Source: Sinorhizobium alkalisoli (GTDB lineage Bacteria > Pseudomonadota > Alphaproteobacteria > Rhizobiales > Rhizobiaceae). From it: a stretch of 64,000 nt of DNA. This document shows positions 1 to 64,000 of the stretch, in pieces. Position numbers and translations under genes: made by a program. The notes under the pieces are model-generated. The model was given only the letters and a program-made list of their open reading frames with translations, was not told the DNA's origin and did no database searches. How positions within the stretch are numbered: the stretch's first letter is position 1; each line of letters opens with the position of its first letter. The stretch is taken from the NCBI RefSeq assembly GCF_008932245.1, contig NZ_CP034910.1:1240001-1304000 (forward strand). Direction: 5' to 3'.

Positions 1-1385
1 TGCTCGACCATGTCGAGGGCCAGGATGCCGTGACCTTCACGGGCTCCGCCGCGACCGGCCAGCGTCTCAAGACGCATAAGGCGATCATCGGCAATTCCGT
101 GCGGTTCACCATGGAGGCCGACAGCCTCAACGCCGCTGTCCTCGGCCTTGATGCGGCGCCGGGCACGGAGGAATTCGACCTCTTCGTAAAGGAAGTCGCC
201 CGCGAGATGACGGTCAAGGCTGGTCAGAAATGCACGGCCATTCGCCGTGTGATCGCGCCGCGCGCCTATAGCGAAGCGCTCATTGAAAGCCTGCGCGCGC
301 GCCTCGGCGACACGGCCGTTGGCAATCCTGCCGACGAAGCCGTCCGTATGGGACCGCTTGCCAGCCTCGACCAGCGCGAGGAGGTCCGCGCTCGCATCCG
401 AGACCTTGCTACCGGCGCCGAGATCGTCGTCGGCGATCCGGATAACCCGCGCGTGCTGTCTGGCGATGCGTCCGCCGGCGCCTTCCTCAATCCGGTTCTG
501 CTCTATTGCGATAAGCCGGGCTCGGCCCGCGCGGTGCACGACGTCGAAGCCTTCGGCCCAGTCAGCACCGTCATGCCGTATGACACGGCGGAAGAAGCGG
601 TCGATCTCGCCCGGCGTGGCAAGGGCAGCCTCGTCGCCTCCGTCTTCACCAACGATCCGGCTTTCGCCGAGGAGGTCGTGCTCGGCCTCGCACCCTTCCA
701 TGGCCGTGTGATGATCGGTAATCGCATCAGCGCCAAGTCGTCCACCGGCCACGGTTCGCCGCTGCCAGGTCTCGTGCACGGTGGTCCCGGGCGGGCAGGC
801 GGCGGCGAGGAACTGGGCGGCATTCGCGGTGTGAAGCATTACATGCAGCGCACCGCCGTGCAGGGCACTCCGACGATGCTTTCGGCCGTCACCGGACGGT
901 GGGTCCCCGGTGCCGAGGTGCGTTCGGGCGGCGAACATCCGTTCCGCAAGTCGCTGGCCGAGCTTCGGATCGGCGACCAGCTTGTAACTGGCACACGTAC
1001 GGTAACACTGGAGGATATCGAGCACTTCGCCCAGTTCACCGGCGACACCTTCTACGCCCATATGGATGAGGAAGCGGCCAAGGCGAATCCGTTCTTCGAC
1101 GGGCGCGTGGCACATGGCTATCTCATCGTCTCCTTTGCCGCCGGCCTCTTCGTCGATCCGGCGCCGGGACCGGTCCTCGCCAATTACGGGGTCGACAATC
1201 TACGCTTCCTGACGCCCGTCAATCCGGGTGATACGTTGCAGGTGCAACTCACCTGCAAGGAGATCAATCCGCGGGCCAATGCCGAGCACGGGGAGGTGCG
1301 ATGGGATTGTCGTGTGACCAACCAGACCGCGGCCACGGTCGCGCAATACGATGTCCTGACGATGGTGGCCAAAACGAGAGAGTGA
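1..1385 (+). CDS. paaZ: PaaZ, oxepin-CoA hydrolase / semialdehyde dehydrogenase (5' truncated by window edge)
   Basis: C-terminal part of the bifunctional ring-opening enzyme of aerobic phenylacetate catabolism. The frame is open to the first base of the window, so the true start lies upstream. The aldehyde dehydrogenase half shows the glutamate motif FTMEADSLN and the nucleophile cysteine in AGQKCTAIRR. It ends in a MaoC-type (R)-hydratase domain with FTGDTFYAHMD, which carries the Asp and His of the hydratase site, and FDGRVAHGYL. PaaZ hydrolyses oxepin-CoA and oxidises the resulting semialdehyde to 3-oxo-5,6-dehydrosuberyl-CoA in the cytoplasm. It is convergent with the TetR gene downstream. 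The adjacent paaK, paaG and paaI make the assignment secure. Confidence 0.95.
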   Translation, partial: LDHVEGQDAVTFTGSAATGQRLKTHKAIIGNSVRFTMEADSLNAAVLGLDAAPGTEEFDLFVKEVAREMTVKAGQKCTAIRRVIAPRAYSEALIESLRARLGDTAVGNPADEAVRMGPLASLDQREEVRARIRDLATGAEIVVGDPDNPRVLSGDASAGAFLNPVLLYCDKPGSARAVHDVEAFGPVSTVMPYDTAEEAVDLARRGKGSLVASVFTNDPAFAEEVVLGLAPFHGRVMIGNRISAKSSTGHGSPLPGLVHGGPGRAGGGEELGGIRGVKHYMQRTAVQGTPTMLSAVTGRWVPGAEVRSGGEHPFRKSLAELRIGDQLVTGTRTVTLEDIEHFAQFTGDTFYAHMDEEAAKANPFFDGRVAHGYLIVSFAAGLFVDPAPGPVLANYGVDNLRFLTPVNPGDTLQVQLTCKEINPRANAEHGEVRWDCRVTNQTAATVAQYDVLTMVAKTRE

Positions 1386-1494
1386 TCGCACGACACACCG
1401 CACGCTCAGACGCGTCCGATCCGGCGGCGCATTCGTGCGCCGGAATAGATCCGCTCATCCTGGAGAGATTGAAGCTCGGAGATGATGGGAAACG

Positions 1495-2091
1495 TCAGCG
1501 GACGGCCTTGATCCCTTCGAGGATCAGTGTCGTGGCAATGTCCGCATATTCGTCGCGGGTGATCGGTCCGTCTGGCCGAAACCACATATAGACCCAGTTC
1601 ATCATGCCAAAGAGCGACATGGTGACCGGCATCAGCAACGGCCGTTCCTTGTTGAGGTCCGGATTGATCTCGTACATCACGGCGGAGAAGCGCTTGACGA
1701 TCCGTCTTTCGATCGCCTGCAGTTCGCCGAGCTGTTCCGGGGAGAGGGCGCTGGTGCCGTTGAGCTGCACCTTGTGCTCGTTGTCCCGTCCCTCGTAATT
1801 CTTCAGCACGGCTTTCACCAGCAGGCGTAGTCGCTTGTCAGCCGGGAGGTCGGGCCGGTCGGCGGCTTCGATGGCGGTTTCCAGCGCCGCGAGGTGCGTA
1901 CGCACGATGTCGAAGATCAGCGCGTCCTTGCTCGGATAGTAGTGATAGAGCAGGGCCTTGGAGACACCACTGTACGAGGCGATCATCGACATGGAGGCCT
2001 TCTCCATGCCCATCTCGGCGAAGACCGCCGCCGCACTTGTCAGAATGCCACGCTGTTTTTCCTCGAAATCGACTGCGCGCGTGCGTGCCAT
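1495..2091 (-). CDS. TetR family regulator of the phenylacetate operon (PaaR-like)
   Basis: About 198 residues. The N-terminal TetR helix-turn-helix is clear (AAAVFAEMGMEKASMSMIA, then SGVSKALLYHYYPSKDAL), followed by a mostly helical ligand domain. An in-frame ATG exists 18 bases upstream; the start at 2091 is preferred because GCAGGA precedes it. It is the last gene of the minus-strand paaG-paaI-paaK operon. TetR regulators called PaaR repress paa genes in several proteobacteria and respond to phenylacetyl-CoA. That role is inferred here from position and from a palindrome in the paaG/paaN divergent promoter. The ligand is not shown by sequence. Confidence 0.85.
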   Translation of the reverse strand: MARTRAVDFEEKQRGILTSAAAVFAEMGMEKASMSMIASYSGVSKALLYHYYPSKDALIFDIVRTHLAALETAIEAADRPDLPADKRLRLLVKAVLKNYEGRDNEHKVQLNGTSALSPEQLGELQAIERRIVKRFSAVMYEINPDLNKERPLLMPVTMSLFGMMNWVYMWFRPDGPITRDEYADIATTLILEGIKAVR

Positions 2092-2187
2092 GGTTCCTGC
2101 TCTATTCATTCCGGATTTTCGACCGCGTCGGGAGGGCGGTCGCCTCCCTGTAGCACAGTCAACCCGGTGCCGGGCTATCCCGGCGTT

Positions 2188-3498
2188 TCATTCTTTCGGG
2201 CGGTTGTCGACCACGCGTTTTGCCTTTCCTTCCGAGCGGGCAACGCCGCCCGGCTGGTGGACAAGAACCTTCGTGGAGACGCCGACCACGCTCTTGATGT
2301 GGTGGGCAAGCTCCCTGGCAGATCCCGCGCGAGAATCCTCGTCGGCCGCTTCCAGCGTACATTCGACATGAACCGTCATGTTGTCCATACGGCCAGCGCG
2401 CGTGAGTTCGATCTGGAAATGCGGGGCGAGGCCGCGACATTTCAGGATCTGTTCCTCGATCTGCGTCGGGAAGACGTTGACGCCGCGCAGGATCATCATG
2501 TCGTCGGAGCGGCCGGTGACCTTTTCCATGCGGCGCATGGAGCGGGCGGTACCGGGCAGAAGTCGCGTCAGGTCGCGCGTGCGGTAGCGGATGATCGGCA
2601 GGCCTTCCTTGGTGAGCGTCGTGAAGACCAGCTCGCCGAGCTCGCCGTCCGGCAGCACTTCGCCGGTCTCGGGGTCGATGATTTCCGGGTAGAAATGGTC
2701 TTCCCAGATATGCAGGCCATCCTTGGTCTCGACGCATTCGTTGGCGACGCCCGGGCCCATGACCTCCGAAAGGCCGTAGATGTCGACGGCGTGCATGTCG
2801 AAGGCATGCTCGATTTCCTCGCGCATGGCATTCGTCCAAGGCTCCGCGCCGAAAATGCCGACGGCGAGCGAGCTTTCGCGCGGATCGATGCCCTGGCGAC
2901 GGAACTCGTCGAGAATGGAGAGCATGTAGGAGGGCGTCACCATGATGATGCGCGGCTTGAAATCCTGCATCAGCGTGACCTGGCGTTCGGTCATGCCGCC
3001 AGAGATCGGCACGACCGTGCAGCCGAGCTTTTCCGCGCCGTAATGTGCGCCGAGGCCGCCGGTGAATAGGCCGTAGCCGTAGGCGATATGAGCGATGTCG
3101 CCGGGCCGGCCGCCCGAGGCGCGGATCGAGCGGGCAACGACGGTCGCCCAGGTGTCGATGTCGTTGCGGGTGTAGCCGACGACGGTCGGCTTGCCGGTGG
3201 TGCCGGAGGAGGCGTGGATGCGCGCGAGTTTTTCACGCGGTACGGCGAACATGCCGAAGGGATAGGTGTCGCGTAGATCCTTCTTGGTGGTGAAGGGGAA
3301 TTTCGCGAGGTCGGCGAGCGTCTTCAGGTCGGAGGGGTGCACGCCCGCCTCGTCGAAGCGTTTCCGGTAGAAGGGCGAATTCTCGTAGGCGTGTGCCAGC
3401 GACCATTTCATGCGCTCGAACTGGAGCCCGGAAATCTCGTCGCGCGAGGCCGTCTCGATCGCTTCGAGGTCTCCGGGGCGGGGGGAAAGGTCTTCCAT
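2188..3498 (-). CDS. paaK: Phenylacetate-CoA ligase PaaK
   Basis: 436 residues, a normal length for PaaK. This cytoplasmic enzyme of the adenylate-forming superfamily activates phenylacetate with ATP and CoA, the entry step of the pathway. The AMP/phosphate-binding loop SSGTTGKPT lies at residues 97-105, and YGLSEVMGPG and RYRTRDLT are typical of the family. The start has a strong GGAGGAG ribosome site. It sits between paaI and the TetR gene on the minus strand with short gaps, so one transcript is likely. Confidence 0.96.
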   Translation of the reverse strand: MEDLSPRPGDLEAIETASRDEISGLQFERMKWSLAHAYENSPFYRKRFDEAGVHPSDLKTLADLAKFPFTTKKDLRDTYPFGMFAVPREKLARIHASSGTTGKPTVVGYTRNDIDTWATVVARSIRASGGRPGDIAHIAYGYGLFTGGLGAHYGAEKLGCTVVPISGGMTERQVTLMQDFKPRIIMVTPSYMLSILDEFRRQGIDPRESSLAVGIFGAEPWTNAMREEIEHAFDMHAVDIYGLSEVMGPGVANECVETKDGLHIWEDHFYPEIIDPETGEVLPDGELGELVFTTLTKEGLPIIRYRTRDLTRLLPGTARSMRRMEKVTGRSDDMMILRGVNVFPTQIEEQILKCRGLAPHFQIELTRAGRMDNMTVHVECTLEAADEDSRAGSARELAHHIKSVVGVSTKVLVHQPGGVARSEGKAKRVVDNRPKE

Positions 3499-3534
3499 GG
3501 ATGTCTCCTCCGAGAATGCGGGGTAATATCGCCC

Positions 3535-3981
3535 TCAGCCTTCTTCCGGCAGATGGGTACCCTTGACTGTTCGCGAGTGGCCGCGGAATTCCGCGACATG
3601 CTCGCCCTCCTGGTTGGTGATGCGGATATCGTAGATGCCGCCCCGTCCGCGGCGTGACACCTCCCGCGCCGTCGCCGTCAGCCGGTCGCCCCTGAACGCC
3701 GGTGCGATAAATGTCACCGAACAGTGTTGGGCGACGGTGCGCTGGTTATAGGTGTTGCAGGCGAAGGCGAAGGCCGAATCCGCGAGCGTGAAGACGTAGC
3801 CGCCGTGGCATGTGCCGTGACCGTTCGTCATGCCCTCGGCAATCGTCATGGCGATGGTCGCCTCGCCAGGCGCGACGGAGACGAGTTCCATTCGGAGCTC
3901 GCGACTGGCGTTGTCGTCGTCCCACATGACTTTGGCGCAGGCCTCGGCAAGCGCCTGCGGGGAAAGACTGGCGGCGCTCAT
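3535..3981 (-). CDS. paaI: Hydroxyphenylacetyl-CoA thioesterase PaaI
   Basis: 148-residue hot-dog fold thioesterase. The family motif CHGGYVFTLADSAFAFACNTY contains the HGG turn and the catalytic acidic residue. PaaI is thought to rescue CoA from dead-end ring-hydroxylated phenylacetyl-CoA intermediates. The start codon overlaps the paaG stop as ATGA, which implies translational coupling. A much longer open frame runs upstream through paaG in this phase; it is discarded as a shadow because the homologous part begins at this ATG. Confidence 0.93.
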   Translation of the reverse strand: MSAASLSPQALAEACAKVMWDDDNASRELRMELVSVAPGEATIAMTIAEGMTNGHGTCHGGYVFTLADSAFAFACNTYNQRTVAQHCSVTFIAPAFRGDRLTATAREVSRRGRGGIYDIRITNQEGEHVAEFRGHSRTVKGTHLPEEG

Positions 3982-4766
3982 CGACCCTTGAACTCCGCTT
4001 TGCGCTTTTCGAGAAAGGCGGAAACGCCTTCGGCATAGTCGGCGCTGCGGCCGGCCTCGCGTTGCAGGTCGCGCTCGAGATCGAGCTGCTGGTCCAGCGA
4101 GTTGGTGGCGGCGGCCTGGATGGCGCGCTTCGTCATACCGAGGCCCTTGGTTGGGCCGGCAGCGAGCCGCTTGGCGAGCGCGTTCGCCTCGTCCATCAGC
4201 GTGTCGTCGTCGACGGCGCGCCAGATCAGGCCCCAGTCGGCGGCGGTATCCGCGTCGAGCGGCTCGGCGGTCAGCGCCAACGCTTTGGCGCGCGCTTCGC
4301 CAATGAGACGCGGCAGGCTCCAGGTGCCGCCGGAGTCCGGCACGAGGCCGATCTTGGCGAAGGCCTGGATGAAGCGGGCGGTGCGGGCGGCGAGCGTGAT
4401 GTCGCAGGCGAAGGCGATGTTGGCACCGGCCCCCGCGGCAACGCCGTTGACGGCGCAGATCACCGGCTTTTCCAGGCTCCGGATCAGACGGAGCAGTGGA
4501 TTGTAGAAGGCATCGATCGTTTGGCCGAGGTCCGGCACGCCCTTGTTCGGGTCGCGGTCGCCGAGGTCCTGGCCGGCGCAAAAGCCGCGGCCGGCGCCGG
4601 TCAAGAGCACTGCACGTACGTTTTCGTCAGCATGGGCATGCTCGAAGCCAGCGCGCAGCGCCAGGTGCATCTCTTCATTGAATGCGTTGAGCTTGTCCGG
4701 TCGGTTCAGCGTTAGGCTCAAAACGCCGTCGGCAAGCGCCGACAGAACGGTGTCGGAATTGGACAT
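3978..4766 (-). CDS. paaG: Ring-1,2-epoxyphenylacetyl-CoA isomerase PaaG
   Basis: 262 residues, the same length as I recall for the E. coli enzyme. Crotonase fold with oxyanion-hole segments LLTGAGRGFCAGQDL (about residues 55-69) and AVNGVAAGAGANIAFA. The catalytic aspartate is in GLVPDSGGTW (D144). PaaG isomerises the ring epoxide to oxepin-CoA and also shifts a double bond later in the pathway. An in-frame ATG exists 51 bases upstream, but the start at 4766 follows GGGAGGT and matches the family N-terminus. It is the first gene of the operon and is divergent from paaN. Confidence 0.94.
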   Translation of the reverse strand: MSNSDTVLSALADGVLSLTLNRPDKLNAFNEEMHLALRAGFEHAHADENVRAVLLTGAGRGFCAGQDLGDRDPNKGVPDLGQTIDAFYNPLLRLIRSLEKPVICAVNGVAAGAGANIAFACDITLAARTARFIQAFAKIGLVPDSGGTWSLPRLIGEARAKALALTAEPLDADTAADWGLIWRAVDDDTLMDEANALAKRLAAGPTKGLGMTKRAIQAAATNSLDQQLDLERDLQREAGRSADYAEGVSAFLEKRKAEFKGR

Positions 4767-4819
4767 TGTACCTCCCTGTCGCCTTCCCAATCGGCGACCG
4801 TAAAAAAACACTTGCATAA

Positions 4820-4833
4820 ACCGACCGGTCAGT
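4820..4833. promoter_or_regulatory. Palindromic operator candidate in the paaG/paaN divergent promoter
   Basis: ACCGACCGGTCAGT is a 14-bp palindrome with one mismatched pair, in the 100-bp gap between the divergent paaG and paaN starts. TetR regulators commonly bind this kind of symmetric site, and the operon carries its own TetR gene. Assignment to that regulator is inference. Confidence 0.55.
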
Positions 4834-4866
4834 CAATTATAAAAGCACTGATTGGGAGGAATGAGA

Positions 4867-6528
4867 ATGAGCGGACTTTTCGAACGCCATCGCCCGACGC
4901 TGGATGCGGCCCTGCAAGCGGTCGCCAAGCGCGATTTCTGGTCCCCCTATCCGGAAGTGCCGAGCGGCAAAATCTACGGCGAGACCGCCAAGGAAGACGG
5001 CCTTGCCGCCTACAGGGCTCGGCTCGGCCAACCTTTTGTTCTGGCCGATCATCCGGCGGAAGGCGCGGTTGGTGCGGAAGTCTCTCCTTATGGCCCCGCC
5101 CTCGGCATCACCTATCCTACGGCCTCCGTCGAGACGCTGATCGCGGCGTCGCGCGCTGCCGCCCGGTCATGGGCTTCGGCTGCGCCGGAGGTACGCGTCG
5201 GCGTTTGCCTCGAAATTCTCGCCCGCCTCAACGCCCGCAGCTTCGAAATGGCGAACGCCGTCGTGCATACGACAGGGCAGGCCTTTGCCATGGCCTTCCA
5301 GGCCGGCGGCCCGCATGCGCAGGACCGCGGCCTCGAAGCCGTCGCCTTTGCCTATGCCGAAATGACCCGAACGCCCGCTCAGGCGACCTGGACGAAGCCG
5401 CAGGGCAAGGGCGAGCCGATCATCATGGAGAAGCACTGGCGCATCGTTCCGCGTGGTGTGTCGATCGCCATCGGCTGCAACACCTTCCCGACCTGGAACA
5501 GCTATCCCGGCCTTTTCGCGAGCCTTGCCACCGGCAACACCGTCATCGTCAAGCCGCACCCGGCAGCGATCCTCCCGCTTGCCATCACCGTCGAGATCAT
5601 CCGGCAGGTTTCGGTGGAAGAGGGCTTTGCGGCCGATATCGTCTTGCTTGCTGCCGATGCGCCCGGTTCGGAAATCACCAAGGACCTTGTGCAGCACCCG
5701 GCCGTCGCCATCGTCGATTATACCGGCTCCAACGCATTTGGCACATGGGTACGCGAAAACGCAGGCGCCGCGGGCGTCTACACGGAAGAGGCCGGCGTCA
5801 ATTCGATCATCATCGGCGCCACCGACAATTTCGCCGGCATGTGCAGCAATATCGCCTTCTCGCTGTCGCTTTATTCCGGCCAGATGTGCACGGCTCCGCA
5901 GGATATCTTTGTCCCGCGCGGCGGGATTGAGACGAATGAGGGCCACAAGACTTTCGATGATGTCGCGGCCGGAATTGCCGCGGCCGTCGATGACCTGCTT
6001 GCCGATCCGGTCCGCGCGGCCGGCGTCTGCGGCGCCATCGCCAATCCGGCAACGCTGGCCCGTATCGCGACGGCCCGTTCGCTCGGTCGCATCGTTCGCG
6101 ACTCCGCGCCGGTGGAAGGTCTCGACGATGCGCGCACCGCGACCCCGCTGATCCTTGCCGTCGACGCAGCGGATACGAATGCCTATGCGGAAGAGCGTTT
6201 CGGCCCGATCGCCTTTGTCGTTGCGGTTGATGACATCGAGGACGGCGTGAATCGCGCCGCTGAGCTCGCCGAGCGCAAGGGCTCGATCACGGCAGCCCTC
6301 TACGCGACAGATGAGGCGCAAGTCCTCACCGCCGCCGACCGGTTCGCTGCGGCCGGCGTCAATCTTTCGGTCAATCTGGCCGGCGGCATCTACGTCAACC
6401 AGAGCGCCGCCTTCAGCGATTTCCACGTTACCGGTGCCAACCCGGCGGGCAATGCCAGCCTGACGGATGCGGCCTTCGTCGCCAACCGGTTCCGCGTGGT
6501 GATGTGGCGTCGCCCTGCGGCGGCGTGA
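4867..6528 (+). CDS. paaN: PaaN, aldehyde dehydrogenase-fold phenylacetate degradation protein
   Basis: 553 residues in the aldehyde dehydrogenase superfamily. NAD-binding and substrate-core segments are visible (IAIGCNTFPTWNSYPG, GNTVIVKPHPAAILPL, VDYTGSNAFGTWV), and the nucleophile region reads SLYSGQMCTAPQD. PaaN is found in paa clusters of many alphaproteobacteria and actinobacteria; its exact step is less settled than that of PaaZ. The start at 4867 is chosen because GGGAGGA at 4854-4860 sits 6-7 bases upstream; earlier in-frame starts at 4852 and 4861 overlap or abut that ribosome site. Divergent from paaG. The gene after it is the ABC importer, 48 bases on, possibly in the same transcript. 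Confidence 0.92.
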   Translation: MSGLFERHRPTLDAALQAVAKRDFWSPYPEVPSGKIYGETAKEDGLAAYRARLGQPFVLADHPAEGAVGAEVSPYGPALGITYPTASVETLIAASRAAARSWASAAPEVRVGVCLEILARLNARSFEMANAVVHTTGQAFAMAFQAGGPHAQDRGLEAVAFAYAEMTRTPAQATWTKPQGKGEPIIMEKHWRIVPRGVSIAIGCNTFPTWNSYPGLFASLATGNTVIVKPHPAAILPLAITVEIIRQVSVEEGFAADIVLLAADAPGSEITKDLVQHPAVAIVDYTGSNAFGTWVRENAGAAGVYTEEAGVNSIIIGATDNFAGMCSNIAFSLSLYSGQMCTAPQDIFVPRGGIETNEGHKTFDDVAAGIAAAVDDLLADPVRAAGVCGAIANPATLARIATARSLGRIVRDSAPVEGLDDARTATPLILAVDAADTNAYAEERFGPIAFVVAVDDIEDGVNRAAELAERKGSITAALYATDEAQVLTAADRFAAAGVNLSVNLAGGIYVNQSAAFSDFHVTGANPAGNASLTDAAFVANRFRVVMWRRPAAA

Positions 6529-6576
6529 GGAGAGTTTTCGCTTTAGCCATTGTCTTTGTTGGGAGGAGAAACCGAC

Positions 6577-7716
6577 ATGAAATTTGCGTTCACAACGACG
6601 GCGCTTGCGCTGGTCCTCGGCCTTGCCGCGCCTGCGCTGGCCGATATCAAGATCGGCGCCACCCTTTCCGAAACCGGCCCCGCCGCCTTCCTCGGCGATC
6701 CGGAAGCCAAGACGCTGAAGATGCTGGTCGAGGAGATCAATGCGGCAGGCGGCGTCAACGGCGAAAAGATCGAACTGATCGTCTATGACGACGGTGGCGA
6801 CCCGAACAAGGCGCGCACCTTCGCCACCCGCCTCGTGGAAGACGACGAAGTGGTGGCCGTGATCGGCGGCACGACGACCGGCACCTCAATGGCTATCATC
6901 CCGGTCTTCGAGGATGCGGAAGTGCCCTTCATCTCGCTTGCCGGCGCGATCGAGATCATCGACCCCGTAAAGCCCTATACCTTCAAGACGCCGCACACGG
7001 ACCGTATGGCCTGCGCGAAAATCTTCGAGGACATGAAGAAGGCCGGTATCACCAAGATCGGCGTGATCTCCGGTTCGGACGGCTTCGGGGCGTCCATGCG
7101 CAAACAGTGCCTGGGAATCATCGGCGAATATGGCATCGAGGTACTCGCCGACGAGACCTACGGCCCCACCGACGCCGACATGACGCCACAGCTCACCAAC
7201 ATCAAGGGCAAGGAAGGGATTCAGGCGGTGCTGAACCCCGGCTTCGGTCAGGGGCCGGCGATCGTGACGCGCAACTACGCCCAGCTTGCCGTCGGGCTCC
7301 CGCTCTACCAGTCGCACGGCGTTGCCTCGGATGGCTTTATCGAGCTTGCCGGCGCTGAGGCCGCCGAAGGCGTGCGCCTACCGGGCACGGCGCTCCTCGT
7401 CGCAGAAATCCTGCCGGAGAACGACCCGCAGCGTGCCGTCGTTACCGCCTACAAGGAGGCTTACGAGAAGGCGACCGGCAAGCCGGTCTCGACCTTCGGC
7501 GGCTACGCTCATGATGCGTTGCGCATCCTCGTCGATGCGATCACCCGCGCGGGCAGCGCCGAGCCGTCGGATATCCGCGGTGCGATCGAGGCGACGAAAG
7601 GTTTTGTCGGCACCACAGGCATCGTCACCATGACGGCCGAGGATCATCTCGGTCTCGACCTCTCGGCTTTCCGCATGCTTGAGATCGAAAAGGGCGGCTG
7701 GAAGATCGTCGAGTAA
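6577..7716 (+). CDS. Liv-type ABC transporter substrate-binding protein
   Basis: 379-residue periplasmic protein with a Sec signal peptide (MKFAFTTTALALVLGLAAPALA, cut before DIKIG). The mature part is a type I periplasmic binding fold of the branched-chain amino acid group (ATLSETGPAAFLGDPEAKTLKMLVEEINAAGG). The start has GGGAGGAG eight bases upstream. It begins a five-gene importer. Position inside the paa cluster suggests the ligand is an aromatic acid or amine such as phenylacetate; this is inference, since members of this group bind diverse compounds. Confidence 0.9.
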   Translation: MKFAFTTTALALVLGLAAPALADIKIGATLSETGPAAFLGDPEAKTLKMLVEEINAAGGVNGEKIELIVYDDGGDPNKARTFATRLVEDDEVVAVIGGTTTGTSMAIIPVFEDAEVPFISLAGAIEIIDPVKPYTFKTPHTDRMACAKIFEDMKKAGITKIGVISGSDGFGASMRKQCLGIIGEYGIEVLADETYGPTDADMTPQLTNIKGKEGIQAVLNPGFGQGPAIVTRNYAQLAVGLPLYQSHGVASDGFIELAGAEAAEGVRLPGTALLVAEILPENDPQRAVVTAYKEAYEKATGKPVSTFGGYAHDALRILVDAITRAGSAEPSDIRGAIEATKGFVGTTGIVTMTAEDHLGLDLSAFRMLEIEKGGWKIVE

Positions 7717-7783
7717 TCGAGCCCTCCGGCCCGCGCCACGAGGGTGCAGGCCGGAGGAAACGTCGTGCCAAGCGGAGGCATCC

Positions 7784-8656
7784 ATGCCTGAACTGCTGCA
7801 ATTTCTTCTCTCCGGGATCACGGTCGGCGCGGTCTATGCGCTGGTCGCCCTCGGCTTCACGATCATCTACAACGCCTCCGACGTCGTGAACTTCGCCCAG
7901 GGCGAATTCGTCATGCTCGGCGGCATGATCACCTTTTTCGCGCACGCCGCCGGCCTGCCGCTGCCGCTCGCCGCGCTCATCGCCATCATTGCGACGGCCG
8001 CGATCGGAGTCGCGCTCAACAAGCTGGCGATCGAGCCCGCCCGCGGCGCGCCCGTCGTCTCGCTGATCATCATCACCATCGGCGCGTCCATCTTCATTCG
8101 CGGCGCGACGCAGCTCGTTTTCGACAAGCAGCTCCACCGCTTCCCGGCCTTTTCCGGCGACCAGCCGATCCTGATCGGCGGCGCGACCATCCTGCCGCAG
8201 AGCCTCTGGGTGATTGCCGGCGCGCTCGCCATCTTCTTCTGTCTTCGGCTGTTCTTCACGCGCACGCTGATCGGCCGCGCGGTGCTGGCGACGGCGAACA
8301 ACCGCATCGCCGCCCAGCTCGTCGGCATCAACACCAACTATGTGATGACGCTCTCCTTCGCGATGTCCGCCGCCATCGGCGCGCTCGCCGGCGTGCTGGT
8401 GACGCCGATCACGCTGACCGGCTACGACGTCGGCCTCGCCCTGGCGCTGAAAGGTTTCGCCGCCGCCATGCTCGGCGGTATGGGTAATCCCAAGGGAGCG
8501 CTCGTCGGAGGCCTGCTGCTCGGCGTTCTGGAAGCGATGACGGCCGGTTACATCAGCTCGCAATATAAGGATGCAGCCGCCTTTGTCGTCATCCTTGCGG
8601 TGCTCTTCGCCATGCCGCAGGGCCTTTTTGGCCGCAAGTCGACGGATCGGGTGTGA
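7784..8656 (+). CDS. Liv-type ABC transporter permease (LivH family)
   Basis: 290-residue inner-membrane permease with about eight hydrophobic segments. The N-terminal signature GITVGAVYALVALGFTIIYNASDVVNFAQGEF and the later GGMGNPKGALVGGLLLG loop are typical of LivH. The annotated start follows GCGGAGGC. Its stop sits directly before the LivM gene (GTGTGA), so the two are probably coupled. Confidence 0.92.
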   Translation: MPELLQFLLSGITVGAVYALVALGFTIIYNASDVVNFAQGEFVMLGGMITFFAHAAGLPLPLAALIAIIATAAIGVALNKLAIEPARGAPVVSLIIITIGASIFIRGATQLVFDKQLHRFPAFSGDQPILIGGATILPQSLWVIAGALAIFFCLRLFFTRTLIGRAVLATANNRIAAQLVGINTNYVMTLSFAMSAAIGALAGVLVTPITLTGYDVGLALALKGFAAAMLGGMGNPKGALVGGLLLGVLEAMTAGYISSQYKDAAAFVVILAVLFAMPQGLFGRKSTDRV

Positions 8657-8658
8657 TC

Positions 8659-9615
8659 ATGCGGTTCTCCAGCAAGGCAACAACGCTTCTCATCCTCGTC
8701 GCGGTCATCGCCATCGCGCCGTTCTTCTTTCCGTCCTCCTATTATTTCCGTGTCGGTTCGCTGATCTTCGTCAACGGCCTTGCGGTGACGGGCCTTGTCG
8801 TCCTCATCGGCTATGCCGGCCAGATCAGCCTGGGACATGCGGGTTTCGCCGGCATTGGAGCCTATGCCTGCGCGCTGGCCCCAGTTCATCTCGGCCTGCA
8901 TCCGGCGCTCGCCGCCGTGTTAGGCGCGGCTCTCTCCGCCACAATCGCCTTCCTTGTCGGCCGACCAATCCTGCGGCTCAAGGGCTACTATCTCGCCGTC
9001 GCCAGCCTAGGATTCGGTATCCTCGTCTCCATGGTGCTGTCCAACGAGGCGCAACTGACCGGCGGGCCTGACGGTATGGCGGTGCCGGACCTCGGCCTTC
9101 GCGCCCTCCTGAAGGCCGTGGGCATCGATCTCTCCAATACGGAGTTCTGGTACGCCTTCTCTGCTGTCGTGCTGGTGCTCGGCGCGTGGCTGGCGCTCAA
9201 TCTCTATCACAGTCCGACCGGCCGGGCGCTGCGCGCTCTGCACGGTTCGGAGATCGCGGCCCGCACCGTCGGCGTCGATGTCGCGCATTACAAGCTCGTC
9301 GCCTTCGTGCTTTCGGCCGTCTATGCTTCGGTGTCCGGCTCGCTGCTGGCGCTGCAGAACAAGTTCATCACGCCGGATGTCGCAGGCTTCATGCATTCGA
9401 TCGAGATGGTCACGATGACGGTGCTCGGCGGGGCGGGGTCGGTGCTCGGGGCCATCCTCGGTGCGGTGATCCTGACGACGCTGCCGCAGGTGCTGACGAT
9501 CTTCCAGGAGTATGAACAGCTCATGCTCGGCCTCGTCATGATGCTCGTCATGATCTTCATGCGCCAGGGCCTTTTGCCCTCTATCGCGCGCAGCGTCCGG
9601 GGGAGGGGAGAATGA
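8659..9615 (+). CDS. Liv-type ABC transporter permease (LivM family)
   Basis: 318-residue inner-membrane permease, with GYAGQISLGHAGFAGIGAYA and the cytoplasmic loop GGAGSVLGAILGAV that contacts the ATPases. A GTG at 8653 overlapping the previous stop is an alternative start. Its stop overlaps the next start as ATGA. Confidence 0.92.
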   Translation: MRFSSKATTLLILVAVIAIAPFFFPSSYYFRVGSLIFVNGLAVTGLVVLIGYAGQISLGHAGFAGIGAYACALAPVHLGLHPALAAVLGAALSATIAFLVGRPILRLKGYYLAVASLGFGILVSMVLSNEAQLTGGPDGMAVPDLGLRALLKAVGIDLSNTEFWYAFSAVVLVLGAWLALNLYHSPTGRALRALHGSEIAARTVGVDVAHYKLVAFVLSAVYASVSGSLLALQNKFITPDVAGFMHSIEMVTMTVLGGAGSVLGAILGAVILTTLPQVLTIFQEYEQLMLGLVMMLVMIFMRQGLLPSIARSVRGRGE

Positions 9616-10397
9616 GCCTGCTTCAGATCGAAGGTTTGGGAATCGACTTCGGCGGCCTTCGCGCCGTCAATGATGTCGGCTTTTCGTTGAAACCCGGCGA
9701 GATCGTCTCCGTCATCGGCCCGAACGGAGCCGGCAAGACGACGCTTTTCAACATGATCTCCGGCGTCTACGCCCCGGGGCGCGGCCGGGTCGTTCTGGAG
9801 GGCGAGGACGTCACCCGCATGCCGCCGCATCTGCTCGCTCGCCGCGGCCTGTCGCGCACGTTCCAGAATTTGCAGATCTTTCAGTCGATGAGCGTTCTGG
9901 AAAACGCCATTGCCGGCCATCACCTGCATGAGCGCGGCTCGGTCTTCGCCGATCTCTTCTCGCTTCCCGCCTCGCGTCGCCGCAGCAAGGCGTCGGAGGA
10001 AAGCGCCCGCGTGCTGCTCGCGCGCGTCGGCCTCGGCCGCGCCGCCGAGCAGGAGGCCGGCTCGCTCTCCTATGGCGCGCTCAAGCGGCTGGAGATCGCA
10101 CGCGCGCTGGCGCTGAAACCGCGCGTCCTGCTGCTCGACGAACCTGCCGCCGGCTGCAACGCCGTCGAGACGGAGGAGATCGATCATCTGATCGCCAAGG
10201 TAGCGGCTGAGGGCGTGTCGATCCTGTTGGTAGAACACGACATGAAAATGGTCATGCGCATTTCCAACCATATCGTGGTGCTCGATCACGGCGAGAAGAT
10301 TGCCGAGGGCGAACCGGCGGCGATCGCCCGCAATCCGCGTGTCATTGAGGCCTATCTGGGTGCCCAGGCGACGGAGGTCCAAAATGCTGACGGTTGA
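9612..10397 (+). CDS. Liv-type ABC transporter ATPase (LivG family)
   Basis: 261 residues. Walker A GPNGAGKTT near residue 40, signature LSYGALKRLEIARALA in place of canonical LSGGQ as usual for LivG proteins, Walker B LLLDEPAAG, and the switch histidine in VEHDMKMV. It energises the importer with the LivF homologue. It overlaps livM by 4 bases and the next gene by 14 bases. Confidence 0.93.
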   Translation: MSLLQIEGLGIDFGGLRAVNDVGFSLKPGEIVSVIGPNGAGKTTLFNMISGVYAPGRGRVVLEGEDVTRMPPHLLARRGLSRTFQNLQIFQSMSVLENAIAGHHLHERGSVFADLFSLPASRRRSKASEESARVLLARVGLGRAAEQEAGSLSYGALKRLEIARALALKPRVLLLDEPAAGCNAVETEEIDHLIAKVAAEGVSILLVEHDMKMVMRISNHIVVLDHGEKIAEGEPAAIARNPRVIEAYLGAQATEVQNADG

Positions 10398-11085
10398 GGG
10401 ACTGCGCTCGCGCTACGGTCGCATCGAGGTATTGCACGGCATCGACCTCGATGTCGCCTCCGGCGAAATAGTCACGGTGATCGGCGCGAACGGCGCAGGC
10501 AAGACGACGCTGCTCAAGTGCCTGTCCGGCATCCAGCCGGTTTCGGCGGGCTCCATTGTCTTCCGCGGCGAGGCGATGACCACAGTGCCGGCGCATCGCC
10601 GCGTGCAGCGGGGCCTCGCTCAGTCGCCCGAGGGACGGCAGATTTTCACGAACCTGACGGTGGAGGAAAATCTCCGTCTCGGCGCGTATCTCTTCGCCGA
10701 TGACAAGGTGGACCGCGATATGCAGGACGCCTTTGCCATGTTCCCCATTCTAAAGGAGAAGCGCAACCTTGCGGCCGGCGGCCTTTCGGGCGGCCAACAG
10801 CAGATGCTGGCGATTGCCCGCGCACTGATGGCGCGCCCCTCCTGCCTGTTGCTCGACGAGCCGAGCATGGGCCTCGCCCCTATCCTCGTCGCTCAGATCT
10901 TCGACGTGGTGAGAAGCATGAAGGCGCTCGGCGTCACTGTGCTTCTCGTGGAGCAGAACGCCTTTGGCGCGCTCTCGGTCGCCGACCGGGGCTATGTCAT
11001 GGAGACGGGGCGCATCACCATGTCCGGCCCCGCCGCCGGATTGATTGCGGATGAGCGCATCCGCGCCGCTTACCTGGGAATATGA
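10384..11085 (+). CDS. Liv-type ABC transporter ATPase (LivF family)
   Basis: 233 residues. Walker A GANGAGKTT, signature LSGGQQQMLAIARALM, Walker B LLLDEPSMGLAP, all as in LivF. The start lies inside the livG gene, 14 bases before its stop. The enoyl-CoA hydratase fusion gene follows after four bases, so import and beta-oxidation are probably co-transcribed. Confidence 0.93.
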   Translation: MLTVEGLRSRYGRIEVLHGIDLDVASGEIVTVIGANGAGKTTLLKCLSGIQPVSAGSIVFRGEAMTTVPAHRRVQRGLAQSPEGRQIFTNLTVEENLRLGAYLFADDKVDRDMQDAFAMFPILKEKRNLAAGGLSGGQQQMLAIARALMARPSCLLLDEPSMGLAPILVAQIFDVVRSMKALGVTVLLVEQNAFGALSVADRGYVMETGRITMSGPAAGLIADERIRAAYLGI

Positions 11086-11089
11086 GACC

Positions 11090-13150
11090 ATGACCATCAC
11101 TATCGTCCGCGAAGACGCCATCGCCGTCGTCACCGTCGAAAATCCGCCCGTCAATGCCCTGTCCCAGGCGCTGCGACAGGCGCTCGTCGATGCCGTGGCG
11201 GAACTGGATGCGGATGCCGCGGTGAAGGCCGTCGTGCTGATCTGCGCCGGCCGCACCTTCATCGCCGGCGCTGATGTCAGCGAATTCGGCAAGCCGCCGC
11301 AACCGCCGCATCTGCCTGACGTGGTGGCCAGCATCGAGTCCGCAAAAAAGCCATGGGTCGCGGCGATCCATGGCAGCGCTCTCGGAGGCGGACTGGAAGT
11401 GGCGCTAGGCTGCGCCTGGCGCGTGGCGGTTCCCTCCGCCAGCCTCGGCCTGCCGGAGGTCAAGCTTGGCATCATCCCCGGCGCCGGCGGCACCGTTCGC
11501 CTGCCGCGGCTGATCGGCCCCGCCGCCGCCGTCGATCTGGTGACGAGCGGCAGCCCGGTCGGCGCCAAGAAGGCGCGGGAGCTCGGCCTCGTCGATGCGG
11601 TGCTTGAGGGCGACCTTCCCACTGGTGCGATTGCCTTCGCAACCGAAGTCGCTGAAAAATCCTCGCCGCCGCCCATCTCCGACCGCGTCGTGCCGGCGGT
11701 CGAAGCCGGTTTCTGGGAAAACGCGGAAAAGGCAGTCGCCGCCAAGGCAAAGCGCGAAGTAGCGCCACTCCAGGCCCTCGCCGCCCTGCGCAAGGCGAGC
11801 GAGACGGATTTCGCCAGCGCCATGGAATTCGAGCGCGAGACCTTTCTCGAACTGCGCGGCTCGGCGCAGGCGGCAGCGCTGCGCCATGTCTTCTTCGCCG
11901 AGCGCGCCGCGCCGCGCCCGCCGGAGCTTGCTGGGATCACGCCGCGTGACATTCGTTCGGCCGCCGTCATCGGCGGAGGGACGATGGGCGCCGGTATCGC
12001 CGCGGCGCTCCGCGATGCCGGCCTCCCGGTCGTGCTGATCGAGCGCGATAAGGTGGCGGTCGAGCGCGGGCTTGCCAATGTGCGGGCCATCTACGAGGGC
12101 TCCGTGAAGCGCGGCCGTATCACGCAGTCCGTTGCAGATGAACGGATGGACGGCATCATCGGCGGCGATGACTACGGCCTGCTCGGCGACACGGATCTCG
12201 TCATCGAAGCCGTCTTCGAGGATCTTGCCGTCAAGCGCGCCGTCTTCGAGAAGCTCTCTTTGGTCTGCCGGGCGGATGCGGTGGTGGCCACTAACACCTC
12301 CTATCTCGATCCGGGCGCAATCAGCGAGGGCGTGAGTCATCCGGAACGCTTCCTCGGGCTGCATTTCTTTAGCCCGGCCCATATCATGAAGCTGCTGGAG
12401 ATCGTGCCGACGAAAAGGACAGCGCCGGAGGTACTCGCGACCGGTTTTGCGCTCGCGCGCCTGCTCGGAAAAGTCCCCGTCCGGGCCGGCATCTGCGATG
12501 GTTTCATCGGCAACCGCATCTTGAAGGTAACGCGTGCTCAGGCCGAGCGGCTACTGCTTTCCGGCGCGACTCCCTCGACCGTCGATGGCGCCATGCGCGC
12601 CTTCGGCCTGCCGATGGGGCCGTTCGAGGCGCAGGACCTCGGCGGTCTCGACATCGCCGCCTTCCAGCGCAAGGCCGCGCGCGAGCGCGGTGAGGCGCCC
12701 TTTGCGCCTGTGGCCGACCGGCTTTGCGCGCTCGGACGCTTAGGCCAGAAGAGCGGCGGCGGCTGGTATGATTACCAGCCCGGCGACCGTGCGCCAAAGC
12801 CATCTGAAAGCGTGGCGGCGATCATCGCCGAAGAGGCCGCCGGCCGACCGCAGCGGGTCTGGGACGACGCGGCGATTGCGGATGCGATCCTCCTGCCAAT
12901 GGTCAACGAGGCGACGCGCATTCTGGAGGAGCGTGTGGCGCTGCGCGCTGCCGACATCGATCTCGTGAAGATCCACGGTTATGGGTTTCCGCGCTGGCGG
13001 GGCGGACCGATGCATTATGCGGAGGCCCGCGGCCTCGACAAGGTCGTCGACGCGCTGCGGGCACTGTCGAGCGAGGGGCTGGCCGACCCGCCCTGCGAAG
13101 CCCTGCGCCGCGCGGCGCAAGCGGGCCGCTTCTCAGCGCTCGCCGAGTAG
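11090..13150 (+). CDS. Fused enoyl-CoA hydratase / 3-hydroxyacyl-CoA dehydrogenase
   Basis: 686 residues. The N-terminal crotonase domain (about 1-190) has oxyanion-hole segment AAIHGSALGGGLEVALGC and EVKLGIIPGAGGT. A Rossmann NAD-binding domain starts near residue 288 (AVIGGGTMGAGIAAAL), followed by the dehydrogenase C-terminal repeats (HFFSPAHIMKLLEIV; LGRLGQKSGGGWYDY). The layout matches FadJ/peroxisomal multifunctional proteins without a thiolase. In a paa cluster it could replace the separate PaaF hydratase and PaaH dehydrogenase that convert 2,3-dehydroadipyl-CoA to 3-oxoadipyl-CoA. That substrate is inferred. An upstream in-frame start at 11045 would overlap livF. Confidence 0.9.
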   Translation: MTITIVREDAIAVVTVENPPVNALSQALRQALVDAVAELDADAAVKAVVLICAGRTFIAGADVSEFGKPPQPPHLPDVVASIESAKKPWVAAIHGSALGGGLEVALGCAWRVAVPSASLGLPEVKLGIIPGAGGTVRLPRLIGPAAAVDLVTSGSPVGAKKARELGLVDAVLEGDLPTGAIAFATEVAEKSSPPPISDRVVPAVEAGFWENAEKAVAAKAKREVAPLQALAALRKASETDFASAMEFERETFLELRGSAQAAALRHVFFAERAAPRPPELAGITPRDIRSAAVIGGGTMGAGIAAALRDAGLPVVLIERDKVAVERGLANVRAIYEGSVKRGRITQSVADERMDGIIGGDDYGLLGDTDLVIEAVFEDLAVKRAVFEKLSLVCRADAVVATNTSYLDPGAISEGVSHPERFLGLHFFSPAHIMKLLEIVPTKRTAPEVLATGFALARLLGKVPVRAGICDGFIGNRILKVTRAQAERLLLSGATPSTVDGAMRAFGLPMGPFEAQDLGGLDIAAFQRKAARERGEAPFAPVADRLCALGRLGQKSGGGWYDYQPGDRAPKPSESVAAIIAEEAAGRPQRVWDDAAIADAILLPMVNEATRILEERVALRAADIDLVKIHGYGFPRWRGGPMHYAEARGLDKVVDALRALSSEGLADPPCEALRRAAQAGRFSALAE

Positions 13151-13229
13151 AACCCGATAGGCAAGCGCCGCGGACTGTGGTGAGATAGATTGGAGAAAGA
13201 GGCATTCTGCTGGAGCCGGGGAGGGCGCG

Positions 13230-14150
13230 ATGCAATCGCTGATGACGCCGAGGCACAAGCCAGTGCCGGTCGAAATTCTCGAATCGGAGATCAGGCGGGT
13301 CTGCGGCTCGTTTGATCTGGAGCCGATGCGGCGAACGGGCGTCGTCAATGGCGACGTCATCACGCGGCGGATCGGTCCCTTCGATACGGCGATCGTCGCG
13401 CTCGATGCCTCCGAGGTTGCGCGCAGCCCCCGCTCCATCCGGCAGGACCCCGGTGAATATTTCTTCCTGCTGGTGCAGGATGCCGGCCAGTGCCGCGTCG
13501 AGCAGGGCGATCGGGTGGCCGAGCTTTCGCCCGGCGACATGTTCCTTGTCGATTCAGTGAAACCTTCCACTTTCTTCTATAGGGGTGAGCGTTCGAACCA
13601 GGTCTCGCTGCACATTCGGCGTGAGGAGATGATGCACCGCTTCGGCCATGCCTGCGCTGGCGGCCTGTCCGTTTCGCGCGACGACCCGCTCTGGCTCGCC
13701 ATGCGCGCCGTCATCGCAAAAATGTTGCTGGAGGAGGGCGCGCAGGCGCAGCTTGGCGAGGCCCTTCTCTGTCTCTTGGGCGCTTACCTGCATTCCAACC
13801 GTGTCAGCGGCGCGCGCGCCGAAACCCTGCTTTCCCGTGCGCTGGCGATGATCGACCGGCATCGTGCGGATCCGACCTTCGGCCCGCACGAACTCGCTGC
13901 CCGCCTCAATGTCTCGGAGCGCATGTTGCAGCGGCATTTCCGTCCGCTGGGCGAGACGCCCGGTCACAGGCTGCTCAATCGCCGGTTGGACCTTGCCCAT
14001 TCGCGGCTTTCCGCGCGCAAGGGGGAGCAAGTGGCGGAAGGCGTCACCGCAGTCGCCTTCGACTGCGGCTTTAACGATCTTTCCTATTTCTACCGCGAGT
14101 TCCGCAAGAAATACGGCACCACGCCGGGCGCGGTCGCGCGCTGCCAGTGA
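13230..14150 (+). CDS. AraC family regulator, FeaR-like
   Basis: 306 residues. An N-terminal AraC-binding-like cupin region (about 40-170) precedes two C-terminal helix-turn-helix motifs (HELAARLNVSERMLQRHF; VTAVAFDCGFNDLSYFYREFRKKYGTTP). FeaR activates the phenylethylamine genes feaB and tynA in E. coli. The FeaB- and TynA-like genes lie 3.6 kb downstream here, so the same role is likely. The ribosome site GGGGAGGG is good. The last 28 coding bases are part of a 35-bp repeat found again at 17631, just before feaB. Confidence 0.82.
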   Translation: MQSLMTPRHKPVPVEILESEIRRVCGSFDLEPMRRTGVVNGDVITRRIGPFDTAIVALDASEVARSPRSIRQDPGEYFFLLVQDAGQCRVEQGDRVAELSPGDMFLVDSVKPSTFFYRGERSNQVSLHIRREEMMHRFGHACAGGLSVSRDDPLWLAMRAVIAKMLLEEGAQAQLGEALLCLLGAYLHSNRVSGARAETLLSRALAMIDRHRADPTFGPHELAARLNVSERMLQRHFRPLGETPGHRLLNRRLDLAHSRLSARKGEQVAEGVTAVAFDCGFNDLSYFYREFRKKYGTTPGAVARCQ

Positions 14151-14157
14151 CGCTTTT
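14123..14157 (+). repeat. Direct repeat copy 1 (3' end of the feaR-like gene)
   Basis: These 35 bases, covering the last codons and the stop of the AraC gene, match 17631-17665 at 33 of 35 positions in the same orientation. The two copies bracket the flavin amine oxidase cassette. Confidence 0.9.
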
Positions 14158-14224
14158 TATCAGGACGGCCCCGGGGTGCATGACAAGAAGGACTAAGCGA
14201 CTTGCCACGACCAACTCTCGAAAG

Positions 14225-14249
14225 AGCCCCGGGCTTAGAGCCCGGGGCT
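14225..14249. terminator. Strong hairpin after the AraC gene
   Basis: Perfect 11-bp stem, AGCCCCGGGCT and AGCCCGGGGCT, with a 3-base loop TAG. No T-run follows on the plus strand, so it may be a terminator or transcript-end stabiliser. It lies between the convergent AraC and cytochrome c genes. A similar GC-rich hairpin follows the copper amine oxidase gene. Confidence 0.6.
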
Positions 14250-14307
14250 AAACCGTGTGTGTTTGGTTGGGAGAAGTGATTGATGCACACACGTGTGAGG
14301 GACCGGT

Positions 14308-14709
14308 TCACTCCACGCCACCTTGCGGGCGGCTGAGATAGGTAATCAGATCTCTGATTTCCTGATCATTCTTCAAGCCGGCGAAACCCATCCTCGTCCC
14401 GGGGACAGCCTTCTTGGGAGAATGCAGGAACGTTGCCAGGGAGTTTTCATCCCAAACTCTTCCACCCTCGGCATATTTCGTAAGAGCGCTGGAGTATTTA
14501 AACGTACTCACACTTGCGATTGGTCGGCCCACGATACCGCGGAGGTACGGACCGACTGCGTGGCGCTCTTGATCGAGAAGGTGGCAAGCCGCGCATCGAC
14601 CGAATACCTTCTTGCCCGTTACGGGATCGCCGTCGGCGGCAACACCGGGCTGTGCCGTTGCTGACGAAACGATCGCCAAGGAGAAAAGAAACTTCCACAT
14701 TTCACTCAT
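14308..14709 (-). CDS. Class I cytochrome c, exported
   Basis: 133 residues. N-terminal signal peptide MWKFLFSLAIVSSATAQPGVAA, heme-binding CAACH at residues 39-43 and an axial methionine in GTRMGFAGL (Met107). The fold is that of cytochrome c2/c-550. It is the last gene of a minus-strand set after a Tat-exported flavin amine oxidase and an NTF2-like protein. It is a good candidate electron acceptor for that flavoenzyme, as is known for the nicotine oxidoreductase NicA2 and its cytochrome CycN. The start could instead be the ATG at 14700; neither has a clear ribosome site. Confidence 0.85.
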   Translation of the reverse strand: MSEMWKFLFSLAIVSSATAQPGVAADGDPVTGKKVFGRCAACHLLDQERHAVGPYLRGIVGRPIASVSTFKYSSALTKYAEGGRVWDENSLATFLHSPKKAVPGTRMGFAGLKNDQEIRDLITYLSRPQGGVE

Positions 14710-14741
14710 CCACGAAGTTCTTATGCGGTGTGCCTGTCGCA

Positions 14742-15194
14742 TCAGTATTTTCCGAACGAGTACATATCGGCCTTGATTACCCACGCGCCGTTCTCCTTTG
14801 TCCAGAGGAAGAGCGAACGAACGGTGGTTGGCGCTGATGGCTTGTCCTTGGACGGGAGCGTCCACAGCACCCAAGTACCAATTGGTCCGTTCTCCGATGG
14901 AATGATACGTTCGATAGCGAGATGCGCTTCAGGGAAGGCGGTGATCAAACTTTGCACCAGCGGCTTGGCTTCCGCACGGCCGTCGGCTGGGTCGGTGAGC
15001 TCCTCGCCGGCGATCAGGATGTCCTGAGCATAAAGGTTATCAACGAGGCCCGTTGCATCACCTGCATTCCAGTACCTCTCAAGCGCTTGCAGCCTTTCGC
15101 CCATGATCGATTCCGCGGTTGTTTCGGCGGCTTCCACGCTCGCGCCGAAGCAGCCAATTAGAAACGCAATGGCAATCGTTTTCCTATAAGACAT
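14742..15194 (-). CDS. Exported NTF2/SnoaL-like small protein
   Basis: 150 residues with a signal peptide (MSYRKTIAIAFLIGCFGASVEAAE). The mature part looks like an NTF2-like fold (MGERLQALERYWNAGDATGLVDNLYAQDILIAGE; WVLWTLPSKDK). Such domains can be enzymes or binding modules; no catalytic function can be assigned. It lies between the amine oxidase and cytochrome c genes with short gaps (12 and 32 bases), has a GGAGGAG ribosome site, and is presumably periplasmic alongside both. Confidence 0.75.
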   Translation of the reverse strand: MSYRKTIAIAFLIGCFGASVEAAETTAESIMGERLQALERYWNAGDATGLVDNLYAQDILIAGEELTDPADGRAEAKPLVQSLITAFPEAHLAIERIIPSENGPIGTWVLWTLPSKDKPSAPTTVRSLFLWTKENGAWVIKADMYSFGKY

Positions 15195-15206
15195 GGTCTC
15201 CTCCCT

Positions 15207-16628
15207 TTATGCCTTGTTGAGGGCGTTGATAACCGTGTGGGCGACATGGCTGCCGCGTTCGATCGCGCCGTCGATGAAGCCCCGCCAGCCGTTCGCGCTG
15301 TCGGCGCTTGCGAAGTGAACGAGTCCTTCCGCGGTCTGCAGCGCCGCGAGGGCGTTGGTAAACTGACCTTTGCGGTAGAAGCACCAAGTTCCGCCGATGT
15401 ATTCGTCCTCCGCCCACGGAAAGCCGGCAATATCGAGCACTTTCGCGCCGGGAATGAACTGATTTACGTACGGCGTGAGGACAGTTGGATCGAGAAGATC
15501 AAGTTCCGTTGGCGCACCGAAAGCGACCAACGTGGTGCGGTCTCCTTCCGCGTACTCCGTCCAGAACATGCTTAGCGGGAAGGGGTAGGGGGCGGAGGCG
15601 AGATAGTTCCCAATGTTCTTGTCAATGGTGAAGTAGAATTTGACACCTTTGCCGGTATGCCCTTCCTTCGACGCCGCGATTTTGGCGGGCATCAACGGAG
15701 GGTCGAACTCGACGTTCTTCAGGGTGTTCATTGGGACTGTCGAAATGACGCGCTTCGCCTGGAAGGTTTCTCCATTTTCGACCGTTACGAAGACTGCATC
15801 CGCATTTTGGGTGACCCTCTTAACTGCGGTCGAAAGCCTCACTTCCGGCTTGCCATCTTCAATTAACTTTTTGATGAGGCCCGCAGTACCTTCCTTGATC
15901 TTGTAGTGGCCACAGCGATCCCACAGAAGTCCCACATTAAAGTCGCCGAGAGAGTACCATTTCAGCATGTCGACAAATCCGGCGAGCGCCGGGTCATTGT
16001 GACAGCAGATGGCGACCCAGGAATTGAGCATCGCCTTCTCTTCTTCGGTCGCATCGATCTGGGCGATGCGGTCGAGGCAGGTCATGCCGTCGTATTGTTT
16101 CCAGCTTTCCGTAGCAAACGGCGCGTGCGCTTGCGGGAAGATGGTCATTCCGCCCATGCCGTCGACGTCACAGAACTTCTGCATCGCGGCTACGAATATT
16201 TCGAGATAGACGTTCGCCGGCTCGGTACGTACTTTGCCGTCTACCATCCACGCGGCTTTGTCAGGGACCGCGCCGGCGCTTTCCTTGACACCGAGCCCAT
16301 AGCGGGTCATTTCCGCCCATACGTGGGGCTGGCACCAATGAACCCAGGTGCCACCAAACTCTGTCGGATGATTGTTGAACTCGCCCGTATGGGTTCGTCC
16401 GCCAAGAATCGGCCTTGCTTCGAGGAGCAAGGTCTTCAGGCTGGCGTTGCCTAGTTCGCGGGCGGCGGTACAACCGGCGAAGCCGCCTCCAATGACGATC
16501 ACGTCGAAACCGCTGTCCTCAGCTTCCGCAGGTCGCGTCGAAGTGAGTAGGGGCGCCGCGGCAATGAGACCGCCTCCCGCCTTGATAAGCCCACGGCGGC
16601 TGATGATGTTGTCTTGCGCTTTGGTCAT
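15207..16628 (-). CDS. Tat-exported flavin monoamine oxidase/dehydrogenase
   Basis: 473 residues. A twin-arginine signal (SRRGLIKAGGGLIAAAPLL) precedes an FAD-binding dinucleotide fold (FDVIVIGGGFAGCTAARELG, EARPILGGRTHT). The C-terminal flavin-contact region includes GGTWCFYRKG and GWRGFIDGAIERG. It belongs to the amine oxidase superfamily with MAO, putrescine oxidase and NicA2. Periplasmic export with an adjacent cytochrome c suggests a dehydrogenase passing electrons to cytochrome c rather than to oxygen. The substrate is unknown. The start at 16628 has GGGAGGAAG; an upstream in-frame start would displace the Tat signal. It is divergent from a TetR gene. Confidence 0.85.
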   Translation of the reverse strand: MTKAQDNIISRRGLIKAGGGLIAAAPLLTSTRPAEAEDSGFDVIVIGGGFAGCTAARELGNASLKTLLLEARPILGGRTHTGEFNNHPTEFGGTWVHWCQPHVWAEMTRYGLGVKESAGAVPDKAAWMVDGKVRTEPANVYLEIFVAAMQKFCDVDGMGGMTIFPQAHAPFATESWKQYDGMTCLDRIAQIDATEEEKAMLNSWVAICCHNDPALAGFVDMLKWYSLGDFNVGLLWDRCGHYKIKEGTAGLIKKLIEDGKPEVRLSTAVKRVTQNADAVFVTVENGETFQAKRVISTVPMNTLKNVEFDPPLMPAKIAASKEGHTGKGVKFYFTIDKNIGNYLASAPYPFPLSMFWTEYAEGDRTTLVAFGAPTELDLLDPTVLTPYVNQFIPGAKVLDIAGFPWAEDEYIGGTWCFYRKGQFTNALAALQTAEGLVHFASADSANGWRGFIDGAIERGSHVAHTVINALNKA

Positions 16629-16783
16629 GGCTTCCTCCCGTGCTGCAAGCGCCTTATGGGCGCGAAAAGCGTATTCCGGCTGCAGCCTGCTGCTGCTCCG
16701 ATTCAATTCGTCAGAGGCGGACGCACGAAGGAGACGAGGTTCTTCTCTCCTCAGTGTTGTTCCCGTTGCGTTTTCGTGTTATC

Positions 16784-16795
16784 GGTCGTTTGACC
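16784..16795. promoter_or_regulatory. Operator candidate 1 for the adjacent TetR regulator
   Basis: GGTC-GTTT-GACC, a symmetric site in the divergent promoter between the flavin amine oxidase and the TetR gene. Its geometry is identical to the second site 28 bp away. Confidence 0.55.
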
Positions 16796-16810
16796 TATTT
16801 TGTGTAAATT

Positions 16811-16824
16811 AGGTCATTCGACCT
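16811..16824. promoter_or_regulatory. Operator candidate 2 for the adjacent TetR regulator
   Basis: AGGTC-ATTC-GACCT, a perfect 5-bp inverted repeat with a 4-base spacer. Its centre is 28 bp from that of site 1. The pair is consistent with cooperative TetR binding and control of both divergent genes. Confidence 0.55.
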
Positions 16825-16870
16825 TTTTTTGTCAACGGTTTTTTCAGCAACATCTGAAAAGGATCGGCAG

Positions 16871-17590
16871 ATGGATGAAACCGCCAGTACGAAGGCCGCG
16901 GTGGGACGAACGGGGCATGGCAGTATCCGCGGGATCCGTGAATTCGTGGCGCCCGGCGGACCCGAGCAGGAGGAAGGGGTTTTCTTTGGCGCCGCGGTCG
17001 CGAGCACGAAGGGACGAGAGCGGGTCCGGCAGATCCTCGATGAAGCGCTAAACATTATCGTAGCCGACGGGTTCGAGGGCTTGACGCTTCGCTCCGTGGC
17101 GCGAGGGGCAAAGATCACCATAGGCAATCTGCAGCACTACTTCGCAACCCATGACGACCTGCTTCGGGCGACCACACGGTACATACTGCACAATTACCTG
17201 CAGGAGTACGACCGCCTGGCGGATCTCCATAAGGGCGACGCCTTACATCAGTTCGAGGCGACCATGCGGTTCCTGATCGAAGACTGCAAGGATCCGCGAA
17301 CAAATGCGATTTTCTTCAGCCTCTGGGCGCTGGCGCAAAGAAATTCTTTTGCGTCCGAGATGATGGATCTCATGTACTGCGACCATCGACAGTCGATCGA
17401 GAAGCAACTGGCTGCGATCAACCCCCACATGCCGAAAGACATGCGCCCGATCCGCGCAGCGCTCATTGCCGTTCAGATCGAGGGACTTATGTTGCTCATC
17501 GCGGCCAATCGTCCGAAGCACGCTGAACTCCGGGGCATCGAGGAAGAATGCCTGAATCAGATCCTTCGCCTCGCCCACTCTTCAGAATAA
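16871..17590 (+). CDS. TetR family regulator of the flavin amine oxidase cassette
   Basis: 239 residues. A non-conserved N-terminal stretch of about 50 residues comes before the TetR helix-turn-helix (ILDEALNIIVADGFEGLTLRSVARGAKITIGNLQHYFATHDDLL). The C-terminal half (FFSLWALAQRNSFASEMMDLMYCDHRQSIEKQLAAI) resembles the BetI-type ligand domain. The chosen ATG follows AAAGGATC; a TTG at 16829 is a weaker option. It is divergent from the amine oxidase gene and probably controls it and itself through the two palindromes between them. Confidence 0.85.
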   Translation: MDETASTKAAVGRTGHGSIRGIREFVAPGGPEQEEGVFFGAAVASTKGRERVRQILDEALNIIVADGFEGLTLRSVARGAKITIGNLQHYFATHDDLLRATTRYILHNYLQEYDRLADLHKGDALHQFEATMRFLIEDCKDPRTNAIFFSLWALAQRNSFASEMMDLMYCDHRQSIEKQLAAINPHMPKDMRPIRAALIAVQIEGLMLLIAANRPKHAELRGIEEECLNQILRLAHSSE

Positions 17591-17630
17591 GGCGCGGGAA
17601 TCGTCGCAAGCGGCCGTCACGCAAGCTGTC

Positions 17631-17665
17631 GCCGGGAGCGGTCGCGCGGTGCCAGTGACGCTTTT
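17631..17665 (+). repeat. Direct repeat copy 2 (orphan copy of feaR 3' end)
   Basis: 33/35 identity to 14123-14157, same orientation. Here it has no gene body in front of it. It marks the distal border of the inserted amine oxidase cassette. Confidence 0.9.
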
Positions 17666-17773
17666 GTCCAAAAGGCGGGACGGCGCCGTCCAAGTCTGAC
17701 GCTCCGCCTGCCTCTATCCTCTGCCGCCAATTGTCCCCGCCGGAGGAGGCGGGCGTTCACGGAGGAGGCGGAA

Positions 17774-19180
17774 ATGATGGAATACAGGGCAACCATCGGC
17801 GGCAAGCCGGCGCCCGTCGGCTCGGATTTTGCCGTGCTCAACCCGGCCACGGGCGAGAAGGTCGGCCGCGCGCCGAACATGGGCGAGGCCGAACTGGACG
17901 CGGCCGTCGCCGTTGGCAAGGCGGCGTTTGTCTCGTGGTCAGCTCAGAGCGACGAGGCCTTGCAGGCAGCCTGCGCCGCGGTGACCGCAAAGATCGAGGA
18001 ACACGCGGCGGAACTTGCCGAAATCATAACGCTAGAGCAGGGCAAGCCGCTGAACGGTCTCGGCTCGCGCTGGGAAATTGGGGGCGCCGTCGCGTGGGCC
18101 GGCTATACAACCGGGCTCTCGCTTCCGGCCAAAGTGCTGCAGGACAACGCGCAGGGCCGCGTCGAGCTACATCGCAAGCCCCTCGGGGTCATCGGCTCGA
18201 TCACGCCGTGGAATTTCCCGGTGATGATCGCCATCTGGCATATCCTGCCGGCGCTGCGCACGGGCAACACGGTCGTCGTCAAACCGTCGCCCTACACGCC
18301 GCTTTCGACGCTGCGTCTCGTCGAGATCATGAACGAGGTGCTGCCGCCGGGCGTCGTCAATGTGGTGACGGGCGATGACAAGGCGTTCAACCTCGGCGCC
18401 GCCATGTCGGGGCATCCGGATATTCGCAAGATCGTCTTCACCGGCTCCTGCGCCACCGGCCAAAAGGTCATGAAGTCCGCGGCGGAGACGATGAAGCGCC
18501 TCACGCTGGAAATGGGCGGTAATGATGCCGGGATCGTGCTGCCGGATGCCGATCCCGCGAAGATCGCGGAGGGTCTCTTCTGGGGGGCATTCATCAACAA
18601 CGGCCAGACCTGCGCGGCGATGAAGCGGCTCTATGTGCACGAGTCTATCCACGACGCGGTGTGCGACGCGCTAGTTGCCTATACCAAAAACATTCCGGTC
18701 GGCAACGGCATGGACGAGGCGAGCATCCTCGGGCCGATCCAGAACCGCATGCAGTTCGATAAGGTCTCGCGTCTCGTTGCGGATGCCAAGGCGCGCGGCC
18801 AGGTGCTCATCGGCGGCGAACCGGGGGAGGGATTGTTCTTCCCGCCGACTATCATCGCCGGCCTGCGCAATGGGGACGCGCTCGTCGATGAGGAGCAGTT
18901 CGGCCCGGCCCTGCCGGTTATCCGCTATTCCGATGTGGAGGAGGCGATCCGGCTTGCCAATGACAGCCCGAACGGGCTCGGCGGCTCGGTCTGGTCGTCC
19001 GATAGCGAGGCCGCGAAGAAGGTCGCGAGCCGCATGGCCTGCGGCTCGGTCTGGATTAACAAACACGGCGCCATCCAGCCGAATGCGCCCTTCGGCGGCG
19101 TGAAGGCTTCCGGCGTCGGTGTCGAGTTCGCGGAAGAGGGCCTTGCCGAATACACCGATATCCAGGTGGTCTTCGCCTGA
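17774..19180 (+). CDS. Aldehyde dehydrogenase, FeaB-like (phenylacetaldehyde dehydrogenase candidate)
   Basis: 468 residues. NAD-binding PWNFPVMIAIWHILPALRTGNTVVVKPS, general-base glutamate in LEMGGND, catalytic cysteine in NNGQTCAAMKR. It lies 26 bases before the copper amine oxidase gene, the same pairing as feaB and tynA in E. coli. Oxidation of phenylacetaldehyde to phenylacetate is therefore the likely role, though the family alone does not fix the substrate. Start 17774 (ATGATG) follows GGAGGCGG. A small part of the region just upstream is the orphan feaR repeat. Confidence 0.85.
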   Translation: MMEYRATIGGKPAPVGSDFAVLNPATGEKVGRAPNMGEAELDAAVAVGKAAFVSWSAQSDEALQAACAAVTAKIEEHAAELAEIITLEQGKPLNGLGSRWEIGGAVAWAGYTTGLSLPAKVLQDNAQGRVELHRKPLGVIGSITPWNFPVMIAIWHILPALRTGNTVVVKPSPYTPLSTLRLVEIMNEVLPPGVVNVVTGDDKAFNLGAAMSGHPDIRKIVFTGSCATGQKVMKSAAETMKRLTLEMGGNDAGIVLPDADPAKIAEGLFWGAFINNGQTCAAMKRLYVHESIHDAVCDALVAYTKNIPVGNGMDEASILGPIQNRMQFDKVSRLVADAKARGQVLIGGEPGEGLFFPPTIIAGLRNGDALVDEEQFGPALPVIRYSDVEEAIRLANDSPNGLGGSVWSSDSEAAKKVASRMACGSVWINKHGAIQPNAPFGGVKASGVGVEFAEEGLAEYTDIQVVFA

Positions 19181-19206
19181 AACACCAAAAGAAAGAGGGA
19201 ACGATC

Positions 19207-21183
19207 ATGAGACTGACGAAACATCTGGCCTCGACGGCCGTGGCGATCGGCTTTGCCGCTTCCGCGGCCGCGGCCCATCCGCTCGACGGGCTGAGCCCGG
19301 AAGAATACCAGAAGATCAACGAGATCCTGCGCGCCGAGAAGATCGTCGACGACAACACGCTTTATCCGCTGATCGACCTGAAGGAGCCGACCAAGGCCGA
19401 CGTCCTCGCTTGGAAGGAAGGCGACAGCCTCGACCGCAAGGCGACGGTCCATTTCACCAGCGCCGACGGCTTCAGCGAGGCGGTCGTCAACATCACCAAG
19501 GGCACGGTCGAGAGCAACGAAAAGACTTCCGGCCAGCCGATGGTGCTCTTCACCGAGTTCATGAACGCGATTGAAGGCGCGCTCGGGCACCCGGATATGG
19601 TGGCGGGGCTGGCCAAGCGCGGGTTGAAGCCGGAGCAGGCCTTTTGCCTGCCGCTGACGGGCGGTAACTTCTTCACCGAGGAATACCAGAATTCCCGGCT
19701 GATGAAGGTGCCGTGCTACCACGTGCCGGACAGCTCGAACTTCTATGCCAAACCGATCGAGGGCCTGTTCGCCGTCTACGACATCGGCAAGAAGGAAGTG
19801 CTGCGCGTCATCGATACAGGCGCGATCGACCTGCCGAAGGATGGTTGGGGCTATACGGAGGAGGAGGTCGCCAAGCGCGTGCCGCTGCGGCCGGAAACCA
19901 AGCCCGTCAAGCTCGAGCAGGAAGGCGGGCCCAATTACAAGATTGATGGCAGCCATCTCGAATGGGACATCTGGCGGCTGAACCTCAGGGTCGACAAGCG
20001 TCCGGGCCTCGTCGTTTCCAATCTTGACGTGAACGACGGCGGCACCTGGCGGTCCGTCATCTACCAGACGCATCTTTCAGAGGTCTTCGTGCCCTATATG
20101 GATCCGACGGAGGGCTGGTACTGGCGTACCTATATGGACAGCGGAGAATACGGCTTCGGCCTCTTTCTTTCTCCGTTGACAGCCGGGGTCGATTGCCCGG
20201 CCAATGCGACCTTCCTGCCTGCGACGATCGCCGACGACAAGGGCAACCCGCTCGTCATTCCGAACGCGATCTGCATCTTCGAGCGCGGCACCGGCAATCC
20301 AGCCTGGCGTCATTTCGAGGTCTTCGCCCAGACGCCCGAAAAGCCGATTCCGGCCGAAGGGCGGCCGGCGACGGAGCTCGTGGTGCGTACCGCCTCGGAA
20401 GTCGGCAATTACGACTACCTTATCGACTACCGCCTGCAGCAGAACGGCCAGATCAACATTGACGTCGGCGCAAGCGGGCTCGATGCGGTGAAGGGTGTCG
20501 CCTCGACCTCGATGAAGGATCCGACCGCCAAGGCCGACACCGCCTATGGCACGCTGATCGCGCCCAACCTCGTCGCCGCCAATCACGACCACTATTTCAA
20601 CTTCCGCATCGACTTCGACATCGACCAGCCAGTGAACCATTTCTCGACCATGGACATCGTCCCGGCCAAGGTCGACCCGAAGAGCCCGCGCAAGTCGATG
20701 TGGACGGTCGAACACAACATGCCGCAAACGGAGATGGAGGCGCGCTACAAAATTTCGGCCATGCAGCCGCGCTACTTCCACATCTCCAACCCGTCGCGCG
20801 AAGGTTATCTCGGCCACGAGCCCGGCTGGATGATCCATCACGGCAACGTTGCTTATGGCCCCTTTGACTATGCCAATGACCCGCCGATGAAGCGCAACGC
20901 CTATATCGAATATTCCGTGTGGAACACGGTCTACGATCCCGAGCAACGTTATGCCGGCGGCAAGTTCGCCATGCAGAGCGATGGCTCCGACACGCTTGCC
21001 GAATGGGTGAAGAAGGACCGTAACCTGATGGGTCAGGATATCGTCACCTGGTTCTCCGCCGGTTTCCACCATATTCCGCGCATGGAGGACTGGCCGGTGA
21101 TGTCGACGGAATGGAAGACCGTGCACATCATGCCGCACAATTTCTTCGCCCATAACCCGGCGCTGACGCTCAGAAAGAAGTGA
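19207..21183 (+). CDS. tynA: Copper/topaquinone primary amine oxidase, TynA-like
   Basis: 658 residues with a signal peptide ending near AAAAHP, so periplasmic. The topaquinone precursor tyrosine is in GNYDY (Tyr402). The catalytic base aspartate is in YMDSGEYGFG (Asp311). Copper ligands are His460 and His462 in NHDHYFNF, with the third histidine in HHIPRMEDWP (621-630). It is about 100 residues shorter than E. coli TynA, fitting loss of the N-terminal D1 domain as in actinobacterial enzymes. It deaminates primary aromatic amines to aldehydes, ammonia and hydrogen peroxide. It pairs with the upstream aldehyde dehydrogenase. Confidence 0.93.
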   Translation: MRLTKHLASTAVAIGFAASAAAAHPLDGLSPEEYQKINEILRAEKIVDDNTLYPLIDLKEPTKADVLAWKEGDSLDRKATVHFTSADGFSEAVVNITKGTVESNEKTSGQPMVLFTEFMNAIEGALGHPDMVAGLAKRGLKPEQAFCLPLTGGNFFTEEYQNSRLMKVPCYHVPDSSNFYAKPIEGLFAVYDIGKKEVLRVIDTGAIDLPKDGWGYTEEEVAKRVPLRPETKPVKLEQEGGPNYKIDGSHLEWDIWRLNLRVDKRPGLVVSNLDVNDGGTWRSVIYQTHLSEVFVPYMDPTEGWYWRTYMDSGEYGFGLFLSPLTAGVDCPANATFLPATIADDKGNPLVIPNAICIFERGTGNPAWRHFEVFAQTPEKPIPAEGRPATELVVRTASEVGNYDYLIDYRLQQNGQINIDVGASGLDAVKGVASTSMKDPTAKADTAYGTLIAPNLVAANHDHYFNFRIDFDIDQPVNHFSTMDIVPAKVDPKSPRKSMWTVEHNMPQTEMEARYKISAMQPRYFHISNPSREGYLGHEPGWMIHHGNVAYGPFDYANDPPMKRNAYIEYSVWNTVYDPEQRYAGGKFAMQSDGSDTLAEWVKKDRNLMGQDIVTWFSAGFHHIPRMEDWPVMSTEWKTVHIMPHNFFAHNPALTLRKK

Positions 21184-21190
21184 AGACAAC

Positions 21191-21215
21191 GGAGCCCGGG
21201 CTAACCCCGGGCTCC
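21191..21215. terminator. Hairpin after the copper amine oxidase gene
   Basis: Perfect 10-bp stem GGAGCCCGGG / CCCGGGCTCC with loop CTAAC, starting 7 bases after the tynA stop. There is no strong T-run, so it may act as a terminator with Rho or as an RNA stabiliser. Confidence 0.6.
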
Positions 21216-21299
21216 ACACCGCGAATAGTCCTTGCGCCGGCTTGCGCACGATCCTCCACGATCGACGCCAGCGCTTGGCGCGATCTGTCCGAAGGCTGA

Positions 21300-21545
21300 T
21301 TACCGAATCAGATTGAACGAACTGGACTGCTTGCACGCATCTGCCCAGGGAATCAGTTCGGCCTTGCGCAAACCATCGACGCGGTGATCGAACTCCGCCG
21401 GATCGCCGAAGGGAAGGATTCGACGGCGGCGCTCGATAGAAAAACGAGATCGATTCGCATCGGCTCGGCCCATGCTGCCCGCGCCTCGGCAATCGCACCC
21501 AGATGACAGTAGCAAGATGCCAGCAGAGCCCAGGATATTTCCGAG
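21300..21545 (-). pseudogene. Remnant of the C-terminus of a TPR adenylate cyclase
   Basis: Two minus-strand frames together read like the tail of rhizobial adenylate cyclase-TPR proteins. WALLASCYCHLGAIAEARAA is a TPR helix pair. After a frameshift near 21450 comes FSIERRRRILPFGDPAEFDH, then RVDGLRKAEL, the usual ending of that family. No N-terminal part is present. An intact gene of the same family follows on the opposite strand. Recognised by eye, so moderate confidence. Confidence 0.5.
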
Positions 21546-21714
21546 GCCGATCATCAGCGATCACAAGTGCTGCCCGGAAATTGCGCGTCTCGAAGAATTT
21601 CCTGAATTCGATGGTCGATCGCCCTGTGGTGCGATAGAATCGCGAGCATTACCCAACCGCGCTGCCGGCCTGGTGGTCCGGAAAGAAGCTCTTTTTCGCG
21701 TTATCGGTAAAAGA

Positions 21715-23493
21715 ATGGAACAAAGATTAGCCGCAGTCATGGCCGCCGATATGTCAGGCTACAGTCGGCTGATGGAGGCCGACGAGGCAGGCACGATCGC
21801 CCGGCTCAGAACCCATCGCATAGAATTGATCGATCCCGCCATTTCCAAGAACAAGGGGCGGATCATCAAGACGACGGGCGATGGCATGCTGGTGGAATTC
21901 CAGAGCGTGACCGACGCGGTCAGGTGCGCGGTGGAGATCCAGCAGCGCATGAAGCGACGCAATGCCGATGTCCCTCAGGATCGTCGGATCGAGTTCAGAA
22001 TTGGCATCAATATTGGCGATATCATCTTCGAGGACGACGACATCTTCGGCGACGGCGTGAACATTGCCGCCCGAGTCGAGCAACTCGCGGATGTGGGCGG
22101 CATCTGCATTACCGCCGCGGTGGCGACGCAGATTGCCGATCGTCTCGAGCTCCTGATCGAGGATCTGGGCGAGAAGAGGCTCAAGAATATCAGCCGCCCC
22201 GTTCAGCTCTTTCGCATTGGCCTCGAAGGGGTAGGCCTCTCTCAGCCGGAGGATGCGGAGACGGTGACGCGGACCGTTTCGAAACCGTCGATCGTGGTGC
22301 TGCCCTTCACCAATATGAGCGGCGATCCCGATCAGGAGTTCTTCGCCGACGGACTGACCGAAGACATCATCACCGCATTGTCCCGCCGACACGAGCTGTT
22401 CGTCATCTCGCGCAATTCGAGCTTCGTCTACAAGAACAAGGCGGTGAACCTGCGTGAAGTCGCGGAGAAACTCGGGGCCCAGTACCTGGTGGAAGGGAGC
22501 GTCCGCAAGAGCGGCGATCGTGTGCGCGTCACGGTCCAGCTGATCGATGCGACCAACGACGCGCATATCTGGGCGGACAAGTACGACCGGAAGCTGGACG
22601 ACATATTCGCGATACAGGACGAAGTAACGGCGGCGATCGCGGCCACGCTGCCGGGGCGTGTCGAGGCGGCGCAGCGAGACCAGCTCGAGCGGACGAAGCC
22701 CGCGAACATGGCTGCTTACGAGTGCGCTCTTGCCGCCAAGGTCTTGCATCACAGGGGCACAGTTTCGGACAACGCGCAGGCGCAGGCGCTGATCGCAAGG
22801 GCGATCGAGCTCGATCCGGGCTATGCCCACGCGCATGCCTGGCGCGCGTGCATCCTGGGCCAGGCCTGGGTTCATGGCTGGTGCGAGAACAAGGAGGCAA
22901 CCTGGAACGAAGTGATCGCCGAGCTGGACCGGGCGCTGGCGCTGGACGACAACGACGCCGACGTGCATCGCATCCTCGCCGCGGTGAATGTGAACAACAA
23001 CGCACTGACCACGGCCCGTTACCACCAGGAGCGAGCACTTTCGCTCAATCCCAATTACGACCTCGTGGTGGTTCAGCAGGGCGAGCTGCTGACGTGGCTG
23101 GGACGGCCCGAAGAAGGCATCGAATGGATCCGCAAAGCCATGCGGCTCAATCCGCACCACCCCGAGCGGTTCTGGAGCCATCTCGGCAAGGCGCATTTCG
23201 CTGCGCGCCAGTATGGCGAGGCGGTCGAAGCCTTCATGCATCTCTCCGCGATGGACCACCTCCAGCATGCGTTCCTGGCCGCCTGCTACGGCTGGCTCGG
23301 CGACGACATTGCCGCTCAGGCGCATCTCGAGAAAGTCACGGCACTCGCTCCCGAATTCGAGATCGATTCCTTTCTGTCAACCTTGCACTACGCCCAGGAG
23401 TCCGACTTCGAGCATCTGCGTGAAGGGCTTGTCAAAGCTGCAAGGGGCCGCAGCGGCCCGCCCTCGACTGCGGAGGGCGCAGCGGCCCGATAG
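21715..23493 (+). CDS. Class III adenylate/guanylate cyclase with TPR domain
   Basis: 592 residues. An N-terminal class III cyclase domain (about 5-180) shows LAAVMAADMSGYSRLM, TTGDGMLVEFQS and FRIGINIGDIIFEDDDIFGDGVNIAARVE, which contains the metal- and nucleotide-site residues. A linker and a TolB-like segment follow (SIVVLPFTNMSGDPDQEFFADGLTEDI), then tetratricopeptide repeats to the end. Rhizobia carry many such proteins; cAMP synthesis in response to an unknown cue is the expected role. The start at 21715 is chosen because homology begins there; the open frame extends 243 bases upstream without family similarity. Confidence 0.88.
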   Translation: MEQRLAAVMAADMSGYSRLMEADEAGTIARLRTHRIELIDPAISKNKGRIIKTTGDGMLVEFQSVTDAVRCAVEIQQRMKRRNADVPQDRRIEFRIGINIGDIIFEDDDIFGDGVNIAARVEQLADVGGICITAAVATQIADRLELLIEDLGEKRLKNISRPVQLFRIGLEGVGLSQPEDAETVTRTVSKPSIVVLPFTNMSGDPDQEFFADGLTEDIITALSRRHELFVISRNSSFVYKNKAVNLREVAEKLGAQYLVEGSVRKSGDRVRVTVQLIDATNDAHIWADKYDRKLDDIFAIQDEVTAAIAATLPGRVEAAQRDQLERTKPANMAAYECALAAKVLHHRGTVSDNAQAQALIARAIELDPGYAHAHAWRACILGQAWVHGWCENKEATWNEVIAELDRALALDDNDADVHRILAAVNVNNNALTTARYHQERALSLNPNYDLVVVQQGELLTWLGRPEEGIEWIRKAMRLNPHHPERFWSHLGKAHFAARQYGEAVEAFMHLSAMDHLQHAFLAACYGWLGDDIAAQAHLEKVTALAPEFEIDSFLSTLHYAQESDFEHLREGLVKAARGRSGPPSTAEGAAAR

Positions 23494-23626
23494 ATGCAGG
23501 CGTGCCATTCCGAAGTCTTGGCCCCGTCGAGGCTCGCGACTATCGCCGTCGGTGCGCGCCCTAACGATGGCGGAGCGTACCGACGGTGACGCGTTAACGC
23601 GAGCAGAGCGCCTATAGGCCGAACGC

Positions 23627-23827
23627 CTATTGCGCCGGCGCAGGCTCGGCGGGTGCAGGAGTGGCCGGGGCGGGCTCGGCTGGTGCGGGCGTCGCCGGCG
23701 CTGTTTCGGTTGCGGCGGGTGCCGGGGGCGCTTCGGCCGTCGGTTCATTTGTGCCTGGTATCAAGAAAATAACCGCTATGACGACGACCGCGACCACAAT
23801 AATTCCGATGATCACGTTTCTGTTCAT
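23627..23827 (-). CDS. Small membrane-anchored Pro/Ala-rich protein
   Basis: 66 residues. MNRNVIIGIIVVAVVVIAVIF is one hydrophobic segment with a short charged N-terminus. The rest is almost only Pro, Ala, Glu and Thr, with the unit TPAPAEPAPA occurring twice in tandem. The ribosome site GGAGGAATT lies 5-8 bases before the ATG, which favours a real gene. A flexible periplasmic tail anchored in the inner membrane is the simplest reading. No function is known to me. Confidence 0.7.
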   Translation of the reverse strand: MNRNVIIGIIVVAVVVIAVIFLIPGTNEPTAEAPPAPAATETAPATPAPAEPAPATPAPAEPAPAQ

Positions 23828-24058
23828 GGGGTAATTCCTCCGATCCTCGAGACCATCGTGGGGTGATGGTCTGGAACGATTATTGGTGCGAAGCTCCGAT
23901 TATGCAATTGATGTTCGTCGGGTTGAGATGATGCAAATCTGGCAATATGAGAGCGCGCAATAAAATTGTGCGCCTGCCGAGCGAATTCGTCAATACGACG
24001 GCGTGCGGGGCAGTTCGGGAGTTGGTAATGAAGCGTGCCGAGCTGATCGGCCTTCCTG

Positions 24059-25048
24059 CTACCGGACTTCTTCGGAGCCCTTGCCGCGCAAAGTTTGCGA
24101 CGGCAACACCCCGAACCTTTTCTTGTAGTCCGCGGCGAAGCGGCCAAGATGCGTGAAACCCCATTTCAGGGCAACATCTGCAATGCTCTGCACCCCATGT
24201 CCGTTCATCAGGTCCTGATGGGCGGCGGTCAGCCGAATCTCGAGAAGATAGGCCCTGGGTGTCGTCATGCGGAATTGACGGAAACCCTGCTGCAAAGTGC
24301 GTACGCTCACCTTGGCTGCGGCGGCAATGTCGTCCATGGTGATCGGTTCGGAGATATGGGCGTGCATGAAGTCTATCGCCCATTTCACATGCCGCGGAGC
24401 GGGCAGGGGCGCAGGCGTCGCGAGTTGATCCGAATAGCGGTGCTGAGCAGCTTCCAGGATGAGGTGCGTGACGGCATCGCATATCGAGGCAAGCGCCATC
24501 GGGGATTGCCTGAGCGGGGCGTCGCCGCGCAGGCCGTTGCACGCCGTTTCGACAAGTTGCATGAGGGCCAGCCCGGGCCCATTCCCTAGTTCGATGTAGG
24601 GGTGGAATTCGAGATCGCCGTTGACCGACCGTTCCAGCATACTGGTCAAATGAGCGGCAAGCTTGCGATGGTCGATGAACAGCGCGAGGTGCCGTCGTGG
24701 TCCGAAGATCTGGACGCTTGCGCTGCGCGTGCTGTCGATGATCGTTCCCTGGCCCGGTGCCGACAGGATCTGGCGCATGCCGGGATCGAAGATGGCCTTC
24801 CCGAGGGTCGGCAGAAAGATCAAGAGCTTGTTGCTCTCCGCCTGCCGAGTGCATTGAAAGGTCCCCTCATAGGAGCAACTGGCGAAGGATACCGTGCCTG
24901 CCGGGAAGAATTCGCAGTCGAACGACAGAGATCCGCCGCTCAGCGTCTCGACCTTTATGGGCGATGTGCGTGTGGACAATGCAGCTTCAAGTTCCTCCGC
25001 GCCGGTGCCACGAACGGACGTGGCCGCGTGAAAATGCACTTTGTCCAC
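24059..25048 (-). CDS. AraC family regulator
   Basis: 329 residues, GTG start. An N-terminal AraC-binding-like region leads to a C-terminal DNA-binding domain with two helix-turn-helix motifs (ITMDDIAAAAKVSVRTLQQGF; VQSIADVALKWGFTHLGRFAADYKKRFGVLPSQTL). It is divergent from the NitT/TauT-type importer across an 820-base gap, so it may control that operon. The inducer is unknown. Confidence 0.85.
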   Translation of the reverse strand: MDKVHFHAATSVRGTGAEELEAALSTRTSPIKVETLSGGSLSFDCEFFPAGTVSFASCSYEGTFQCTRQAESNKLLIFLPTLGKAIFDPGMRQILSAPGQGTIIDSTRSASVQIFGPRRHLALFIDHRKLAAHLTSMLERSVNGDLEFHPYIELGNGPGLALMQLVETACNGLRGDAPLRQSPMALASICDAVTHLILEAAQHRYSDQLATPAPLPAPRHVKWAIDFMHAHISEPITMDDIAAAAKVSVRTLQQGFRQFRMTTPRAYLLEIRLTAAHQDLMNGHGVQSIADVALKWGFTHLGRFAADYKKRFGVLPSQTLRGKGSEEVR

Positions 25049-25868
25049 CTCGATCCTGTCTCCATTGCCGGCGGGATGAGGTGTTCTGGCCCTTGCTGGA
25101 GAGACGTCCGGCTCCGCAGCTCTGCGGCCGCGCTGAGCCTTGCCTCCATACGTTCGGGTCAGATGGTAATCCCGCCGAATTCATTCGCCGCAACGAAAAA
25201 TCGCGCCGGAACATTCCTTGTTCTGTATGAGTTAAAGCACCACCAAAAACATCGCTGATCGAGAATATCCTCTCGCAATGTGGATATGAGATGCGGTATC
25301 TGGATACTAAATACGCAATCTGATCAACACACTATCATGTTTTCACGCAAGTTCGACAGGCCGTTTGCCAGATTTGACTAAGCGTCTTGATCATCCGCGT
25401 GAAGGCGAACTCGTGATTTACGAATTGTTGACATGACCGAGAGGGATGCCTAATTCTGCGGCAAGGATTTGATAAAGTCGAGGGAAGTGGCAATGGCAGT
25501 CCATCAAGACAGCACGTCCTGTGATTTCATGCGGTGCTCCCTGCTTTTCTGCCGCCTAGGCTTGGCTGAATAATTGACGCCCGTTTTTCCCCCGCGTATC
25601 CTGATCACTGGCTTTCTACTACCGCGCCTCGTGTCTCGTCAGACGCGCATGTCTCCTCAAATCTTGCGAGAGCCGGTTGCCGTGTCCGATGGGACGCCGC
25701 AAGCCGTATGCGCGCCGGAGGCGTTTCCTTGAACCTCATCCTTGACATTTGCGCCAACCGGGATTGCGAAACCGATCCGACGACGGCGCGCAGCTGGAAG
25801 CCATGGATTTCCGGGCAGCCGAGCCGAGAAATTCGGCTTTGCCGAGAGTTCCCTTGGGAGGCAGCATC
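25049..25868. other. 820-base gap between AraC and ABC importer genes
   Basis: Lower GC than its neighbours. It should hold both divergent promoters. An inverted repeat ATATCC (25265-25270) / GGATAT (25282-25287) with an 11-base spacer is the only symmetric site I noticed. No convincing gene is visible. Confidence 0.4.
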
Positions 25869-26861
25869 ATGAACATATCGCGGCGTGCGTTTTGCGGCAT
25901 GGGTATGCTGGCTGCGGCAAGTCCCCTGAGCTTTCAGGCCATTGCAAATCCCTCCGCTCGCAAGGTGCGAGTGGGTGTCCTGAAGTTCGGTACGGTGAAC
26001 TGGGAACTCGACACCATCAAGCACCATCGGTTCGACGCGGCCAACGGGGTCGATGTTGACGTGGCCTATTTCGCCGGGGAAGACGCCACCAATGTCGCCA
26101 TGCTGGCAGGCGACCTCGACGTCATCGTTTCCGACTGGTTGTGGGTGTCGCGCCAGCGTTCGGAAGGCGAAGATCTTACGCTTGCGCCATACTCGACCGC
26201 TGTCGGGGCGGTGATGGTCCGGGAGGACGCTCCAATTCATGGCGTCCCGGATCTTGTGGGAAAGAAAGTTGGCGTGGCCGGTGGGGCACTCGACAAGAGC
26301 TGGCTTCTGATCCTGGGACTGGCGCAGCGGGACCACAAGATCGACCTTGCCAGGGAGGGCGAGATCGTCTTCGGCGCGCCGCCGCTGCTCTTTGAAAAGG
26401 CCCTCTCCGGCGAGCTCGATGCGGTCTTGAACTTCTGGCATTTCTGCGCACGGCTGGAAGCAAACGGCTTTCGTCGCCTGATCGGTGCCGACGATACGGC
26501 CAAGGCGCTCGGGGCGTCGGGACCGGTGTCGGCGCTCGGATACGTGTTCCATGAGAAGTGGGCGGATGAATACCGGGACGCGGCGATGGGTTTTGTCAAG
26601 GCCAGTGCCGCGGCCAAGAAGCTCTTGGGTGAATCCGATGCCGAATGGCGGCGCCTGGCCCCAATCATGCGAGCCGAAGGCAGGGAACTCGAGCTGCTGC
26701 GTGATCGCTACCGCGAAGGCATTCCCAAACGGCCCGTTGCCGAAGAGGAGAGCGATGCCGCCAAGCTGTACGACGTTCTCGCGGACTTGGGCGGTGCGAG
26801 ACTGGTCGGCGAGGCCCGGCAGATGGCTTCCGGGACTTTCTGGGCTGCACTGAATACATGA
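25869..26861 (+). CDS. NitT/TauT-type ABC transporter substrate-binding protein
   Basis: 330 residues with an N-terminal SRRAF plus hydrophobic stretch, possibly a Tat signal. The mature part is a type II periplasmic-binding fold (VRVGVLKFGTVNWELDTIKHH; AGDLDVIVSDWLWVSRQRSEGEDL). GGGAGGC precedes the start. I recall importers of this kind next to methanol/formaldehyde oxidation genes in rhizobia and methylotrophs. The downstream formaldehyde dehydrogenase remnant fits that, but the ligand is unknown. The stop overlaps the permease start as ATGA. Confidence 0.85.
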   Translation: MNISRRAFCGMGMLAAASPLSFQAIANPSARKVRVGVLKFGTVNWELDTIKHHRFDAANGVDVDVAYFAGEDATNVAMLAGDLDVIVSDWLWVSRQRSEGEDLTLAPYSTAVGAVMVREDAPIHGVPDLVGKKVGVAGGALDKSWLLILGLAQRDHKIDLAREGEIVFGAPPLLFEKALSGELDAVLNFWHFCARLEANGFRRLIGADDTAKALGASGPVSALGYVFHEKWADEYRDAAMGFVKASAAAKKLLGESDAEWRRLAPIMRAEGRELELLRDRYREGIPKRPVAEEESDAAKLYDVLADLGGARLVGEARQMASGTFWAALNT

Positions 26862-27682
26862 GAGCGGGATTCGGGCTGGGAAACCGAGACCTTGCAGTTC
26901 GGCGTGCAAGCACACTCGTTCGGGGTATCGGCCCCGTCCTGCCCATGGTCACGGTCGCGCTGTCGCTGGCCGCGCTCTGCCTCATCTGGAGTCTCGCGGC
27001 CGGGTTCTGGCCGAGCCGCGCGTTTCCGCCGCCGCTTGAGGTCTGGCGTGTGCTCCTCAGGGAGGCGGTGAGTGGCGAACTTGGTTATCACCTGGCGATG
27101 ACCCTCTGGCGGGTCGCGGCGGCCTATCTCGTTGCCATGATCCTTGGGTCGGTGATCGGTGTCCTGCTTGGTACGCATTGGCGAGCGGACGCCTTCTTCA
27201 GTCCGTGGCTGGTCCTCTTCCTCAATCTACCGGCACTTGTCGTGATCGTACTCGCCTATATCTGGTTCGGCCTGACGGAGGCCGCCGCGATCGGCGCCGT
27301 TGCCATCAACAAAATACCCACTGTGGTCGTCGCGATGCGCGAAGGTGCAAGGGCGCTCGATTTCAGATATGCCGAAATGGCGGCGGTCTTTCGGCTCGGT
27401 CCGCTCGACCGTCTCCGCCATATCCTGATGCCGCAGTTGCAGCCCTATTTCGCGGCTGCCTCCCGCTCCGGCATCGCACTGATCTGGAAGATCGTCCTCG
27501 TCGTCGAGTTGCTCGGCCGTTCCAGCGGCGTCGGCTTTCAGATCTATCTCTACTTCCAGATATTCGATGTCGCTGCCATCCTTGCCTATACCCTGGCTTT
27601 CGTGGCCATCATGCTGTTGATCGAACTCATTCTGGTACAGCCCTTTGAACGACATGCAACCCGCTGGCGTCGCCCCGCTTAA
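26858..27682 (+). CDS. NitT/TauT-type ABC transporter permease
   Basis: 274 residues with about six membrane segments. The cytoplasmic coupling loop is near INKIPTVVVAMREGARALDFRYAEMAAVF, as in SsuC/TauC. It overlaps both neighbours (4 bases upstream, 29 bases downstream), so the three subunits are translated together. Confidence 0.88.
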   Translation: MRAGFGLGNRDLAVRRASTLVRGIGPVLPMVTVALSLAALCLIWSLAAGFWPSRAFPPPLEVWRVLLREAVSGELGYHLAMTLWRVAAAYLVAMILGSVIGVLLGTHWRADAFFSPWLVLFLNLPALVVIVLAYIWFGLTEAAAIGAVAINKIPTVVVAMREGARALDFRYAEMAAVFRLGPLDRLRHILMPQLQPYFAAASRSGIALIWKIVLVVELLGRSSGVGFQIYLYFQIFDVAAILAYTLAFVAIMLLIELILVQPFERHATRWRRPA

Positions 27683-28391
27683 GGTCGACATTGCCGAGAA
27701 GACGTTCCGGTCTGCCGAGGGCGTCATGATCGACGTATTGCGTGAGCTTTCCTTCGAGGTGCGGCAGGGGGAGTTTGCCTGCTTGCTTGGCCCCTCGGGC
27801 TGCGGAAAGACCACGACTCTGCGAATTCTCATGGGTCTCGATCGGGAGTTTTCCGGTCGTTATCAGTTGCCGGAAGGCAGTTCTAAGCGCATTGCCGCGG
27901 TCTTCCAGGAGCCGGTGCTGCTCCCATGGCGGACGGTGGAGCAGAATGTCCGTCTTGCGCTTTCCCCGCGGTTCAGGGGCAAAGACCTCGACTCGCTGTT
28001 CGAAATCCTTGGCCTCTCCGCGATGCGGTCGTTCTATCCCTCGGAGCTTTCGCTTGGCCTTGCGCGCCGTGCCGCCCTGGCGCGGGCTTTTGCGACGGAA
28101 CCCTCGGTTCTATTTTTGGACGAACCGTTCGCCTCGCTCGACGAACGGACCGCCGACAGATTGCGCCGTCTTCTGATATCGGTATGGGCGGCTCGGCCAA
28201 CCACCGTCCTGATGGTGACTCACAATTTACGCGAGGCCCTCCTGCTTGCGGACCGCATCATCGTGCTGACACCGAGTCCGGCCCAGGTGCTCGGGGTGTT
28301 CGATCTGCGCCTCTCACGCGAATTTCGCGACACGCGAGCGCTCGATGATCTCATTCTGGATTTTCACAAGAGGTTTCCTATCTCAGTGTGA
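27654..28391 (+). CDS. NitT/TauT-type ABC transporter ATPase with variant signature
   Basis: 245 residues. Walker A GPSGCGKTT, Q-loop VFQEPVLLPWRTV, Walker B LFLDEPFASLDE, switch histidine in VTHNLREA. The ABC signature reads LSLGLARR instead of LSGGMRQR, an unusual change at the second and third glycines. Start at 27654 inside the permease gene; a TTG at 27645 is an alternative. Confidence 0.87.
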   Translation: MQPAGVAPLKVDIAEKTFRSAEGVMIDVLRELSFEVRQGEFACLLGPSGCGKTTTLRILMGLDREFSGRYQLPEGSSKRIAAVFQEPVLLPWRTVEQNVRLALSPRFRGKDLDSLFEILGLSAMRSFYPSELSLGLARRAALARAFATEPSVLFLDEPFASLDERTADRLRRLLISVWAARPTTVLMVTHNLREALLLADRIIVLTPSPAQVLGVFDLRLSREFRDTRALDDLILDFHKRFPISV

Positions 28392-28495
28392 TCGCGCCGC
28401 AAAGTCGCGAGCACCGCCCGGGGGCCAATGGCAGGGCACTCAAGCCGGAGCCCGATCTGACGATCGACCCATTCACCAGGGAGAATGGTGGTTAG
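28388..28495 (+). CDS. Possible 35-residue ORF coupled to the ABC ATPase
   Basis: GTG start inside the ATPase stop (GTGTGA); the product begins MIAPQSREHRPG and ends DPFTRENGG. It may be a real small protein or the first half of a frameshifted one, since the next small ORF overlaps its end. No family recognised. Confidence 0.25.
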   Translation: MIAPQSREHRPGANGRALKPEPDLTIDPFTRENGG

Positions 28496-28607
28496 CGCAC
28501 GACCTATCGGATCACGATGGGCGTGCGTCCCTCCGAACATCAACCCGCTCTTGCTCTCGTATGGTGTCCCGTTTCTCAACGAGCAGGGCGAGATGATCAC
28601 GGAGTGA
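28485..28607 (+). CDS. Possible 40-residue ORF between ABC genes and flhA remnant
   Basis: The start ATG follows CAGGGAGA at a suitable spacing. The product runs from MVVSARPIGSRWACVPP to LNEQGEMITE, with a balanced composition not typical of a random frame. It overlaps the preceding small ORF by 11 bases. No family recognised; it may be part of a decayed gene. Confidence 0.3.
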   Translation: MVVSARPIGSRWACVPPNINPLLLSYGVPFLNEQGEMITE

Positions 28608-28714
28608 CGTTCGGGTACCTGGCAGGTCATCTCTATCCGCGGACCGCCGCCCATTGGAGGTCTTGCAAAAGGACCCGTCCTGGACAGAGATGATGTTCAA
28701 GGGAGGATGGAGAT

Positions 28715-28950
28715 ATGGATGTGCGCGCCGCCGTGGCCGTTCAGGCCAGCAAACCTCTGGAAGTGATGACGGTGCAACTCGAAGGCCCTCGGGCCGGCGA
28801 GGTGCTCGTCGAGGTCAAGGCGACTGGCATCTGCCACACCGACGATTTCACCCTTCTCCGGGGCCGATCCGGAGGGGCTGTTTCCGGCCATCCTCGGCCA
28901 TGAGGGCGCCGGCATCGTCGTCGATGTCGGCAATGTTGGTTTCGGCGTCC
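28715..28950 (+). pseudogene. Truncated, frameshifted glutathione-dependent formaldehyde dehydrogenase
   Basis: The first 45 residues ([20 protein letters not shown] ... [13 protein letters not shown]) match the N-terminus of class III alcohol dehydrogenase / S-(hydroxymethyl)glutathione dehydrogenase (FlhA/AdhC), including the zinc-ligand cysteine in GICHTD. A frameshift near 28855 changes phase; the other frame continues [20 protein letters not shown]. Similarity ends about 28950, at the border of the LuxR gene, so about 85% of the enzyme is missing. Confidence 0.85.
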
Positions 28951-28955
28951 TTGGG

Positions 28956-29729
28956 CTAATCCGTCGCCAGACGATCGGGGAATAGGTCGTTGATCTTGTA
29001 GGCAACCTCGGTCCTGTTGCTCGCATTGATCCTCTTCATGATGTTGCGGATATGTACTTTGACCGTGCTTTCGCGCAGATTGAGTTCATGGGCGATCATC
29101 TTGTTCGCCTTGCCGCGGCGCAACGCCTCCGCTACCTCGACCTGACGATCGGTGAGTATGCCGGCATAGGGTCGTGCGGCCATGCCGCCCGGTTCGAACA
29201 GGTGACGCATCGCGAAGATGCTGCTGGCCGGTACAAAGATGCCGCCTGCCATGGAGAGCAGGATCGCCTCGAGACAGACATCGATGCTGACAGAGGAAGG
29301 GATGTAGCCCTTCGCACCATATTCCAGTGCCTTGACGACCTGGGTGAGTTCGTCGGTGTCGGTCAGCAGGATTACAGGAGCAGGCGCAAGTTCGGCGACG
29401 AGATTGCGGACTTCGCTTTCCACGTCGGGGTCTTCGAGCTGTCGTTCCGCGACGTTCAATAGCACTGCGCAGGGAGGCGGGCCGTCTTGCCGATGCCTTT
29501 CCCATTCCTCCGCCGAACTATACGTGAGCACATCGCGCTCCGGCTTCGCCGCGGAGATGTTCTGTGCCAGACACTCGCGCCTGAGTTCGCGCTTGTCGAT
29601 GATGACAAGCGGCCGGTCCGGCGGCCGACCGCCGGCGCCGTTTTTCGTAAATGCATCTGCGGCCCGCAATCTCAGAGGGCGAACAGATGCCGGATATTCG
29701 TTTCCATCCCCTGTGCCTGATGAGTTCAT
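28956..29729 (-). CDS. LuxR-type regulator with degenerate receiver domain (paralogue A)
   Basis: 257 residues. The receiver-like region (about 40-165) is followed by a LuxR helix-turn-helix ([51 protein letters not shown]). The position expected for the phosphoacceptor Asp is Asn92 (AVLLNVAE), and the conserved lysine after GYIP is replaced ([10 protein letters not shown]). It is thus unlikely to be switched by ordinary phosphorylation. The start at 29729 has GGGCAGGA. Divergent from a close paralogue. Confidence 0.87.
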
Positions 29730-30397
29730 CGTCCTGCCCTCAAGCACCTCACTTATGTGTTTACTCTGTCCTGGAGCTCCGACTTGCGTACCGATTGGAT
29801 CCGTAAGCAATTCAAAACCAAGATTCGAAAGGTACTATGATTAATCGCGTCATAGAACGACCAAATTGGGACGGTTGGAAAGGTATAAATGGCGTTTCTA
29901 TGTAATTGCGGAGTTCGTCTTTATTCTCTTCTGTACCTCGGATGTATGGTCATTGGTGGTATTTCCCCACTCTCTTGAGGTAGGCGATCAATGATTGCAT
30001 CGCACGCGGTGCGACACGGTGTGCCCACATGTCGATGCTCGCGCTCGGGTGCGTGGCGGACCGGCCGCGCCGAGGCAGCCGGATTGTGTGTTGCTGCCTT
30101 CGATAGCTCACCAGGCGCGGCGGGAGGATGGATGATCCGACGATTTTTTGACCTGCAGCGATATTTGCAGAGGCCACTTCATTTTTTGGTGAAGACCTAT
30201 TAGACTATCGATTGTAATTTTGCCAGTTTACCATCGTTCTGTTGTCGATTGCTCGGATAATAACCTGTAGCCTCACTCAAAGGTATTAATGAAAAAGAGT
30301 TATTATGAGTATTCGTCCTACAAGACGTGCCTGTTAGACATGAATTATTGATTTCTTTTTTCGCAGCGGCGACCATTTTTATCAGAGGGACAATGTG
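29730..30397. other. AT-rich divergent promoter region between LuxR paralogues
   Basis: 668 bases, clearly AT-richer than the genes, especially 29830-29950 and 30200-30390. It presumably holds both promoters. No convincing gene or named motif was seen. Confidence 0.4.
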
Positions 30398-31168
30398 ATG
30401 GCTTCATCGGTATCGACGTTCGAGAAAGTTTCGGTATTTGCGCGGGACCCGTCGGGAGTGCAAGGCGTATCGAGAGAGGATGCAGACGGCGGGGTTCAGG
30501 ACAAGGTCGGCAAACGAGCCCTCATTCTGCTCGATAGCAGGGCACTCGACCGCGAATGCCTCGCGAGGACACTGACCAATCATGGCCTGGGCATGGACGT
30601 GATCGCGTTCGGCTCGATCGAAGAATGGCGCGAAAAAAAAGATCGTTGCCCACCGACTGGAGCCGTCCTCCTCAATATGGGGGCGCGGAAGGTTACCGAG
30701 ATAAGCCCGGACATTTCTAAGCTCGCCTCGGAATTTCGTCCCCTTCCGGTCGTCGTCCTGTCGGACAATGACGACATCACCCAGATATTGAAAGTGCTCG
30801 AATCCGGCGCCCGGGGCTACATCCCCACGTCGGTTGGCGTCGAGGTCTGCATTGAAGCGATTGGGCTGGCGATCGCCGGGGGGACATTTGTTCCGGCGAG
30901 CAGCATTCTTGCCGTGCGCCATCTGATCGAGACGGGAAAGCCGGAGCCGGCGCCGCTCGCTGGCATGTTCACCCTGCGCCAGGCGGAAGTCGTGCAGGCT
31001 TTGCGCAAGGGCAAGGCCAACAAGATCATCGCCTATGAGCTCAACCTTCGCGAGAGCACGGTCAAGGTTCACATTCGTAACATCATGAAGAAGCTGAAGG
31101 CATCGAACCGGACCGAGGTGGCCTACAAGCTGAACGACCTGTTTGCAGGCGACGCCGGCTACCCGTGA
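30398..31168 (+). CDS. LuxR-type regulator with degenerate receiver domain (paralogue B)
   Basis: 256 residues, with the same domain order as the divergent gene at 28956. The two DNA-binding domains are nearly identical over [20 protein letters not shown] and the helices after it. The phosphoacceptor position is Asn93 (AVLLNMGA) and the later lysine is also lost (RGYIPTSV). GAGGGA precedes the ATG; a GTG three bases earlier is possible. Confidence 0.87.
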   Translation: MASSVSTFEKVSVFARDPSGVQGVSREDADGGVQDKVGKRALILLDSRALDRECLARTLTNHGLGMDVIAFGSIEEWREKKDRCPPTGAVLLNMGARKVTEISPDISKLASEFRPLPVVVLSDNDDITQILKVLESGARGYIPTSVGVEVCIEAIGLAIAGGTFVPASSILAVRHLIETGKPEPAPLAGMFTLRQAEVVQALRKGKANKIIAYELNLRESTVKVHIRNIMKKLKASNRTEVAYKLNDLFAGDAGYP

Positions 31169-31188
31169 GCACATGATCCCGCTGGAGC

Positions 31189-31250
31189 CGCGCGTCCGTT
31201 CAGACGCGCGAAGGTGTAGCACTTCGAATTGCTGCATGCCTATATCCTTC
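31189..31250 (+). repeat. Intergenic palindromic repeat, copy A (Sinorhizobium type)
   Basis: An 8-bp stem CGCGCGTC / GACGCGCG (31189-31210) is followed by GTGTAGCACTTCGAATTGCT and GCATG. I recall this arrangement as an abundant intergenic element in Sinorhizobium genomes. A diverged copy in reverse orientation lies at 46580-46650. Confidence 0.6.
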
Positions 31251-31359
31251 TGTGGTTGCCGCCCGTTGACACGCTTCACATGCCTTGGTGAAGGCAGCCC
31301 TTCGCCTTGGCTCATTGATTGTGAAAAAACGATGCGGCAACGTATCGACGAGCAGGCTG

Positions 31360-31629
31360 ATGAGAGTCTTCGAAAGATGCTCGAGGGCGGCAGAATTGCT
31401 CGAGCGACTGGGCGCGGTGCTCGACGCGATATATGCCGTCTACACCAAGGGCTGGACCGAGACTGGCGTGGCCGGGGCGTCTGAACTGGCGAAGGAGGCG
31501 ATCTGGCTGGGGCGGCGGAAAAGCTATGTGATCAATCTCAACATGGTGAAAAGGTCCGAAACGCGGACTTCACGCATTGCAAAATTCCGCGATCACATTC
31601 TCGCGGGAAAGGGCGCGTTGGAGCGGTGA
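31360..31629 (+). pseudogene. Remnant resembling an ECF sigma factor segment joined to a YdeI-like tail
   Basis: The peptide LLERLGAVLDAIYAVYTKGW plus ELAKEAIWLGRR resembles the middle of ECF sigma factors that carry a C-terminal extension (pattern RL.AVL..IY..FNEGY...A.EAIRLGR). Downstream, VKRSETRTSRIAKF recalls the C-terminus of YdeI/OmpD-associated proteins. Neither domain is complete, and the frame has no good start. A fused relic is the likely explanation. Confidence 0.35.
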
Positions 31630-31780
31630 ATCGAGTTGTCGAACGTCGGCGAACGGCGCGAACCGCCTTTCCGGTTCTTCGCTCTTAAATCGAGGTCGAT
31701 TTAAGGAAGCGTGCAGTAGCGATGGCTCGCTTTCCCTCTGCCAGCCGTTTGCGTAGAATTGCGGGCGGAGGTCCGTCAGC

Positions 31781-32935
31781 ATGAGCGCGACCAGACAGCG
31801 CCGACCAGCCGCGAGCCCCGAGGTGTGTGGCATCCGCCTCTTTCTGTGCGGCGACGTCATGACCGGGCGCGGGATCGACCAAGTGCTGCCTGCTCCATGC
31901 GGCCCGGCCATACATGAGACTTATCTCAGCTCTGCCTTCGACTATGTTCGTCTTGCGGAGTTGGCGCATGGCCAGATATCTTGGCCGGTCGAGCCCTCCT
32001 ACATCTGGGGCGTGGCGCTCGATGAATTCGAGCGCGCGCAACCGTGCTTCCGAATTGTCAATCTCGAGACGGCGGTCACCCACAGCATCGACCACGCTGC
32101 CAAGGGCATCAACTACCGGATGAGCCCGCAAAACGCTTCCTGTCTCGTGGCCGCCGGCATCGACTGCTGTGTGCTGGCGAACAATCACGTGTTGGACTGG
32201 GGACTTGCCGGCCTCTATGAGACATTGTCGGTGTTGCACGGTTTGCAGATTGGCACGGCCGGTGCCGGGCGCGACCGGACCGCGGCCGAAGCGCCAGCGG
32301 TCCTCGATGCCGGTGGCGATGGTCGCGTCCTTGTTTTTGCATTGGCGACGCCGACGAGCGGGACGCCTCGGGGCTGGGCAGCCGCACCGCGGAGGGCGGG
32401 AGTGAATTTTCTGCCGGACCTCGCCCCAGCGCGGGCACATGAGGTCGCGGCCAAGATCGTGGGCGTGAAACGGCCGGGCGACGTCGCGGTCCTGTCGCTC
32501 CACTGGGGACCTAATTGGGGCTATGAAGTATCCGCGGCCGAGCGGAAATTTGCACATGCGCTCATCGAAGAGGCTGACGTCTCGATCGTTTACGGACACT
32601 CTTCGCATCATCCCAGGCCGATCGAGGTCTATCGCAATCGGCTGATCCTCTACGGCTGCGGCGACTTCATCAACGACTATGAAGGAATTGCGGGCTATGT
32701 GGAGTTCAGGGGAGATCTACGACCGATGTATTTCGTTCGCATCGATCCCGTGTCCGGCGATCTGCTGGAGCTCGAGATCGTTCCGCTCCAGGCGCGTCGC
32801 TTCCGGCTCGTCTATCCGACGCCGCAGGACATCGAGTGGCTTATGGTGACGCTGGAGCGCGAAAGCCGGCCCTTTTCCACCGGTGTGGAGCGGCAGGACG
32901 ATGGCCGGATAGGTCTAGTCTGGCCGCGGGCTTAG
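31781..32935 (+). CDS. CapA family protein (metallophosphatase-like, poly-glutamate capsule type)
   Basis: 384 residues. Motifs of the PGA_cap family are in order: LFLCGDVMTGRGID, RIVNLETAVT, VLANNHVLDWG, VLSLHWGPNWG, and YGHSSHHPRPIEVYRNRLILYG plus GDFIND. These carry the metal-ligand residues of a calcineurin-like fold. No signal peptide is evident, unlike Bacillus CapA. The role in rhizobia is not established; cell-envelope or polymer metabolism is possible. The ribosome site GGAGG is present. Confidence 0.85.
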   Translation: MSATRQRRPAASPEVCGIRLFLCGDVMTGRGIDQVLPAPCGPAIHETYLSSAFDYVRLAELAHGQISWPVEPSYIWGVALDEFERAQPCFRIVNLETAVTHSIDHAAKGINYRMSPQNASCLVAAGIDCCVLANNHVLDWGLAGLYETLSVLHGLQIGTAGAGRDRTAAEAPAVLDAGGDGRVLVFALATPTSGTPRGWAAAPRRAGVNFLPDLAPARAHEVAAKIVGVKRPGDVAVLSLHWGPNWGYEVSAAERKFAHALIEEADVSIVYGHSSHHPRPIEVYRNRLILYGCGDFINDYEGIAGYVEFRGDLRPMYFVRIDPVSGDLLELEIVPLQARRFRLVYPTPQDIEWLMVTLERESRPFSTGVERQDDGRIGLVWPRA

Positions 32936-33137
32936 CAATATAGCCCAAAATCATGAGCCTTGCGGACTCCGATGGGTTAGAGCGGGATGCAATGAAATCC
33001 GTATAATATCGCTGCCTGCCAAAGGGGCGGTCTTGTCGCCTTTCCTCTCGTGGATTCGATCGCACAAGGCGGGCATCGGATCGGCGACAATCGGCATGTC
33101 CTCAGACAGATGCGGCTCGTGTTCGAAAGGGCCCGTC

Positions 33138-33350
33138 ATGAAGACCTTTTTCACAGCAGTTCTTGCATGCGCGGTCACGGCAGGATGTATGGAGAGCAGT
33201 CGATATGTCAGCCTGTCCGGCTATGCCTACCAGACCGACCCGACCTGCATACGTCGGCAGCCGCCCTGGAAATTCGATCCGCGTTGCGACGAGCCAATAC
33301 TGGGTTTCTCGGGTTTCACGCCACCTCCCACCTTCGGGAACGGGTTTTGA
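33138..33350 (+). CDS. Small lipoprotein
   Basis: 70 residues. The signal MKTFFTAVLACAVTAGC ends in a lipobox (VTAGC), followed by a short Cys- and Pro-containing domain (DPTCIRRQPPWKFDPRCDEP). AAAGGG precedes the ATG. Probably membrane-anchored. Its two remaining cysteines could form a disulfide. Function unknown. Confidence 0.65.
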   Translation: MKTFFTAVLACAVTAGCMESSRYVSLSGYAYQTDPTCIRRQPPWKFDPRCDEPILGFSGFTPPPTFGNGF

Positions 33351-33444
33351 TCCGTCGTGCGGACGGCGCGGATCAGAGTAGTGACGTTCGAACCGTGATG
33401 CCTTGTGAAGACGATCGGGTCGCAATGCGCTATGGTACTTGCCC

Positions 33445-36303
33445 ATGTCGGAGGAAACTGGGCAGCCGAGTTCACCTGCCGCAGTCGACGGGCAGGATTC
33501 GCATGCTCGCGACCTGATTGCGATCGTGACGGAGTTCGTACGCGAACTGCACTCGCAAAGGGCCAGCTCCATCGAGATCGCGCCCTCAAGCCGGATCGAA
33601 CGCGACCTCGGCATCGACAGTCTCGGCCGCACGGAACTGACCTTGCGGATCGAACGCGCCTTTCAGGTGAGATTGCCCGCCAACGCCATATCCGAAGCCG
33701 AGACGGTCTCCGATCTCGGTCGGGCGTTGGAACGGGCGCGGCCGGCGGGAAAGCGCGGCGTCATCCGCAAGAGTACGGCGTCGGCCCTGCCGACCGTTCC
33801 CGCCGCGAGCGAGGCTCGCACGCTCGTCGAAGCGCTCGAGTGGCACGAGAAGCGGCATCGCGACCGCTTGCACCTGACCCTGTTGGAAGACGAGACCACC
33901 ACGCTCGACACCCTCTCCTATGGCGAGCTCGCCGCGCGCGCGCGCCGGGTCGCCGCTGCCATCGTCCTCCGTGGCGTCGTGCCGGGTGATCGGGTCGCCT
34001 TGATGCTTCCGACCAGCGTCGATTTCTTCGTGGCCTTTTTTGGCATTCTCGACGCCGGCGCTGTCCCGGTGCCGATCTATCCTCCGACGCGCCTATCGCA
34101 ACTCGAAGAGCATGTGCGCCGCCAGGCCGGAATTCTCGGCAATGCCGGCGCTCGCCTGCTCATCACCATGCCGGAGGGCAGGCGGCTTGCCGGACTGCTC
34201 AAGGCGGTCGTGGAGCCGCTGAAGGCGGTCGATTGCGTCGCGGATATCGAGAGTGCGGCGTCCGAGAAAGAATTGCCCGGTCCGGCCGATCCGGGCGCGA
34301 CGGCGCTCATCCAATATACGTCCGGAAGCACCGGCGACCCGAAGGGCGTCGTGCTGAGCCACGCCAACCTGCTCGCGAACATTCGTGCGATGGGCGAGGC
34401 CATCCAGGCTGGCTCGAAGGACGTGTTTGTCAGCTGGTTGCCGCTTTATCATGATATGGGGCTGATCGGCGCATGGCTGGGCTGTCTCTATTTCGGCGCT
34501 CCGCTCTATGCGATGTCGCCCTTGAACTTTCTCACCAGGCCGGAAAGCTGGCTGTGGGCGATGCACAACTATCGGGCGACTTTGTCGGCATCGCCGAATT
34601 TCGGACTCGAGATTTGTCTCAACAAGCTTTCAGACCCCCTCCTGGAGGGCCTCGATCTCAGTTCCGTGCGGATGATCGCTAATGGGGCCGAGCCCGTGAG
34701 CGCCGCTACTCTGCGCCGCTTCAGCGAACGCTTCGGGCGCTTCGGCCTGTCTGCCCGGGCCTTGGCTCCGGTCTACGGGCTGGCGGAAAGTTCGGTCGGC
34801 CTTGCCTTTCCGCCGCTCGGACGCCCGCCCCTGATCGATCGGGTCAACCGGCGGGCATTGAGCACGCATGCCATCGCCGAAATCGCCAATGCGGAAGATC
34901 CGGCGCCGGTTGAAATTGTCGCCTGCGGCCAGCCCCTGCCGCGCCACGAAATTCGCATCGTCGACGATGCGGGCCGCGAGCTCGGCGAAAGGAGGGAAGG
35001 CGAACTTCAATTTCGTGGACCCTCCGCGACGGCCGGTTATTTCCGTGATGAAGAGAAGACGCGCGCGCTCTTTCACGACGATTGGCTCGACAGTGGAGAC
35101 CGCGCCTACATGGCCGGAGGCGACGTCTTCATCACCGGACGCGTCAAGGACATCATCATCCGTGCCGGGCGTCACCTCTATCCGCAGGAGATCGAGGCGG
35201 CCGTAGCCGCCGTTCCCGGCGTCCGCAAGGGAGGGGTCGCCGTCTTTGGTCAGGCCGATAGGGCGACGGGCACCGAGCGAGTGGTTGTCATTGCAGAAAC
35301 CGCTGAAACCGACCCGGATGCGAGCGCATCCATGCAGGAGCGCGTGATCGCGGCCACGACCGACATCGTCGGTAGCCCCGCCGACGAGGTGGTTCTGGTA
35401 CCGCCGCGGTCCGTACCCAAGACGTCGAGCGGCAAGATCCGCCGCGGCGCCGCGAAGGTGCTCTATGAAAGCGGGCGCATCGGGTCGGAGAACCGGCCCC
35501 TTCCGATGCAACTGTCGAGCCTGATGCTGCTCGGTATCGGCGCTCAAATGCGACGGCTGACGCGGCGGCTAAAGGAATTCCTCTTCGCGGTCTGGTGGTG
35601 GGCGGTACTCGGCGTCGCACTGTCGGCCGGCGCGGTCGCCGTCCTCGTGCTCCCCCGTCTCTCCTGGCGCTGGCATGCTGTTCGCTGGATTTGCCGCGCG
35701 GCACTCGCCGTAATGGGGGTACCGCTTGCCGCCAGCGGCGTCGAATGCGTTCCGAGGCAAGGGGCAATGCTTGCCTTCAATCACTCGAGTTACTTTGACG
35801 TATTCGTGCTTGCGGCGATCCTGCCTGGCGAGCCGGCGATCGTCGCCAAAAGGGAGCTTGCCGGGCATTTCCTCGCCGGTCCGCTATTGCGCCGTCTCCA
35901 AATTCCATTCGTCGAGCGCTACGACGTGTCGGAAAGTCTGGAAGATGCCAGCAGATTGACGGCTTTGGCCCGAGACGGGCGCGTCCTCGTCGTCTTCCCG
36001 GAAGGCACGTTCACCCGCAGGCCCGGGCTCACCGGCTTCTATCTGGGGGCGTTCAAGGTGGCGGCGGCCGCTGGACTGGCGATCCTGCCCGGCATCATAC
36101 GGGGAACGCGAACCGTACTTCGAGGCGAGCAATGGTTTCCGAGGCACGGTGCAATCAGCGTCGAGATTGCCGACGCCGTCGCGCCGTCCGGAACGAGTTT
36201 CGAGGCCGTCATCAACTTGCGCGATGCGGTTCGCGATGTAATCCTTAGCCGTTGTGGCGAACCCGATCTCGGCGGCTTGGCAAAGCCCGAGCCTCCGGCA
36301 TGA
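33445..36303 (+). CDS. ACP - acyl-AMP ligase - PlsC acyltransferase fusion protein
   Basis: 952 residues in three parts. Residues about 20-100 form an acyl-carrier domain with the phosphopantetheine serine in DLGIDSLGRTEL. Residues about 125-690 form a fatty acyl-AMP ligase (YTSGSTGDPKGV, PLYHDMGLIG, VYGLAESSVG, SGDRAYMAGGDVFITGRVKD). After hydrophobic segments near 710-760 comes a PlsC-type acyltransferase with NHSSYFD (the H-x4-D motif) and FPEGTF. It could charge fatty acid on its own carrier and transfer it to a lipid acceptor at the membrane. The start lacks a strong ribosome site. Confidence 0.85.
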   Translation: MSEETGQPSSPAAVDGQDSHARDLIAIVTEFVRELHSQRASSIEIAPSSRIERDLGIDSLGRTELTLRIERAFQVRLPANAISEAETVSDLGRALERARPAGKRGVIRKSTASALPTVPAASEARTLVEALEWHEKRHRDRLHLTLLEDETTTLDTLSYGELAARARRVAAAIVLRGVVPGDRVALMLPTSVDFFVAFFGILDAGAVPVPIYPPTRLSQLEEHVRRQAGILGNAGARLLITMPEGRRLAGLLKAVVEPLKAVDCVADIESAASEKELPGPADPGATALIQYTSGSTGDPKGVVLSHANLLANIRAMGEAIQAGSKDVFVSWLPLYHDMGLIGAWLGCLYFGAPLYAMSPLNFLTRPESWLWAMHNYRATLSASPNFGLEICLNKLSDPLLEGLDLSSVRMIANGAEPVSAATLRRFSERFGRFGLSARALAPVYGLAESSVGLAFPPLGRPPLIDRVNRRALSTHAIAEIANAEDPAPVEIVACGQPLPRHEIRIVDDAGRELGERREGELQFRGPSATAGYFRDEEKTRALFHDDWLDSGDRAYMAGGDVFITGRVKDIIIRAGRHLYPQEIEAAVAAVPGVRKGGVAVFGQADRATGTERVVVIAETAETDPDASASMQERVIAATTDIVGSPADEVVLVPPRSVPKTSSGKIRRGAAKVLYESGRIGSENRPLPMQLSSLMLLGIGAQMRRLTRRLKEFLFAVWWWAVLGVALSAGAVAVLVLPRLSWRWHAVRWICRAALAVMGVPLAASGVECVPRQGAMLAFNHSSYFDVFVLAAILPGEPAIVAKRELAGHFLAGPLLRRLQIPFVERYDVSESLEDASRLTALARDGRVLVVFPEGTFTRRPGLTGFYLGAFKVAAAAGLAILPGIIRGTRTVLRGEQWFPRHGAISVEIADAVAPSGTSFEAVINLRDAVRDVILSRCGEPDLGGLAKPEPPA

Positions 36304-36379
36304 CTCCATGATCGAAGCTATCATGGATCGGGAAGTCGGTTGATCGCGGAGTAGCGGAGCGAATTCCTGCCATTTGATT

Positions 36380-37149
36380 TCTTCGGGGCTGCACGGCGGA
36401 AGGCACTTTAGCTTCGCATCAACGCTTTCGATCATTTCGCTGACCCTTGGCTGGAGAGATTGTCCAAAACGACCACGTCACCGGGACGCAGTTCGGGCAG
36501 CAGCACCTCCTCGACGTAAGTCTCGAACAAAAGGCGGTTGACGAGCCTGTCGATGACAAGGGGGCGATGAAGCCGCGCACCGTCAGAGCCCTTATGAAGG
36601 TTGTCGTTTTCCAGTGACCATGAGGGACGCTGATGCGCAAACGTTCGCCTTTGCGGCTTCGACCGTAGCGGCGCGCCATGTTGGTGGAAACCCAGGTCTC
36701 ATCGATAAAAACGAGACGTTCCGGATCAAGGTCGAGTTGGCCGTCGAACCAGTCTTGCCGCCGCTTCAGGATGTCAGGTCGGTTTTGCTCCGAGGCATGC
36801 GCACTTTTTTGCGCGTCATGTTGTGCCGCTTGAAGAAACGCTGGATCGTCCCGAAGCCGAAGAAGAGACCCCGATCCGCCAGACTGCAGCGTACCTCTTC
36901 CAAGGTAGCGTCCCTCTCCGGGCCCAAGGCGTCGACGATAACACTCATATGTGCATCGATCCGACCCGAGCGACGATCGCCGCCAAGCGCCTTGGGCCGG
37001 GCGTCGCCCTGTTCTCGCTCCCGACTGCGGCAGCGACTGACACTGGCAGCGCTCACACCAAAACGTTCCGCTGCAGCTCGGTGCGACGGGCCCTGCGCGA
37101 CCGCCGCCAATACCCGGACCCGCAAATCCATCGATAAAGCCTTCGACAT
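36380..37149 (-). pseudogene. Decayed IS630-family transposase
   Basis: The N-terminal helix-turn-helix (LAAVAQGPSHRAAAERFGVS) begins at 37149. The frame shifts by -1 at a run of six A near 36805, where the next frame reads SAHASEQNRPDILKRR and the DDE segment RLVFIDETWVSTNMARRYG. A second frameshift lies near 36565, after which VLDNLSS is seen. Similarity stops soon after AKLKCLPPCSP (near 36400), so the last catalytic residue is missing. It cannot transpose by itself. Inverted repeat ends were not identified. Confidence 0.8.
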
Positions 37150-37220
37150 GTCCGCCGCCTCTACACGGCGAACATCTATGAATCAGACCAAAACTGATTT
37201 GCATAGCCAAAAAGAATCAA

Positions 37221-37374
37221 TCAGATCGGGTGCCGCTCTAGGTTCCGCCAGCCGAGCTTGACCACGTCGGAGCGTCTGACGCCCAAATTCAGCATCAGTT
37301 CCATTGCAAGCCGGGCTTGGTGTCCGGAAAGCCTTGGCTTATTCTTGTGCCCGATCCCGACGTCGAAAACAGCG
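37221..37374 (-). pseudogene. Fragment of a tyrosine recombinase (integrase)
   Basis: The minus-strand frame reads KPRLSGHQARLAMELMLNLG, then VRRSDVVKLGWRNLE and a stop. This matches the integrase core around the first catalytic arginine (typical pattern TGQRRSDVVRLGW). Only about 50 residues remain, between the IS630 remnant and hipA. Not in any long open frame. Confidence 0.6.
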
Positions 37375-37375
37375 G

Positions 37376-38638
37376 CTAAATCGACAACCTGACTAGTTTG
37401 GCGCGGCCTGCGATCAAGTCCGCAACGTGATTTATCCTAGCGGAATCGATGAAGAGGTCTGAGATGTCTTCCAATACTCTCGCTACGGCCTCAGCGGTGG
37501 AGTCGACCAAGTGTGTAATTCGGCGGCGCACCAAAGGTAAGCCAACTCCAGCTTCCTTCGCATAAGCCTGCCATCCATCCGCGTCCATCTCGGCAAGCGT
37601 GGCACGTTTCCCGATCCTCATGGCCATTTTCGGTGAAAGGTCTGGATAGGCGACCGTAGAAAGCAGATCGTACAGCGGAGCCAATCTCGGTCCATGATCG
37701 TCGTAGAGGATCGAGAAATTCTTGCCGTGGGCGTCGGCGTTTCCGACAACCAGGTTGAAGATTGCGGCGTCCAGCAGTTTCAACACATCTGTAGCGGGGC
37801 GCGCTGATACTCGCCGCAACAGCTCAAAACAGTCCTTGAATGTCGGCCCGCCTTCGCTGGCGTATTTCGTTTCAGGCGGCACGCCTAGCGCCTGGCAAAA
37901 ATCTTCCTGGTGTATGCGGCGCACGGCGCCGCTGGCATCGCGGACACGGTCATATCTTTCGACCAGAAGAAACGAGCGTCCTTCCGCAGACCGCGGTTCG
38001 ACGGGGGCGACGTCTAGGCCGATTGTGGCGCCGAGCTTCATAGCGAAGGCTTCGTTTTCGGTCGTCCCTGGGAAGCGCGCGATCGGCGGCTTAAGTATGT
38101 GCGTGGTCGCCTGGCCGGGAAGCGGAAGCGCGATCCGCCCATCAATCAGAACAACTGGCACTTTCGATTGGGCGCCGGCCAACGATAGTCTCAAGCCTTC
38201 CTCGCCGGCCAGTAGCGGCCGCGTAGGAAGTGCGTCTAGCACGCGGACGATTCCTGCGTCGTCCAGAGGCGTCGGCTGCTGGTCCGCAATCGGTCCGGTC
38301 TCTATGGGTTCCTGATTGTCCGGCAAGAGTTGAAGAGCGCCGGCAACATCGCCGCCCAAGCGATCGAGTAGCGCGAAATCATTTGCAGGTGAGACGCCCA
38401 GTGCTTGCGCTGCAACCAGGCGCTGGCGTTCTTCGGGCAGTAGGCCGCCAAAAAATGGTCTGCATTCACGACGGGAAAAACGCTCCGGGCGCTTCGGTAG
38501 GGAGGCTGAAAGCGGAAGTGTGCTTTCATCTTCGATCCAAGCTTCAGCGTAGGCGAAGCCGATATCGCCGTGCCGATCCTGGGTGAATTGCCCGACAATT
38601 CGACCATTCCACCAGACGTTGAGGACCCTTGCCGTCAT
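37376..38638 (-). CDS. hipA: HipA family serine/threonine kinase toxin
   Basis: 420 residues. It has the HipA N-terminal domain, the P-loop-like SLAGAQSKVPV, QEDFCQALG, the catalytic segment GNADAHGKNFSILY and the metal-binding LAPLYDLLST. HipA of E. coli phosphorylates glutamyl-tRNA synthetase and causes growth arrest; the target here may differ. The start overlaps the hipB stop as ATGA. It abuts mobile-element debris, fitting an acquired module. Confidence 0.92.
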   Translation of the reverse strand: MTARVLNVWWNGRIVGQFTQDRHGDIGFAYAEAWIEDESTLPLSASLPKRPERFSRRECRPFFGGLLPEERQRLVAAQALGVSPANDFALLDRLGGDVAGALQLLPDNQEPIETGPIADQQPTPLDDAGIVRVLDALPTRPLLAGEEGLRLSLAGAQSKVPVVLIDGRIALPLPGQATTHILKPPIARFPGTTENEAFAMKLGATIGLDVAPVEPRSAEGRSFLLVERYDRVRDASGAVRRIHQEDFCQALGVPPETKYASEGGPTFKDCFELLRRVSARPATDVLKLLDAAIFNLVVGNADAHGKNFSILYDDHGPRLAPLYDLLSTVAYPDLSPKMAMRIGKRATLAEMDADGWQAYAKEAGVGLPLVRRRITHLVDSTAEAVARVLEDISDLFIDSARINHVADLIAGRAKLVRLSI

Positions 38639-38868
38639 TGTCTGCGCTCACCAGGAGCCAGAATATCGACCGAACAGCCGAGCGTTTGCAGAACCTGCAA
38701 CACTTTTCCTATCTGAGCTGTCGGCTTACCGGCTTCGAGATCGACAATGAACCGGAGCCCGACGCCAGCAACGCCTGCAAGCTCGTCCTGCCGCAAGTTT
38801 TGCTCCTTGCGAGCACTTCGGACCAGCGCGCCGATATCAGATGGAGTTTTAACCCGTTTTGCCATCAT
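38635..38868 (-). CDS. hipB: HipB family antitoxin (XRE helix-turn-helix)
   Basis: 77 residues. XRE helix-turn-helix LVRSARKEQNLRQDELAGVA with GVGLRFIVDLEAGKPTAQIG. It is expected to neutralise HipA and repress the operon. The ATG lies two bases from the first palindrome, so repressor binding would cover the translation start. Translation may begin at 38868 or 38865. Confidence 0.9.
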   Translation of the reverse strand: MMAKRVKTPSDIGALVRSARKEQNLRQDELAGVAGVGLRFIVDLEAGKPTAQIGKVLQVLQTLGCSVDILAPGERRQ

Positions 38869-38869
38869 T

Positions 38870-38889
38870 ATTTTCCCGCTCGGGAAAAT
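38870..38889. promoter_or_regulatory. hipBA operator 1
   Basis: Perfect 9+2+9 palindrome of the form ATTTTCCCG-CT-CGGGAAAAT, directly upstream of the hipB start. Confidence 0.8.
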
Positions 38890-38918
38890 AGCAGCATGTT
38901 GGCTGCTCTGTCGAGTTA

Positions 38919-38938
38919 ATATTCCCGAACGGGAAAAT
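38919..38938. promoter_or_regulatory. hipBA operator 2
   Basis: Same palindrome with one change (centre AA), 49 bp from operator 1. Confidence 0.78.
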
Positions 38939-38968
38939 TAACGTGGTCGGATGATATCTTCCACAGAT

Positions 38969-38988
38969 AATTTCCCGATCGGTAAATT
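38969..38988. promoter_or_regulatory. hipBA operator 3
   Basis: More diverged copy, AATTTCCCG-AT-CGGTAAATT, 50 bp from operator 2. Confidence 0.7.
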
Positions 38989-39341
38989 TTGTAGAGGGTT
39001 GGCTCAGCGCGGCCAATCAATTGATGCGAATAAGCGGCGCTTGTGAAAACCGAGTCCGGTTTCGATCATGCCAGTTTATCAAGCATAGAAATTGGCACCA
39101 TTCGTCGCGATCGCATCCTTCAGAGAAGCCCTGCTTCAGGCGCACAGTTTGAATCGACAGAGCGGCCGGCTTGTTGTCCGGTCGTGTCCGGCTGGCTAGG
39201 CCGTAGGCACTGGCTACGCCGCGCGTCAGCCGCGCAAACACTCCGCTCCGCGTAAGCCAACAGAATTGCTTCATTTAACCAGGAAGGCTCCAGCCACGCC
39301 GCCTGCGCTCGGGTCCTTTGATGCCTGGGCGATTAATCCGT
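38989..39341. other. Gap between hipBA operators and the stress protein gene
   Basis: About 350 bases. An 85-codon minus-strand frame (39017-39274) exists, but it has no recognisable family or ribosome site and a poor composition. I see no supported feature. Confidence 0.3.
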
Positions 39342-39863
39342 TCAGCGAACAACAACGACCGAGCAAGGGGCGTATTGAACGACCTTTTGCGATACGCTTC
39401 CAACGAGCAGTCCCCGCAAACGGCCAAGCCCTCGGCTGCCGACAACGATCAGGTCGGCGCCGACTTCGTCGGCCACCGACAGTATGGTCTCGGCATAGTC
39501 GCCCGGCTCGACGCGGGTGTCTACTGTGCCGACGCCGAGAGTCCGGGCATTTTCGGCAGCGTCCCGCGCGATCTGGTCTCCAAGGACTGAAACCGCTTGT
39601 GGAATATCGCCCTGCGACGCTTGAAAGAACTCGTTCATCGAGGCGGGAACGCGCCCGAGTTGGGGCATGGTGTAGGCAGATACGCGGCGGACCAGATGTT
39701 CCGCATCGGCAAGGCGATTTGCCTCTTCAGCTCTGAGGCCATGCAGAATGACGTGAAGAACCGTGAGCCGCGCATTGGCGGCCTTGGCGAGATCCGCCGC
39801 CATGGTTACTGCGTCGTGGGCCTTGTCCGATCCGTCGGTGGCGACAAGAATGTGCTTGGTCAT
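39342..39863 (-). CDS. Universal stress protein (UspA family)
   Basis: 173 residues, single Usp domain. The N-terminus HILVATDGSDKAHDAV and the ATP-binding motif VVGSRGLGRLRGLLVGSVSQKV (G-2x-G-9x-G-S) are present, so it is of the nucleotide-binding type. The ribosome site GGAGGAGGG is strong. It lies 93 bases after the E2-like gene on the same strand. A weak FixK-like box is found between them. Confidence 0.93.
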   Translation of the reverse strand: MTKHILVATDGSDKAHDAVTMAADLAKAANARLTVLHVILHGLRAEEANRLADAEHLVRRVSAYTMPQLGRVPASMNEFFQASQGDIPQAVSVLGDQIARDAAENARTLGVGTVDTRVEPGDYAETILSVADEVGADLIVVGSRGLGRLRGLLVGSVSQKVVQYAPCSVVVVR

Positions 39864-39912
39864 TTACACCCTCCTCCATATCGAGAGCCTCGCGCGTCGC
39901 CGACGCAATTCA

Positions 39913-39926
39913 ATGATTCCCGTCAA
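39913..39926. promoter_or_regulatory. Weak FNR/FixK-like box upstream of the stress protein
   Basis: Read on the minus strand: TTGAC-GGGA-ATCAT, two mismatches to TTGAT-N4-ATCAA, about 55 bases before the usp start. Confidence 0.3.
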
Positions 39927-39956
39927 AGAGCCGAGGACGGGCGAGCTCTGGATTTC

Positions 39957-41120
39957 TCAGAGTGCTTCAGGCTCCGAAAGCAGTCGGGACAAGCAGGCAA
40001 GGAACTCGGCCGCCCGCGGCGCGTGGCTGACCCTTTGATCGCCGGCGACCGTCACCTGGATTACCTGCCGAACACAGACGGTATCGGCAATTGCCCAGGG
40101 GCGGGGGCCGGGCGTGCCGCAGGCGATGATTGAGACCTGCGGCGGATGGATCAAAGGAAAAATGATGTCGGCATTGCCGTCGCCTATATTGTTCAGGATG
40201 ACGGTCGCGTCCGTTATCTCCGATCTGCGCAACCGGCCGAGCCTGGCGCGGGGTGCAAGCTCAGCGATCGCCTCCATCAGTTCGTCGACGCTCTTCGAGT
40301 CCGCGTCGCGGATGGCCGGTGCGACCAGGCCGCCGCCGCGCAGCGGCGTCGCAAGTCCCATATGGACGGCGGATGATGGCCGGAAGCCTCTCTCGCCGTA
40401 ATGACCGTTGAGATCCGGCACATCCTTCAGCGCGAGTGCCGTCGCCTTCATCAGCGGCGCCAGGTAGAGGAGCCGGTTCTTGGCCCTCCGGCCGGCGTTC
40501 GCCGCCCCCACCCAGTCGAGGAGCGGCGTGGCGTCGATGGCATGGGACACCCAGTAATGTGGTATCTCGCGCTGCGACCGCAGCATGGCGATAGCGGCTG
40601 CCTTGCGAAGGTCATCGCGAACGGGCCACAGGCGGCGCTTCGAGGTTCGCGGTTCCTGGTCATCGTCGCCTGGGACCACGGCCGTGCTGGCGCCGTTCGC
40701 GACGACGGGCCAAACAGGGGGAAATCCGTGTACCGTGTGCATGCCGGGGTACTGCAATCCGGCGGACGAGCGCTGTGTCGGACGTAGCCACACTGTGGAC
40801 GGCCGTGCGGACCCGCGCCGCTCATAGGGATGTCTCGCGACCGCGCCGCTTGCTTTAGCGGCACGCAGGGGGCGATCGGCTTCCTCGGAGCTGAAAATCG
40901 TTGCCAGAACGGTTCCGACTTCGATCTGCCGCCCCGGCTGCACACGCTGTTCTCCGATGACGCCCTCGTCGAAGGCTTCGATCTCTATGGCGCCCGTCTG
41001 CGTCTCAGCGAGAGCAATGACATCGCCCCGCTTGATGTGATCGCCGGGTTGCTTGAACCACTCGACGAGGGTTGCGGCCTCGATTTCGGCCGCAAGCGTC
41101 GGCATCTTGAACTCGATCAT
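39957..41120 (-). CDS. E2 (dihydrolipoamide acyltransferase)-like protein lacking catalytic residues
   Basis: 387 residues. An N-terminal lipoyl-like domain (1-80, IEFKMPTLAAEIEAATLVEWFKQPGDHIKRGDVIALAE) leads through a disordered linker to a 2-oxoacid dehydrogenase acyltransferase domain (from about 165). At the lipoyl turn, where ETDKA is expected, it has ETQTGA, so the lysine is missing. At the active site, DHRVxDG is replaced by DQRVSHA, so the catalytic His and Asp are missing. It is probably not a working E2; a scaffold, decoy or regulatory protein is possible. There are no E1 or E3 genes nearby. The start is chosen by homology and an AGGAAGG upstream. Confidence 0.8.
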   Translation of the reverse strand: MIEFKMPTLAAEIEAATLVEWFKQPGDHIKRGDVIALAETQTGAIEIEAFDEGVIGEQRVQPGRQIEVGTVLATIFSSEEADRPLRAAKASGAVARHPYERRGSARPSTVWLRPTQRSSAGLQYPGMHTVHGFPPVWPVVANGASTAVVPGDDDQEPRTSKRRLWPVRDDLRKAAAIAMLRSQREIPHYWVSHAIDATPLLDWVGAANAGRRAKNRLLYLAPLMKATALALKDVPDLNGHYGERGFRPSSAVHMGLATPLRGGGLVAPAIRDADSKSVDELMEAIAELAPRARLGRLRRSEITDATVILNNIGDGNADIIFPLIHPPQVSIIACGTPGPRPWAIADTVCVRQVIQVTVAGDQRVSHAPRAAEFLACLSRLLSEPEAL

Positions 41121-41384
41121 CGTCGCATCGCCTTCCTGACTTGCGCAATGTCTCGTCTGGCGCACGCGCAGGCGAAAAGCCCGCACGGGTGGCCGGATGT
41201 CCCGCCCGCGTCCGAAGCTATCGGCAGGACGCCGAATAATAGCGATCTGCGGCGCGCTTGACGAGATCGCTTTGAACGGCGTCATTGGCCGTGTTCATTG
41301 CGACCGTTTCCGACCCCAAATGGCACCATTTTCCTGTTATGATATGCGGATCGAGGCCAATATGACACCAAGGATCGATGATCC

Positions 41385-42053
41385 ATGGCCCCAGATCGAA
41401 CCGACGTTATCGAAGTTGAGATCCCGCCCCACCGGTTGCCGGGGTTTCTCCGCCTGCCGGAGAGGCCGCGCGGCGTGATCGTGTTTGCGCATGGCAGCGG
41501 ATCGAGCCGCCACAGCCCACGAAACACCTATGTGGCGGAGGCCTTGCGGAGACGGGGCTTCGCCACGCTGCTTTTCGACCTCCTGAGCGGGCGGGAAGCA
41601 GAGAACCGCGCCAATGTCTTCGATATTCGTCTTCTGGCCGATCGTCTTGTCGACGCATGCAGCTGGGTTGCGACGGCACCCGGCGCCCGTGGGCTGGCGA
41701 TCGGCCTTTTCGGGGCGAGCACCGGCGCGGCCGCCGCTCTCGTGGCGGCGGCGGAACTTGGCGATCGGGTGTTTGCGGTTGTCTCGCGTGGCGGAAGACC
41801 GGACTTGGCAGCGGCAGTGCTCGAAGGCGTCGGTACGCCGACGCTGCTCGTCGTTGGAGGGGACGACGAGGATGTCCTTCGGTTGAATCGTGCGGCCTTG
41901 GCAAAGATCGCGGGCCCCAAGAGGCTGGAGATCATCCCGGGCGCGACGCATCTGTTCTCGGAACCAGGTGCGCTCGATGCGGTTATCGAAGCAGCGGCCG
42001 ATTGGTTTGAAAGCCATTGCGGCCGCAACGGCAGGACAGAGAGCGGAGGGTAG
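41385..42053 (+). CDS. Alpha/beta hydrolase (dienelactone hydrolase-like)
   Basis: 222 residues. Nucleophile elbow GLFGASTGAAAAL (serine), acid in VVGGDDEDV and histidine in PGATHLFSEPG complete a catalytic triad; HGSGSSRHSPRN forms the oxyanion region. I recall hydrolases of this type paired with phosphoribosyltransferase genes, as here; the next gene begins 4 bases after the stop. The substrate is unknown. Confidence 0.85.
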   Translation: MAPDRTDVIEVEIPPHRLPGFLRLPERPRGVIVFAHGSGSSRHSPRNTYVAEALRRRGFATLLFDLLSGREAENRANVFDIRLLADRLVDACSWVATAPGARGLAIGLFGASTGAAAALVAAAELGDRVFAVVSRGGRPDLAAAVLEGVGTPTLLVVGGDDEDVLRLNRAALAKIAGPKRLEIIPGATHLFSEPGALDAVIEAAADWFESHCGRNGRTESGG

Positions 42054-42057
42054 CGCG

Positions 42058-42696
42058 GTGCGTTATTCGGACCGTCGGGAAGCGGGACAACAACTGGCAA
42101 AGGCGCTCGATCACTATCGTGGGCAGGAAGTTGTCGTGCTCGCGCTGCCGCGCGGCGGCGTCCCGGTGGCGTCAGAAGTGGCGGCTCATCTCAACGCGCC
42201 ACTCGACCTCCTGCTCGTGCGGAAGATCGGCGTGCCGTGGCAGCCGGAGCTAGCAATGGGAGCGGTGATAGACGGCGACAGGCCGGCGGTCGTGCGCAAT
42301 GAGGAGACGATCCGTCTTGCCGGCGTGACGGACGCCGAATTCGAGAGCATCTATCAAAGGGAACTCGCCGAAATCGAGCGACGGCGTCGCCTTTATTTCG
42401 CCGATCACCCGCCAACGGAGATCACGGGGCGTGTCGTCATCGTCGTCGACGACGGGATCGCGACCGGGGCAACAGTCAAGGCAGCGGTGATCGGGCTCAA
42501 GTCGAAGAAGCCGGCAAAGATCGTGGTCGCTGTTCCGGTTGCTCCGCCGGACGCCGTTGCGGAACTGGAGAGGGAAGCGGACGAAGTGATATGCCCGCTT
42601 CAGCCGCGAATGTTCGGCGCCATCGGCTACTTCTACAGGGATTTCGATCAATTGACCGACACGGATGTCATGAGTCTCCTCGCTGGACGGTCATGA
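42058..42696 (+). CDS. Phosphoribosyltransferase family protein
   Basis: 212 residues, GTG start with GGAGG upstream. The PRPP-binding loop is VVIVVDDGIATGATVKAA. The N-terminal flexible loop holds LPRGGVPVASEVA and LLLVRKIGVPWQPELAMGAV. Type I fold; the base substrate is not predictable. Co-transcribed with the hydrolase, convergent with the homocysteine methyltransferase. Such genes often occur in stress or anaerobic clusters. Confidence 0.88.
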   Translation: MRYSDRREAGQQLAKALDHYRGQEVVVLALPRGGVPVASEVAAHLNAPLDLLLVRKIGVPWQPELAMGAVIDGDRPAVVRNEETIRLAGVTDAEFESIYQRELAEIERRRRLYFADHPPTEITGRVVIVVDDGIATGATVKAAVIGLKSKKPAKIVVAVPVAPPDAVAELEREADEVICPLQPRMFGAIGYFYRDFDQLTDTDVMSLLAGRS

Positions 42697-42718
42697 GCGC
42701 TCCAACAGGCGGAGCGGC

Positions 42719-43624
42719 TCACTTCAGGGCCGTCGCCAATCGGTGGATATGCTGCGCTCCAATCCCGCAGCAGCCGCCGATGAGGGTCGCACCCGCCTCG
42801 GCCCATTGGCAGGCAAAGCGGGAATAAGCGTCGGCGTTCAGATCATCGCGAGTGTCGTGCAGCGTCTCGTTCGCAGCACCGTCATCCTGATCGCCATCCA
42901 GGGCATTGGCATAGACGCCGACCTCGATCGCGGCGCCATTCTCGCGTAGAACGGACGTGGCGACCTCGATCGCGTTGCCCATCACCTCCGGACGGCTGCA
43001 ATTGAAGAGGAGGGCGCCGGCACCGGCGCCAGCTGCCCAGGTGGCCGCCCGCGCTACGGGCTCTCCGGACCGCAGCCGTGGTTCGTCGCCGTTGATCGCG
43101 GTGACCTCGTCGTCGAGAGTGAAGGAGATCCAGAAAGGCTTGCCGGTCTTTTCAACGGCGACGCGAACGGCATCCCCTTCGGCGATCAAGCTCAGTGTCT
43201 CGCCGAGCCAGACATCGACGTGGGGTGCCAGGTTCTCGACCAGCACCGCGAGATAATCCTGCACCCGCGATCCATCGAAACGCTCGGGCTCATAGGAGCC
43301 GAAGATCGGCGGAAGCGAGCCCGCGACGAGGATATTGCGTCGGCTTTCGACGTCCGCCGCCGCCCGCGCGAGCCTGCCGGAAAGATCGATCAGCGTCGGT
43401 CCCTCCGCGCGAAAGCGCTCCTCGCCGATATGGAAAGGAACAAGCGCATAGCTGTTGGTGGTGATGACGTCGGCGCCGGCTTCAATGAACTCCTCATGCA
43501 CCTGCCGCACGATTTCGGGCGTTTCGATCAGTGCCAGGGCCGACCATTCTGGTTGCCGCAATTCGGCGCCTAGGCGGATCAGTTCCCGGCTCATGCCGCC
43601 GTCGAGGACACGTATGTTCTTCAT
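42719..43624 (-). CDS. Homocysteine S-methyltransferase family protein
   Basis: 301 residues. Start region VLDGGMSRELIRLGAE, zinc-ligand cysteines in LLFNCSRPEVM and in IGGCCGIG, as in MmuM/BHMT. It would methylate homocysteine from S-methylmethionine or a similar donor, or demethylate such a compound. It is the last gene of an amino-acid importer operon next to a PLP enzyme, fitting sulfur amino-acid use. A GTG at 43633 is an alternative start. Confidence 0.87.
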   Translation of the reverse strand: MKNIRVLDGGMSRELIRLGAELRQPEWSALALIETPEIVRQVHEEFIEAGADVITTNSYALVPFHIGEERFRAEGPTLIDLSGRLARAAADVESRRNILVAGSLPPIFGSYEPERFDGSRVQDYLAVLVENLAPHVDVWLGETLSLIAEGDAVRVAVEKTGKPFWISFTLDDEVTAINGDEPRLRSGEPVARAATWAAGAGAGALLFNCSRPEVMGNAIEVATSVLRENGAAIEVGVYANALDGDQDDGAANETLHDTRDDLNADAYSRFACQWAEAGATLIGGCCGIGAQHIHRLATALK

Positions 43625-43669
43625 GTGATGCACGATCTTTCTGTTCTAAGCTCATTGGTTATCGACTGA

Positions 43670-44926
43670 TCACGCCCGCAGCGCCTGGTCGAAGTCCTCG
43701 ACGAGGTCCTCGACGGCTTCAAGCCCCACCGAAACGCGAAAGACACCGTCGCCGGCAAAGGAGCGATAGTCGCTGAGCCCTTCCCCCTCGAGGCGGTAGG
43801 TCGACTTCATCATCTCGTCGGTATCGAGAAACACGACGATGCTGCGCTGGTGGCCAAGCGAGAAGGCGTAATGGGCGACCTTCAGTTTCTTCGCGAGGCG
43901 CGCGGCGACCTCGTGCGGAGTGGCGGTCTGGAACGTGATCATACCGCCGAAGACCCGCATCTGGTGTTTGGCCAGCGCGTGTTGCGGGTGGCTTTCGAGA
44001 CCCGGATAGGTGACGGCGCGGACTATCGGATGGGCCGAGAGGAACTCCGCCAGCCGTTCCGCCGATTGCGACATGGTGCGAATCCGCGCAAAGAGAGTGT
44101 CGATACCACGAAGGATCAGCCAGGCGTTCTGCGCCGACAGAGATGCGCCGAGGTAGACGCCGGCACGAGAGCGGATTTTCTCGACCAGCGCCTTGCTTCC
44201 GCAGATGATGCCGCCAAGAGCATCGCCATGTCCGTTGATGAACTTCGTCAAGGAGTGAAGGACGAGATCCGCACCAAGCGATGCCGGCCGGGTTGCGACC
44301 GGTGTCGCGAGGGTGGAATCGATCGAGAGAAGGGCTCCCTTGGCATGGGCGAGACCCGCCACTGCTACTATGTCCGTCAGCCGCAGGATCGGATTGCAGG
44401 GGCTCTCGCAGTGGACGAGCCGGGTATTGGGCCGGAAGGCGGCGGCGACCTCCTCGATGCGCGACATGTTCACCGCCGTCACTTCGACGCCGTAGTCCGG
44501 CAGGATGCGGCGCGCGAGCTCGTTGGCGCCGGCATAGCAGACGTCGCTGACGATCAGATGGTCGCCTTTCTTCAAAAGCGTGAGGAAGGTTCCGGCGATC
44601 GCGGCAACGCCGGTTGCCGTAGCCAACGCCTCCTCGGTCCCTTCGATTGCGGCCATGCGCTGCTCGAGCTGGCGCACGGTGGGATTCGTCCAACGCGCGT
44701 AAAGATAAGGCAGCGCCGTCAGGTCACTGACGCCGTCAGCCGAAAAGGCGCCGTCACCGGGGGTCAGCACATTGTTGACCGACATCGAAATATTGGGCGC
44801 GATGGCATGCGTCGCCGGATCGATCACAAGGCCGCCGTCGAGCGCCAGCGTCTCGGCGCGCAGGCTGGGGCTTTTCACGGCGGCCGCGTCGACAGGGGCG
44901 ACGGAGAACGCTGTCTCGGCGGGCAT
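43670..44926 (-). CDS. Cys/Met metabolism PLP enzyme (cystathionine gamma-synthase/lyase family)
   Basis: 418 residues from the preferred start. The PLP lysine is in LHSLTKFINGHGD, and the tyrosine in YARWTNPTVRQLE and SDVCYAGANE are typical. The family includes gamma-synthase, cystathionine lyases and methionine gamma-lyase, which sequence by eye cannot separate. It lies 45 bases before the homocysteine methyltransferase. Start uncertain: ATGs at 44950 and 44941 are in frame, but AAGAGG precedes 44926. Confidence 0.87.
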   Translation of the reverse strand: MPAETAFSVAPVDAAAVKSPSLRAETLALDGGLVIDPATHAIAPNISMSVNNVLTPGDGAFSADGVSDLTALPYLYARWTNPTVRQLEQRMAAIEGTEEALATATGVAAIAGTFLTLLKKGDHLIVSDVCYAGANELARRILPDYGVEVTAVNMSRIEEVAAAFRPNTRLVHCESPCNPILRLTDIVAVAGLAHAKGALLSIDSTLATPVATRPASLGADLVLHSLTKFINGHGDALGGIICGSKALVEKIRSRAGVYLGASLSAQNAWLILRGIDTLFARIRTMSQSAERLAEFLSAHPIVRAVTYPGLESHPQHALAKHQMRVFGGMITFQTATPHEVAARLAKKLKVAHYAFSLGHQRSIVVFLDTDEMMKSTYRLEGEGLSDYRSFAGDGVFRVSVGLEAVEDLVEDFDQALRA

Positions 44927-45098
44927 TCGGGCCTCTTTCATTGGTGTCATCGGATGCGACTCTATGCGAACGGTCGTGCGTTCGGCGGCGAAATCCCGGT
45001 GCCTGCCGCCGGAAATCCGCACGAAGCGACGGGATCTTCGTGAGAAAACCCGTCATCGCTGTCAGGCCGCGGGAATCCGGCCCCTCACGCCGAATGAC

Positions 45099-45788
45099 CT
45101 ACCGTCGAACGGGTACCCGGGTTTCGACGATCTTGAACGCACGGGTCACGAGGAGCGTCAGGAAAACGTAAAAGACGGTGACGACCAAAAGCGGTTCATA
45201 GACGAGCAGCGTATCCTGGCGAACCTTGTAGGCGACCGCATAGAGGTCCATCACGGTGACGGTGAAGGCAAGCGGTGTCGCCTTCAGTTGCAGCACGACC
45301 TCGCCGGTGATGGTCGGCAGTGCAATGCGGATGGCGCGTGGGAGCCATATGCGCCGCAGCACCTGTGCCGGTGACATGCCGAAAGCCCTTGCCGCCTCGA
45401 GTTCCCCCTTCGGCACGGCGAGCAGCGCTCCACGCAGGACCTCCGCTTCGTAGGCCGCATAGTTGAGCGTAAAACTCACGGCAGCGAAGAAGAAGCCTTC
45501 GCGCAGCACCGGCCACAGAAAGCTGGACCGCAGTCCGGGAACAAGCGGCAGCAGAGATCCGACGCCGTAGTAGAGCAGCCAGAGCTGAATCAGCAACGGC
45601 GTTCCGCGCAGGCACGTGCAGTAGCCGCGGGCAAGCCATTTCAGACCGCGTGAACCGTTGATCTGCGCGAGCGCCAGGCCGATTGCGAGGATGAACCCGA
45701 AGACGACGGATATGACGAGCAGGAGGACGGTTTGTACCGCGCCGGCGGCCAGCAGCGGCCAATAGGTGGAGACCCAGGAGAAATTCAT
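45099..45788 (-). CDS. Polar amino-acid ABC transporter permease (HisM type)
   Basis: 229 residues, about five membrane segments. The coupling loop ALLAVPKGELEAARAFGMSPAQVLRRIWLPRAIRIALP is typical of the HisMQ/GlnP family. It follows the other permease by 9 bases. Confidence 0.92.
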   Translation of the reverse strand: MNFSWVSTYWPLLAAGAVQTVLLLVISVVFGFILAIGLALAQINGSRGLKWLARGYCTCLRGTPLLIQLWLLYYGVGSLLPLVPGLRSSFLWPVLREGFFFAAVSFTLNYAAYEAEVLRGALLAVPKGELEAARAFGMSPAQVLRRIWLPRAIRIALPTITGEVVLQLKATPLAFTVTVMDLYAVAYKVRQDTLLVYEPLLVVTVFYVFLTLLVTRAFKIVETRVPVRR

Positions 45789-45797
45789 CGGCGCGCC

Positions 45798-46520
45798 TCA
45801 CGCATTCTTCGGCTGGCCGCGTCGGAAGTGCCCTTCCAGTGCGCCGAATAACACGTTGGACACGAGCGTAATCGCCAGATAGAGCAGCGCGGCGGCGAAA
45901 AAGAACAGGAAATAGTGCTTGGTATTGCCGGCCGCGAGCCGAGTCGCCAGCGCCAGTTCCTGATAGCCGACGACCGCGATCAGGGCACTGTCCTTGGTCA
46001 CGCACATCCACAGATTGGCAAGGCCGGGCAGGGCGTTGGGAATCAGCGCCGGCAGCACGATGCGGCGAAAGCGCAGCGACGGACGCATGCCGAAGGCCTT
46101 CGCCGCCTCGATCTGGCCGACGGGAACGGCGAGAATGGCACCGCGGAGCACTTCCGTCATATAGGCGCCCTGGACTATGCCGAGCACCGCGACGGCCGCA
46201 ACGAAACCGTTGATTTCGATTGGCGGAAGGCCCGCGGCAAGCAGCACGCGATTGATGCCGTCCGTGCCGGCGTAATAGAGCCCGACGATCAGGATCAGTT
46301 CCGGGATCGCCCGGACGGCCGTCGTGTAGAGATCAAGGGCGATCACCAACGGGCGTCCGCCGGCCAGCTTTCCGAGTGCGCCGGCGAGGCCGATCAGGAT
46401 GCCGATACCATAGGCGCCGAGGGAGATGGCGAGGGTGGACAAAGCGCCGGCAAGAAGAACGCCGCCCCAGCCGGGCGGATAGGGGGCTAGCAGTTCCAAG
46501 AGAGAAAGCGCTGACGACAT
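45798..46520 (-). CDS. Polar amino-acid ABC transporter permease (HisQ type)
   Basis: 240 residues. Loop ILAVPVGQIEAAKAFGMRPSLRFRRIVLPALIPNALP. The start at 46520 is by homology; an in-frame ATG at 46553 is possible. It is separated from the binding-protein gene by 187 bases that hold a palindromic repeat. Confidence 0.9.
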   Translation of the reverse strand: MSSALSLLELLAPYPPGWGGVLLAGALSTLAISLGAYGIGILIGLAGALGKLAGGRPLVIALDLYTTAVRAIPELILIVGLYYAGTDGINRVLLAAGLPPIEINGFVAAVAVLGIVQGAYMTEVLRGAILAVPVGQIEAAKAFGMRPSLRFRRIVLPALIPNALPGLANLWMCVTKDSALIAVVGYQELALATRLAAGNTKHYFLFFFAAALLYLAITLVSNVLFGALEGHFRRGQPKNA

Positions 46521-46579
46521 CGGGGAAGATCTGACCTGGTGGAAGGCTGGCATCGACCTGAAAAGCGACCCGGCCCACG

Positions 46580-46650
46580 GAAGACATGATGCGTGATTTC
46601 AAAACTGCAGCGTGTTGCGCGTCCCAAAGGACGCGCGGCGCTGCAACCGA
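46580..46650 (-). repeat. Intergenic palindromic repeat, copy B (Sinorhizobium type)
   Basis: Core stem GCGCGTCC-CAAA-GGACGCGC (46617-46636) is flanked by TGCAGCG (46606-46612) and CGCTGCA (46639-46645). It is the reverse-orientation relative of the copy at 31189. Lying between binding-protein and permease genes, it may stabilise the 5' part of the transcript. Confidence 0.65.
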
Positions 46651-46707
46651 AGCGGGCCGTTCCCCCGGATGGCGGCCGGACAGCGCCCTCCGCCACCCGA
46701 GCGGCAA

Positions 46708-47478
46708 TCACTTGCCGTAGGGATCGAAGTCGAAATACTTCTTGGAGAGTTCACCGTACTTGCCGCTCGCACGAACGGCGGCAATGGCAGCGTTGAGCCT
46801 GTCGCGGAGCGCCGTGTCTTCCTTGCGCACGCCGCCGCCGATGCCGACGCCGAGAATGGCCGGATCGTCCGCGACGTCGCCCATGTCAGTGCAGCAATCC
46901 TTGCCGAAGTCGGTTTTCAGGAACTCGGCGAGCGGGATCGCATCGCCGAACACATAGTCGATCCGGCCGGCCGCGAGATCCTGGAAGGCTTCGTCGAGCG
47001 TCGAATAAGTCTTCTCCGACGCCTTCTCGGCGAAATACGTCTTGAAATATTCGGACTGGATCGTCGAAACCTGGATACCGATGGTCTTGTCCGCAACGTC
47101 GTCAACCGTCGCGCCCGCCGCCGCATCCTTGGCGCCGATCAGCTTGCTTGGCGTGTTGTAGTATTTGTCGGTGAAATCGATGGTCTTCCTGCGCTCGTCG
47201 GTAATCGACATGGAGGACCAGATCACGTCGAACTTCTTCGTCTCGAGCCCCGGGATGAGGCCGTCCCAGGACATGTCGACGATCGAGCATTGCTCCTTCA
47301 TCTCCGCGCAGACCGTGTCCATCAGTTCGATTTCCCAGCCAATCCACTTGCCGGAAGCGTCCTTGGTGAAGAAGGGCGGATAGGCCTCGTTCATGACGCC
47401 GAAGCGTACTTCCGCACCGGCGTTGAGGGTCGATGCGGCGAGCGCTGCGCTGGCGAGCAGGATGGAAAGCAATTTCAT
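46708..47478 (-). CDS. Polar amino-acid ABC transporter substrate-binding protein
   Basis: 256 residues with signal peptide MKLLSILLASAALAASTLNAGA. Type II binding fold (VRFGVMNEAYPPFFTKDASGKWIGWEIELMDTVCAEM; DVIWSSMSITDERRKTIDFTDKYY). The mature protein has three more cysteine positions (VCAEMKEQCS, DCCTD). AGAGGAAC precedes the start. The ligand may be a sulfur amino acid judging from the operon; not provable here. Confidence 0.9.
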   Translation of the reverse strand: MKLLSILLASAALAASTLNAGAEVRFGVMNEAYPPFFTKDASGKWIGWEIELMDTVCAEMKEQCSIVDMSWDGLIPGLETKKFDVIWSSMSITDERRKTIDFTDKYYNTPSKLIGAKDAAAGATVDDVADKTIGIQVSTIQSEYFKTYFAEKASEKTYSTLDEAFQDLAAGRIDYVFGDAIPLAEFLKTDFGKDCCTDMGDVADDPAILGVGIGGGVRKEDTALRDRLNAAIAAVRASGKYGELSKKYFDFDPYGK

Positions 47479-47536
47479 GCGTGTTCCTCTTTCAGTTCTG
47501 TTCTCGGTGATGGCGTGTTGCTGGAAAATGGCAAAC

Positions 47537-48316
47537 TCATGCAGACAGGGCACCAGTGAACTCGCGACAACGGGCGCTGAGTGGGGCTTCGAAAATCTGC
47601 GCCGGCGGACCTTCTTCCTCCACGCGGCCCTGATGCAGGAACATCACCTGGCTGGAAACATCGCGCGCAAACTTCATTTCGTGGGTGACGAGCAGCATCG
47701 TGCGGCCCTCTTCGGCAAGTTCCCGTATGACCTTCAGGACCTCGCCGACTAGTTCCGGATCGAGCGCCGAAGTCGGTTCATCGAAAAGCATCACGTCGGG
47801 GTCGACGCAAAGGGCACGGGCAATGGCGGCGCGTTGTTGTTGGCCGCCGGAGAGGAAAGCCGGATAGGCGTGCCGCTTGTCGTAGAGGCCGACTTTGGCG
47901 AGTAACGCCTCGGCCCGTTCGATCGCCTGCCTGCGCCCTATTTTCAGGACATGGACCGGCGCCTCGATGACGTTCTGAAGCACCGTCATGTGCGCCCACA
48001 GGTTGAAGCTCTGGAAGACCATGCCGAGACCGGTGCGCAGGCGTTCGATCTGCCTCCAGTTTGCCGGATGCGTCCGTCCGTCGGCACGGGCTCGCATTTC
48101 CACCTGTTCGCCACCGATGACGAAACGGCCGCGATCCGGAATCTCGAGGAAGTTGATGCACCTTAGAAAAGTGCTCTTTCCGGCGCCGGACGATCCGATG
48201 ATCGAGATGACGTCGCCCCGGTAAGCCTTCAGCGAAATGCCGCGCAAGACGTCTTGACTGCCATAGCTCTTGTGGACGTCCTCCACGAGCAGGGCGGGGA
48301 CTGCCTTCTCAATCAT
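47537..48316 (-). CDS. Polar amino-acid ABC transporter ATPase (HisP type)
   Basis: 259 residues. Walker A GSSGAGKST, Q-loop MVFQSFNLWAHMT, signature LSGGQQQRAAIARAL, Walker B VMLFDEPTSALD, switch VTHEMKFAR. It is the first gene of the minus-strand operon and is divergent from the Lrp gene. Confidence 0.93.
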   Translation of the reverse strand: MIEKAVPALLVEDVHKSYGSQDVLRGISLKAYRGDVISIIGSSGAGKSTFLRCINFLEIPDRGRFVIGGEQVEMRARADGRTHPANWRQIERLRTGLGMVFQSFNLWAHMTVLQNVIEAPVHVLKIGRRQAIERAEALLAKVGLYDKRHAYPAFLSGGQQQRAAIARALCVDPDVMLFDEPTSALDPELVGEVLKVIRELAEEGRTMLLVTHEMKFARDVSSQVMFLHQGRVEEEGPPAQIFEAPLSARCREFTGALSA

Positions 48317-48369
48317 TCCTGTCGTTCCCCGGGGTTCTTGAGCGTTTTCTCTTGAACATAGCGTCGGCG

Positions 48370-48388
48370 TGTGCGGGATTGCCGCACA
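48370..48388. promoter_or_regulatory. Symmetric site in the importer/Lrp divergent promoter
   Basis: TGTGCGG-GATTG-CCGCACA is a perfect 7-bp inverted repeat. A second, looser palindrome CGCGGAATTTCTGCG lies at 48403-48417, and CATAGC/GCTATG at 48424-48442. Binding by the adjacent Lrp protein is inferred. Confidence 0.45.
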
Positions 48389-48518
48389 ATCATATTGATA
48401 AACGCGGAATTTCTGCGTCTACGCATAGCATCATGCGCTATGGCCGCGCGGCCTGTTGATGCAGTTCGAGCCGCGTCGCGATGCCGAATTGCGGGCAGCA
48501 TGCGGAAGGTGGGAGTAC

Positions 48519-48989
48519 ATGCCAGAAACATTGGATCAATTCGACCGAAGCATTCTCGAAATCGTGCAGCGCGATTGCCAGCTCAAGGCAGAGGCGATCG
48601 CAGACCAGGTAGGCCTTTCCGCTTCGGCGGTCCAGCGGCGGCTGAAACGGATGCGTGAGGAGAAGGTGATAACGGCCGAGATCGCGCTCGTCGACCGCAA
48701 GGTTGCCGGCACTCCGATGACGTTCATCGCCGGCATGGAGATCGAGCGGGAAAACTATGATGCGCTGGCGAAATTCCGTCTCTGGGCGGAAAAGCAGGAC
48801 CACATTCAGCAGGTCTATTACGTCACCGGTTCGGTCGACCTGATTGCCATTATCACCGCGCAGGATGTCGGCCAGTACGACGAGATCACGGCCACGATCA
48901 TGGCGCAAAACCCGCAGATCAAGCGGATCCACACGAACGTCGTTCTGAAGGACATCAAGCTCGGCCTCTACGTACCCGTAGAAGATTAG
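48519..48989 (+). CDS. Lrp/AsnC family regulator
   Basis: 156 residues. N-terminal helix-turn-helix (LKAEAIADQVGLSASAVQRRLKRM) and C-terminal RAM ligand domain (VYYVTGSVDLIAIITAQDV). The start follows GGTGGGAG; the longer open frame upstream is discarded. Divergent from the amino-acid importer operon, which it most likely controls in response to an amino acid. Confidence 0.92.
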   Translation: MPETLDQFDRSILEIVQRDCQLKAEAIADQVGLSASAVQRRLKRMREEKVITAEIALVDRKVAGTPMTFIAGMEIERENYDALAKFRLWAEKQDHIQQVYYVTGSVDLIAIITAQDVGQYDEITATIMAQNPQIKRIHTNVVLKDIKLGLYVPVED

Positions 48990-49021
48990 ACATTGCTTCC
49001 ATCGACATCCCGCTCCGCGCG

Positions 49022-49035
49022 TTGATCAGCATCAA
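49022..49035. promoter_or_regulatory. FNR/FixK box (perfect)
   Basis: TTGAT-CAGC-ATCAA, an exact match to the FNR/FixK consensus, centred 102 bases before the start of the kinase/P-loop fusion gene. Confidence 0.7.
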
Positions 49036-49130
49036 GGTGGCGCTACCTGATGAAGCCCATCCTGACGCCAAGGCATTGCACAGGATTGTCTTTCCAGGCT
49101 GTCTCTCCAGGTGGAGAAAGGGAAAAAAGC

Positions 49131-50654
49131 ATGTTGACCGAGGACCAGTCGGAGGCGATCGCGTTTCTCGAAGAGCGTCGCGGATTGGAAGCGTGCGAGC
49201 GCATGGAAACGCATATTTCCTACATCTTCCTGGTCGGCAATCGCGCCTTCAAGATGAAGCGCGCGGTGAAGCTGCCCTATGTCGATTTCTCAACGCCGGG
49301 GTTGAGGCTCGAAGCCTGCGAAAAGGAGGTCGCGCTGAATGCAGCCACAGCGCCCGGCCTCTACATCGGCGTTCGCCGGGTCATGCGCGGCAAGGGCGGC
49401 AGGCTGCGCTTCGATAACGGGGATGAGCTTGTCGATGCCGTCGTCGAGATGGTTCGTTTCGACCAGGGCGCGCTGCTCGATCGCATGGCCATGGAAGGTC
49501 GGCTGACGGCCGAGCTGATGACCCGAGCGGCGCGGATGATTGCCCGCTTCCACCAGGCGGCGCCGGTCATCCACCAGGGCTCGGGCTCTGCCAACATTGC
49601 CGGTGTGCTGCGCATCAACGCCGCCGGCTTTCAGACGAGCCGGGTGTTCGGAGACGAGGAACTTCGTGAGTTTAACCGGGCGTTCGAAGAGAAGCTTGCG
49701 GTTCATGCGCCTCTGCTCGATGCGCGCGAAGCCGCCGGCAAGGTCAGGCGCTGTCACGGCGATCTGCACCTGCGCAATATTTGCCTGATCGATGGCGAGC
49801 CACGGCTCTTCGACTGCATCGAGTTCAACGATCAGATCGCCACGGTCGATACCCTCTACGACCTCGCCTTTCTGCTGATGGACCTCTGGCATCGTGGTTT
49901 CCCGGAACTCGCGAACCTTGTTGCGAACCGGTATCTCGACAAAACGAATGACGAAGACGGATTCGTGCTCTTGCCCTACCTGATGGCGATCCGCGCCGCC
50001 GTCAGGGCCCATGTCACCGCCACGCAGTTCGAGGAAAGCGAGGCGCGATCGAGCGAACTGGCGGCGGAGGCCCGGTCCTATTTCGCGCTCGCCCGTTCCT
50101 TGATCGAGACCGTGTCGGCGCGGCTGATCGTGATCGGCGGCTTCAGCGGCTCCGGCAAGACGACTGTCGCGGATATGCTGGCTGCCGAGGTTGGTGCACC
50201 GCCGGGAGCACGGGTCGTCGAAAGCGATCGCATCCGCAAAGCCATGCACGGCGTTTCGGCTGAGGAAAGACTCCCGTCGGCCGCCTATCTCCCGGAAGTC
50301 TCGGAGAGAGTTTATGGCGAGATGGCGGATCGGACCCTGACCCTCTTGCGCGCGGGCGCCCCGGTGGTTGCCAACGCCGTGTTCGACAGGGTACCGAACC
50401 GCGCCCGCATCGAAGCCGTGGCGCGGGAGGCCGGCGTGCCGTACACCGCCGTCTGGCTCGATGCGGATGCCGCGCTGCTTCGTCGACGCGTTGCATCACG
50501 CAGGGTCAGTCCCTCCGACGCGGATCTTGAGGTTCTGACGCGGCAGCTCGCCGCCGCCAGGAATGACGTTACCTGGCAAAAGGTGGATGCCGATCGGGAC
50601 GCGAGAGAAATCGTGCGCGACATTCTCGGCCTGCATACCGACGGGCAAGTCTGA
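49131..50654 (+). CDS. Fusion of aminoglycoside phosphotransferase-like kinase and P-loop (AAA/zeta-like) domain
   Basis: 507 residues. The N-terminal half has a kinase-like catalytic loop (RRCHGDLHLRNICL) and metal site (DCIEFNDQIATVDTLYDLAF). The C-terminal third is a P-loop nucleotide kinase (IVIGGFSGSGKTTVADML; ESDRIRKAMHGV). Such two-domain proteins occur in anaerobic or stress gene sets; the substrates are unknown. The start at 49131 follows GAGAAAGGGA. A perfect FixK-type box upstream suggests low-oxygen induction. Confidence 0.82.
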   Translation: MLTEDQSEAIAFLEERRGLEACERMETHISYIFLVGNRAFKMKRAVKLPYVDFSTPGLRLEACEKEVALNAATAPGLYIGVRRVMRGKGGRLRFDNGDELVDAVVEMVRFDQGALLDRMAMEGRLTAELMTRAARMIARFHQAAPVIHQGSGSANIAGVLRINAAGFQTSRVFGDEELREFNRAFEEKLAVHAPLLDAREAAGKVRRCHGDLHLRNICLIDGEPRLFDCIEFNDQIATVDTLYDLAFLLMDLWHRGFPELANLVANRYLDKTNDEDGFVLLPYLMAIRAAVRAHVTATQFEESEARSSELAAEARSYFALARSLIETVSARLIVIGGFSGSGKTTVADMLAAEVGAPPGARVVESDRIRKAMHGVSAEERLPSAAYLPEVSERVYGEMADRTLTLLRAGAPVVANAVFDRVPNRARIEAVAREAGVPYTAVWLDADAALLRRRVASRRVSPSDADLEVLTRQLAAARNDVTWQKVDADRDAREIVRDILGLHTDGQV

Positions 50655-50678
50655 GGTTATAGAAAGTCTCGGTTCCTG

Positions 50679-53396
50679 TCATCGAGACCTGGTATCACCG
50701 TCGGCCGAACGGGGTTTCAGGTCCAGCGACGCGACCTGCAGGCGAGGGTCCGAGGGATGCTGGCGGATCGAAAAGCCGAATTCGCGACACATGTGCTGCA
50801 TCCTGCTGTTTTCGCTCAGCATGATCCCCTCCATGCATTGGAGCCCATCGGCCGCGGCATAGTCGCGCAAATGCGAGAGCAGCGCCCAGCCGAGACCCTG
50901 TCCCTGCAGATCGGTCCGCACGAGCAGGCCGTACTCCGCCGTCTCGTGGTCGGGATCGGCATAGAGCCTTGCGATGCCGGCCAGATCTCCGCTTTCCTTC
51001 TCAAGCGCTATAAAGGCCATCTCGCGCTCGTAGTCGATCTGCGTCAGCCGCACCAGCATCTGGTGTGGAAAGCTTTTGCGCGGCGCCAGGAAGCGCAAGC
51101 GAATGTCGTCCGGCGCAGTCCTGGCGAAGAAGGTCGGATAGAGGGCCGCGTCGGCCGGCCTGATCGGGCGAATGCGGTAAGCTCTCGCCCCGAGCACGAT
51201 CTCTCGTTCCCAGCCGGCGGGATAGGGGCGGATCGCGAGATCGCGATTGGGGCCCGGCACGGCTGCCGCATTCGGGTCGATTTCGATGCGGGCGTCAAGC
51301 GCGATCGCACCTTCCTCGTCCGCCAGCAAGGGATTGATGTCCATCGAGACGATGGCGGGGAAATCGACGATCATTTGCGAGAGTGCGCAGAGCGCGCTCA
51401 AAATCGCAGTTCGATGCGCCGGCGGCTGATCGCGGAAGCCGGCGAGCAGGCGGCCGATGCGCGTGCGTTCGATGAGATCGTCGGCGAGCACATCATCGAG
51501 CGGCGGCAGGGCGACCGCCGTATCCGCGACGACTTCCACCGAGACGCCACCCGATCCGAACAATATGATGGGGCCGAAGACCGGGTCGCGGCTCGTTCCG
51601 AGGATCAGTTCCCAAGCGCGCCTGCGTTCGATCATCGGCTGCACAGCGAAACCCTCCAGGACGGCATTCGGGTCATGCGCCTTGAGCCGCGCCGCGATCG
51701 TTTCCGCCGCTTCTCGCGCAGCGGCGGCGGCCGTGATGTCGAGCACGACGCCGCCGACGTCGGACTTGTGGCTGACTGCCTTTGAAAGCAGCTTGACGAC
51801 GACCTTGGCCGAGTTGGCGAGAAGTGCGGCGGCGGCCTTTTCCGTCTCCTCGGGCGATACGGCGACGAGTGTCGTCGGCGTCGCGATGCCATAGGCGGCA
51901 ATGACAGCCTTTGCCTCCGGTTCGTTCAGCATCCGTCGCCCCTCCGACGCCACGCGCCGGAAGATGTCCATTACAGCCTTGCTGTCGTGGACGGCTGTGT
52001 CGCCGGCGCGGCTAGGGGGAACACGGAGCAGCGACTCCTGTGCCCGCGACCAGTTTGCCAGGTAGGAGGCGGCCAGCGCGACGTCGGCCGGTGTGTCATA
52101 GCTTGCGAGCTTCGCCTCCTGCAGGGCTTGGCGGCCGTCTCTGGCGGTGCGGCTGCCGAGCCAGCAGGACAGGACGGGCTTGCCGGCGATCGTCCCGGAC
52201 TGCGACAGCGAAGCGACGGCGCGCGCCGCCTCTAGGGGCGAAGCGAGCCCGGTCGGGCAGTTCATGACGATGAGGATGTCGGTCGCCGGGTCCTGAGCCA
52301 CGATTTCTGTCGCTGCCCGGTAACGCTCGGGCGATGCATCGCCGATAATGTCCACCGGATTAGCCCGCGACCAATTGGCGGGCAGAACCTGGTCCAGGGC
52401 CTGGATGGTCTCGGCCGACAGCTCCGCCAGTTCGCAGCCGAAATCCACCAAGCGGTCGACGGCAAGCACGCCGGCTCCGCCGCCATTGGTGACGATCGAG
52501 GCACGGGTGCATTTCAGCGGCGCGAAGCGACCGATCGTTTCCGTTGCATTGAACAGTTCACCAAGGCTCTCGATCCTGAGCACGCCGGCGCGGCGCAAGG
52601 CGGCATCAACCACCCGGTCGGCGCCGGATAGCGCGCCGGTGTGCGTGGCTGCGGCCTTCGCAGCCTCTGCGTGGCGCCCGGATTTTATAGCGACGACCGG
52701 CTTCAATCGGGCAGCCGCCCGGGCTGCCGAAAGGAACTTGCGCGGGTTCGGCACGGCTTCGAGATACATCACGATCGCCCGGGTCTTCGGGTCGCCCGCC
52801 AATAGATCAAGGCAATCGGCGGCGTCGACGTCGGCCATGTCACCGAGCGACACGATCTGCGAAAAGCCGACTTCGTTGTCGGCCGCCCAATCGATGAGTG
52901 AGGTCGCGATGGCGCCAGACTGCGAGAGCAGCGCAATGCCGCCCGCCTGCGGCTGGAGATGCACGAAACTCGCATTGAGCTTCGCGGCAGGCACGATGAG
53001 GCCCACCGTGTTGGGGCCGATGATGCGGAAGAGATGGGGTTTTGCGGCATCAAGCATCGCCTGCCGCAAGCCATTCTCCTCAGAAAGACCGGCCGTGATC
53101 ACCACCGCGGCTCGGGTACCCCGCTCGCCGAGGTCACGGATGAGACCGGGTATCGTTTGCGGCGGCGTGACGATGACCGCAAGATCGGGAACCCCGGGGA
53201 TGTCGGCAACACGTGCATAGCAGCGAAGCCCGGCGACCGCGCGGTATTTCGGGTTCACCGGCCAGATCTCTCCCCCGAATCCCATCGACAGCACATTGTC
53301 GATGACGACGCGACCGAGCGAACCTTGACGGCTGGAGGCGCCGATCACCGCAAGCGACTTCGGGTCGATGGCATAATGAAGGTTTCGAATGGTCAT
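50679..53396 (-). CDS. Pat-type protein acyltransferase: acyl-CoA synthetase-like domains plus GNAT
   Basis: 905 residues. CoA-binding and ligase domains of the ADP-forming acyl-CoA synthetase family come first (SLAVIGASSRQGSLGRVV; ATHTGALSGADRVVD with the histidine). Next is an ATP-grasp part (LNEPEAKAVIAAYGIATPTT), and last a GNAT domain (IRPIRPADAALYPTFFART; RTDLQGQGLGWALLSHL). This order equals Pat/YfiQ, which acetylates lysines of enzymes such as acetyl-CoA synthetase. It lies 61 bases after the hybrid FixL gene on the same strand, so it may share that transcript. Confidence 0.88.
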   Translation of the reverse strand: MTIRNLHYAIDPKSLAVIGASSRQGSLGRVVIDNVLSMGFGGEIWPVNPKYRAVAGLRCYARVADIPGVPDLAVIVTPPQTIPGLIRDLGERGTRAAVVITAGLSEENGLRQAMLDAAKPHLFRIIGPNTVGLIVPAAKLNASFVHLQPQAGGIALLSQSGAIATSLIDWAADNEVGFSQIVSLGDMADVDAADCLDLLAGDPKTRAIVMYLEAVPNPRKFLSAARAAARLKPVVAIKSGRHAEAAKAAATHTGALSGADRVVDAALRRAGVLRIESLGELFNATETIGRFAPLKCTRASIVTNGGGAGVLAVDRLVDFGCELAELSAETIQALDQVLPANWSRANPVDIIGDASPERYRAATEIVAQDPATDILIVMNCPTGLASPLEAARAVASLSQSGTIAGKPVLSCWLGSRTARDGRQALQEAKLASYDTPADVALAASYLANWSRAQESLLRVPPSRAGDTAVHDSKAVMDIFRRVASEGRRMLNEPEAKAVIAAYGIATPTTLVAVSPEETEKAAAALLANSAKVVVKLLSKAVSHKSDVGGVVLDITAAAAAREAAETIAARLKAHDPNAVLEGFAVQPMIERRRAWELILGTSRDPVFGPIILFGSGGVSVEVVADTAVALPPLDDVLADDLIERTRIGRLLAGFRDQPPAHRTAILSALCALSQMIVDFPAIVSMDINPLLADEEGAIALDARIEIDPNAAAVPGPNRDLAIRPYPAGWEREIVLGARAYRIRPIRPADAALYPTFFARTAPDDIRLRFLAPRKSFPHQMLVRLTQIDYEREMAFIALEKESGDLAGIARLYADPDHETAEYGLLVRTDLQGQGLGWALLSHLRDYAAADGLQCMEGIMLSENSRMQHMCREFGFSIRQHPSDPRLQVASLDLKPRSADGDTRSR

Positions 53397-53457
53397 GCCG
53401 CGCTCTCCGGTTTTTCGCCACGCGCATTCCCGGCGGCGGGTTCGCGGGCAAGCGCCC

Positions 53458-55350
53458 TCAATCGAGCAGATTACGGAGGCGTCGGGCGAGTTCCTTCGCC
53501 GTATAAGGTTTTCGCAGCCAGCTTCCGGGATCCGACAATTCCTTGCCGATTACGCTCGGCTCGGCATAACCGGAGGTGAAAAGCATCTTTGCGTCGGGCC
53601 GCAGCGCGCGCACATGCTGCGCCAGTTCACCGCCATTCATGCCCCCCGGCATGATCACATCCGTGAACACGAGCGCGACTTCCGGGTGCTCGGAGAGCAG
53701 TTCCAGCGCTTGGCCTGCGGCCTCGGCTTCAATGACCCTGTAGCCGGCATCCTCCAGTCGAGCGACGACGACGCGCCGAACCCGCGGATCGTCTTCCACC
53801 ACCAGGATCGTCTCGTGGCCCCTCGCAATTGGCTCGGGAGCAATTTCCCCGCCTCCCTTCGGCTCGACCATGTCCTCCTCGCCCCGCGCCGCGGGAAGGA
53901 AGATGCGTACGCTCGTACCCTGGCCGCGCTCGCTGTAAAGCTGGATATGGCCGCCGGATTGCTTGACGAAGCCATAGACCATGCTCAGCCCCAGTCCCGT
54001 GCCGGCACCCGTGCCCTTGGTTGTGAAGAAGGGTTCGAAAGCGTGGCGCTTGACCTCCTCGCTCATGCCGGTACCGGTGTCGGTCACGGTGATGAGGACG
54101 TAGCGGCCCATCCGGACTTCGGGATACATGAGCACATAGTCTCGATCGAGAACCGTCGTCGAGATTTCGACGGTCAACCGGCCACCGGCGGACATGGCGT
54201 CGCGAGCGTTCAGCGCCAGGTTCAGCAGCGTGTTCTGAAGCTGAGAGACGTCGACGAGCGCCAGATTGCCGGCGCCAGTCACCATGGTGCGGAGCTCGAT
54301 CGTTTCGCCCAATGTTCTCGTCAGGAGGTTGGAGAAGTTCGAAACCAGCTCGCCGACGTCGACGAGCTTCGGATTGAGCGGCTGGCGCCGGCCGAAGGCA
54401 AGCAATTGTCCCGTCAATTTCGCGCCGCTGTCCGCCGCCGCCTGGGCTTCGCTCAAGAGCGACAGGAGCTTCTCGTCCTCAAGCCGGGCCTCGATCATTT
54501 CCAGATTGCCGGTGATCACAGTCAGAAGATTGTTGAAATCATGAGCGAGACCGCCTGTCAGTTGCCCGACGGCCTCCATCTTCTGCGCCTGACGAAGCTC
54601 TTCCTCAATGCGCTGGCGACTCGTGAGATCGCGAATGAAGCCTGTGAAAATCCGCTTGCCCCCGGAGACCGCCTCGCCAACGGAAAGCTCCATCGGAAAG
54701 GTGGTGCCGTCCTTGCGCTGCCCGGTGACGACGCGGCCGATGCCGATGATCCGCCTTTCACCCGTATGCAGGTAATTGGCGATATAGCCGTCATGCGCAT
54801 CCCGGTCCGGCTGCGGCATCAGCATGCTGACATTGCGGCCAAGAACCGAATGTTCCTTGTATCCGAATAGCCGCTCGGCCGCGGCGCTAAAGGAGTTGAT
54901 CCTGCCCTTTTCGTCGATCACGACCATTGCCTCGGGCACCGTATCAAGGATTGATCGCAAATGCGCCTCACGGGCCGCAAGGTCCGCCTGCGTCTGTCTC
55001 AGATTGGTGATGTCGCTATCGGTCTGGACGATGGCGCCGCGACCGCCGTCTTCCGAGGCGAGAAGGATCCAGCGGCTCGCGACGAAGACGGTGGTGCCGT
55101 CCTTGTGCCTCTGCTCCAGCTCGCCTGCCCAAGCCCCGTGTGCGTTGAGATGGCTGCGAATTTCCTCGATCGATTTCGGGAAAGTTGTCGCCAGCAGGTC
55201 GTGAACGGCCTTGCCCCGGGCTTCGCCGCGCGACCAGCCGTAGAGTTCTTCACAGCCCTTGCTCCAGTGGGTGATCCTGCCGTCGGCTCCGTGGACGATG
55301 ACATTCGCCCCGTCGAGGGCATCCACGATGTGGCTTACGCGCTTTTCCAT
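53458..55350 (-). CDS. Hybrid FixL-type oxygen-sensing histidine kinase
   Basis: 630 residues: PAS (about 1-120), heme-PAS (about 128-240), HisKA/HATPase (about 255-490), receiver (about 515-630). The second PAS closely follows Fix[24 protein letters not shown] with the proximal heme histidine (His186), and [20 protein letters not shown] with the distal-side arginine (Arg206). The phosphorylated histidine is in [11 protein letters not shown] (His270). The receiver aspartate is in FTDVIMPGG. The C-terminal receiver makes it like hFixL of Rhizobium etli. Its gene lies 15 bases after the FixK-type gene. Confidence 0.9.
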
Positions 55351-55365
55351 ACTGTCAGACCGTCT

Positions 55366-56094
55366 TTATGCGGTGGCATATCGCGCACCGGTTGGCAGCA
55401 ACCAGTTTTCACCATCGTCGCCATCGGCTAGCGAGCGAAGGGCATCCATTTTCAGGACCATAATCGATCGCCGTCCGGTGGCTGTGATGATACCGCTGTT
55501 CGTCAATTTTGTTATGGTGCGCGAAACGGTTTCGATCGTCATACCCAGATAATCGGCCATGTCGAGGCGCGTCATCGGAATATCGACGATGCGCGTGCAA
55601 TTCCCGAACTCGTCACGAGACATCATGAGCAGGAAATTGGCGACTTTTTCGTCGGCGCTCCTGCGCGACAGCAGCACGGTCTGGTCCTGGGCCGCGGTCA
55701 TTTCGTCACACAATCTGGAGAAGAGCTGATCCCTCAGTTGCGGCTGACGCCTGATCTCTTCTTCGAAGCGACGGCGCGAGAGGCGGCGAAGCGCGACTGG
55801 AGTGATCGCCTCGACGGTATAGAGATATCGCTCCTTGATCGACACGCCGAGCAGATCGCCGGGGCGCAGGAAGCCGACGATGATACGGCGGCCGTCGCTC
55901 AGCAGCCGCACCGCCCGAAGCATTCCGTCGGTGATCTGGAACAGATGCGCGGCATCGTCGCCTTCCCAAAAGACGGCGCTGCCTGCGTCGAACCTTTCCA
56001 GCGGTTGCCGGTCGAACAGGGACGACAGGCTCGGCTGTGAAAGCGTAACGGGTGCTTCGCGAGCACTCTGGACGGCAACGACTTGAAGGCTCAT
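55366..56094 (-). CDS. Crp/Fnr regulator of the FixK type
   Basis: 242 residues. Cyclic-nucleotide-binding-like beta barrel (about 30-140) and C-terminal helix-turn-helix RLDMADYLGMTIETVSRTITKL, which keeps the glutamate and SR that read TTGAT half-sites. There is no N-terminal cysteine cluster, so it is not an oxygen-sensing FNR; oxygen control would come from FixL. The start at 56094 has AGGAGG. Four TTGAT-type boxes with at most one mismatch in the window are its plausible targets. Confidence 0.88.
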   Translation of the reverse strand: MSLQVVAVQSAREAPVTLSQPSLSSLFDRQPLERFDAGSAVFWEGDDAAHLFQITDGMLRAVRLLSDGRRIIVGFLRPGDLLGVSIKERYLYTVEAITPVALRRLSRRRFEEEIRRQPQLRDQLFSRLCDEMTAAQDQTVLLSRRSADEKVANFLLMMSRDEFGNCTRIVDIPMTRLDMADYLGMTIETVSRTITKLTNSGIITATGRRSIMVLKMDALRSLADGDDGENWLLPTGARYATA

Positions 56095-56180
56095 GACATC
56101 CTCCTGTGGATTTGATGGGAGGAGTTTGCGCAGTGGCCGGTGACCGTGCGACGACTGGCGTGTTACACTTGGATCGATAT

Positions 56181-56196
56181 TGTAACAATTTGTAAC
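56181..56196 (-). promoter_or_regulatory. Direct repeat upstream of the FixK-type gene (K-box candidate)
   Basis: On the minus strand GTTACA-AATT-GTTACA. It lies about 90 bases before the FixK-type start and 36 bases before the divergent regulator. Response regulators of the OmpR class bind such direct repeats; I recall a K-box of this form for FxkR in Rhizobium etli. Confidence 0.65.
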
Positions 56197-56231
56197 TGCG
56201 CGATTCCGTGAACAGGAGCGGTACGAGGAGC

Positions 56232-56972
56232 ATGGCCAATTCACAGAAGGCGCCGGAGCATATTCTCGTCGTCGACGACGATCCGAGAATTCGGCAGATG
56301 CTCGCGCGCTACTTCGAGGACGAAGGCTACCGCGTCAGCCTGGCCGGTGACGGCAGGGAGATGCGCGATAGCCTGGAAACCCAGGCAATCGACATCATCC
56401 TGCTCGATCTCGTCCTGCCGGGTGAGGACGGGCTGGCTTTGGCGCGTGACATAAGGGCACGCTCGGACATTCCGATCATCATGCTGACCGGGCGCAACGA
56501 CGTGGTCGACCGGATCGTCGGCCTGGAGATCGGCGCCGACGACTACATCGCGAAACCGTTTCACCTTCGCGAAGTGCTGGCAAGACTGAGAAGTGCGCTC
56601 AGGCGCCGGCAACCGCCGGCGGCGTCGGTCCGCAACGAAACGCAATCGGAAATCTACAGTTTCGAGGGATGGCATCTCGACGTGGGGCGTAGGCAGTTGC
56701 TGTCCGACGAGGGCAAAGAAATTCTTCTGACCACGGGCGAATTCGATATGCTCTGCGTGCTGGTGAAGCATGCCGGCCGCGTTCTCCAGCGCGAGCGGCT
56801 GATGGATCTCACCCGGGGCCGGAACCTGGAGGCCTTCGACCGGACCATCGATGCGCAGATCGCAAGACTGCGCCGCAAGATCGAACTGGATCCCAGCAAC
56901 CCGGCGCTCATCAAGTCGGTCAGGGGCGTCGGCTACGTCTTCAGCGCAAGGATCAGCAGGCAAGACGCGTAA
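56232..56972 (+). CDS. OmpR/PhoB-type response regulator, FxkR-like
   Basis: 246 residues. Receiver domain with acidic pocket VVDDDPR, phosphoacceptor in LLDLVLPGEDG (Asp59) and KPF; C-terminal winged helix (LTTGEFDMLCVLVKHAGRVLQRERLMDLTRGR ... IKSVRGVGYVF). It is divergent from the FixK-type gene and next to the hybrid FixL, as in the hFixL-FxkR-FixKf cascade described in R. etli. It would relay the FixL signal to the fixK promoter. Confidence 0.85.
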   Translation: MANSQKAPEHILVVDDDPRIRQMLARYFEDEGYRVSLAGDGREMRDSLETQAIDIILLDLVLPGEDGLALARDIRARSDIPIIMLTGRNDVVDRIVGLEIGADDYIAKPFHLREVLARLRSALRRRQPPAASVRNETQSEIYSFEGWHLDVGRRQLLSDEGKEILLTTGEFDMLCVLVKHAGRVLQRERLMDLTRGRNLEAFDRTIDAQIARLRRKIELDPSNPALIKSVRGVGYVFSARISRQDA

Positions 56973-57001
56973 GCGTTTGCGCGGCGGTTTCCAACAGGGC
57001 T

Positions 57002-57445
57002 TCACTGTACGGGAATAAGCATGCCACGACCCGGCCGCAGACATTCCCCGCGGGGGTCCGGCCAGCTGGCGGGATCCGTCCTGGCAATGCGAATGAAACG
57101 GCACCGCCGATTGCGTGCCACCGTCCTCAAATATTCGAGAAGCGCGTCGGAAACCCCCGGCGTGTCTCCGGCACTGATGACGAGAAAGACGGGCACGTCG
57201 AGAAGCTGCCCGTACAAATGGTCATGCATCGCGCGGGCAATGCCGAGGCCCGGGATGTGGCCGCGGGGATTCTCCACCGTTACTATCTCCGCTGTATAAA
57301 GCGAAATGTGCTGCCGGGCGAACGCCGCCCCGCAGAATTCGCGCCATTCGGTCAGATCGACTTCGTAGCCGCTGGCCTCTACGAGGAGATAGGCGCGATC
57401 GACCTGATGGCGCTGAATTGGACCGACCGAATAGGCCCTGGCCAT
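57002..57445 (-). CDS. Hypothetical protein in the FixK-box region
   Basis: 147 residues, no recognised domain or signal peptide. There are clusters of basic residues near the C-terminus (RTVARNRRCRFIRIARTD). The ribosome site GGAGGAG is strong, so the gene is probably real. It is divergent from the ornithine carbamoyltransferase-like gene; two FixK-like boxes lie between them, at 67 and 103 bases from this start. Confidence 0.65.
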   Translation of the reverse strand: MARAYSVGPIQRHQVDRAYLLVEASGYEVDLTEWREFCGAAFARQHISLYTAEIVTVENPRGHIPGLGIARAMHDHLYGQLLDVPVFLVISAGDTPGVSDALLEYLRTVARNRRCRFIRIARTDPASWPDPRGECLRPGRGMLIPVQ

Positions 57446-57505
57446 TCTCGCTCCTCCGCATTTTTCCGCTGGGCATCAAGGTCCGGCCTGGATGTCGGGA
57501 CGTCA

Positions 57506-57519
57506 TTGATGTTCGTCAA
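57506..57519. promoter_or_regulatory. FNR/FixK-like box
   Basis: TTGAT-GTTC-GTCAA, one mismatch to consensus, between divergent genes. Confidence 0.6.
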
Positions 57520-57541
57520 ACTGCGGCACCGCCCGACGAGT

Positions 57542-57555
57542 TTGACGGGCATCAA
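57542..57555. promoter_or_regulatory. FNR/FixK-like box
   Basis: TTGAC-GGGC-ATCAA, one mismatch. Centre 36 bp from the previous box and about 61 bases before the carbamoyltransferase start. Confidence 0.6.
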
Positions 57556-57609
57556 GGTGAGTCAGTGTGAACTGCCGTTCAATGCAGGTTCGCCGAAAGG
57601 GAGCGTGCC

Positions 57610-58605
57610 ATGCCCATCGATCTTCGCGGCCGCAGCGTGTTGACGCTTCAGGAGTTCACGCCGGACGAGCTTCGATTTCTGCTGCGGCTTGCTGCCGATC
57701 TCAAGACGGAGAAGAGAAGCGGCAGAGAGATCCCGCGGCTGAGCCGCAGGAACATCGCCCTTATCTTCGAAAAGGAGTCGACGCGTACCCGCACCGGCTT
57801 CGAAGTGGCTGCCCATGACCAGGGCGCTCATGTCACCTATTGGGGTCCTTCCGGCAGCCACCTGGGCCGCAGGGAATCGATCAGGGATACGGCCCGCGTG
57901 CTCGGAAGACTCTACGACGCGATCGAATATCGCGGTCGCTCGCAAGACGCGGTCGACGAACTGGCGGCGCATGCGGGTGTGCCGGTCTATAACGGCCTGA
58001 CTGACGAATCACACCCGACGCATGCGCTCGGCGATTTCCTGACCATGCAGGAGTTCAGTGAAAAGCCGCTCTCGCAAGTGGTGGTGGCTTACCTCGGCGA
58101 TGGTCGCGGCAATGTCGCGCGATCGCTGGCGATCGGTGCCGCCAAGCTCGGAGTGGACCTGCGCATCGTCTCGCCGCCGATCTTCTGGCCCGCCAAATCC
58201 TTCATAGTGCAGGTGACGTCGGAGGCGCGAGCGCATGGTGGCCGGTTCACGGTGCTGGAGCACGTCGGGGCGGGCGTTCTGGGCGCCGACTTCATCTACA
58301 CCGCGCCGTGGCTCGGTGAAGAGGAGACGGGCTGGGCCGAGCGTATCAGGCTGCTCGCGCCATTCGGCGTCAGGGCGAACGTAATGGAGGCTACCGAGAA
58401 TCCCCACACGAAGTTCATGCACTGTTTACCCGCCTGCCACGACCGCAATAGCGAAGTGGGGGCGCGGATTGCCAAGCAATTCGGCATTGAGTGCATGGAG
58501 GTGTCGGACGCCGTCTTCCAATCGAAAGCCTCGATCGTTTTCGACCAGGCGGAAAACCGTATGCATACGATCAAGTCGATCCTCATCGCAACGATCGCGG
58601 GCTGA
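57610..58605 (+). CDS. Ornithine carbamoyltransferase family protein, catabolic (ArcB) type but with altered ornithine site
   Basis: 331 residues. Carbamoyl-phosphate loop ESTRTRTGFE, HCLP loop FMHCLPACHD, and overall resemblance to catabolic ArcB (DTARVLGRLYDAIEYRGRSQ; QAENRMHTIKSILIATIAG). HPTQ is changed to HPTH, and the SMG loop that holds ornithine appears missing (YTAPWLGEEETGWAERI). Catabolic enzymes convert citrulline to carbamoyl phosphate for ATP under low oxygen. Here another amine acceptor is possible. Two FixK-like boxes precede it. No arcA or arcC is nearby. Confidence 0.82.
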   Translation: MPIDLRGRSVLTLQEFTPDELRFLLRLAADLKTEKRSGREIPRLSRRNIALIFEKESTRTRTGFEVAAHDQGAHVTYWGPSGSHLGRRESIRDTARVLGRLYDAIEYRGRSQDAVDELAAHAGVPVYNGLTDESHPTHALGDFLTMQEFSEKPLSQVVVAYLGDGRGNVARSLAIGAAKLGVDLRIVSPPIFWPAKSFIVQVTSEARAHGGRFTVLEHVGAGVLGADFIYTAPWLGEEETGWAERIRLLAPFGVRANVMEATENPHTKFMHCLPACHDRNSEVGARIAKQFGIECMEVSDAVFQSKASIVFDQAENRMHTIKSILIATIAG

Positions 58606-58683
58606 ATCCCTGCGTCGGCGCTGCGCTTCTGCAAGTTCCAATATCTCGCACTCAAAGGTCGCTGTAGGTCGATCGCACAAGAT

Positions 58684-58697
58684 TTGATGCGTATCAA
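58684..58697. promoter_or_regulatory. FNR/FixK box (perfect)
   Basis: TTGAT-GCGT-ATCAA, exact consensus, centred 70 bases before the MBL RNase gene. Confidence 0.72.
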
Positions 58698-58759
58698 GTC
58701 GTCTGCCGCGCAGGCGTGCATTCTTTCGAAAAGGCCGCCTCGCGAAAGGATTCGTATCA

Positions 58760-60352
58760 ATGCCCGCTGAACCGATCATCCGCTTTCATGGCGCTGCCGG
58801 AACCGTCACGGGCTCCTGCCAGCTCTTGGAATTCGGGCCCGCAAGAATTCTCGTCGACTGCGGGCTCTTCCAGGGGGCGAAGACGGAAAAGGAGCTGAAC
58901 TATCGCTCGTTCCCCTTCGATCCCTCAAAAATCGATGCCGTCATCCTGACGCATGCGCATATCGATCATTCCGGCCTGCTCCCGAAGCTCGTCAAGCTCG
59001 GCTATGACGGCCCGATCTTCGCAACGCCCGCGACGCGGGACCTGTGTACGGTCATGCTGCCCGATTCCGCACATATCCAGGAAAGTGAGGTCGACCAGCG
59101 TAATCGCCGCAGCCTGCGCCGGGGGCGCGATGCGGTGACGCCCATCTACGCCGCGCACGACGCCGCGATCGCCATCACCCTGTTCCGTCCAGTGCCGCTC
59201 GGGGCGTGGCAGGAGGCCGCGGCGGGAATCCGGTTCCGCTTCTGGAATGCCGGGCATCTGCTTGGCTCGGCTTCCGTAGAAATGGAGGTCGGCGCGGCGC
59301 CTTCGCCGTTGCGGCTGCTCTTTTCAGGAGACATCGGTCCGCGTCATAAGCTGCTTCAGTTCGACGCCACGGCGCCAAGCGGTTGGCACTATGTCGTCTG
59401 CGAGAGCACCTATGGTGACGTCGCGCGTGAGCAGGCGTCGGATGCGACGAGGCGAAACATTCTGCGCGCCGAGGTCATGGCGGCGACCCATCCCAATGGT
59501 GCGCTGATCATCCCGTCCTTTGCCGTGGAGCGCACACAGGAGCTTCTGACCGATCTCGTCCATCTCATGGACACAGGCGCGATCACGAGATGCCCGATCA
59601 TCATCGATTCACCGCTCGCGACTCAGGCAAGCGAAATCTTCCGGAGGCATGCGCGCGAGCTGGAGAACGGCGACGCGCTTGTCCGGGCCATCGAGGCCCG
59701 GAACGTGCGTTTTACCGAAACGGTCGAACAGTCGAAGGCGCTCGACCTCATGCGGGGCTTTCACATCGTCATCGCCGCAAGCGGCATGTGCGAGGCCGGC
59801 CGCATACGCCATAGGCTGAAGAACTGGCTGTGGCGGGACGAGGGCACCGTGCTGTTGGTCGGCTACCAGGCGGCCGGGACGCTCGGCCGTTTTCTCGAAG
59901 ACGGAGCCTCCGTGGTTCGCATCCAGGGAGACGACATTCGGGTGCGGGCCCGCATCCGAACGCTCGACATCTACAGCGGCCATGCCGACGGGGTGGAACT
60001 CGCCGACTGGGTGCGGGCCCGGCAACCCATTCGCGGCGGCGTCTTTCTGGTCCACGGCGAGGAGGATGCGCTCGAAGCGCTCCGGCAGCGTCTATCCAAG
60101 TTCCTGCCGGAAGTGCGGCTGATCCGGCCTCGTCTCGATGCGGCGTTCCGCCTGGGTGCAGAAGGGTTGGTTGAAATATCTGACGCCACTCCTCCCCGCA
60201 TCGATCCGTATCGGGCGGGTCACACAGATTGGCACAACGACTTCCAATCGCTTGTCCTCGATCTTCAGGACGAACTGGCGAAGGCCGCCGACGACAAGGC
60301 GCGCGGCGTGGTGCTGCGCAGATTGCGGCGGGCGCTGATGGAGGAGGCATAA
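58760..60352 (+). CDS. Metallo-beta-lactamase / beta-CASP RNase-like protein
   Basis: 530 residues. Metal site THAHIDHSG and further ligand regions (WNAGHLLGSASVEME; LLFSGDIG), the beta-CASP domain (IIPSFAVERTQELL; ASGMCEAGRI) and the terminal RMMBL segment with IYSGHADGVEL. It resembles YSH1/TTHA0252-type RNA-processing nucleases. AAAGGATT precedes the start. A perfect FixK box upstream suggests it is made at low oxygen. Convergent with the membrane-fusion gene. Confidence 0.88.
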   Translation: MPAEPIIRFHGAAGTVTGSCQLLEFGPARILVDCGLFQGAKTEKELNYRSFPFDPSKIDAVILTHAHIDHSGLLPKLVKLGYDGPIFATPATRDLCTVMLPDSAHIQESEVDQRNRRSLRRGRDAVTPIYAAHDAAIAITLFRPVPLGAWQEAAAGIRFRFWNAGHLLGSASVEMEVGAAPSPLRLLFSGDIGPRHKLLQFDATAPSGWHYVVCESTYGDVAREQASDATRRNILRAEVMAATHPNGALIIPSFAVERTQELLTDLVHLMDTGAITRCPIIIDSPLATQASEIFRRHARELENGDALVRAIEARNVRFTETVEQSKALDLMRGFHIVIAASGMCEAGRIRHRLKNWLWRDEGTVLLVGYQAAGTLGRFLEDGASVVRIQGDDIRVRARIRTLDIYSGHADGVELADWVRARQPIRGGVFLVHGEEDALEALRQRLSKFLPEVRLIRPRLDAAFRLGAEGLVEISDATPPRIDPYRAGHTDWHNDFQSLVLDLQDELAKAADDKARGVVLRRLRRALMEEA

Positions 60353-60374
60353 GGCGGCCCAAGGTACAGGCTTC

Positions 60375-61574
60375 TCAGCGCGCGACGACGGAGACGCCGG
60401 CCTCGATGCGGTCGCTTGGATAGAGGATGACCCTCTCGCCCTGCTGCAGCCCCTCGCGAATTTCCACCGAAAGGCTGTTTCTGTGGCCGATTTCGACAGG
60501 CCGCAGTTCAGCCCGCTGTCCCTCTACGACGAACACGGCCCAGTCTTCTCCTCGCCGAAACAGGGCTCCCAGCGGCAGCTGGAGCACGTTGCCTTCGAAA
60601 AGTATAACCTGGACGTCGACGCGATAGCCGTGACCGAGCGGACTCCAGCTTTCCGGCGGGCCGGCAAAGTCGAGTATCACATCCACGCGCTGTTCTTCGA
60701 TGCCGAGCGCCGATATCTCGGTCTCGGCAAAGGGCTCGATACGCCGCACGGTCGCCTGTAGATCCGGACCGCCCCATCCGGTGACGACGGCGTGTTGTCC
60801 GGGCTTGATCTTGACTGCGTCCTCCGAAAGCATGTTGACGACGATTTCCAGATCCCTGGGATCACCGATCTCTATCAAGGGCGTACCGGCATCGATGACG
60901 CCTTCGCTGCGGCGCATGACCCGCAGCACGACGCCGTCGACCGGGGCCGTCAGCGGGACGCATTCGCAGGCTTCGCTGCGGCTCCTGATCTCCTGACGGG
61001 AGAGGAGGCGAGACTGGGCCTGCTGAAGTTCGTGGCGCCTGACGTTGATTGCCGCTTCGGCCGTCTCGAGATTGGCTTGCGCAACACTGAACGCGCGCTC
61101 GGCGTCATCCAGCGCCCGCTGCGAGATGGTGTTGCGCTGGATCAACTGACGGGCGCGGGCGCGGTCGCTCTCCGCAAAGGTCAGGTCGGCCTTGGCCTTG
61201 TTGAGTTCGGCCTCAGCGAGATTATAGGCTGCTCGGGCCGCTTCGACGGCCGCCTGATGCTCCGCTTCCGTCCGCGCATCGAGGAAAGCGGGCGCGGCCG
61301 GCTCAATCTGCGCCAATTGCGTCTTCCCGGCTTCGACGACATCGCCCGCGTCCACCGTGATCCGGTGCAACTGGCCGCGCAGCGGGGCGTGCAGTGTGTA
61401 GACGTCGCGTACTCGCGTTTCTCCTTCCTCGTCTATCGTCACGCGCAGCATACCGGTTGCGGCAGTCGCGAGGTCAACCGGGATCGGCTGCGGCCTCAAT
61501 GCGTAGGCGATGGCGGCTGCCAGCACGCCCAGCAAGCTACCCCAGATCACCAACCTGCGTCTTGCCACGCTCAA
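60375..61574 (-). CDS. Membrane-fusion (HlyD/DevB type) efflux subunit
   Basis: 399 residues. An N-terminal membrane anchor (RLVIWGSLLGVLAAAIAYAL) is followed by a split biotinyl-lipoyl fold (APLRGQLHRITVDAGDVVEAGK ... PLTAPVDGVVLRVMRRSEGVI) around a long coiled-coil hairpin (about 100-195). It bridges an inner-membrane ABC permease to the outer membrane. It likely starts with TTG after GAGGGAGTAG, 3 bases after the permease stop. Confidence 0.88.
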   Translation of the reverse strand: MSVARRRLVIWGSLLGVLAAAIAYALRPQPIPVDLATAATGMLRVTIDEEGETRVRDVYTLHAPLRGQLHRITVDAGDVVEAGKTQLAQIEPAAPAFLDARTEAEHQAAVEAARAAYNLAEAELNKAKADLTFAESDRARARQLIQRNTISQRALDDAERAFSVAQANLETAEAAINVRRHELQQAQSRLLSRQEIRSRSEACECVPLTAPVDGVVLRVMRRSEGVIDAGTPLIEIGDPRDLEIVVNMLSEDAVKIKPGQHAVVTGWGGPDLQATVRRIEPFAETEISALGIEEQRVDVILDFAGPPESWSPLGHGYRVDVQVILFEGNVLQLPLGALFRRGEDWAVFVVEGQRAELRPVEIGHRNSLSVEIREGLQQGERVILYPSDRIEAGVSVVAR

Positions 61575-61577
61575 AGA

Positions 61578-63941
61578 CTACTCCCTCGTTTTCAGCACCG
61601 CTATCAGGTCCAGGCGGTCGAGCCGGCGGCGCACGATAGCGGCGCAGGTCAGCGCGGCCGCGAGCGCGATCAGAGCGGCCTTGCCATAGGTGGCGTCACG
61701 AAGCACGAGCGGAACGCGATAAAGTTCCGTCTCGAAGGCGCTCGTCATGTACCATGCCAGACTGAAGCCGATGACACCGCCGAGCGGGATGGATATCCAG
61801 GTCAGGATGCCGACCTCGCCAAGAAGAATGTAGGAAATCTCCCAGCGGCTGAAGCCAAGAACGCGGAGCGTCGCAAGCTCTCGCGCCCGCTCGGAAAGTG
61901 CGATGCGGATCGAATTATAGGTGACGCCGACGGAGAGCGTCAGCGAAAAGGCGACGAAGAAGCCGATGAAGATGAAGATGGTTTCGCCCATGGTCTTGTA
62001 GAAGGTGTCGATGGCGGCCTGCCGGAAGAGAACCGCCGCGACATTGGGGATATCCTTCAGCCGCGTCAGCAGGGCCGCGCGGTCTGGCGCATCGACACGG
62101 ATGTGCAGCCCGCTGACGACCCGACCGTCACCGGCCAGCCGGTTGAGTGCGGCCATGTCCATATACACGGGCGTGCCGATATAGGTATCGAAAATCTGCA
62201 CCACCGGCAGGTTCACGCGCCGCTGATGCCCTTGCAGCATTTCAACGGCGACGGTGTCGCCGGTTTCGACCTCGAGGAGTTCGGCAAGCTTGCGCGAGAA
62301 AATGAGCCCATCGGGCGGGATCTCGATGCGGCCGCGCTCGTTGTCGAAAACCGGGCTCAGGATGGCGCCCTGCGGCACGCCGATAATGCCTTGTCGTTCG
62401 ATGAGGTGCCCGTGAGCGATGCGCGTCGAAACATACCGGTAAGGCTCTGCAGCCAGCACTCCGGGCAGGTCCTCGAAGCCCCTGACCGTGTCGATCGGCT
62501 GCAGGTCGCTAAAGGCTACGGATGCGTCCTGATGCTGCCCGCGTTCGAAGACGGTTTCGACGAGGGAGTCGATGGCGTCCACCCATTGCAGCGCCATGAT
62601 CAACACGGAGATGGACATGGCGAGGCCGAGGCTTGCCAGGAATGCCCGCACCGGCCAGCGGATGATGCGCCGCAGGATCATCCGCGACGGTTCGTCCAAG
62701 GCACCCGCCAGCGCAGTTCGCGAGGCCCAGCTGCGCCGATAGATCGGCGGGGAGGGTGGCAGCATTGCCTCTGCCGGCGGCAGGCGCACGGCGCGACGCA
62801 CAGCGAAAAGGCTGCCTGCCAGCGCGGCGGCAAGGCTGATCGCACCGGCGATCACGAAACCGTCGGGGCCTGGCCGATAGAGAAGGAAGGGAAAGCGGTA
62901 GAACTGCGTATAGAGCTCGGTATTCCAATGGCCGAGCCAGGCGCCGAGCATGGAGCCGATCAGGATGCCGAGCGCTCCGATGGCGAGGACCATCTTGGCG
63001 AAATGCCAGCCAATCGCCAGATTGCCGTAGCCGAAGGCCTTCAGGAGACCGATTTCCCGGCGTTCGGTCTCGATCAGACGTGCCATCACCATGTTCGTCA
63101 GGAAGGCAGCGACCGCAAGGAAGATGGTCGGCATGATCTTCGACATGTTCTTCTGTTGAGCGATCTCGCTCTGGAGGAACCAGTTCGAAGTCTGGTCGGC
63201 ACGGTCGTAAGCTCCGGTGCCGCCGAAGGGAGCCAACAGGTTGTCGAGACGCCGGATGACGTCCCTGGGGTCCGCGCCCGGCAGAAGGCTCACGGTCACG
63301 CTGTTGAACGCAGATTGGAGGTCGAAGGCGGCCGCCAGCGCATCTCTCCCCATCCATAAAACGCCGAAACGCTCGTCGTCCGGCATGAGCCCTCCCGGGG
63401 CGATGGCGTAGACGAATTCCGGGCTCAGCGCAGTCCCGACCACCTGGAGCCTGCGTTTGTTTCCTCTGAGGATCGCGTCGAAAGTGTCGCCGGGCTTTAA
63501 TCCATGCGCATCGGCGAAGGGCTCGCTGACGACCACCTCGTCCGACCGGTTCGGGTCGACCAGACGTCCGGAGCGGATCACCAGCGCGTTCAGGAGCTGC
63601 GGCCCGCGTTCGGGGAGCGAAATCAGTTGGGCGACGACCGGCTCGGAATAGCCGGGCATGTCGAGGATGGCGCCATCGACGATACGCGTTTCGGCCAGCC
63701 GCACGCCTGGCATTTCGGCGATATCGCGTCCGAGATACTCGGGAGCGCGTTTCGCCCGGGCGAAGACGTCGGCGAAGCGGGTCCGCTCGTAATAGGCGGT
63801 GGTGGTCTCTTCGAGCGCTTCAATGGTGGTCAGCGCCATGATGAGCAACGCCGTGCCTGAAGCGATCACCAGAGCGATCGCCACGACCTGAGCCTTTAAC
63901 TGCCAAAGGCCACGGAGGAGTTTTCGGTCGAGACTGCTCAT
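61578..63941 (-). CDS. FtsX-type ABC transporter permease
   Basis: 787 residues. Two MacB-like periplasmic regions and two FtsX domains are visible (LTNMVMARLIETERREIGLLKAFGYGNLAIG; YNSIRIALSERARELATLRVLGFSRWEISYILL). Hydrophobic segments lie near the N-terminus, residues 275-390, 430-450 and at the C-terminus. It belongs to the DevC/LolE-type exporters of lipids or peptides. Start overlaps the preceding frame as ATGA, so its ATPase is probably the next gene upstream. Confidence 0.88.
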   Translation of the reverse strand: MSSLDRKLLRGLWQLKAQVVAIALVIASGTALLIMALTTIEALEETTTAYYERTRFADVFARAKRAPEYLGRDIAEMPGVRLAETRIVDGAILDMPGYSEPVVAQLISLPERGPQLLNALVIRSGRLVDPNRSDEVVVSEPFADAHGLKPGDTFDAILRGNKRRLQVVGTALSPEFVYAIAPGGLMPDDERFGVLWMGRDALAAAFDLQSAFNSVTVSLLPGADPRDVIRRLDNLLAPFGGTGAYDRADQTSNWFLQSEIAQQKNMSKIMPTIFLAVAAFLTNMVMARLIETERREIGLLKAFGYGNLAIGWHFAKMVLAIGALGILIGSMLGAWLGHWNTELYTQFYRFPFLLYRPGPDGFVIAGAISLAAALAGSLFAVRRAVRLPPAEAMLPPSPPIYRRSWASRTALAGALDEPSRMILRRIIRWPVRAFLASLGLAMSISVLIMALQWVDAIDSLVETVFERGQHQDASVAFSDLQPIDTVRGFEDLPGVLAAEPYRYVSTRIAHGHLIERQGIIGVPQGAILSPVFDNERGRIEIPPDGLIFSRKLAELLEVETGDTVAVEMLQGHQRRVNLPVVQIFDTYIGTPVYMDMAALNRLAGDGRVVSGLHIRVDAPDRAALLTRLKDIPNVAAVLFRQAAIDTFYKTMGETIFIFIGFFVAFSLTLSVGVTYNSIRIALSERARELATLRVLGFSRWEISYILLGEVGILTWISIPLGGVIGFSLAWYMTSAFETELYRVPLVLRDATYGKAALIALAAALTCAAIVRRRLDRLDLIAVLKTRE

Positions 63942-64000
63942 GATGCTACCAGGAGAGTTCGGCTGGCGCGCGCTGAACGGTGTTTCGCCGCGTCTCGACG
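63938..64000 (-). CDS. 3' end of an upstream gene, probably the exporter ATPase (partial)
   Basis: The minus-strand frame is open from the window edge to a TGA that overlaps the permease start. It ends in SRTLLVAS. An ATPase is expected from operon logic; the visible 20 codons show no motif. Confidence 0.35.
   Translation of the reverse strand, partial: RRDAAKHRSARASRTLLVAS

Follow-up and report, generated by a model that had tools for sequence, protein, structure and literature searches.

The locus of Sinorhizobium alkalisoli described here carries hybrid FixL, FxkR-like and FixK-type regulators and raises the question of whether an oxygen-sensing circuit stands next to the genes that it controls. 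A first-pass annotation of the window (the whole 64-kb stretch analysed) had read it as a local oxygen regulon with four FixK-type boxes ahead of stress, RNA and energy-saving genes. Taken as a whole, this interpretation is partly supported. The overall arrangement, an oxygen circuit beside survival genes, is of a known kind, and, judging from sequence, the survival genes are probably switched on by the adjacent circuit. The new part of the finding is an apparent pseudoenzyme encoded among them.

Table 1. Features of the locus in window coordinates
Feature	Position	Strand	Basis or remark
FixK/FNR-type anaerobox TTGATCAGCATCAA	49022..49035	.	Pattern scan; upstream of kinase fusion
APH-like kinase/AAA_33 P-loop fusion, 507 aa	49131..50654	+	Pfam APH, AAA_33
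ADP-forming acyl-CoA ligase/GNAT fusion	50679..53396	-	Pfam; without own box
Hybrid FixL: PAS, haem PAS, histidine kinase, receiver	53458..55350	-	Pfam and alignment
FixK-type CRP/FNR regulator, 242 aa	55366..56094	-	ATG 56094 chosen by eye; longest ORF extends to 56244
FxkR operator (K-box) GTTACA-N4-GTTACA	56181..56196	-	Between fxkR and fixK-hfixL, upstream of fixK
FxkR orthologue, OmpR-type response regulator	56232..56972	+	70% identity to R. leguminosarum FxkR
147-aa protein, family unassigned, predicted fold possibly GNAT-like	57002..57445	-	Conserved fxkR neighbour in sinorhizobia
Anaerobox TTGATGTTCGTCAA	57506..57519	.	Placed for divergent 147-aa gene
Anaerobox TTGACGGGCATCAA	57542..57555	.	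Placed for carbamoyltransferase-like gene
Ornithine-carbamoyltransferase-like protein without ornithine loop	57610..58605	+	Pfam, alignment
Anaerobox TTGATGCGTATCAA	58684..58697	.	Pattern scan; upstream of RNase
MBL/beta-CASP/RMMBL ribonuclease, TTHA0252-like	58760..60352	+	Pfam and alignment
HlyD adaptor and FtsX-type permease (efflux)	60375..63941	-	Syntenic flank, without own box; membership uncertain

Anaeroboxes in the window and the genome

The annotated box pattern, TTGAT-N4-ATCAA, was scanned at up to two mismatches, with the degenerate consensus TTGAY-N4-RTCAA as a second pattern. The window gave 28 matches to the former against 14.7 expected; those at 49022 and 58684 were perfect and those at 57506, 57542 and 51334 had one mismatch, confirming the four annotated boxes and their match quality. 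The match at 51334 lies inside a coding gene and was not counted as a site. With the degenerate pattern, all four boxes were exact and were the only four in 64 kb (chance mean 0.165 over 200 Markov sequences, none of which held four in 10.6 kb). A weaker box claimed for a universal stress protein (USP) gene at 39913 did not hold up: two-mismatch matches are common by chance, and its right half is altered in S. sojae.

As had been proposed, the boxes precede the kinase fusion, the carbamoyltransferase-like gene with its divergent neighbour, and the RNase. Box centres lie 61.5 bp before the start of the carbamoyltransferase-like gene, 67.5 bp before the 147-aa gene, 69.5 bp before the RNase and 102.5 bp before the kinase fusion, the last with the start taken as ATG 49131, a judgement made by eye from the leader (the longest ORF starts at 49050). 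All four are thus about 60–105 bp ahead of probable starts, the distance of an activator.

The suggested genome-wide scan for TTGAT-N4-ATCAA yielded 15 perfect sites (reversed-pattern control, 0), and the degenerate consensus yielded 46 (control, 5). Nine of the 46 fall in C2:1289022-1313886, about 25 kb extending beyond the window end; nine sites in 24.9 kb were reached in 0 of 20,000 uniform placements (largest, 5), for a stretch that was picked after the sites were seen. Perfect sites alone gave a much weaker clustering signal (3 of 15 in 17.6 kb, equalled in 221 of 20,000 placements). Elsewhere in the genome, boxes precede ccoN and also lie in the interval that separates hemN from an FnrN-like gene. 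Surroundings were viewed for 31 of the 46 degenerate sites; at 5 of 15 short loci viewed the box falls within a predicted gene, which means that a match does not always mark a promoter. From sequence we infer that the predicted boxes are read by FixK or FnrN and that the boxed genes of S. alkalisoli are under oxygen control.

Regulators and the FxkR operator

The identities first given to the three regulators stood up. Hybrid FixL combines a FixL haem PAS, a kinase and a C-terminal receiver, and its haem PAS, aligned to FixL structures 8js5 and 1dp6, keeps the HD(S/G)YI histidine and the IGIGR arginine. We take both residues to have a role in the haem pocket. The best solved relative of the FixK-type regulator is FixK2 (4i2o); read from ATG 56094, the protein has cysteines only in RLCDEM and GNCTRI and is without N-terminal Fe-S cysteines. 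The FxkR orthologue, which adjoins fixK, is 70% identical (71% by tblastn) to an R. leguminosarum pRL9 regulator (L021:9160-9885); the latter is annotated merely as a response regulator and matches fxkR9 of PMC7888657 by its position beside a Crp/Fnr gene.

The K-box between fxkR and fixK is the sole perfect FxkR operator in the 6.13 Mb genome. Within two mismatches, a K-box was found 35–39 bp upstream of fxkR at all 15 tested sinorhizobial loci of the window layout and at 20 of 22 fxkR-type starts examined, a count that leaves out a partial fxkR match (L160) and includes several near-identical rows (G155, G157, G160); for two-mismatch K-boxes, 1–4 of 200 shuffles did equally well. No K-box within this limit was found at L166 and L172, which are paralogous clusters with an FxkR 54–55% identical and at which the 147-aa gene was not found. 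A perfect K-box occurs in 14 of 33 genus genomes, and every one of these belongs to the 15 genomes that carry an RNase orthologue; these genomes are related rather than independent, so Fisher values overstate the evidence. In G155, G157 and G160, the perfect K-box sits at a second fixK, and the window-layout locus has a two-mismatch version.

Conservation of the module

Other sinorhizobia have the module as well, in the same gene order and with the regulators syntenic with the boxed genes, in line with the reported side-by-side placement. A box within 250 bp upstream accompanied the kinase fusion at 20 of 23 loci from 21 genomes, two of them counted twice (leaving out L062 at a contig edge, the partial L072 and L079, and matches without an assigned locus); no exact box was found in that interval at L053, L055 and L064. 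All 15 RNase loci, from 13 genomes, had such a box; partial pieces and matches of 38–39% identity or weaker (L093-L096, L099-L109) were left out, and fragmented RNase orthologues occur in G170 and G171. For the 147-aa gene the count was 7 of 8. The carbamoyltransferase-like gene was boxed at 13 of 14 loci, that is, at 13 of 13 of its own type, the exception being the ArcB-type L122. That count leaves out three genes that are in the tree: G157:C1 and G160:C67 have boxes just upstream, and the ArcB-type G175:C28:14434 has none. Among control genes, arcB (0/5) and argF (0/11) had no box within 250 bp upstream. The 25-kb stretches around the kinase fusion on Azospirillum and Leisingera plasmids contained no boxes; the link between box and fusion is therefore rhizobial.

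The ligase/GNAT gene itself lacks a box, which counts against the local circuit; it is possibly co-transcribed with fixK-hfixL, given the same strand and short gaps. Boxes in relatives that had been considered for it sit upstream of a neighbouring USP gene, and that assignment was dropped. For the 147-aa protein, Pfam matches were weak only, a single-sequence structure model was uninformative (pLDDT 40), and in the collection scan the wider alignment gave no usable pattern and the closer one led to 6 loci.

Hsp20, USPs, ppsA, groEL, CBS-BON and pfkB flank the module, just right of the window. Because of these flanking genes, the likeness to an anaerobic dormancy set (DosR, lxa) drawn by the first-pass annotation is fair: USPs, a small Hsp, PfkB and a CBS/BON protein together are gene content of the lxa/DosR hypoxic survival type. 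Its description of the targets held as a set for stress, RNA and metabolism; the energy-saving part fell, since arcA and arcC were not found and the ornithine loop is lost.

A carbamoyltransferase-like protein without the ornithine loop

The carbamoyltransferase-like protein is 50–52% identical to five ArcB proteins from arcABC operons and 64–66% to two encoded beside arcA-like genes. It differs from ArcB in its boxed promoter and in its motifs: the D-x-W-x-SMG loop, which binds ornithine in ornithine carbamoyltransferase, is replaced by APWL--G, and HPTQ is changed to HPTH. In the window's genome (G000), arcA and arcC were not found (best 24.9 bits against a cut-off of 489.1, and 27.2 against 358.25). 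A role in arginine fermentation was rejected on these grounds, and the protein descends from a catabolic ornithine carbamoyltransferase and most likely has a non-catalytic role. We give an even chance to a fuller account, in which a catabolic ornithine carbamoyltransferase was taken into the FxkR-FixK locus of sinorhizobia, lost its ornithine loop in a single event and then, in one branch, its carbamoyl-phosphate site, and has been retained under oxygen control as a pseudoenzyme whose function in hypoxic cells is binding or regulatory.

An active enzyme that binds carbamoyl-phosphate and an acceptor other than ornithine is an unlikely but serious alternative, as the window protein and two close relatives preserve STRTR, HCLP and the arginine of YRG. 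Against it, the same three proteins have HPTH for HPTQ and histidine for the GSQ glutamine (a histidine also present in two ArcB rows, G171 and G175), and all 12 rows of the sister clade, drawn from 10 genomes, have lost STRTR, the carbamoyl-phosphate motif, together with the arginine. Decay to a pseudogene is considerably less probable still. The gene was not found at the S. meliloti 1021 locus and is fragmented in G173, so it is dispensable, and its constraint is weaker than that of arcB (dN/dS mostly 0.14–0.24 versus 0.03–0.06). However, these values are well below 1 and indicate purifying selection, the sister-clade genes included; frames are open, boxes are retained throughout the type, and loss of the loop is common to all 15 rows of both clades, a pattern that argues against a pseudogene.

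In open-licence literature we found no joint mention of FxkR and a carbamoyltransferase; PMC7268258 was the sole match for ornithine carbamoyltransferase with FixK, and for pseudoenzymes the enzyme's name was absent among the matches listed. If true, stepwise loss of an active site behind oxygen-type promoters would offer a clean natural case of the passage from enzyme to pseudoenzyme, and relatives in which the motifs are intact persist within the genus.

Proposed circuit and alternative explanations

We consider it likely that this locus forms the left-hand portion of a low-oxygen survival island that is conserved in sinorhizobia and lies on a replicon of chromid size. When oxygen is scarce, O2 would leave the haem PAS of hybrid FixL and the kinase would drive FxkR, which would bind the single K-box and turn on fixK-hfixL, perhaps with the ligase/GNAT gene. 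FixK would then activate the boxed genes, helped or overtaken by FnrN as oxygen drops further. Predicted targets are the kinase fusion, the 147-aa protein, the carbamoyltransferase-like protein and the beta-CASP RNase in the window, and Hsp20, PEP synthase, GroEL, a USP and CBS-BON/PfkB beyond it. Together these genes may safeguard RNA and proteins and redirect carbon flow during growth arrest. The scheme is a compact and testable model of how rhizobia survive lack of oxygen through a self-contained circuit.

It is conceivable, at roughly one chance in a few, that an FnrN-like protein or a FixK encoded elsewhere mainly reads the boxes, and that the local hFixL-FxkR-FixK system has other targets and was placed there historically. 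An FnrL/FnrN-type gene with paired boxes lies beside hemN on C1, box sequence cannot discriminate FixK from FnrN, the boxed kinase fusion occurs without a perfect K-box in six genomes (G154, G161, G165, G177, G179, G180), and FnrN is described as dominant in R. leguminosarum nodules (PMC7888657). The confinement of perfect K-boxes to genomes with the RNase and the synteny of regulators with boxed genes speak instead for the local circuit. Somewhat less doubtful, though still improbable, is service in nitrogen-fixing nodule symbiosis rather than in free-living persistence: the genome has nifH, and in R. leguminosarum a small Hsp that depends on FnrN and is induced microaerobically is of importance to the symbiosis with pea (PMC11784457). 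Against this, nifH is on C3 and the island on C2, and an Agrobacterium plasmid and an Ensifer strain from plastic debris carry related sets of genes.

Comparison with known systems

The closest described cascade is that of R. leguminosarum 3841 and R. etli, which shares the FxkR orthologue; in cluster 2 on pRL9 a K-box likewise separates fxkR from a divergently oriented fixK, and cluster 3 has fxkR, fixK and hfixL together but without a K-box (PMC7888657, PMC4999443). The hFixL-FxkR-FixK pathway works at 1% O2 in R. leguminosarum, and the outputs studied there are fixNOQP and fnrN (PMC7888657); in S. alkalisoli, by contrast, a single block contains all three regulators together with the K-box and stress genes preceded by boxes. 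The R. leguminosarum pRL9 stretch also encodes USPs, GroEL and the kinase fusion, and 10 boxes are spread over its 41.5 kb.

In S. meliloti, a 120-kb pSymA region is described in which FixK-like motifs are denser than anywhere else in the genome and which has Fnr/Crp genes of its own, SMa1141 among them. This is a similar placing of regulators beside many boxed genes, although the region also carries nap, nir, nos, nor and fix genes; the general idea is therefore less new than was first thought (PMC5596199). On pSymA of strain 1021 we found the same order of RNase, 147-aa gene, fxkR, K-box, fixK, hfixL, ligase and USP, but not the carbamoyltransferase-like gene. SMa1141 is presumably the fixK of this order.

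The lxa locus of B. cenocepacia, compared here by described gene content, is also a low-oxygen island. It encodes six USPs as well as an alpha-crystallin, a phosphofructokinase and a BON protein, and a FixK/FNR-type regulator is suspected there (PMC6127331, PMC9733578, PMC3759415). That regulator, BCAM0049, differs in lying outside the locus numbers given, BCAM0275-0323. The DosR regulon of M. tuberculosis shares USPs, alpha-crystallin and PfkB and also includes Rv2004c, Rv1997 and Rv2626c (PMC5309233; compared with lxa in PMC6127331). It depends on other sensor and regulator families. The DosR regulon is also dispersed over the M. tuberculosis genome, and we take Rv2004c to be a kinase/P-loop fusion, Rv1997 a P-type ATPase and Rv2626c a CBS protein. 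Proteins similar to those of the island are reported to be induced microoxically in Bradyrhizobium (PMC6515984). The proposed model would connect FixK control in rhizobia with the survival sets lxa and DosR.

Anaerobox distribution in the genome

The source genome comprises three contigs (6.13 Mb), with the window at C2:1240001-1304000; C2 is a chromid-sized replicon of 1.98 Mb. Sinorhizobium sojae provides the closest plasmid record, and nifH is located on the third contig, which points to a sinorhizobium with nitrogenase genes. The first-pass annotation had placed four FixK boxes near the regulators, and a motif scan confirmed them: each fits TTGAY-N4-RTCAA exactly, and the window has no fifth site of this kind. 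The genome contains 46 sites, nine of which are packed into 25 kb, from the first box to 10 kb beyond the window end; the maximum grouping in 20,000 random placements was five. For perfect sites alone, the clustering signal was weaker (221/20,000 placements).

Since the motif also precedes ccoN elsewhere in the genome and lies in the gap that separates hemN from an FnrN-like gene, it very likely serves as the functional anaerobox. The surroundings of 31 of the 46 sites were inspected. At 5 of 15 short loci among these the box lay within a predicted gene, so some matches are not promoters. Elsewhere on C2, TTGACAGCTGTCAA occurs three times, identical, inside 1.3 kb, probably as a repeat and not as FixK boxes.

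Coordinates of features in the island, its surroundings and the compared S. meliloti locus
Feature	Sequence	Position	Description
Anaeroboxes in the window	window	49022, 57506, 57542, 58684	
Island boxes outside the window	L016 (C2:1304000-1323999, continuation to the right)	2509, 2595, 6874, 6917, 9874	TTGAY-N4-RTCAA match
K-box	window	56181..56196	GTTACA-N4-GTTACA
fixK start	window	56094	ATG, likely
147-aa protein	window	57002-57445	fxkR neighbour; GNAT-like predicted fold, without Pfam family
HipA-type toxin gene	window	37376-38638	left of island
Three identical sites, probable repeat	C2	452665-453943	
fxkR homologue match	L022 (S. meliloti 1021 pSymA)	12511-13241	two overlapping pieces
Other open frames	L022	~10200-11840	between the same boxes

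Regulators and the FxkR operator

The proposed identities of the three regulators, hybrid FixL, FixK-type and FxkR-like, were upheld. The second PAS domain of the hybrid kinase aligns with FixL structures 8js5 and 1dp6, and its C-terminal end is a receiver. FixK2 is the closest solved protein to the CRP-type regulator. The divergent OmpR-type regulator shares 70% identity with an R. leguminosarum pRL9 regulator, whose position fits that given for fxkR9 in the available part of PMC7888657.

The FxkR operator consensus comes from PMC4999443, whose accessible text also lists cascade orthologues for S. meliloti. This K-box, absent from the first-pass annotation, has a single exact copy in the whole genome, between fxkR and fixK. 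The longest fixK ORF is 292 aa; with the likely start, the K-box falls outside the gene. Allowing ≤2 mismatches, the K-box lies 35-39 bp upstream of the fxkR start in 15/15 tested sinorhizobial loci of the same layout. Of 33 genus genomes, 14 have a perfect copy, and every one of these belongs to the 15 that carry an RNase orthologue. In G155, G157 and G160, which are near-identical, the perfect K-box is instead at a second fixK. Second fxkR/fixK/hfixL-like clusters with a more distant FxkR (54-55%) occur at L166 (genome G175) and L172 (G171), and no K-box was found near their fxkR starts.

In S. meliloti 1021 the fxkR match is split, so the gene may be disrupted in that sequence, although the locus still has both the K-box and fixK-hfixL. 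The carbamoyltransferase-like gene was not found there; other open frames occupy its place.

Conservation of promoters and gene order

Exact boxes ≤250 bp upstream, counted with the source genome's own loci included, were found for the kinase fusion at 20/23 loci, the RNase at 15/15, the carbamoyltransferase-like gene at 13/14 and the 147-aa gene at 7/8. The same test on control genes gave none (arcB 0/5, argF 0/11). Among 151 genomes drawn from the family, 8 contain a match to the 147-aa protein, in part at only 28-37% identity. No boxes were found in 25-kb stretches around the kinase fusion on Azospirillum and Leisingera plasmids; the link between this gene and the box therefore fades beyond rhizobia. 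On a Leisingera plasmid, a related kinase fusion is accompanied by a HipA gene, a P-type ATPase and USPs; a HipA-type toxin gene lies left of the island in the window.

Synteny was assessed in stretches of ≤20 kb around 14 further loci with fxkR, 147-aa and carbamoyltransferase-like genes (L158 and L159 forming one locus, fxkR partial in L160, the carbamoyltransferase-like gene fragmented in L173). The RNase was within the stretch at 13 loci (in some as two pieces), the ligase/GNAT fusion at 11, a USP at 10 and the kinase fusion at 6. S. sojae has the complete window gene order.

Operators, regulators, promoter conservation and synteny are established for the island. In R. leguminosarum, according to the part of PMC7888657 available, the low-oxygen signal passes via hFixL, FxkR and fixK. 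Here, FixK (or FnrN) would activate the boxed genes, the ligase would be co-transcribed with fixK-hfixL, and the boxed set would serve survival.

Carbamoyltransferase-like protein

Alignment with solved OTCs and sinorhizobial ArcB shows no ornithine loop in the window protein (APWL--G vs DVWVSMG), HPTH in place of HPTQ, and His at the glutamine of GSQ; this His also occurs in two ArcB rows. The window protein retains STRTR, the YRG arginine and HCLP. In twelve rows from ten other genomes the loop, STRTR and the arginine are all gone. The window type and this group are sister clades (support 100/98 and 100/100; jointly 100/100). Next to them, with support of just 84/58, stand two ArcB rows in which both the loop and STRTR are intact; these adjoin arcA-like genes scoring slightly under the family cut-off, together with arcC (G175) or an arcC fragment (G171). 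This topology suggests that the loop was lost first and the carbamoyl-phosphate site second, in one branch.

In the source genome, arcA and arcC searches scored far under family cut-offs. The protein is probably a pseudoenzyme; less likely, the window type may be an enzyme with altered acceptor specificity. Its gene is kept, but is less constrained than ArcB: dN/dS was 0.06-0.24 in 15 chosen pairs (one containing ArcB row L122), bar one pair at 0.40 (dS 0.02), vs 0.03-0.06 in four ArcB pairs. In G173 the gene is in fragments.

Comparison with known survival regulons

The window contributes the kinase/P-loop fusion, ligase/GNAT and a TTHA0252-like beta-CASP RNase. To its right lie USP, Hsp20, PEP synthase, GroEL, a second USP, a CBS-BON protein, PfkB, a P-type ATPase-hemerythrin and peroxiredoxin. 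Paired boxes separate Hsp20 from ppsA and groEL from a USP gene. The longest frames of Hsp20 and CBS-BON probably overstate gene length, and with shorter genes boxes would stand upstream of both.

The suggested resemblance to a dormancy set is borne out, as this content is close to that of the lxa (PMC6127331) and DosR (PMC5309233) sets in the available portions of those papers. Microoxic Bradyrhizobium has raised levels of comparable proteins, among them USPs, CBS proteins, PEP synthase and a PfkB-type kinase in a bll4644-blr4659 block (PMC6515984, available text). For S. meliloti pSymA, the accessible part of PMC5596199 already describes a region in which FixK-like motifs are densest, and tentatively places the responsible regulator within it. 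Given these likenesses and the published pSymA region, this kind of local regulon is already known; the carbamoyltransferase-like protein is the feature that sets the island apart.
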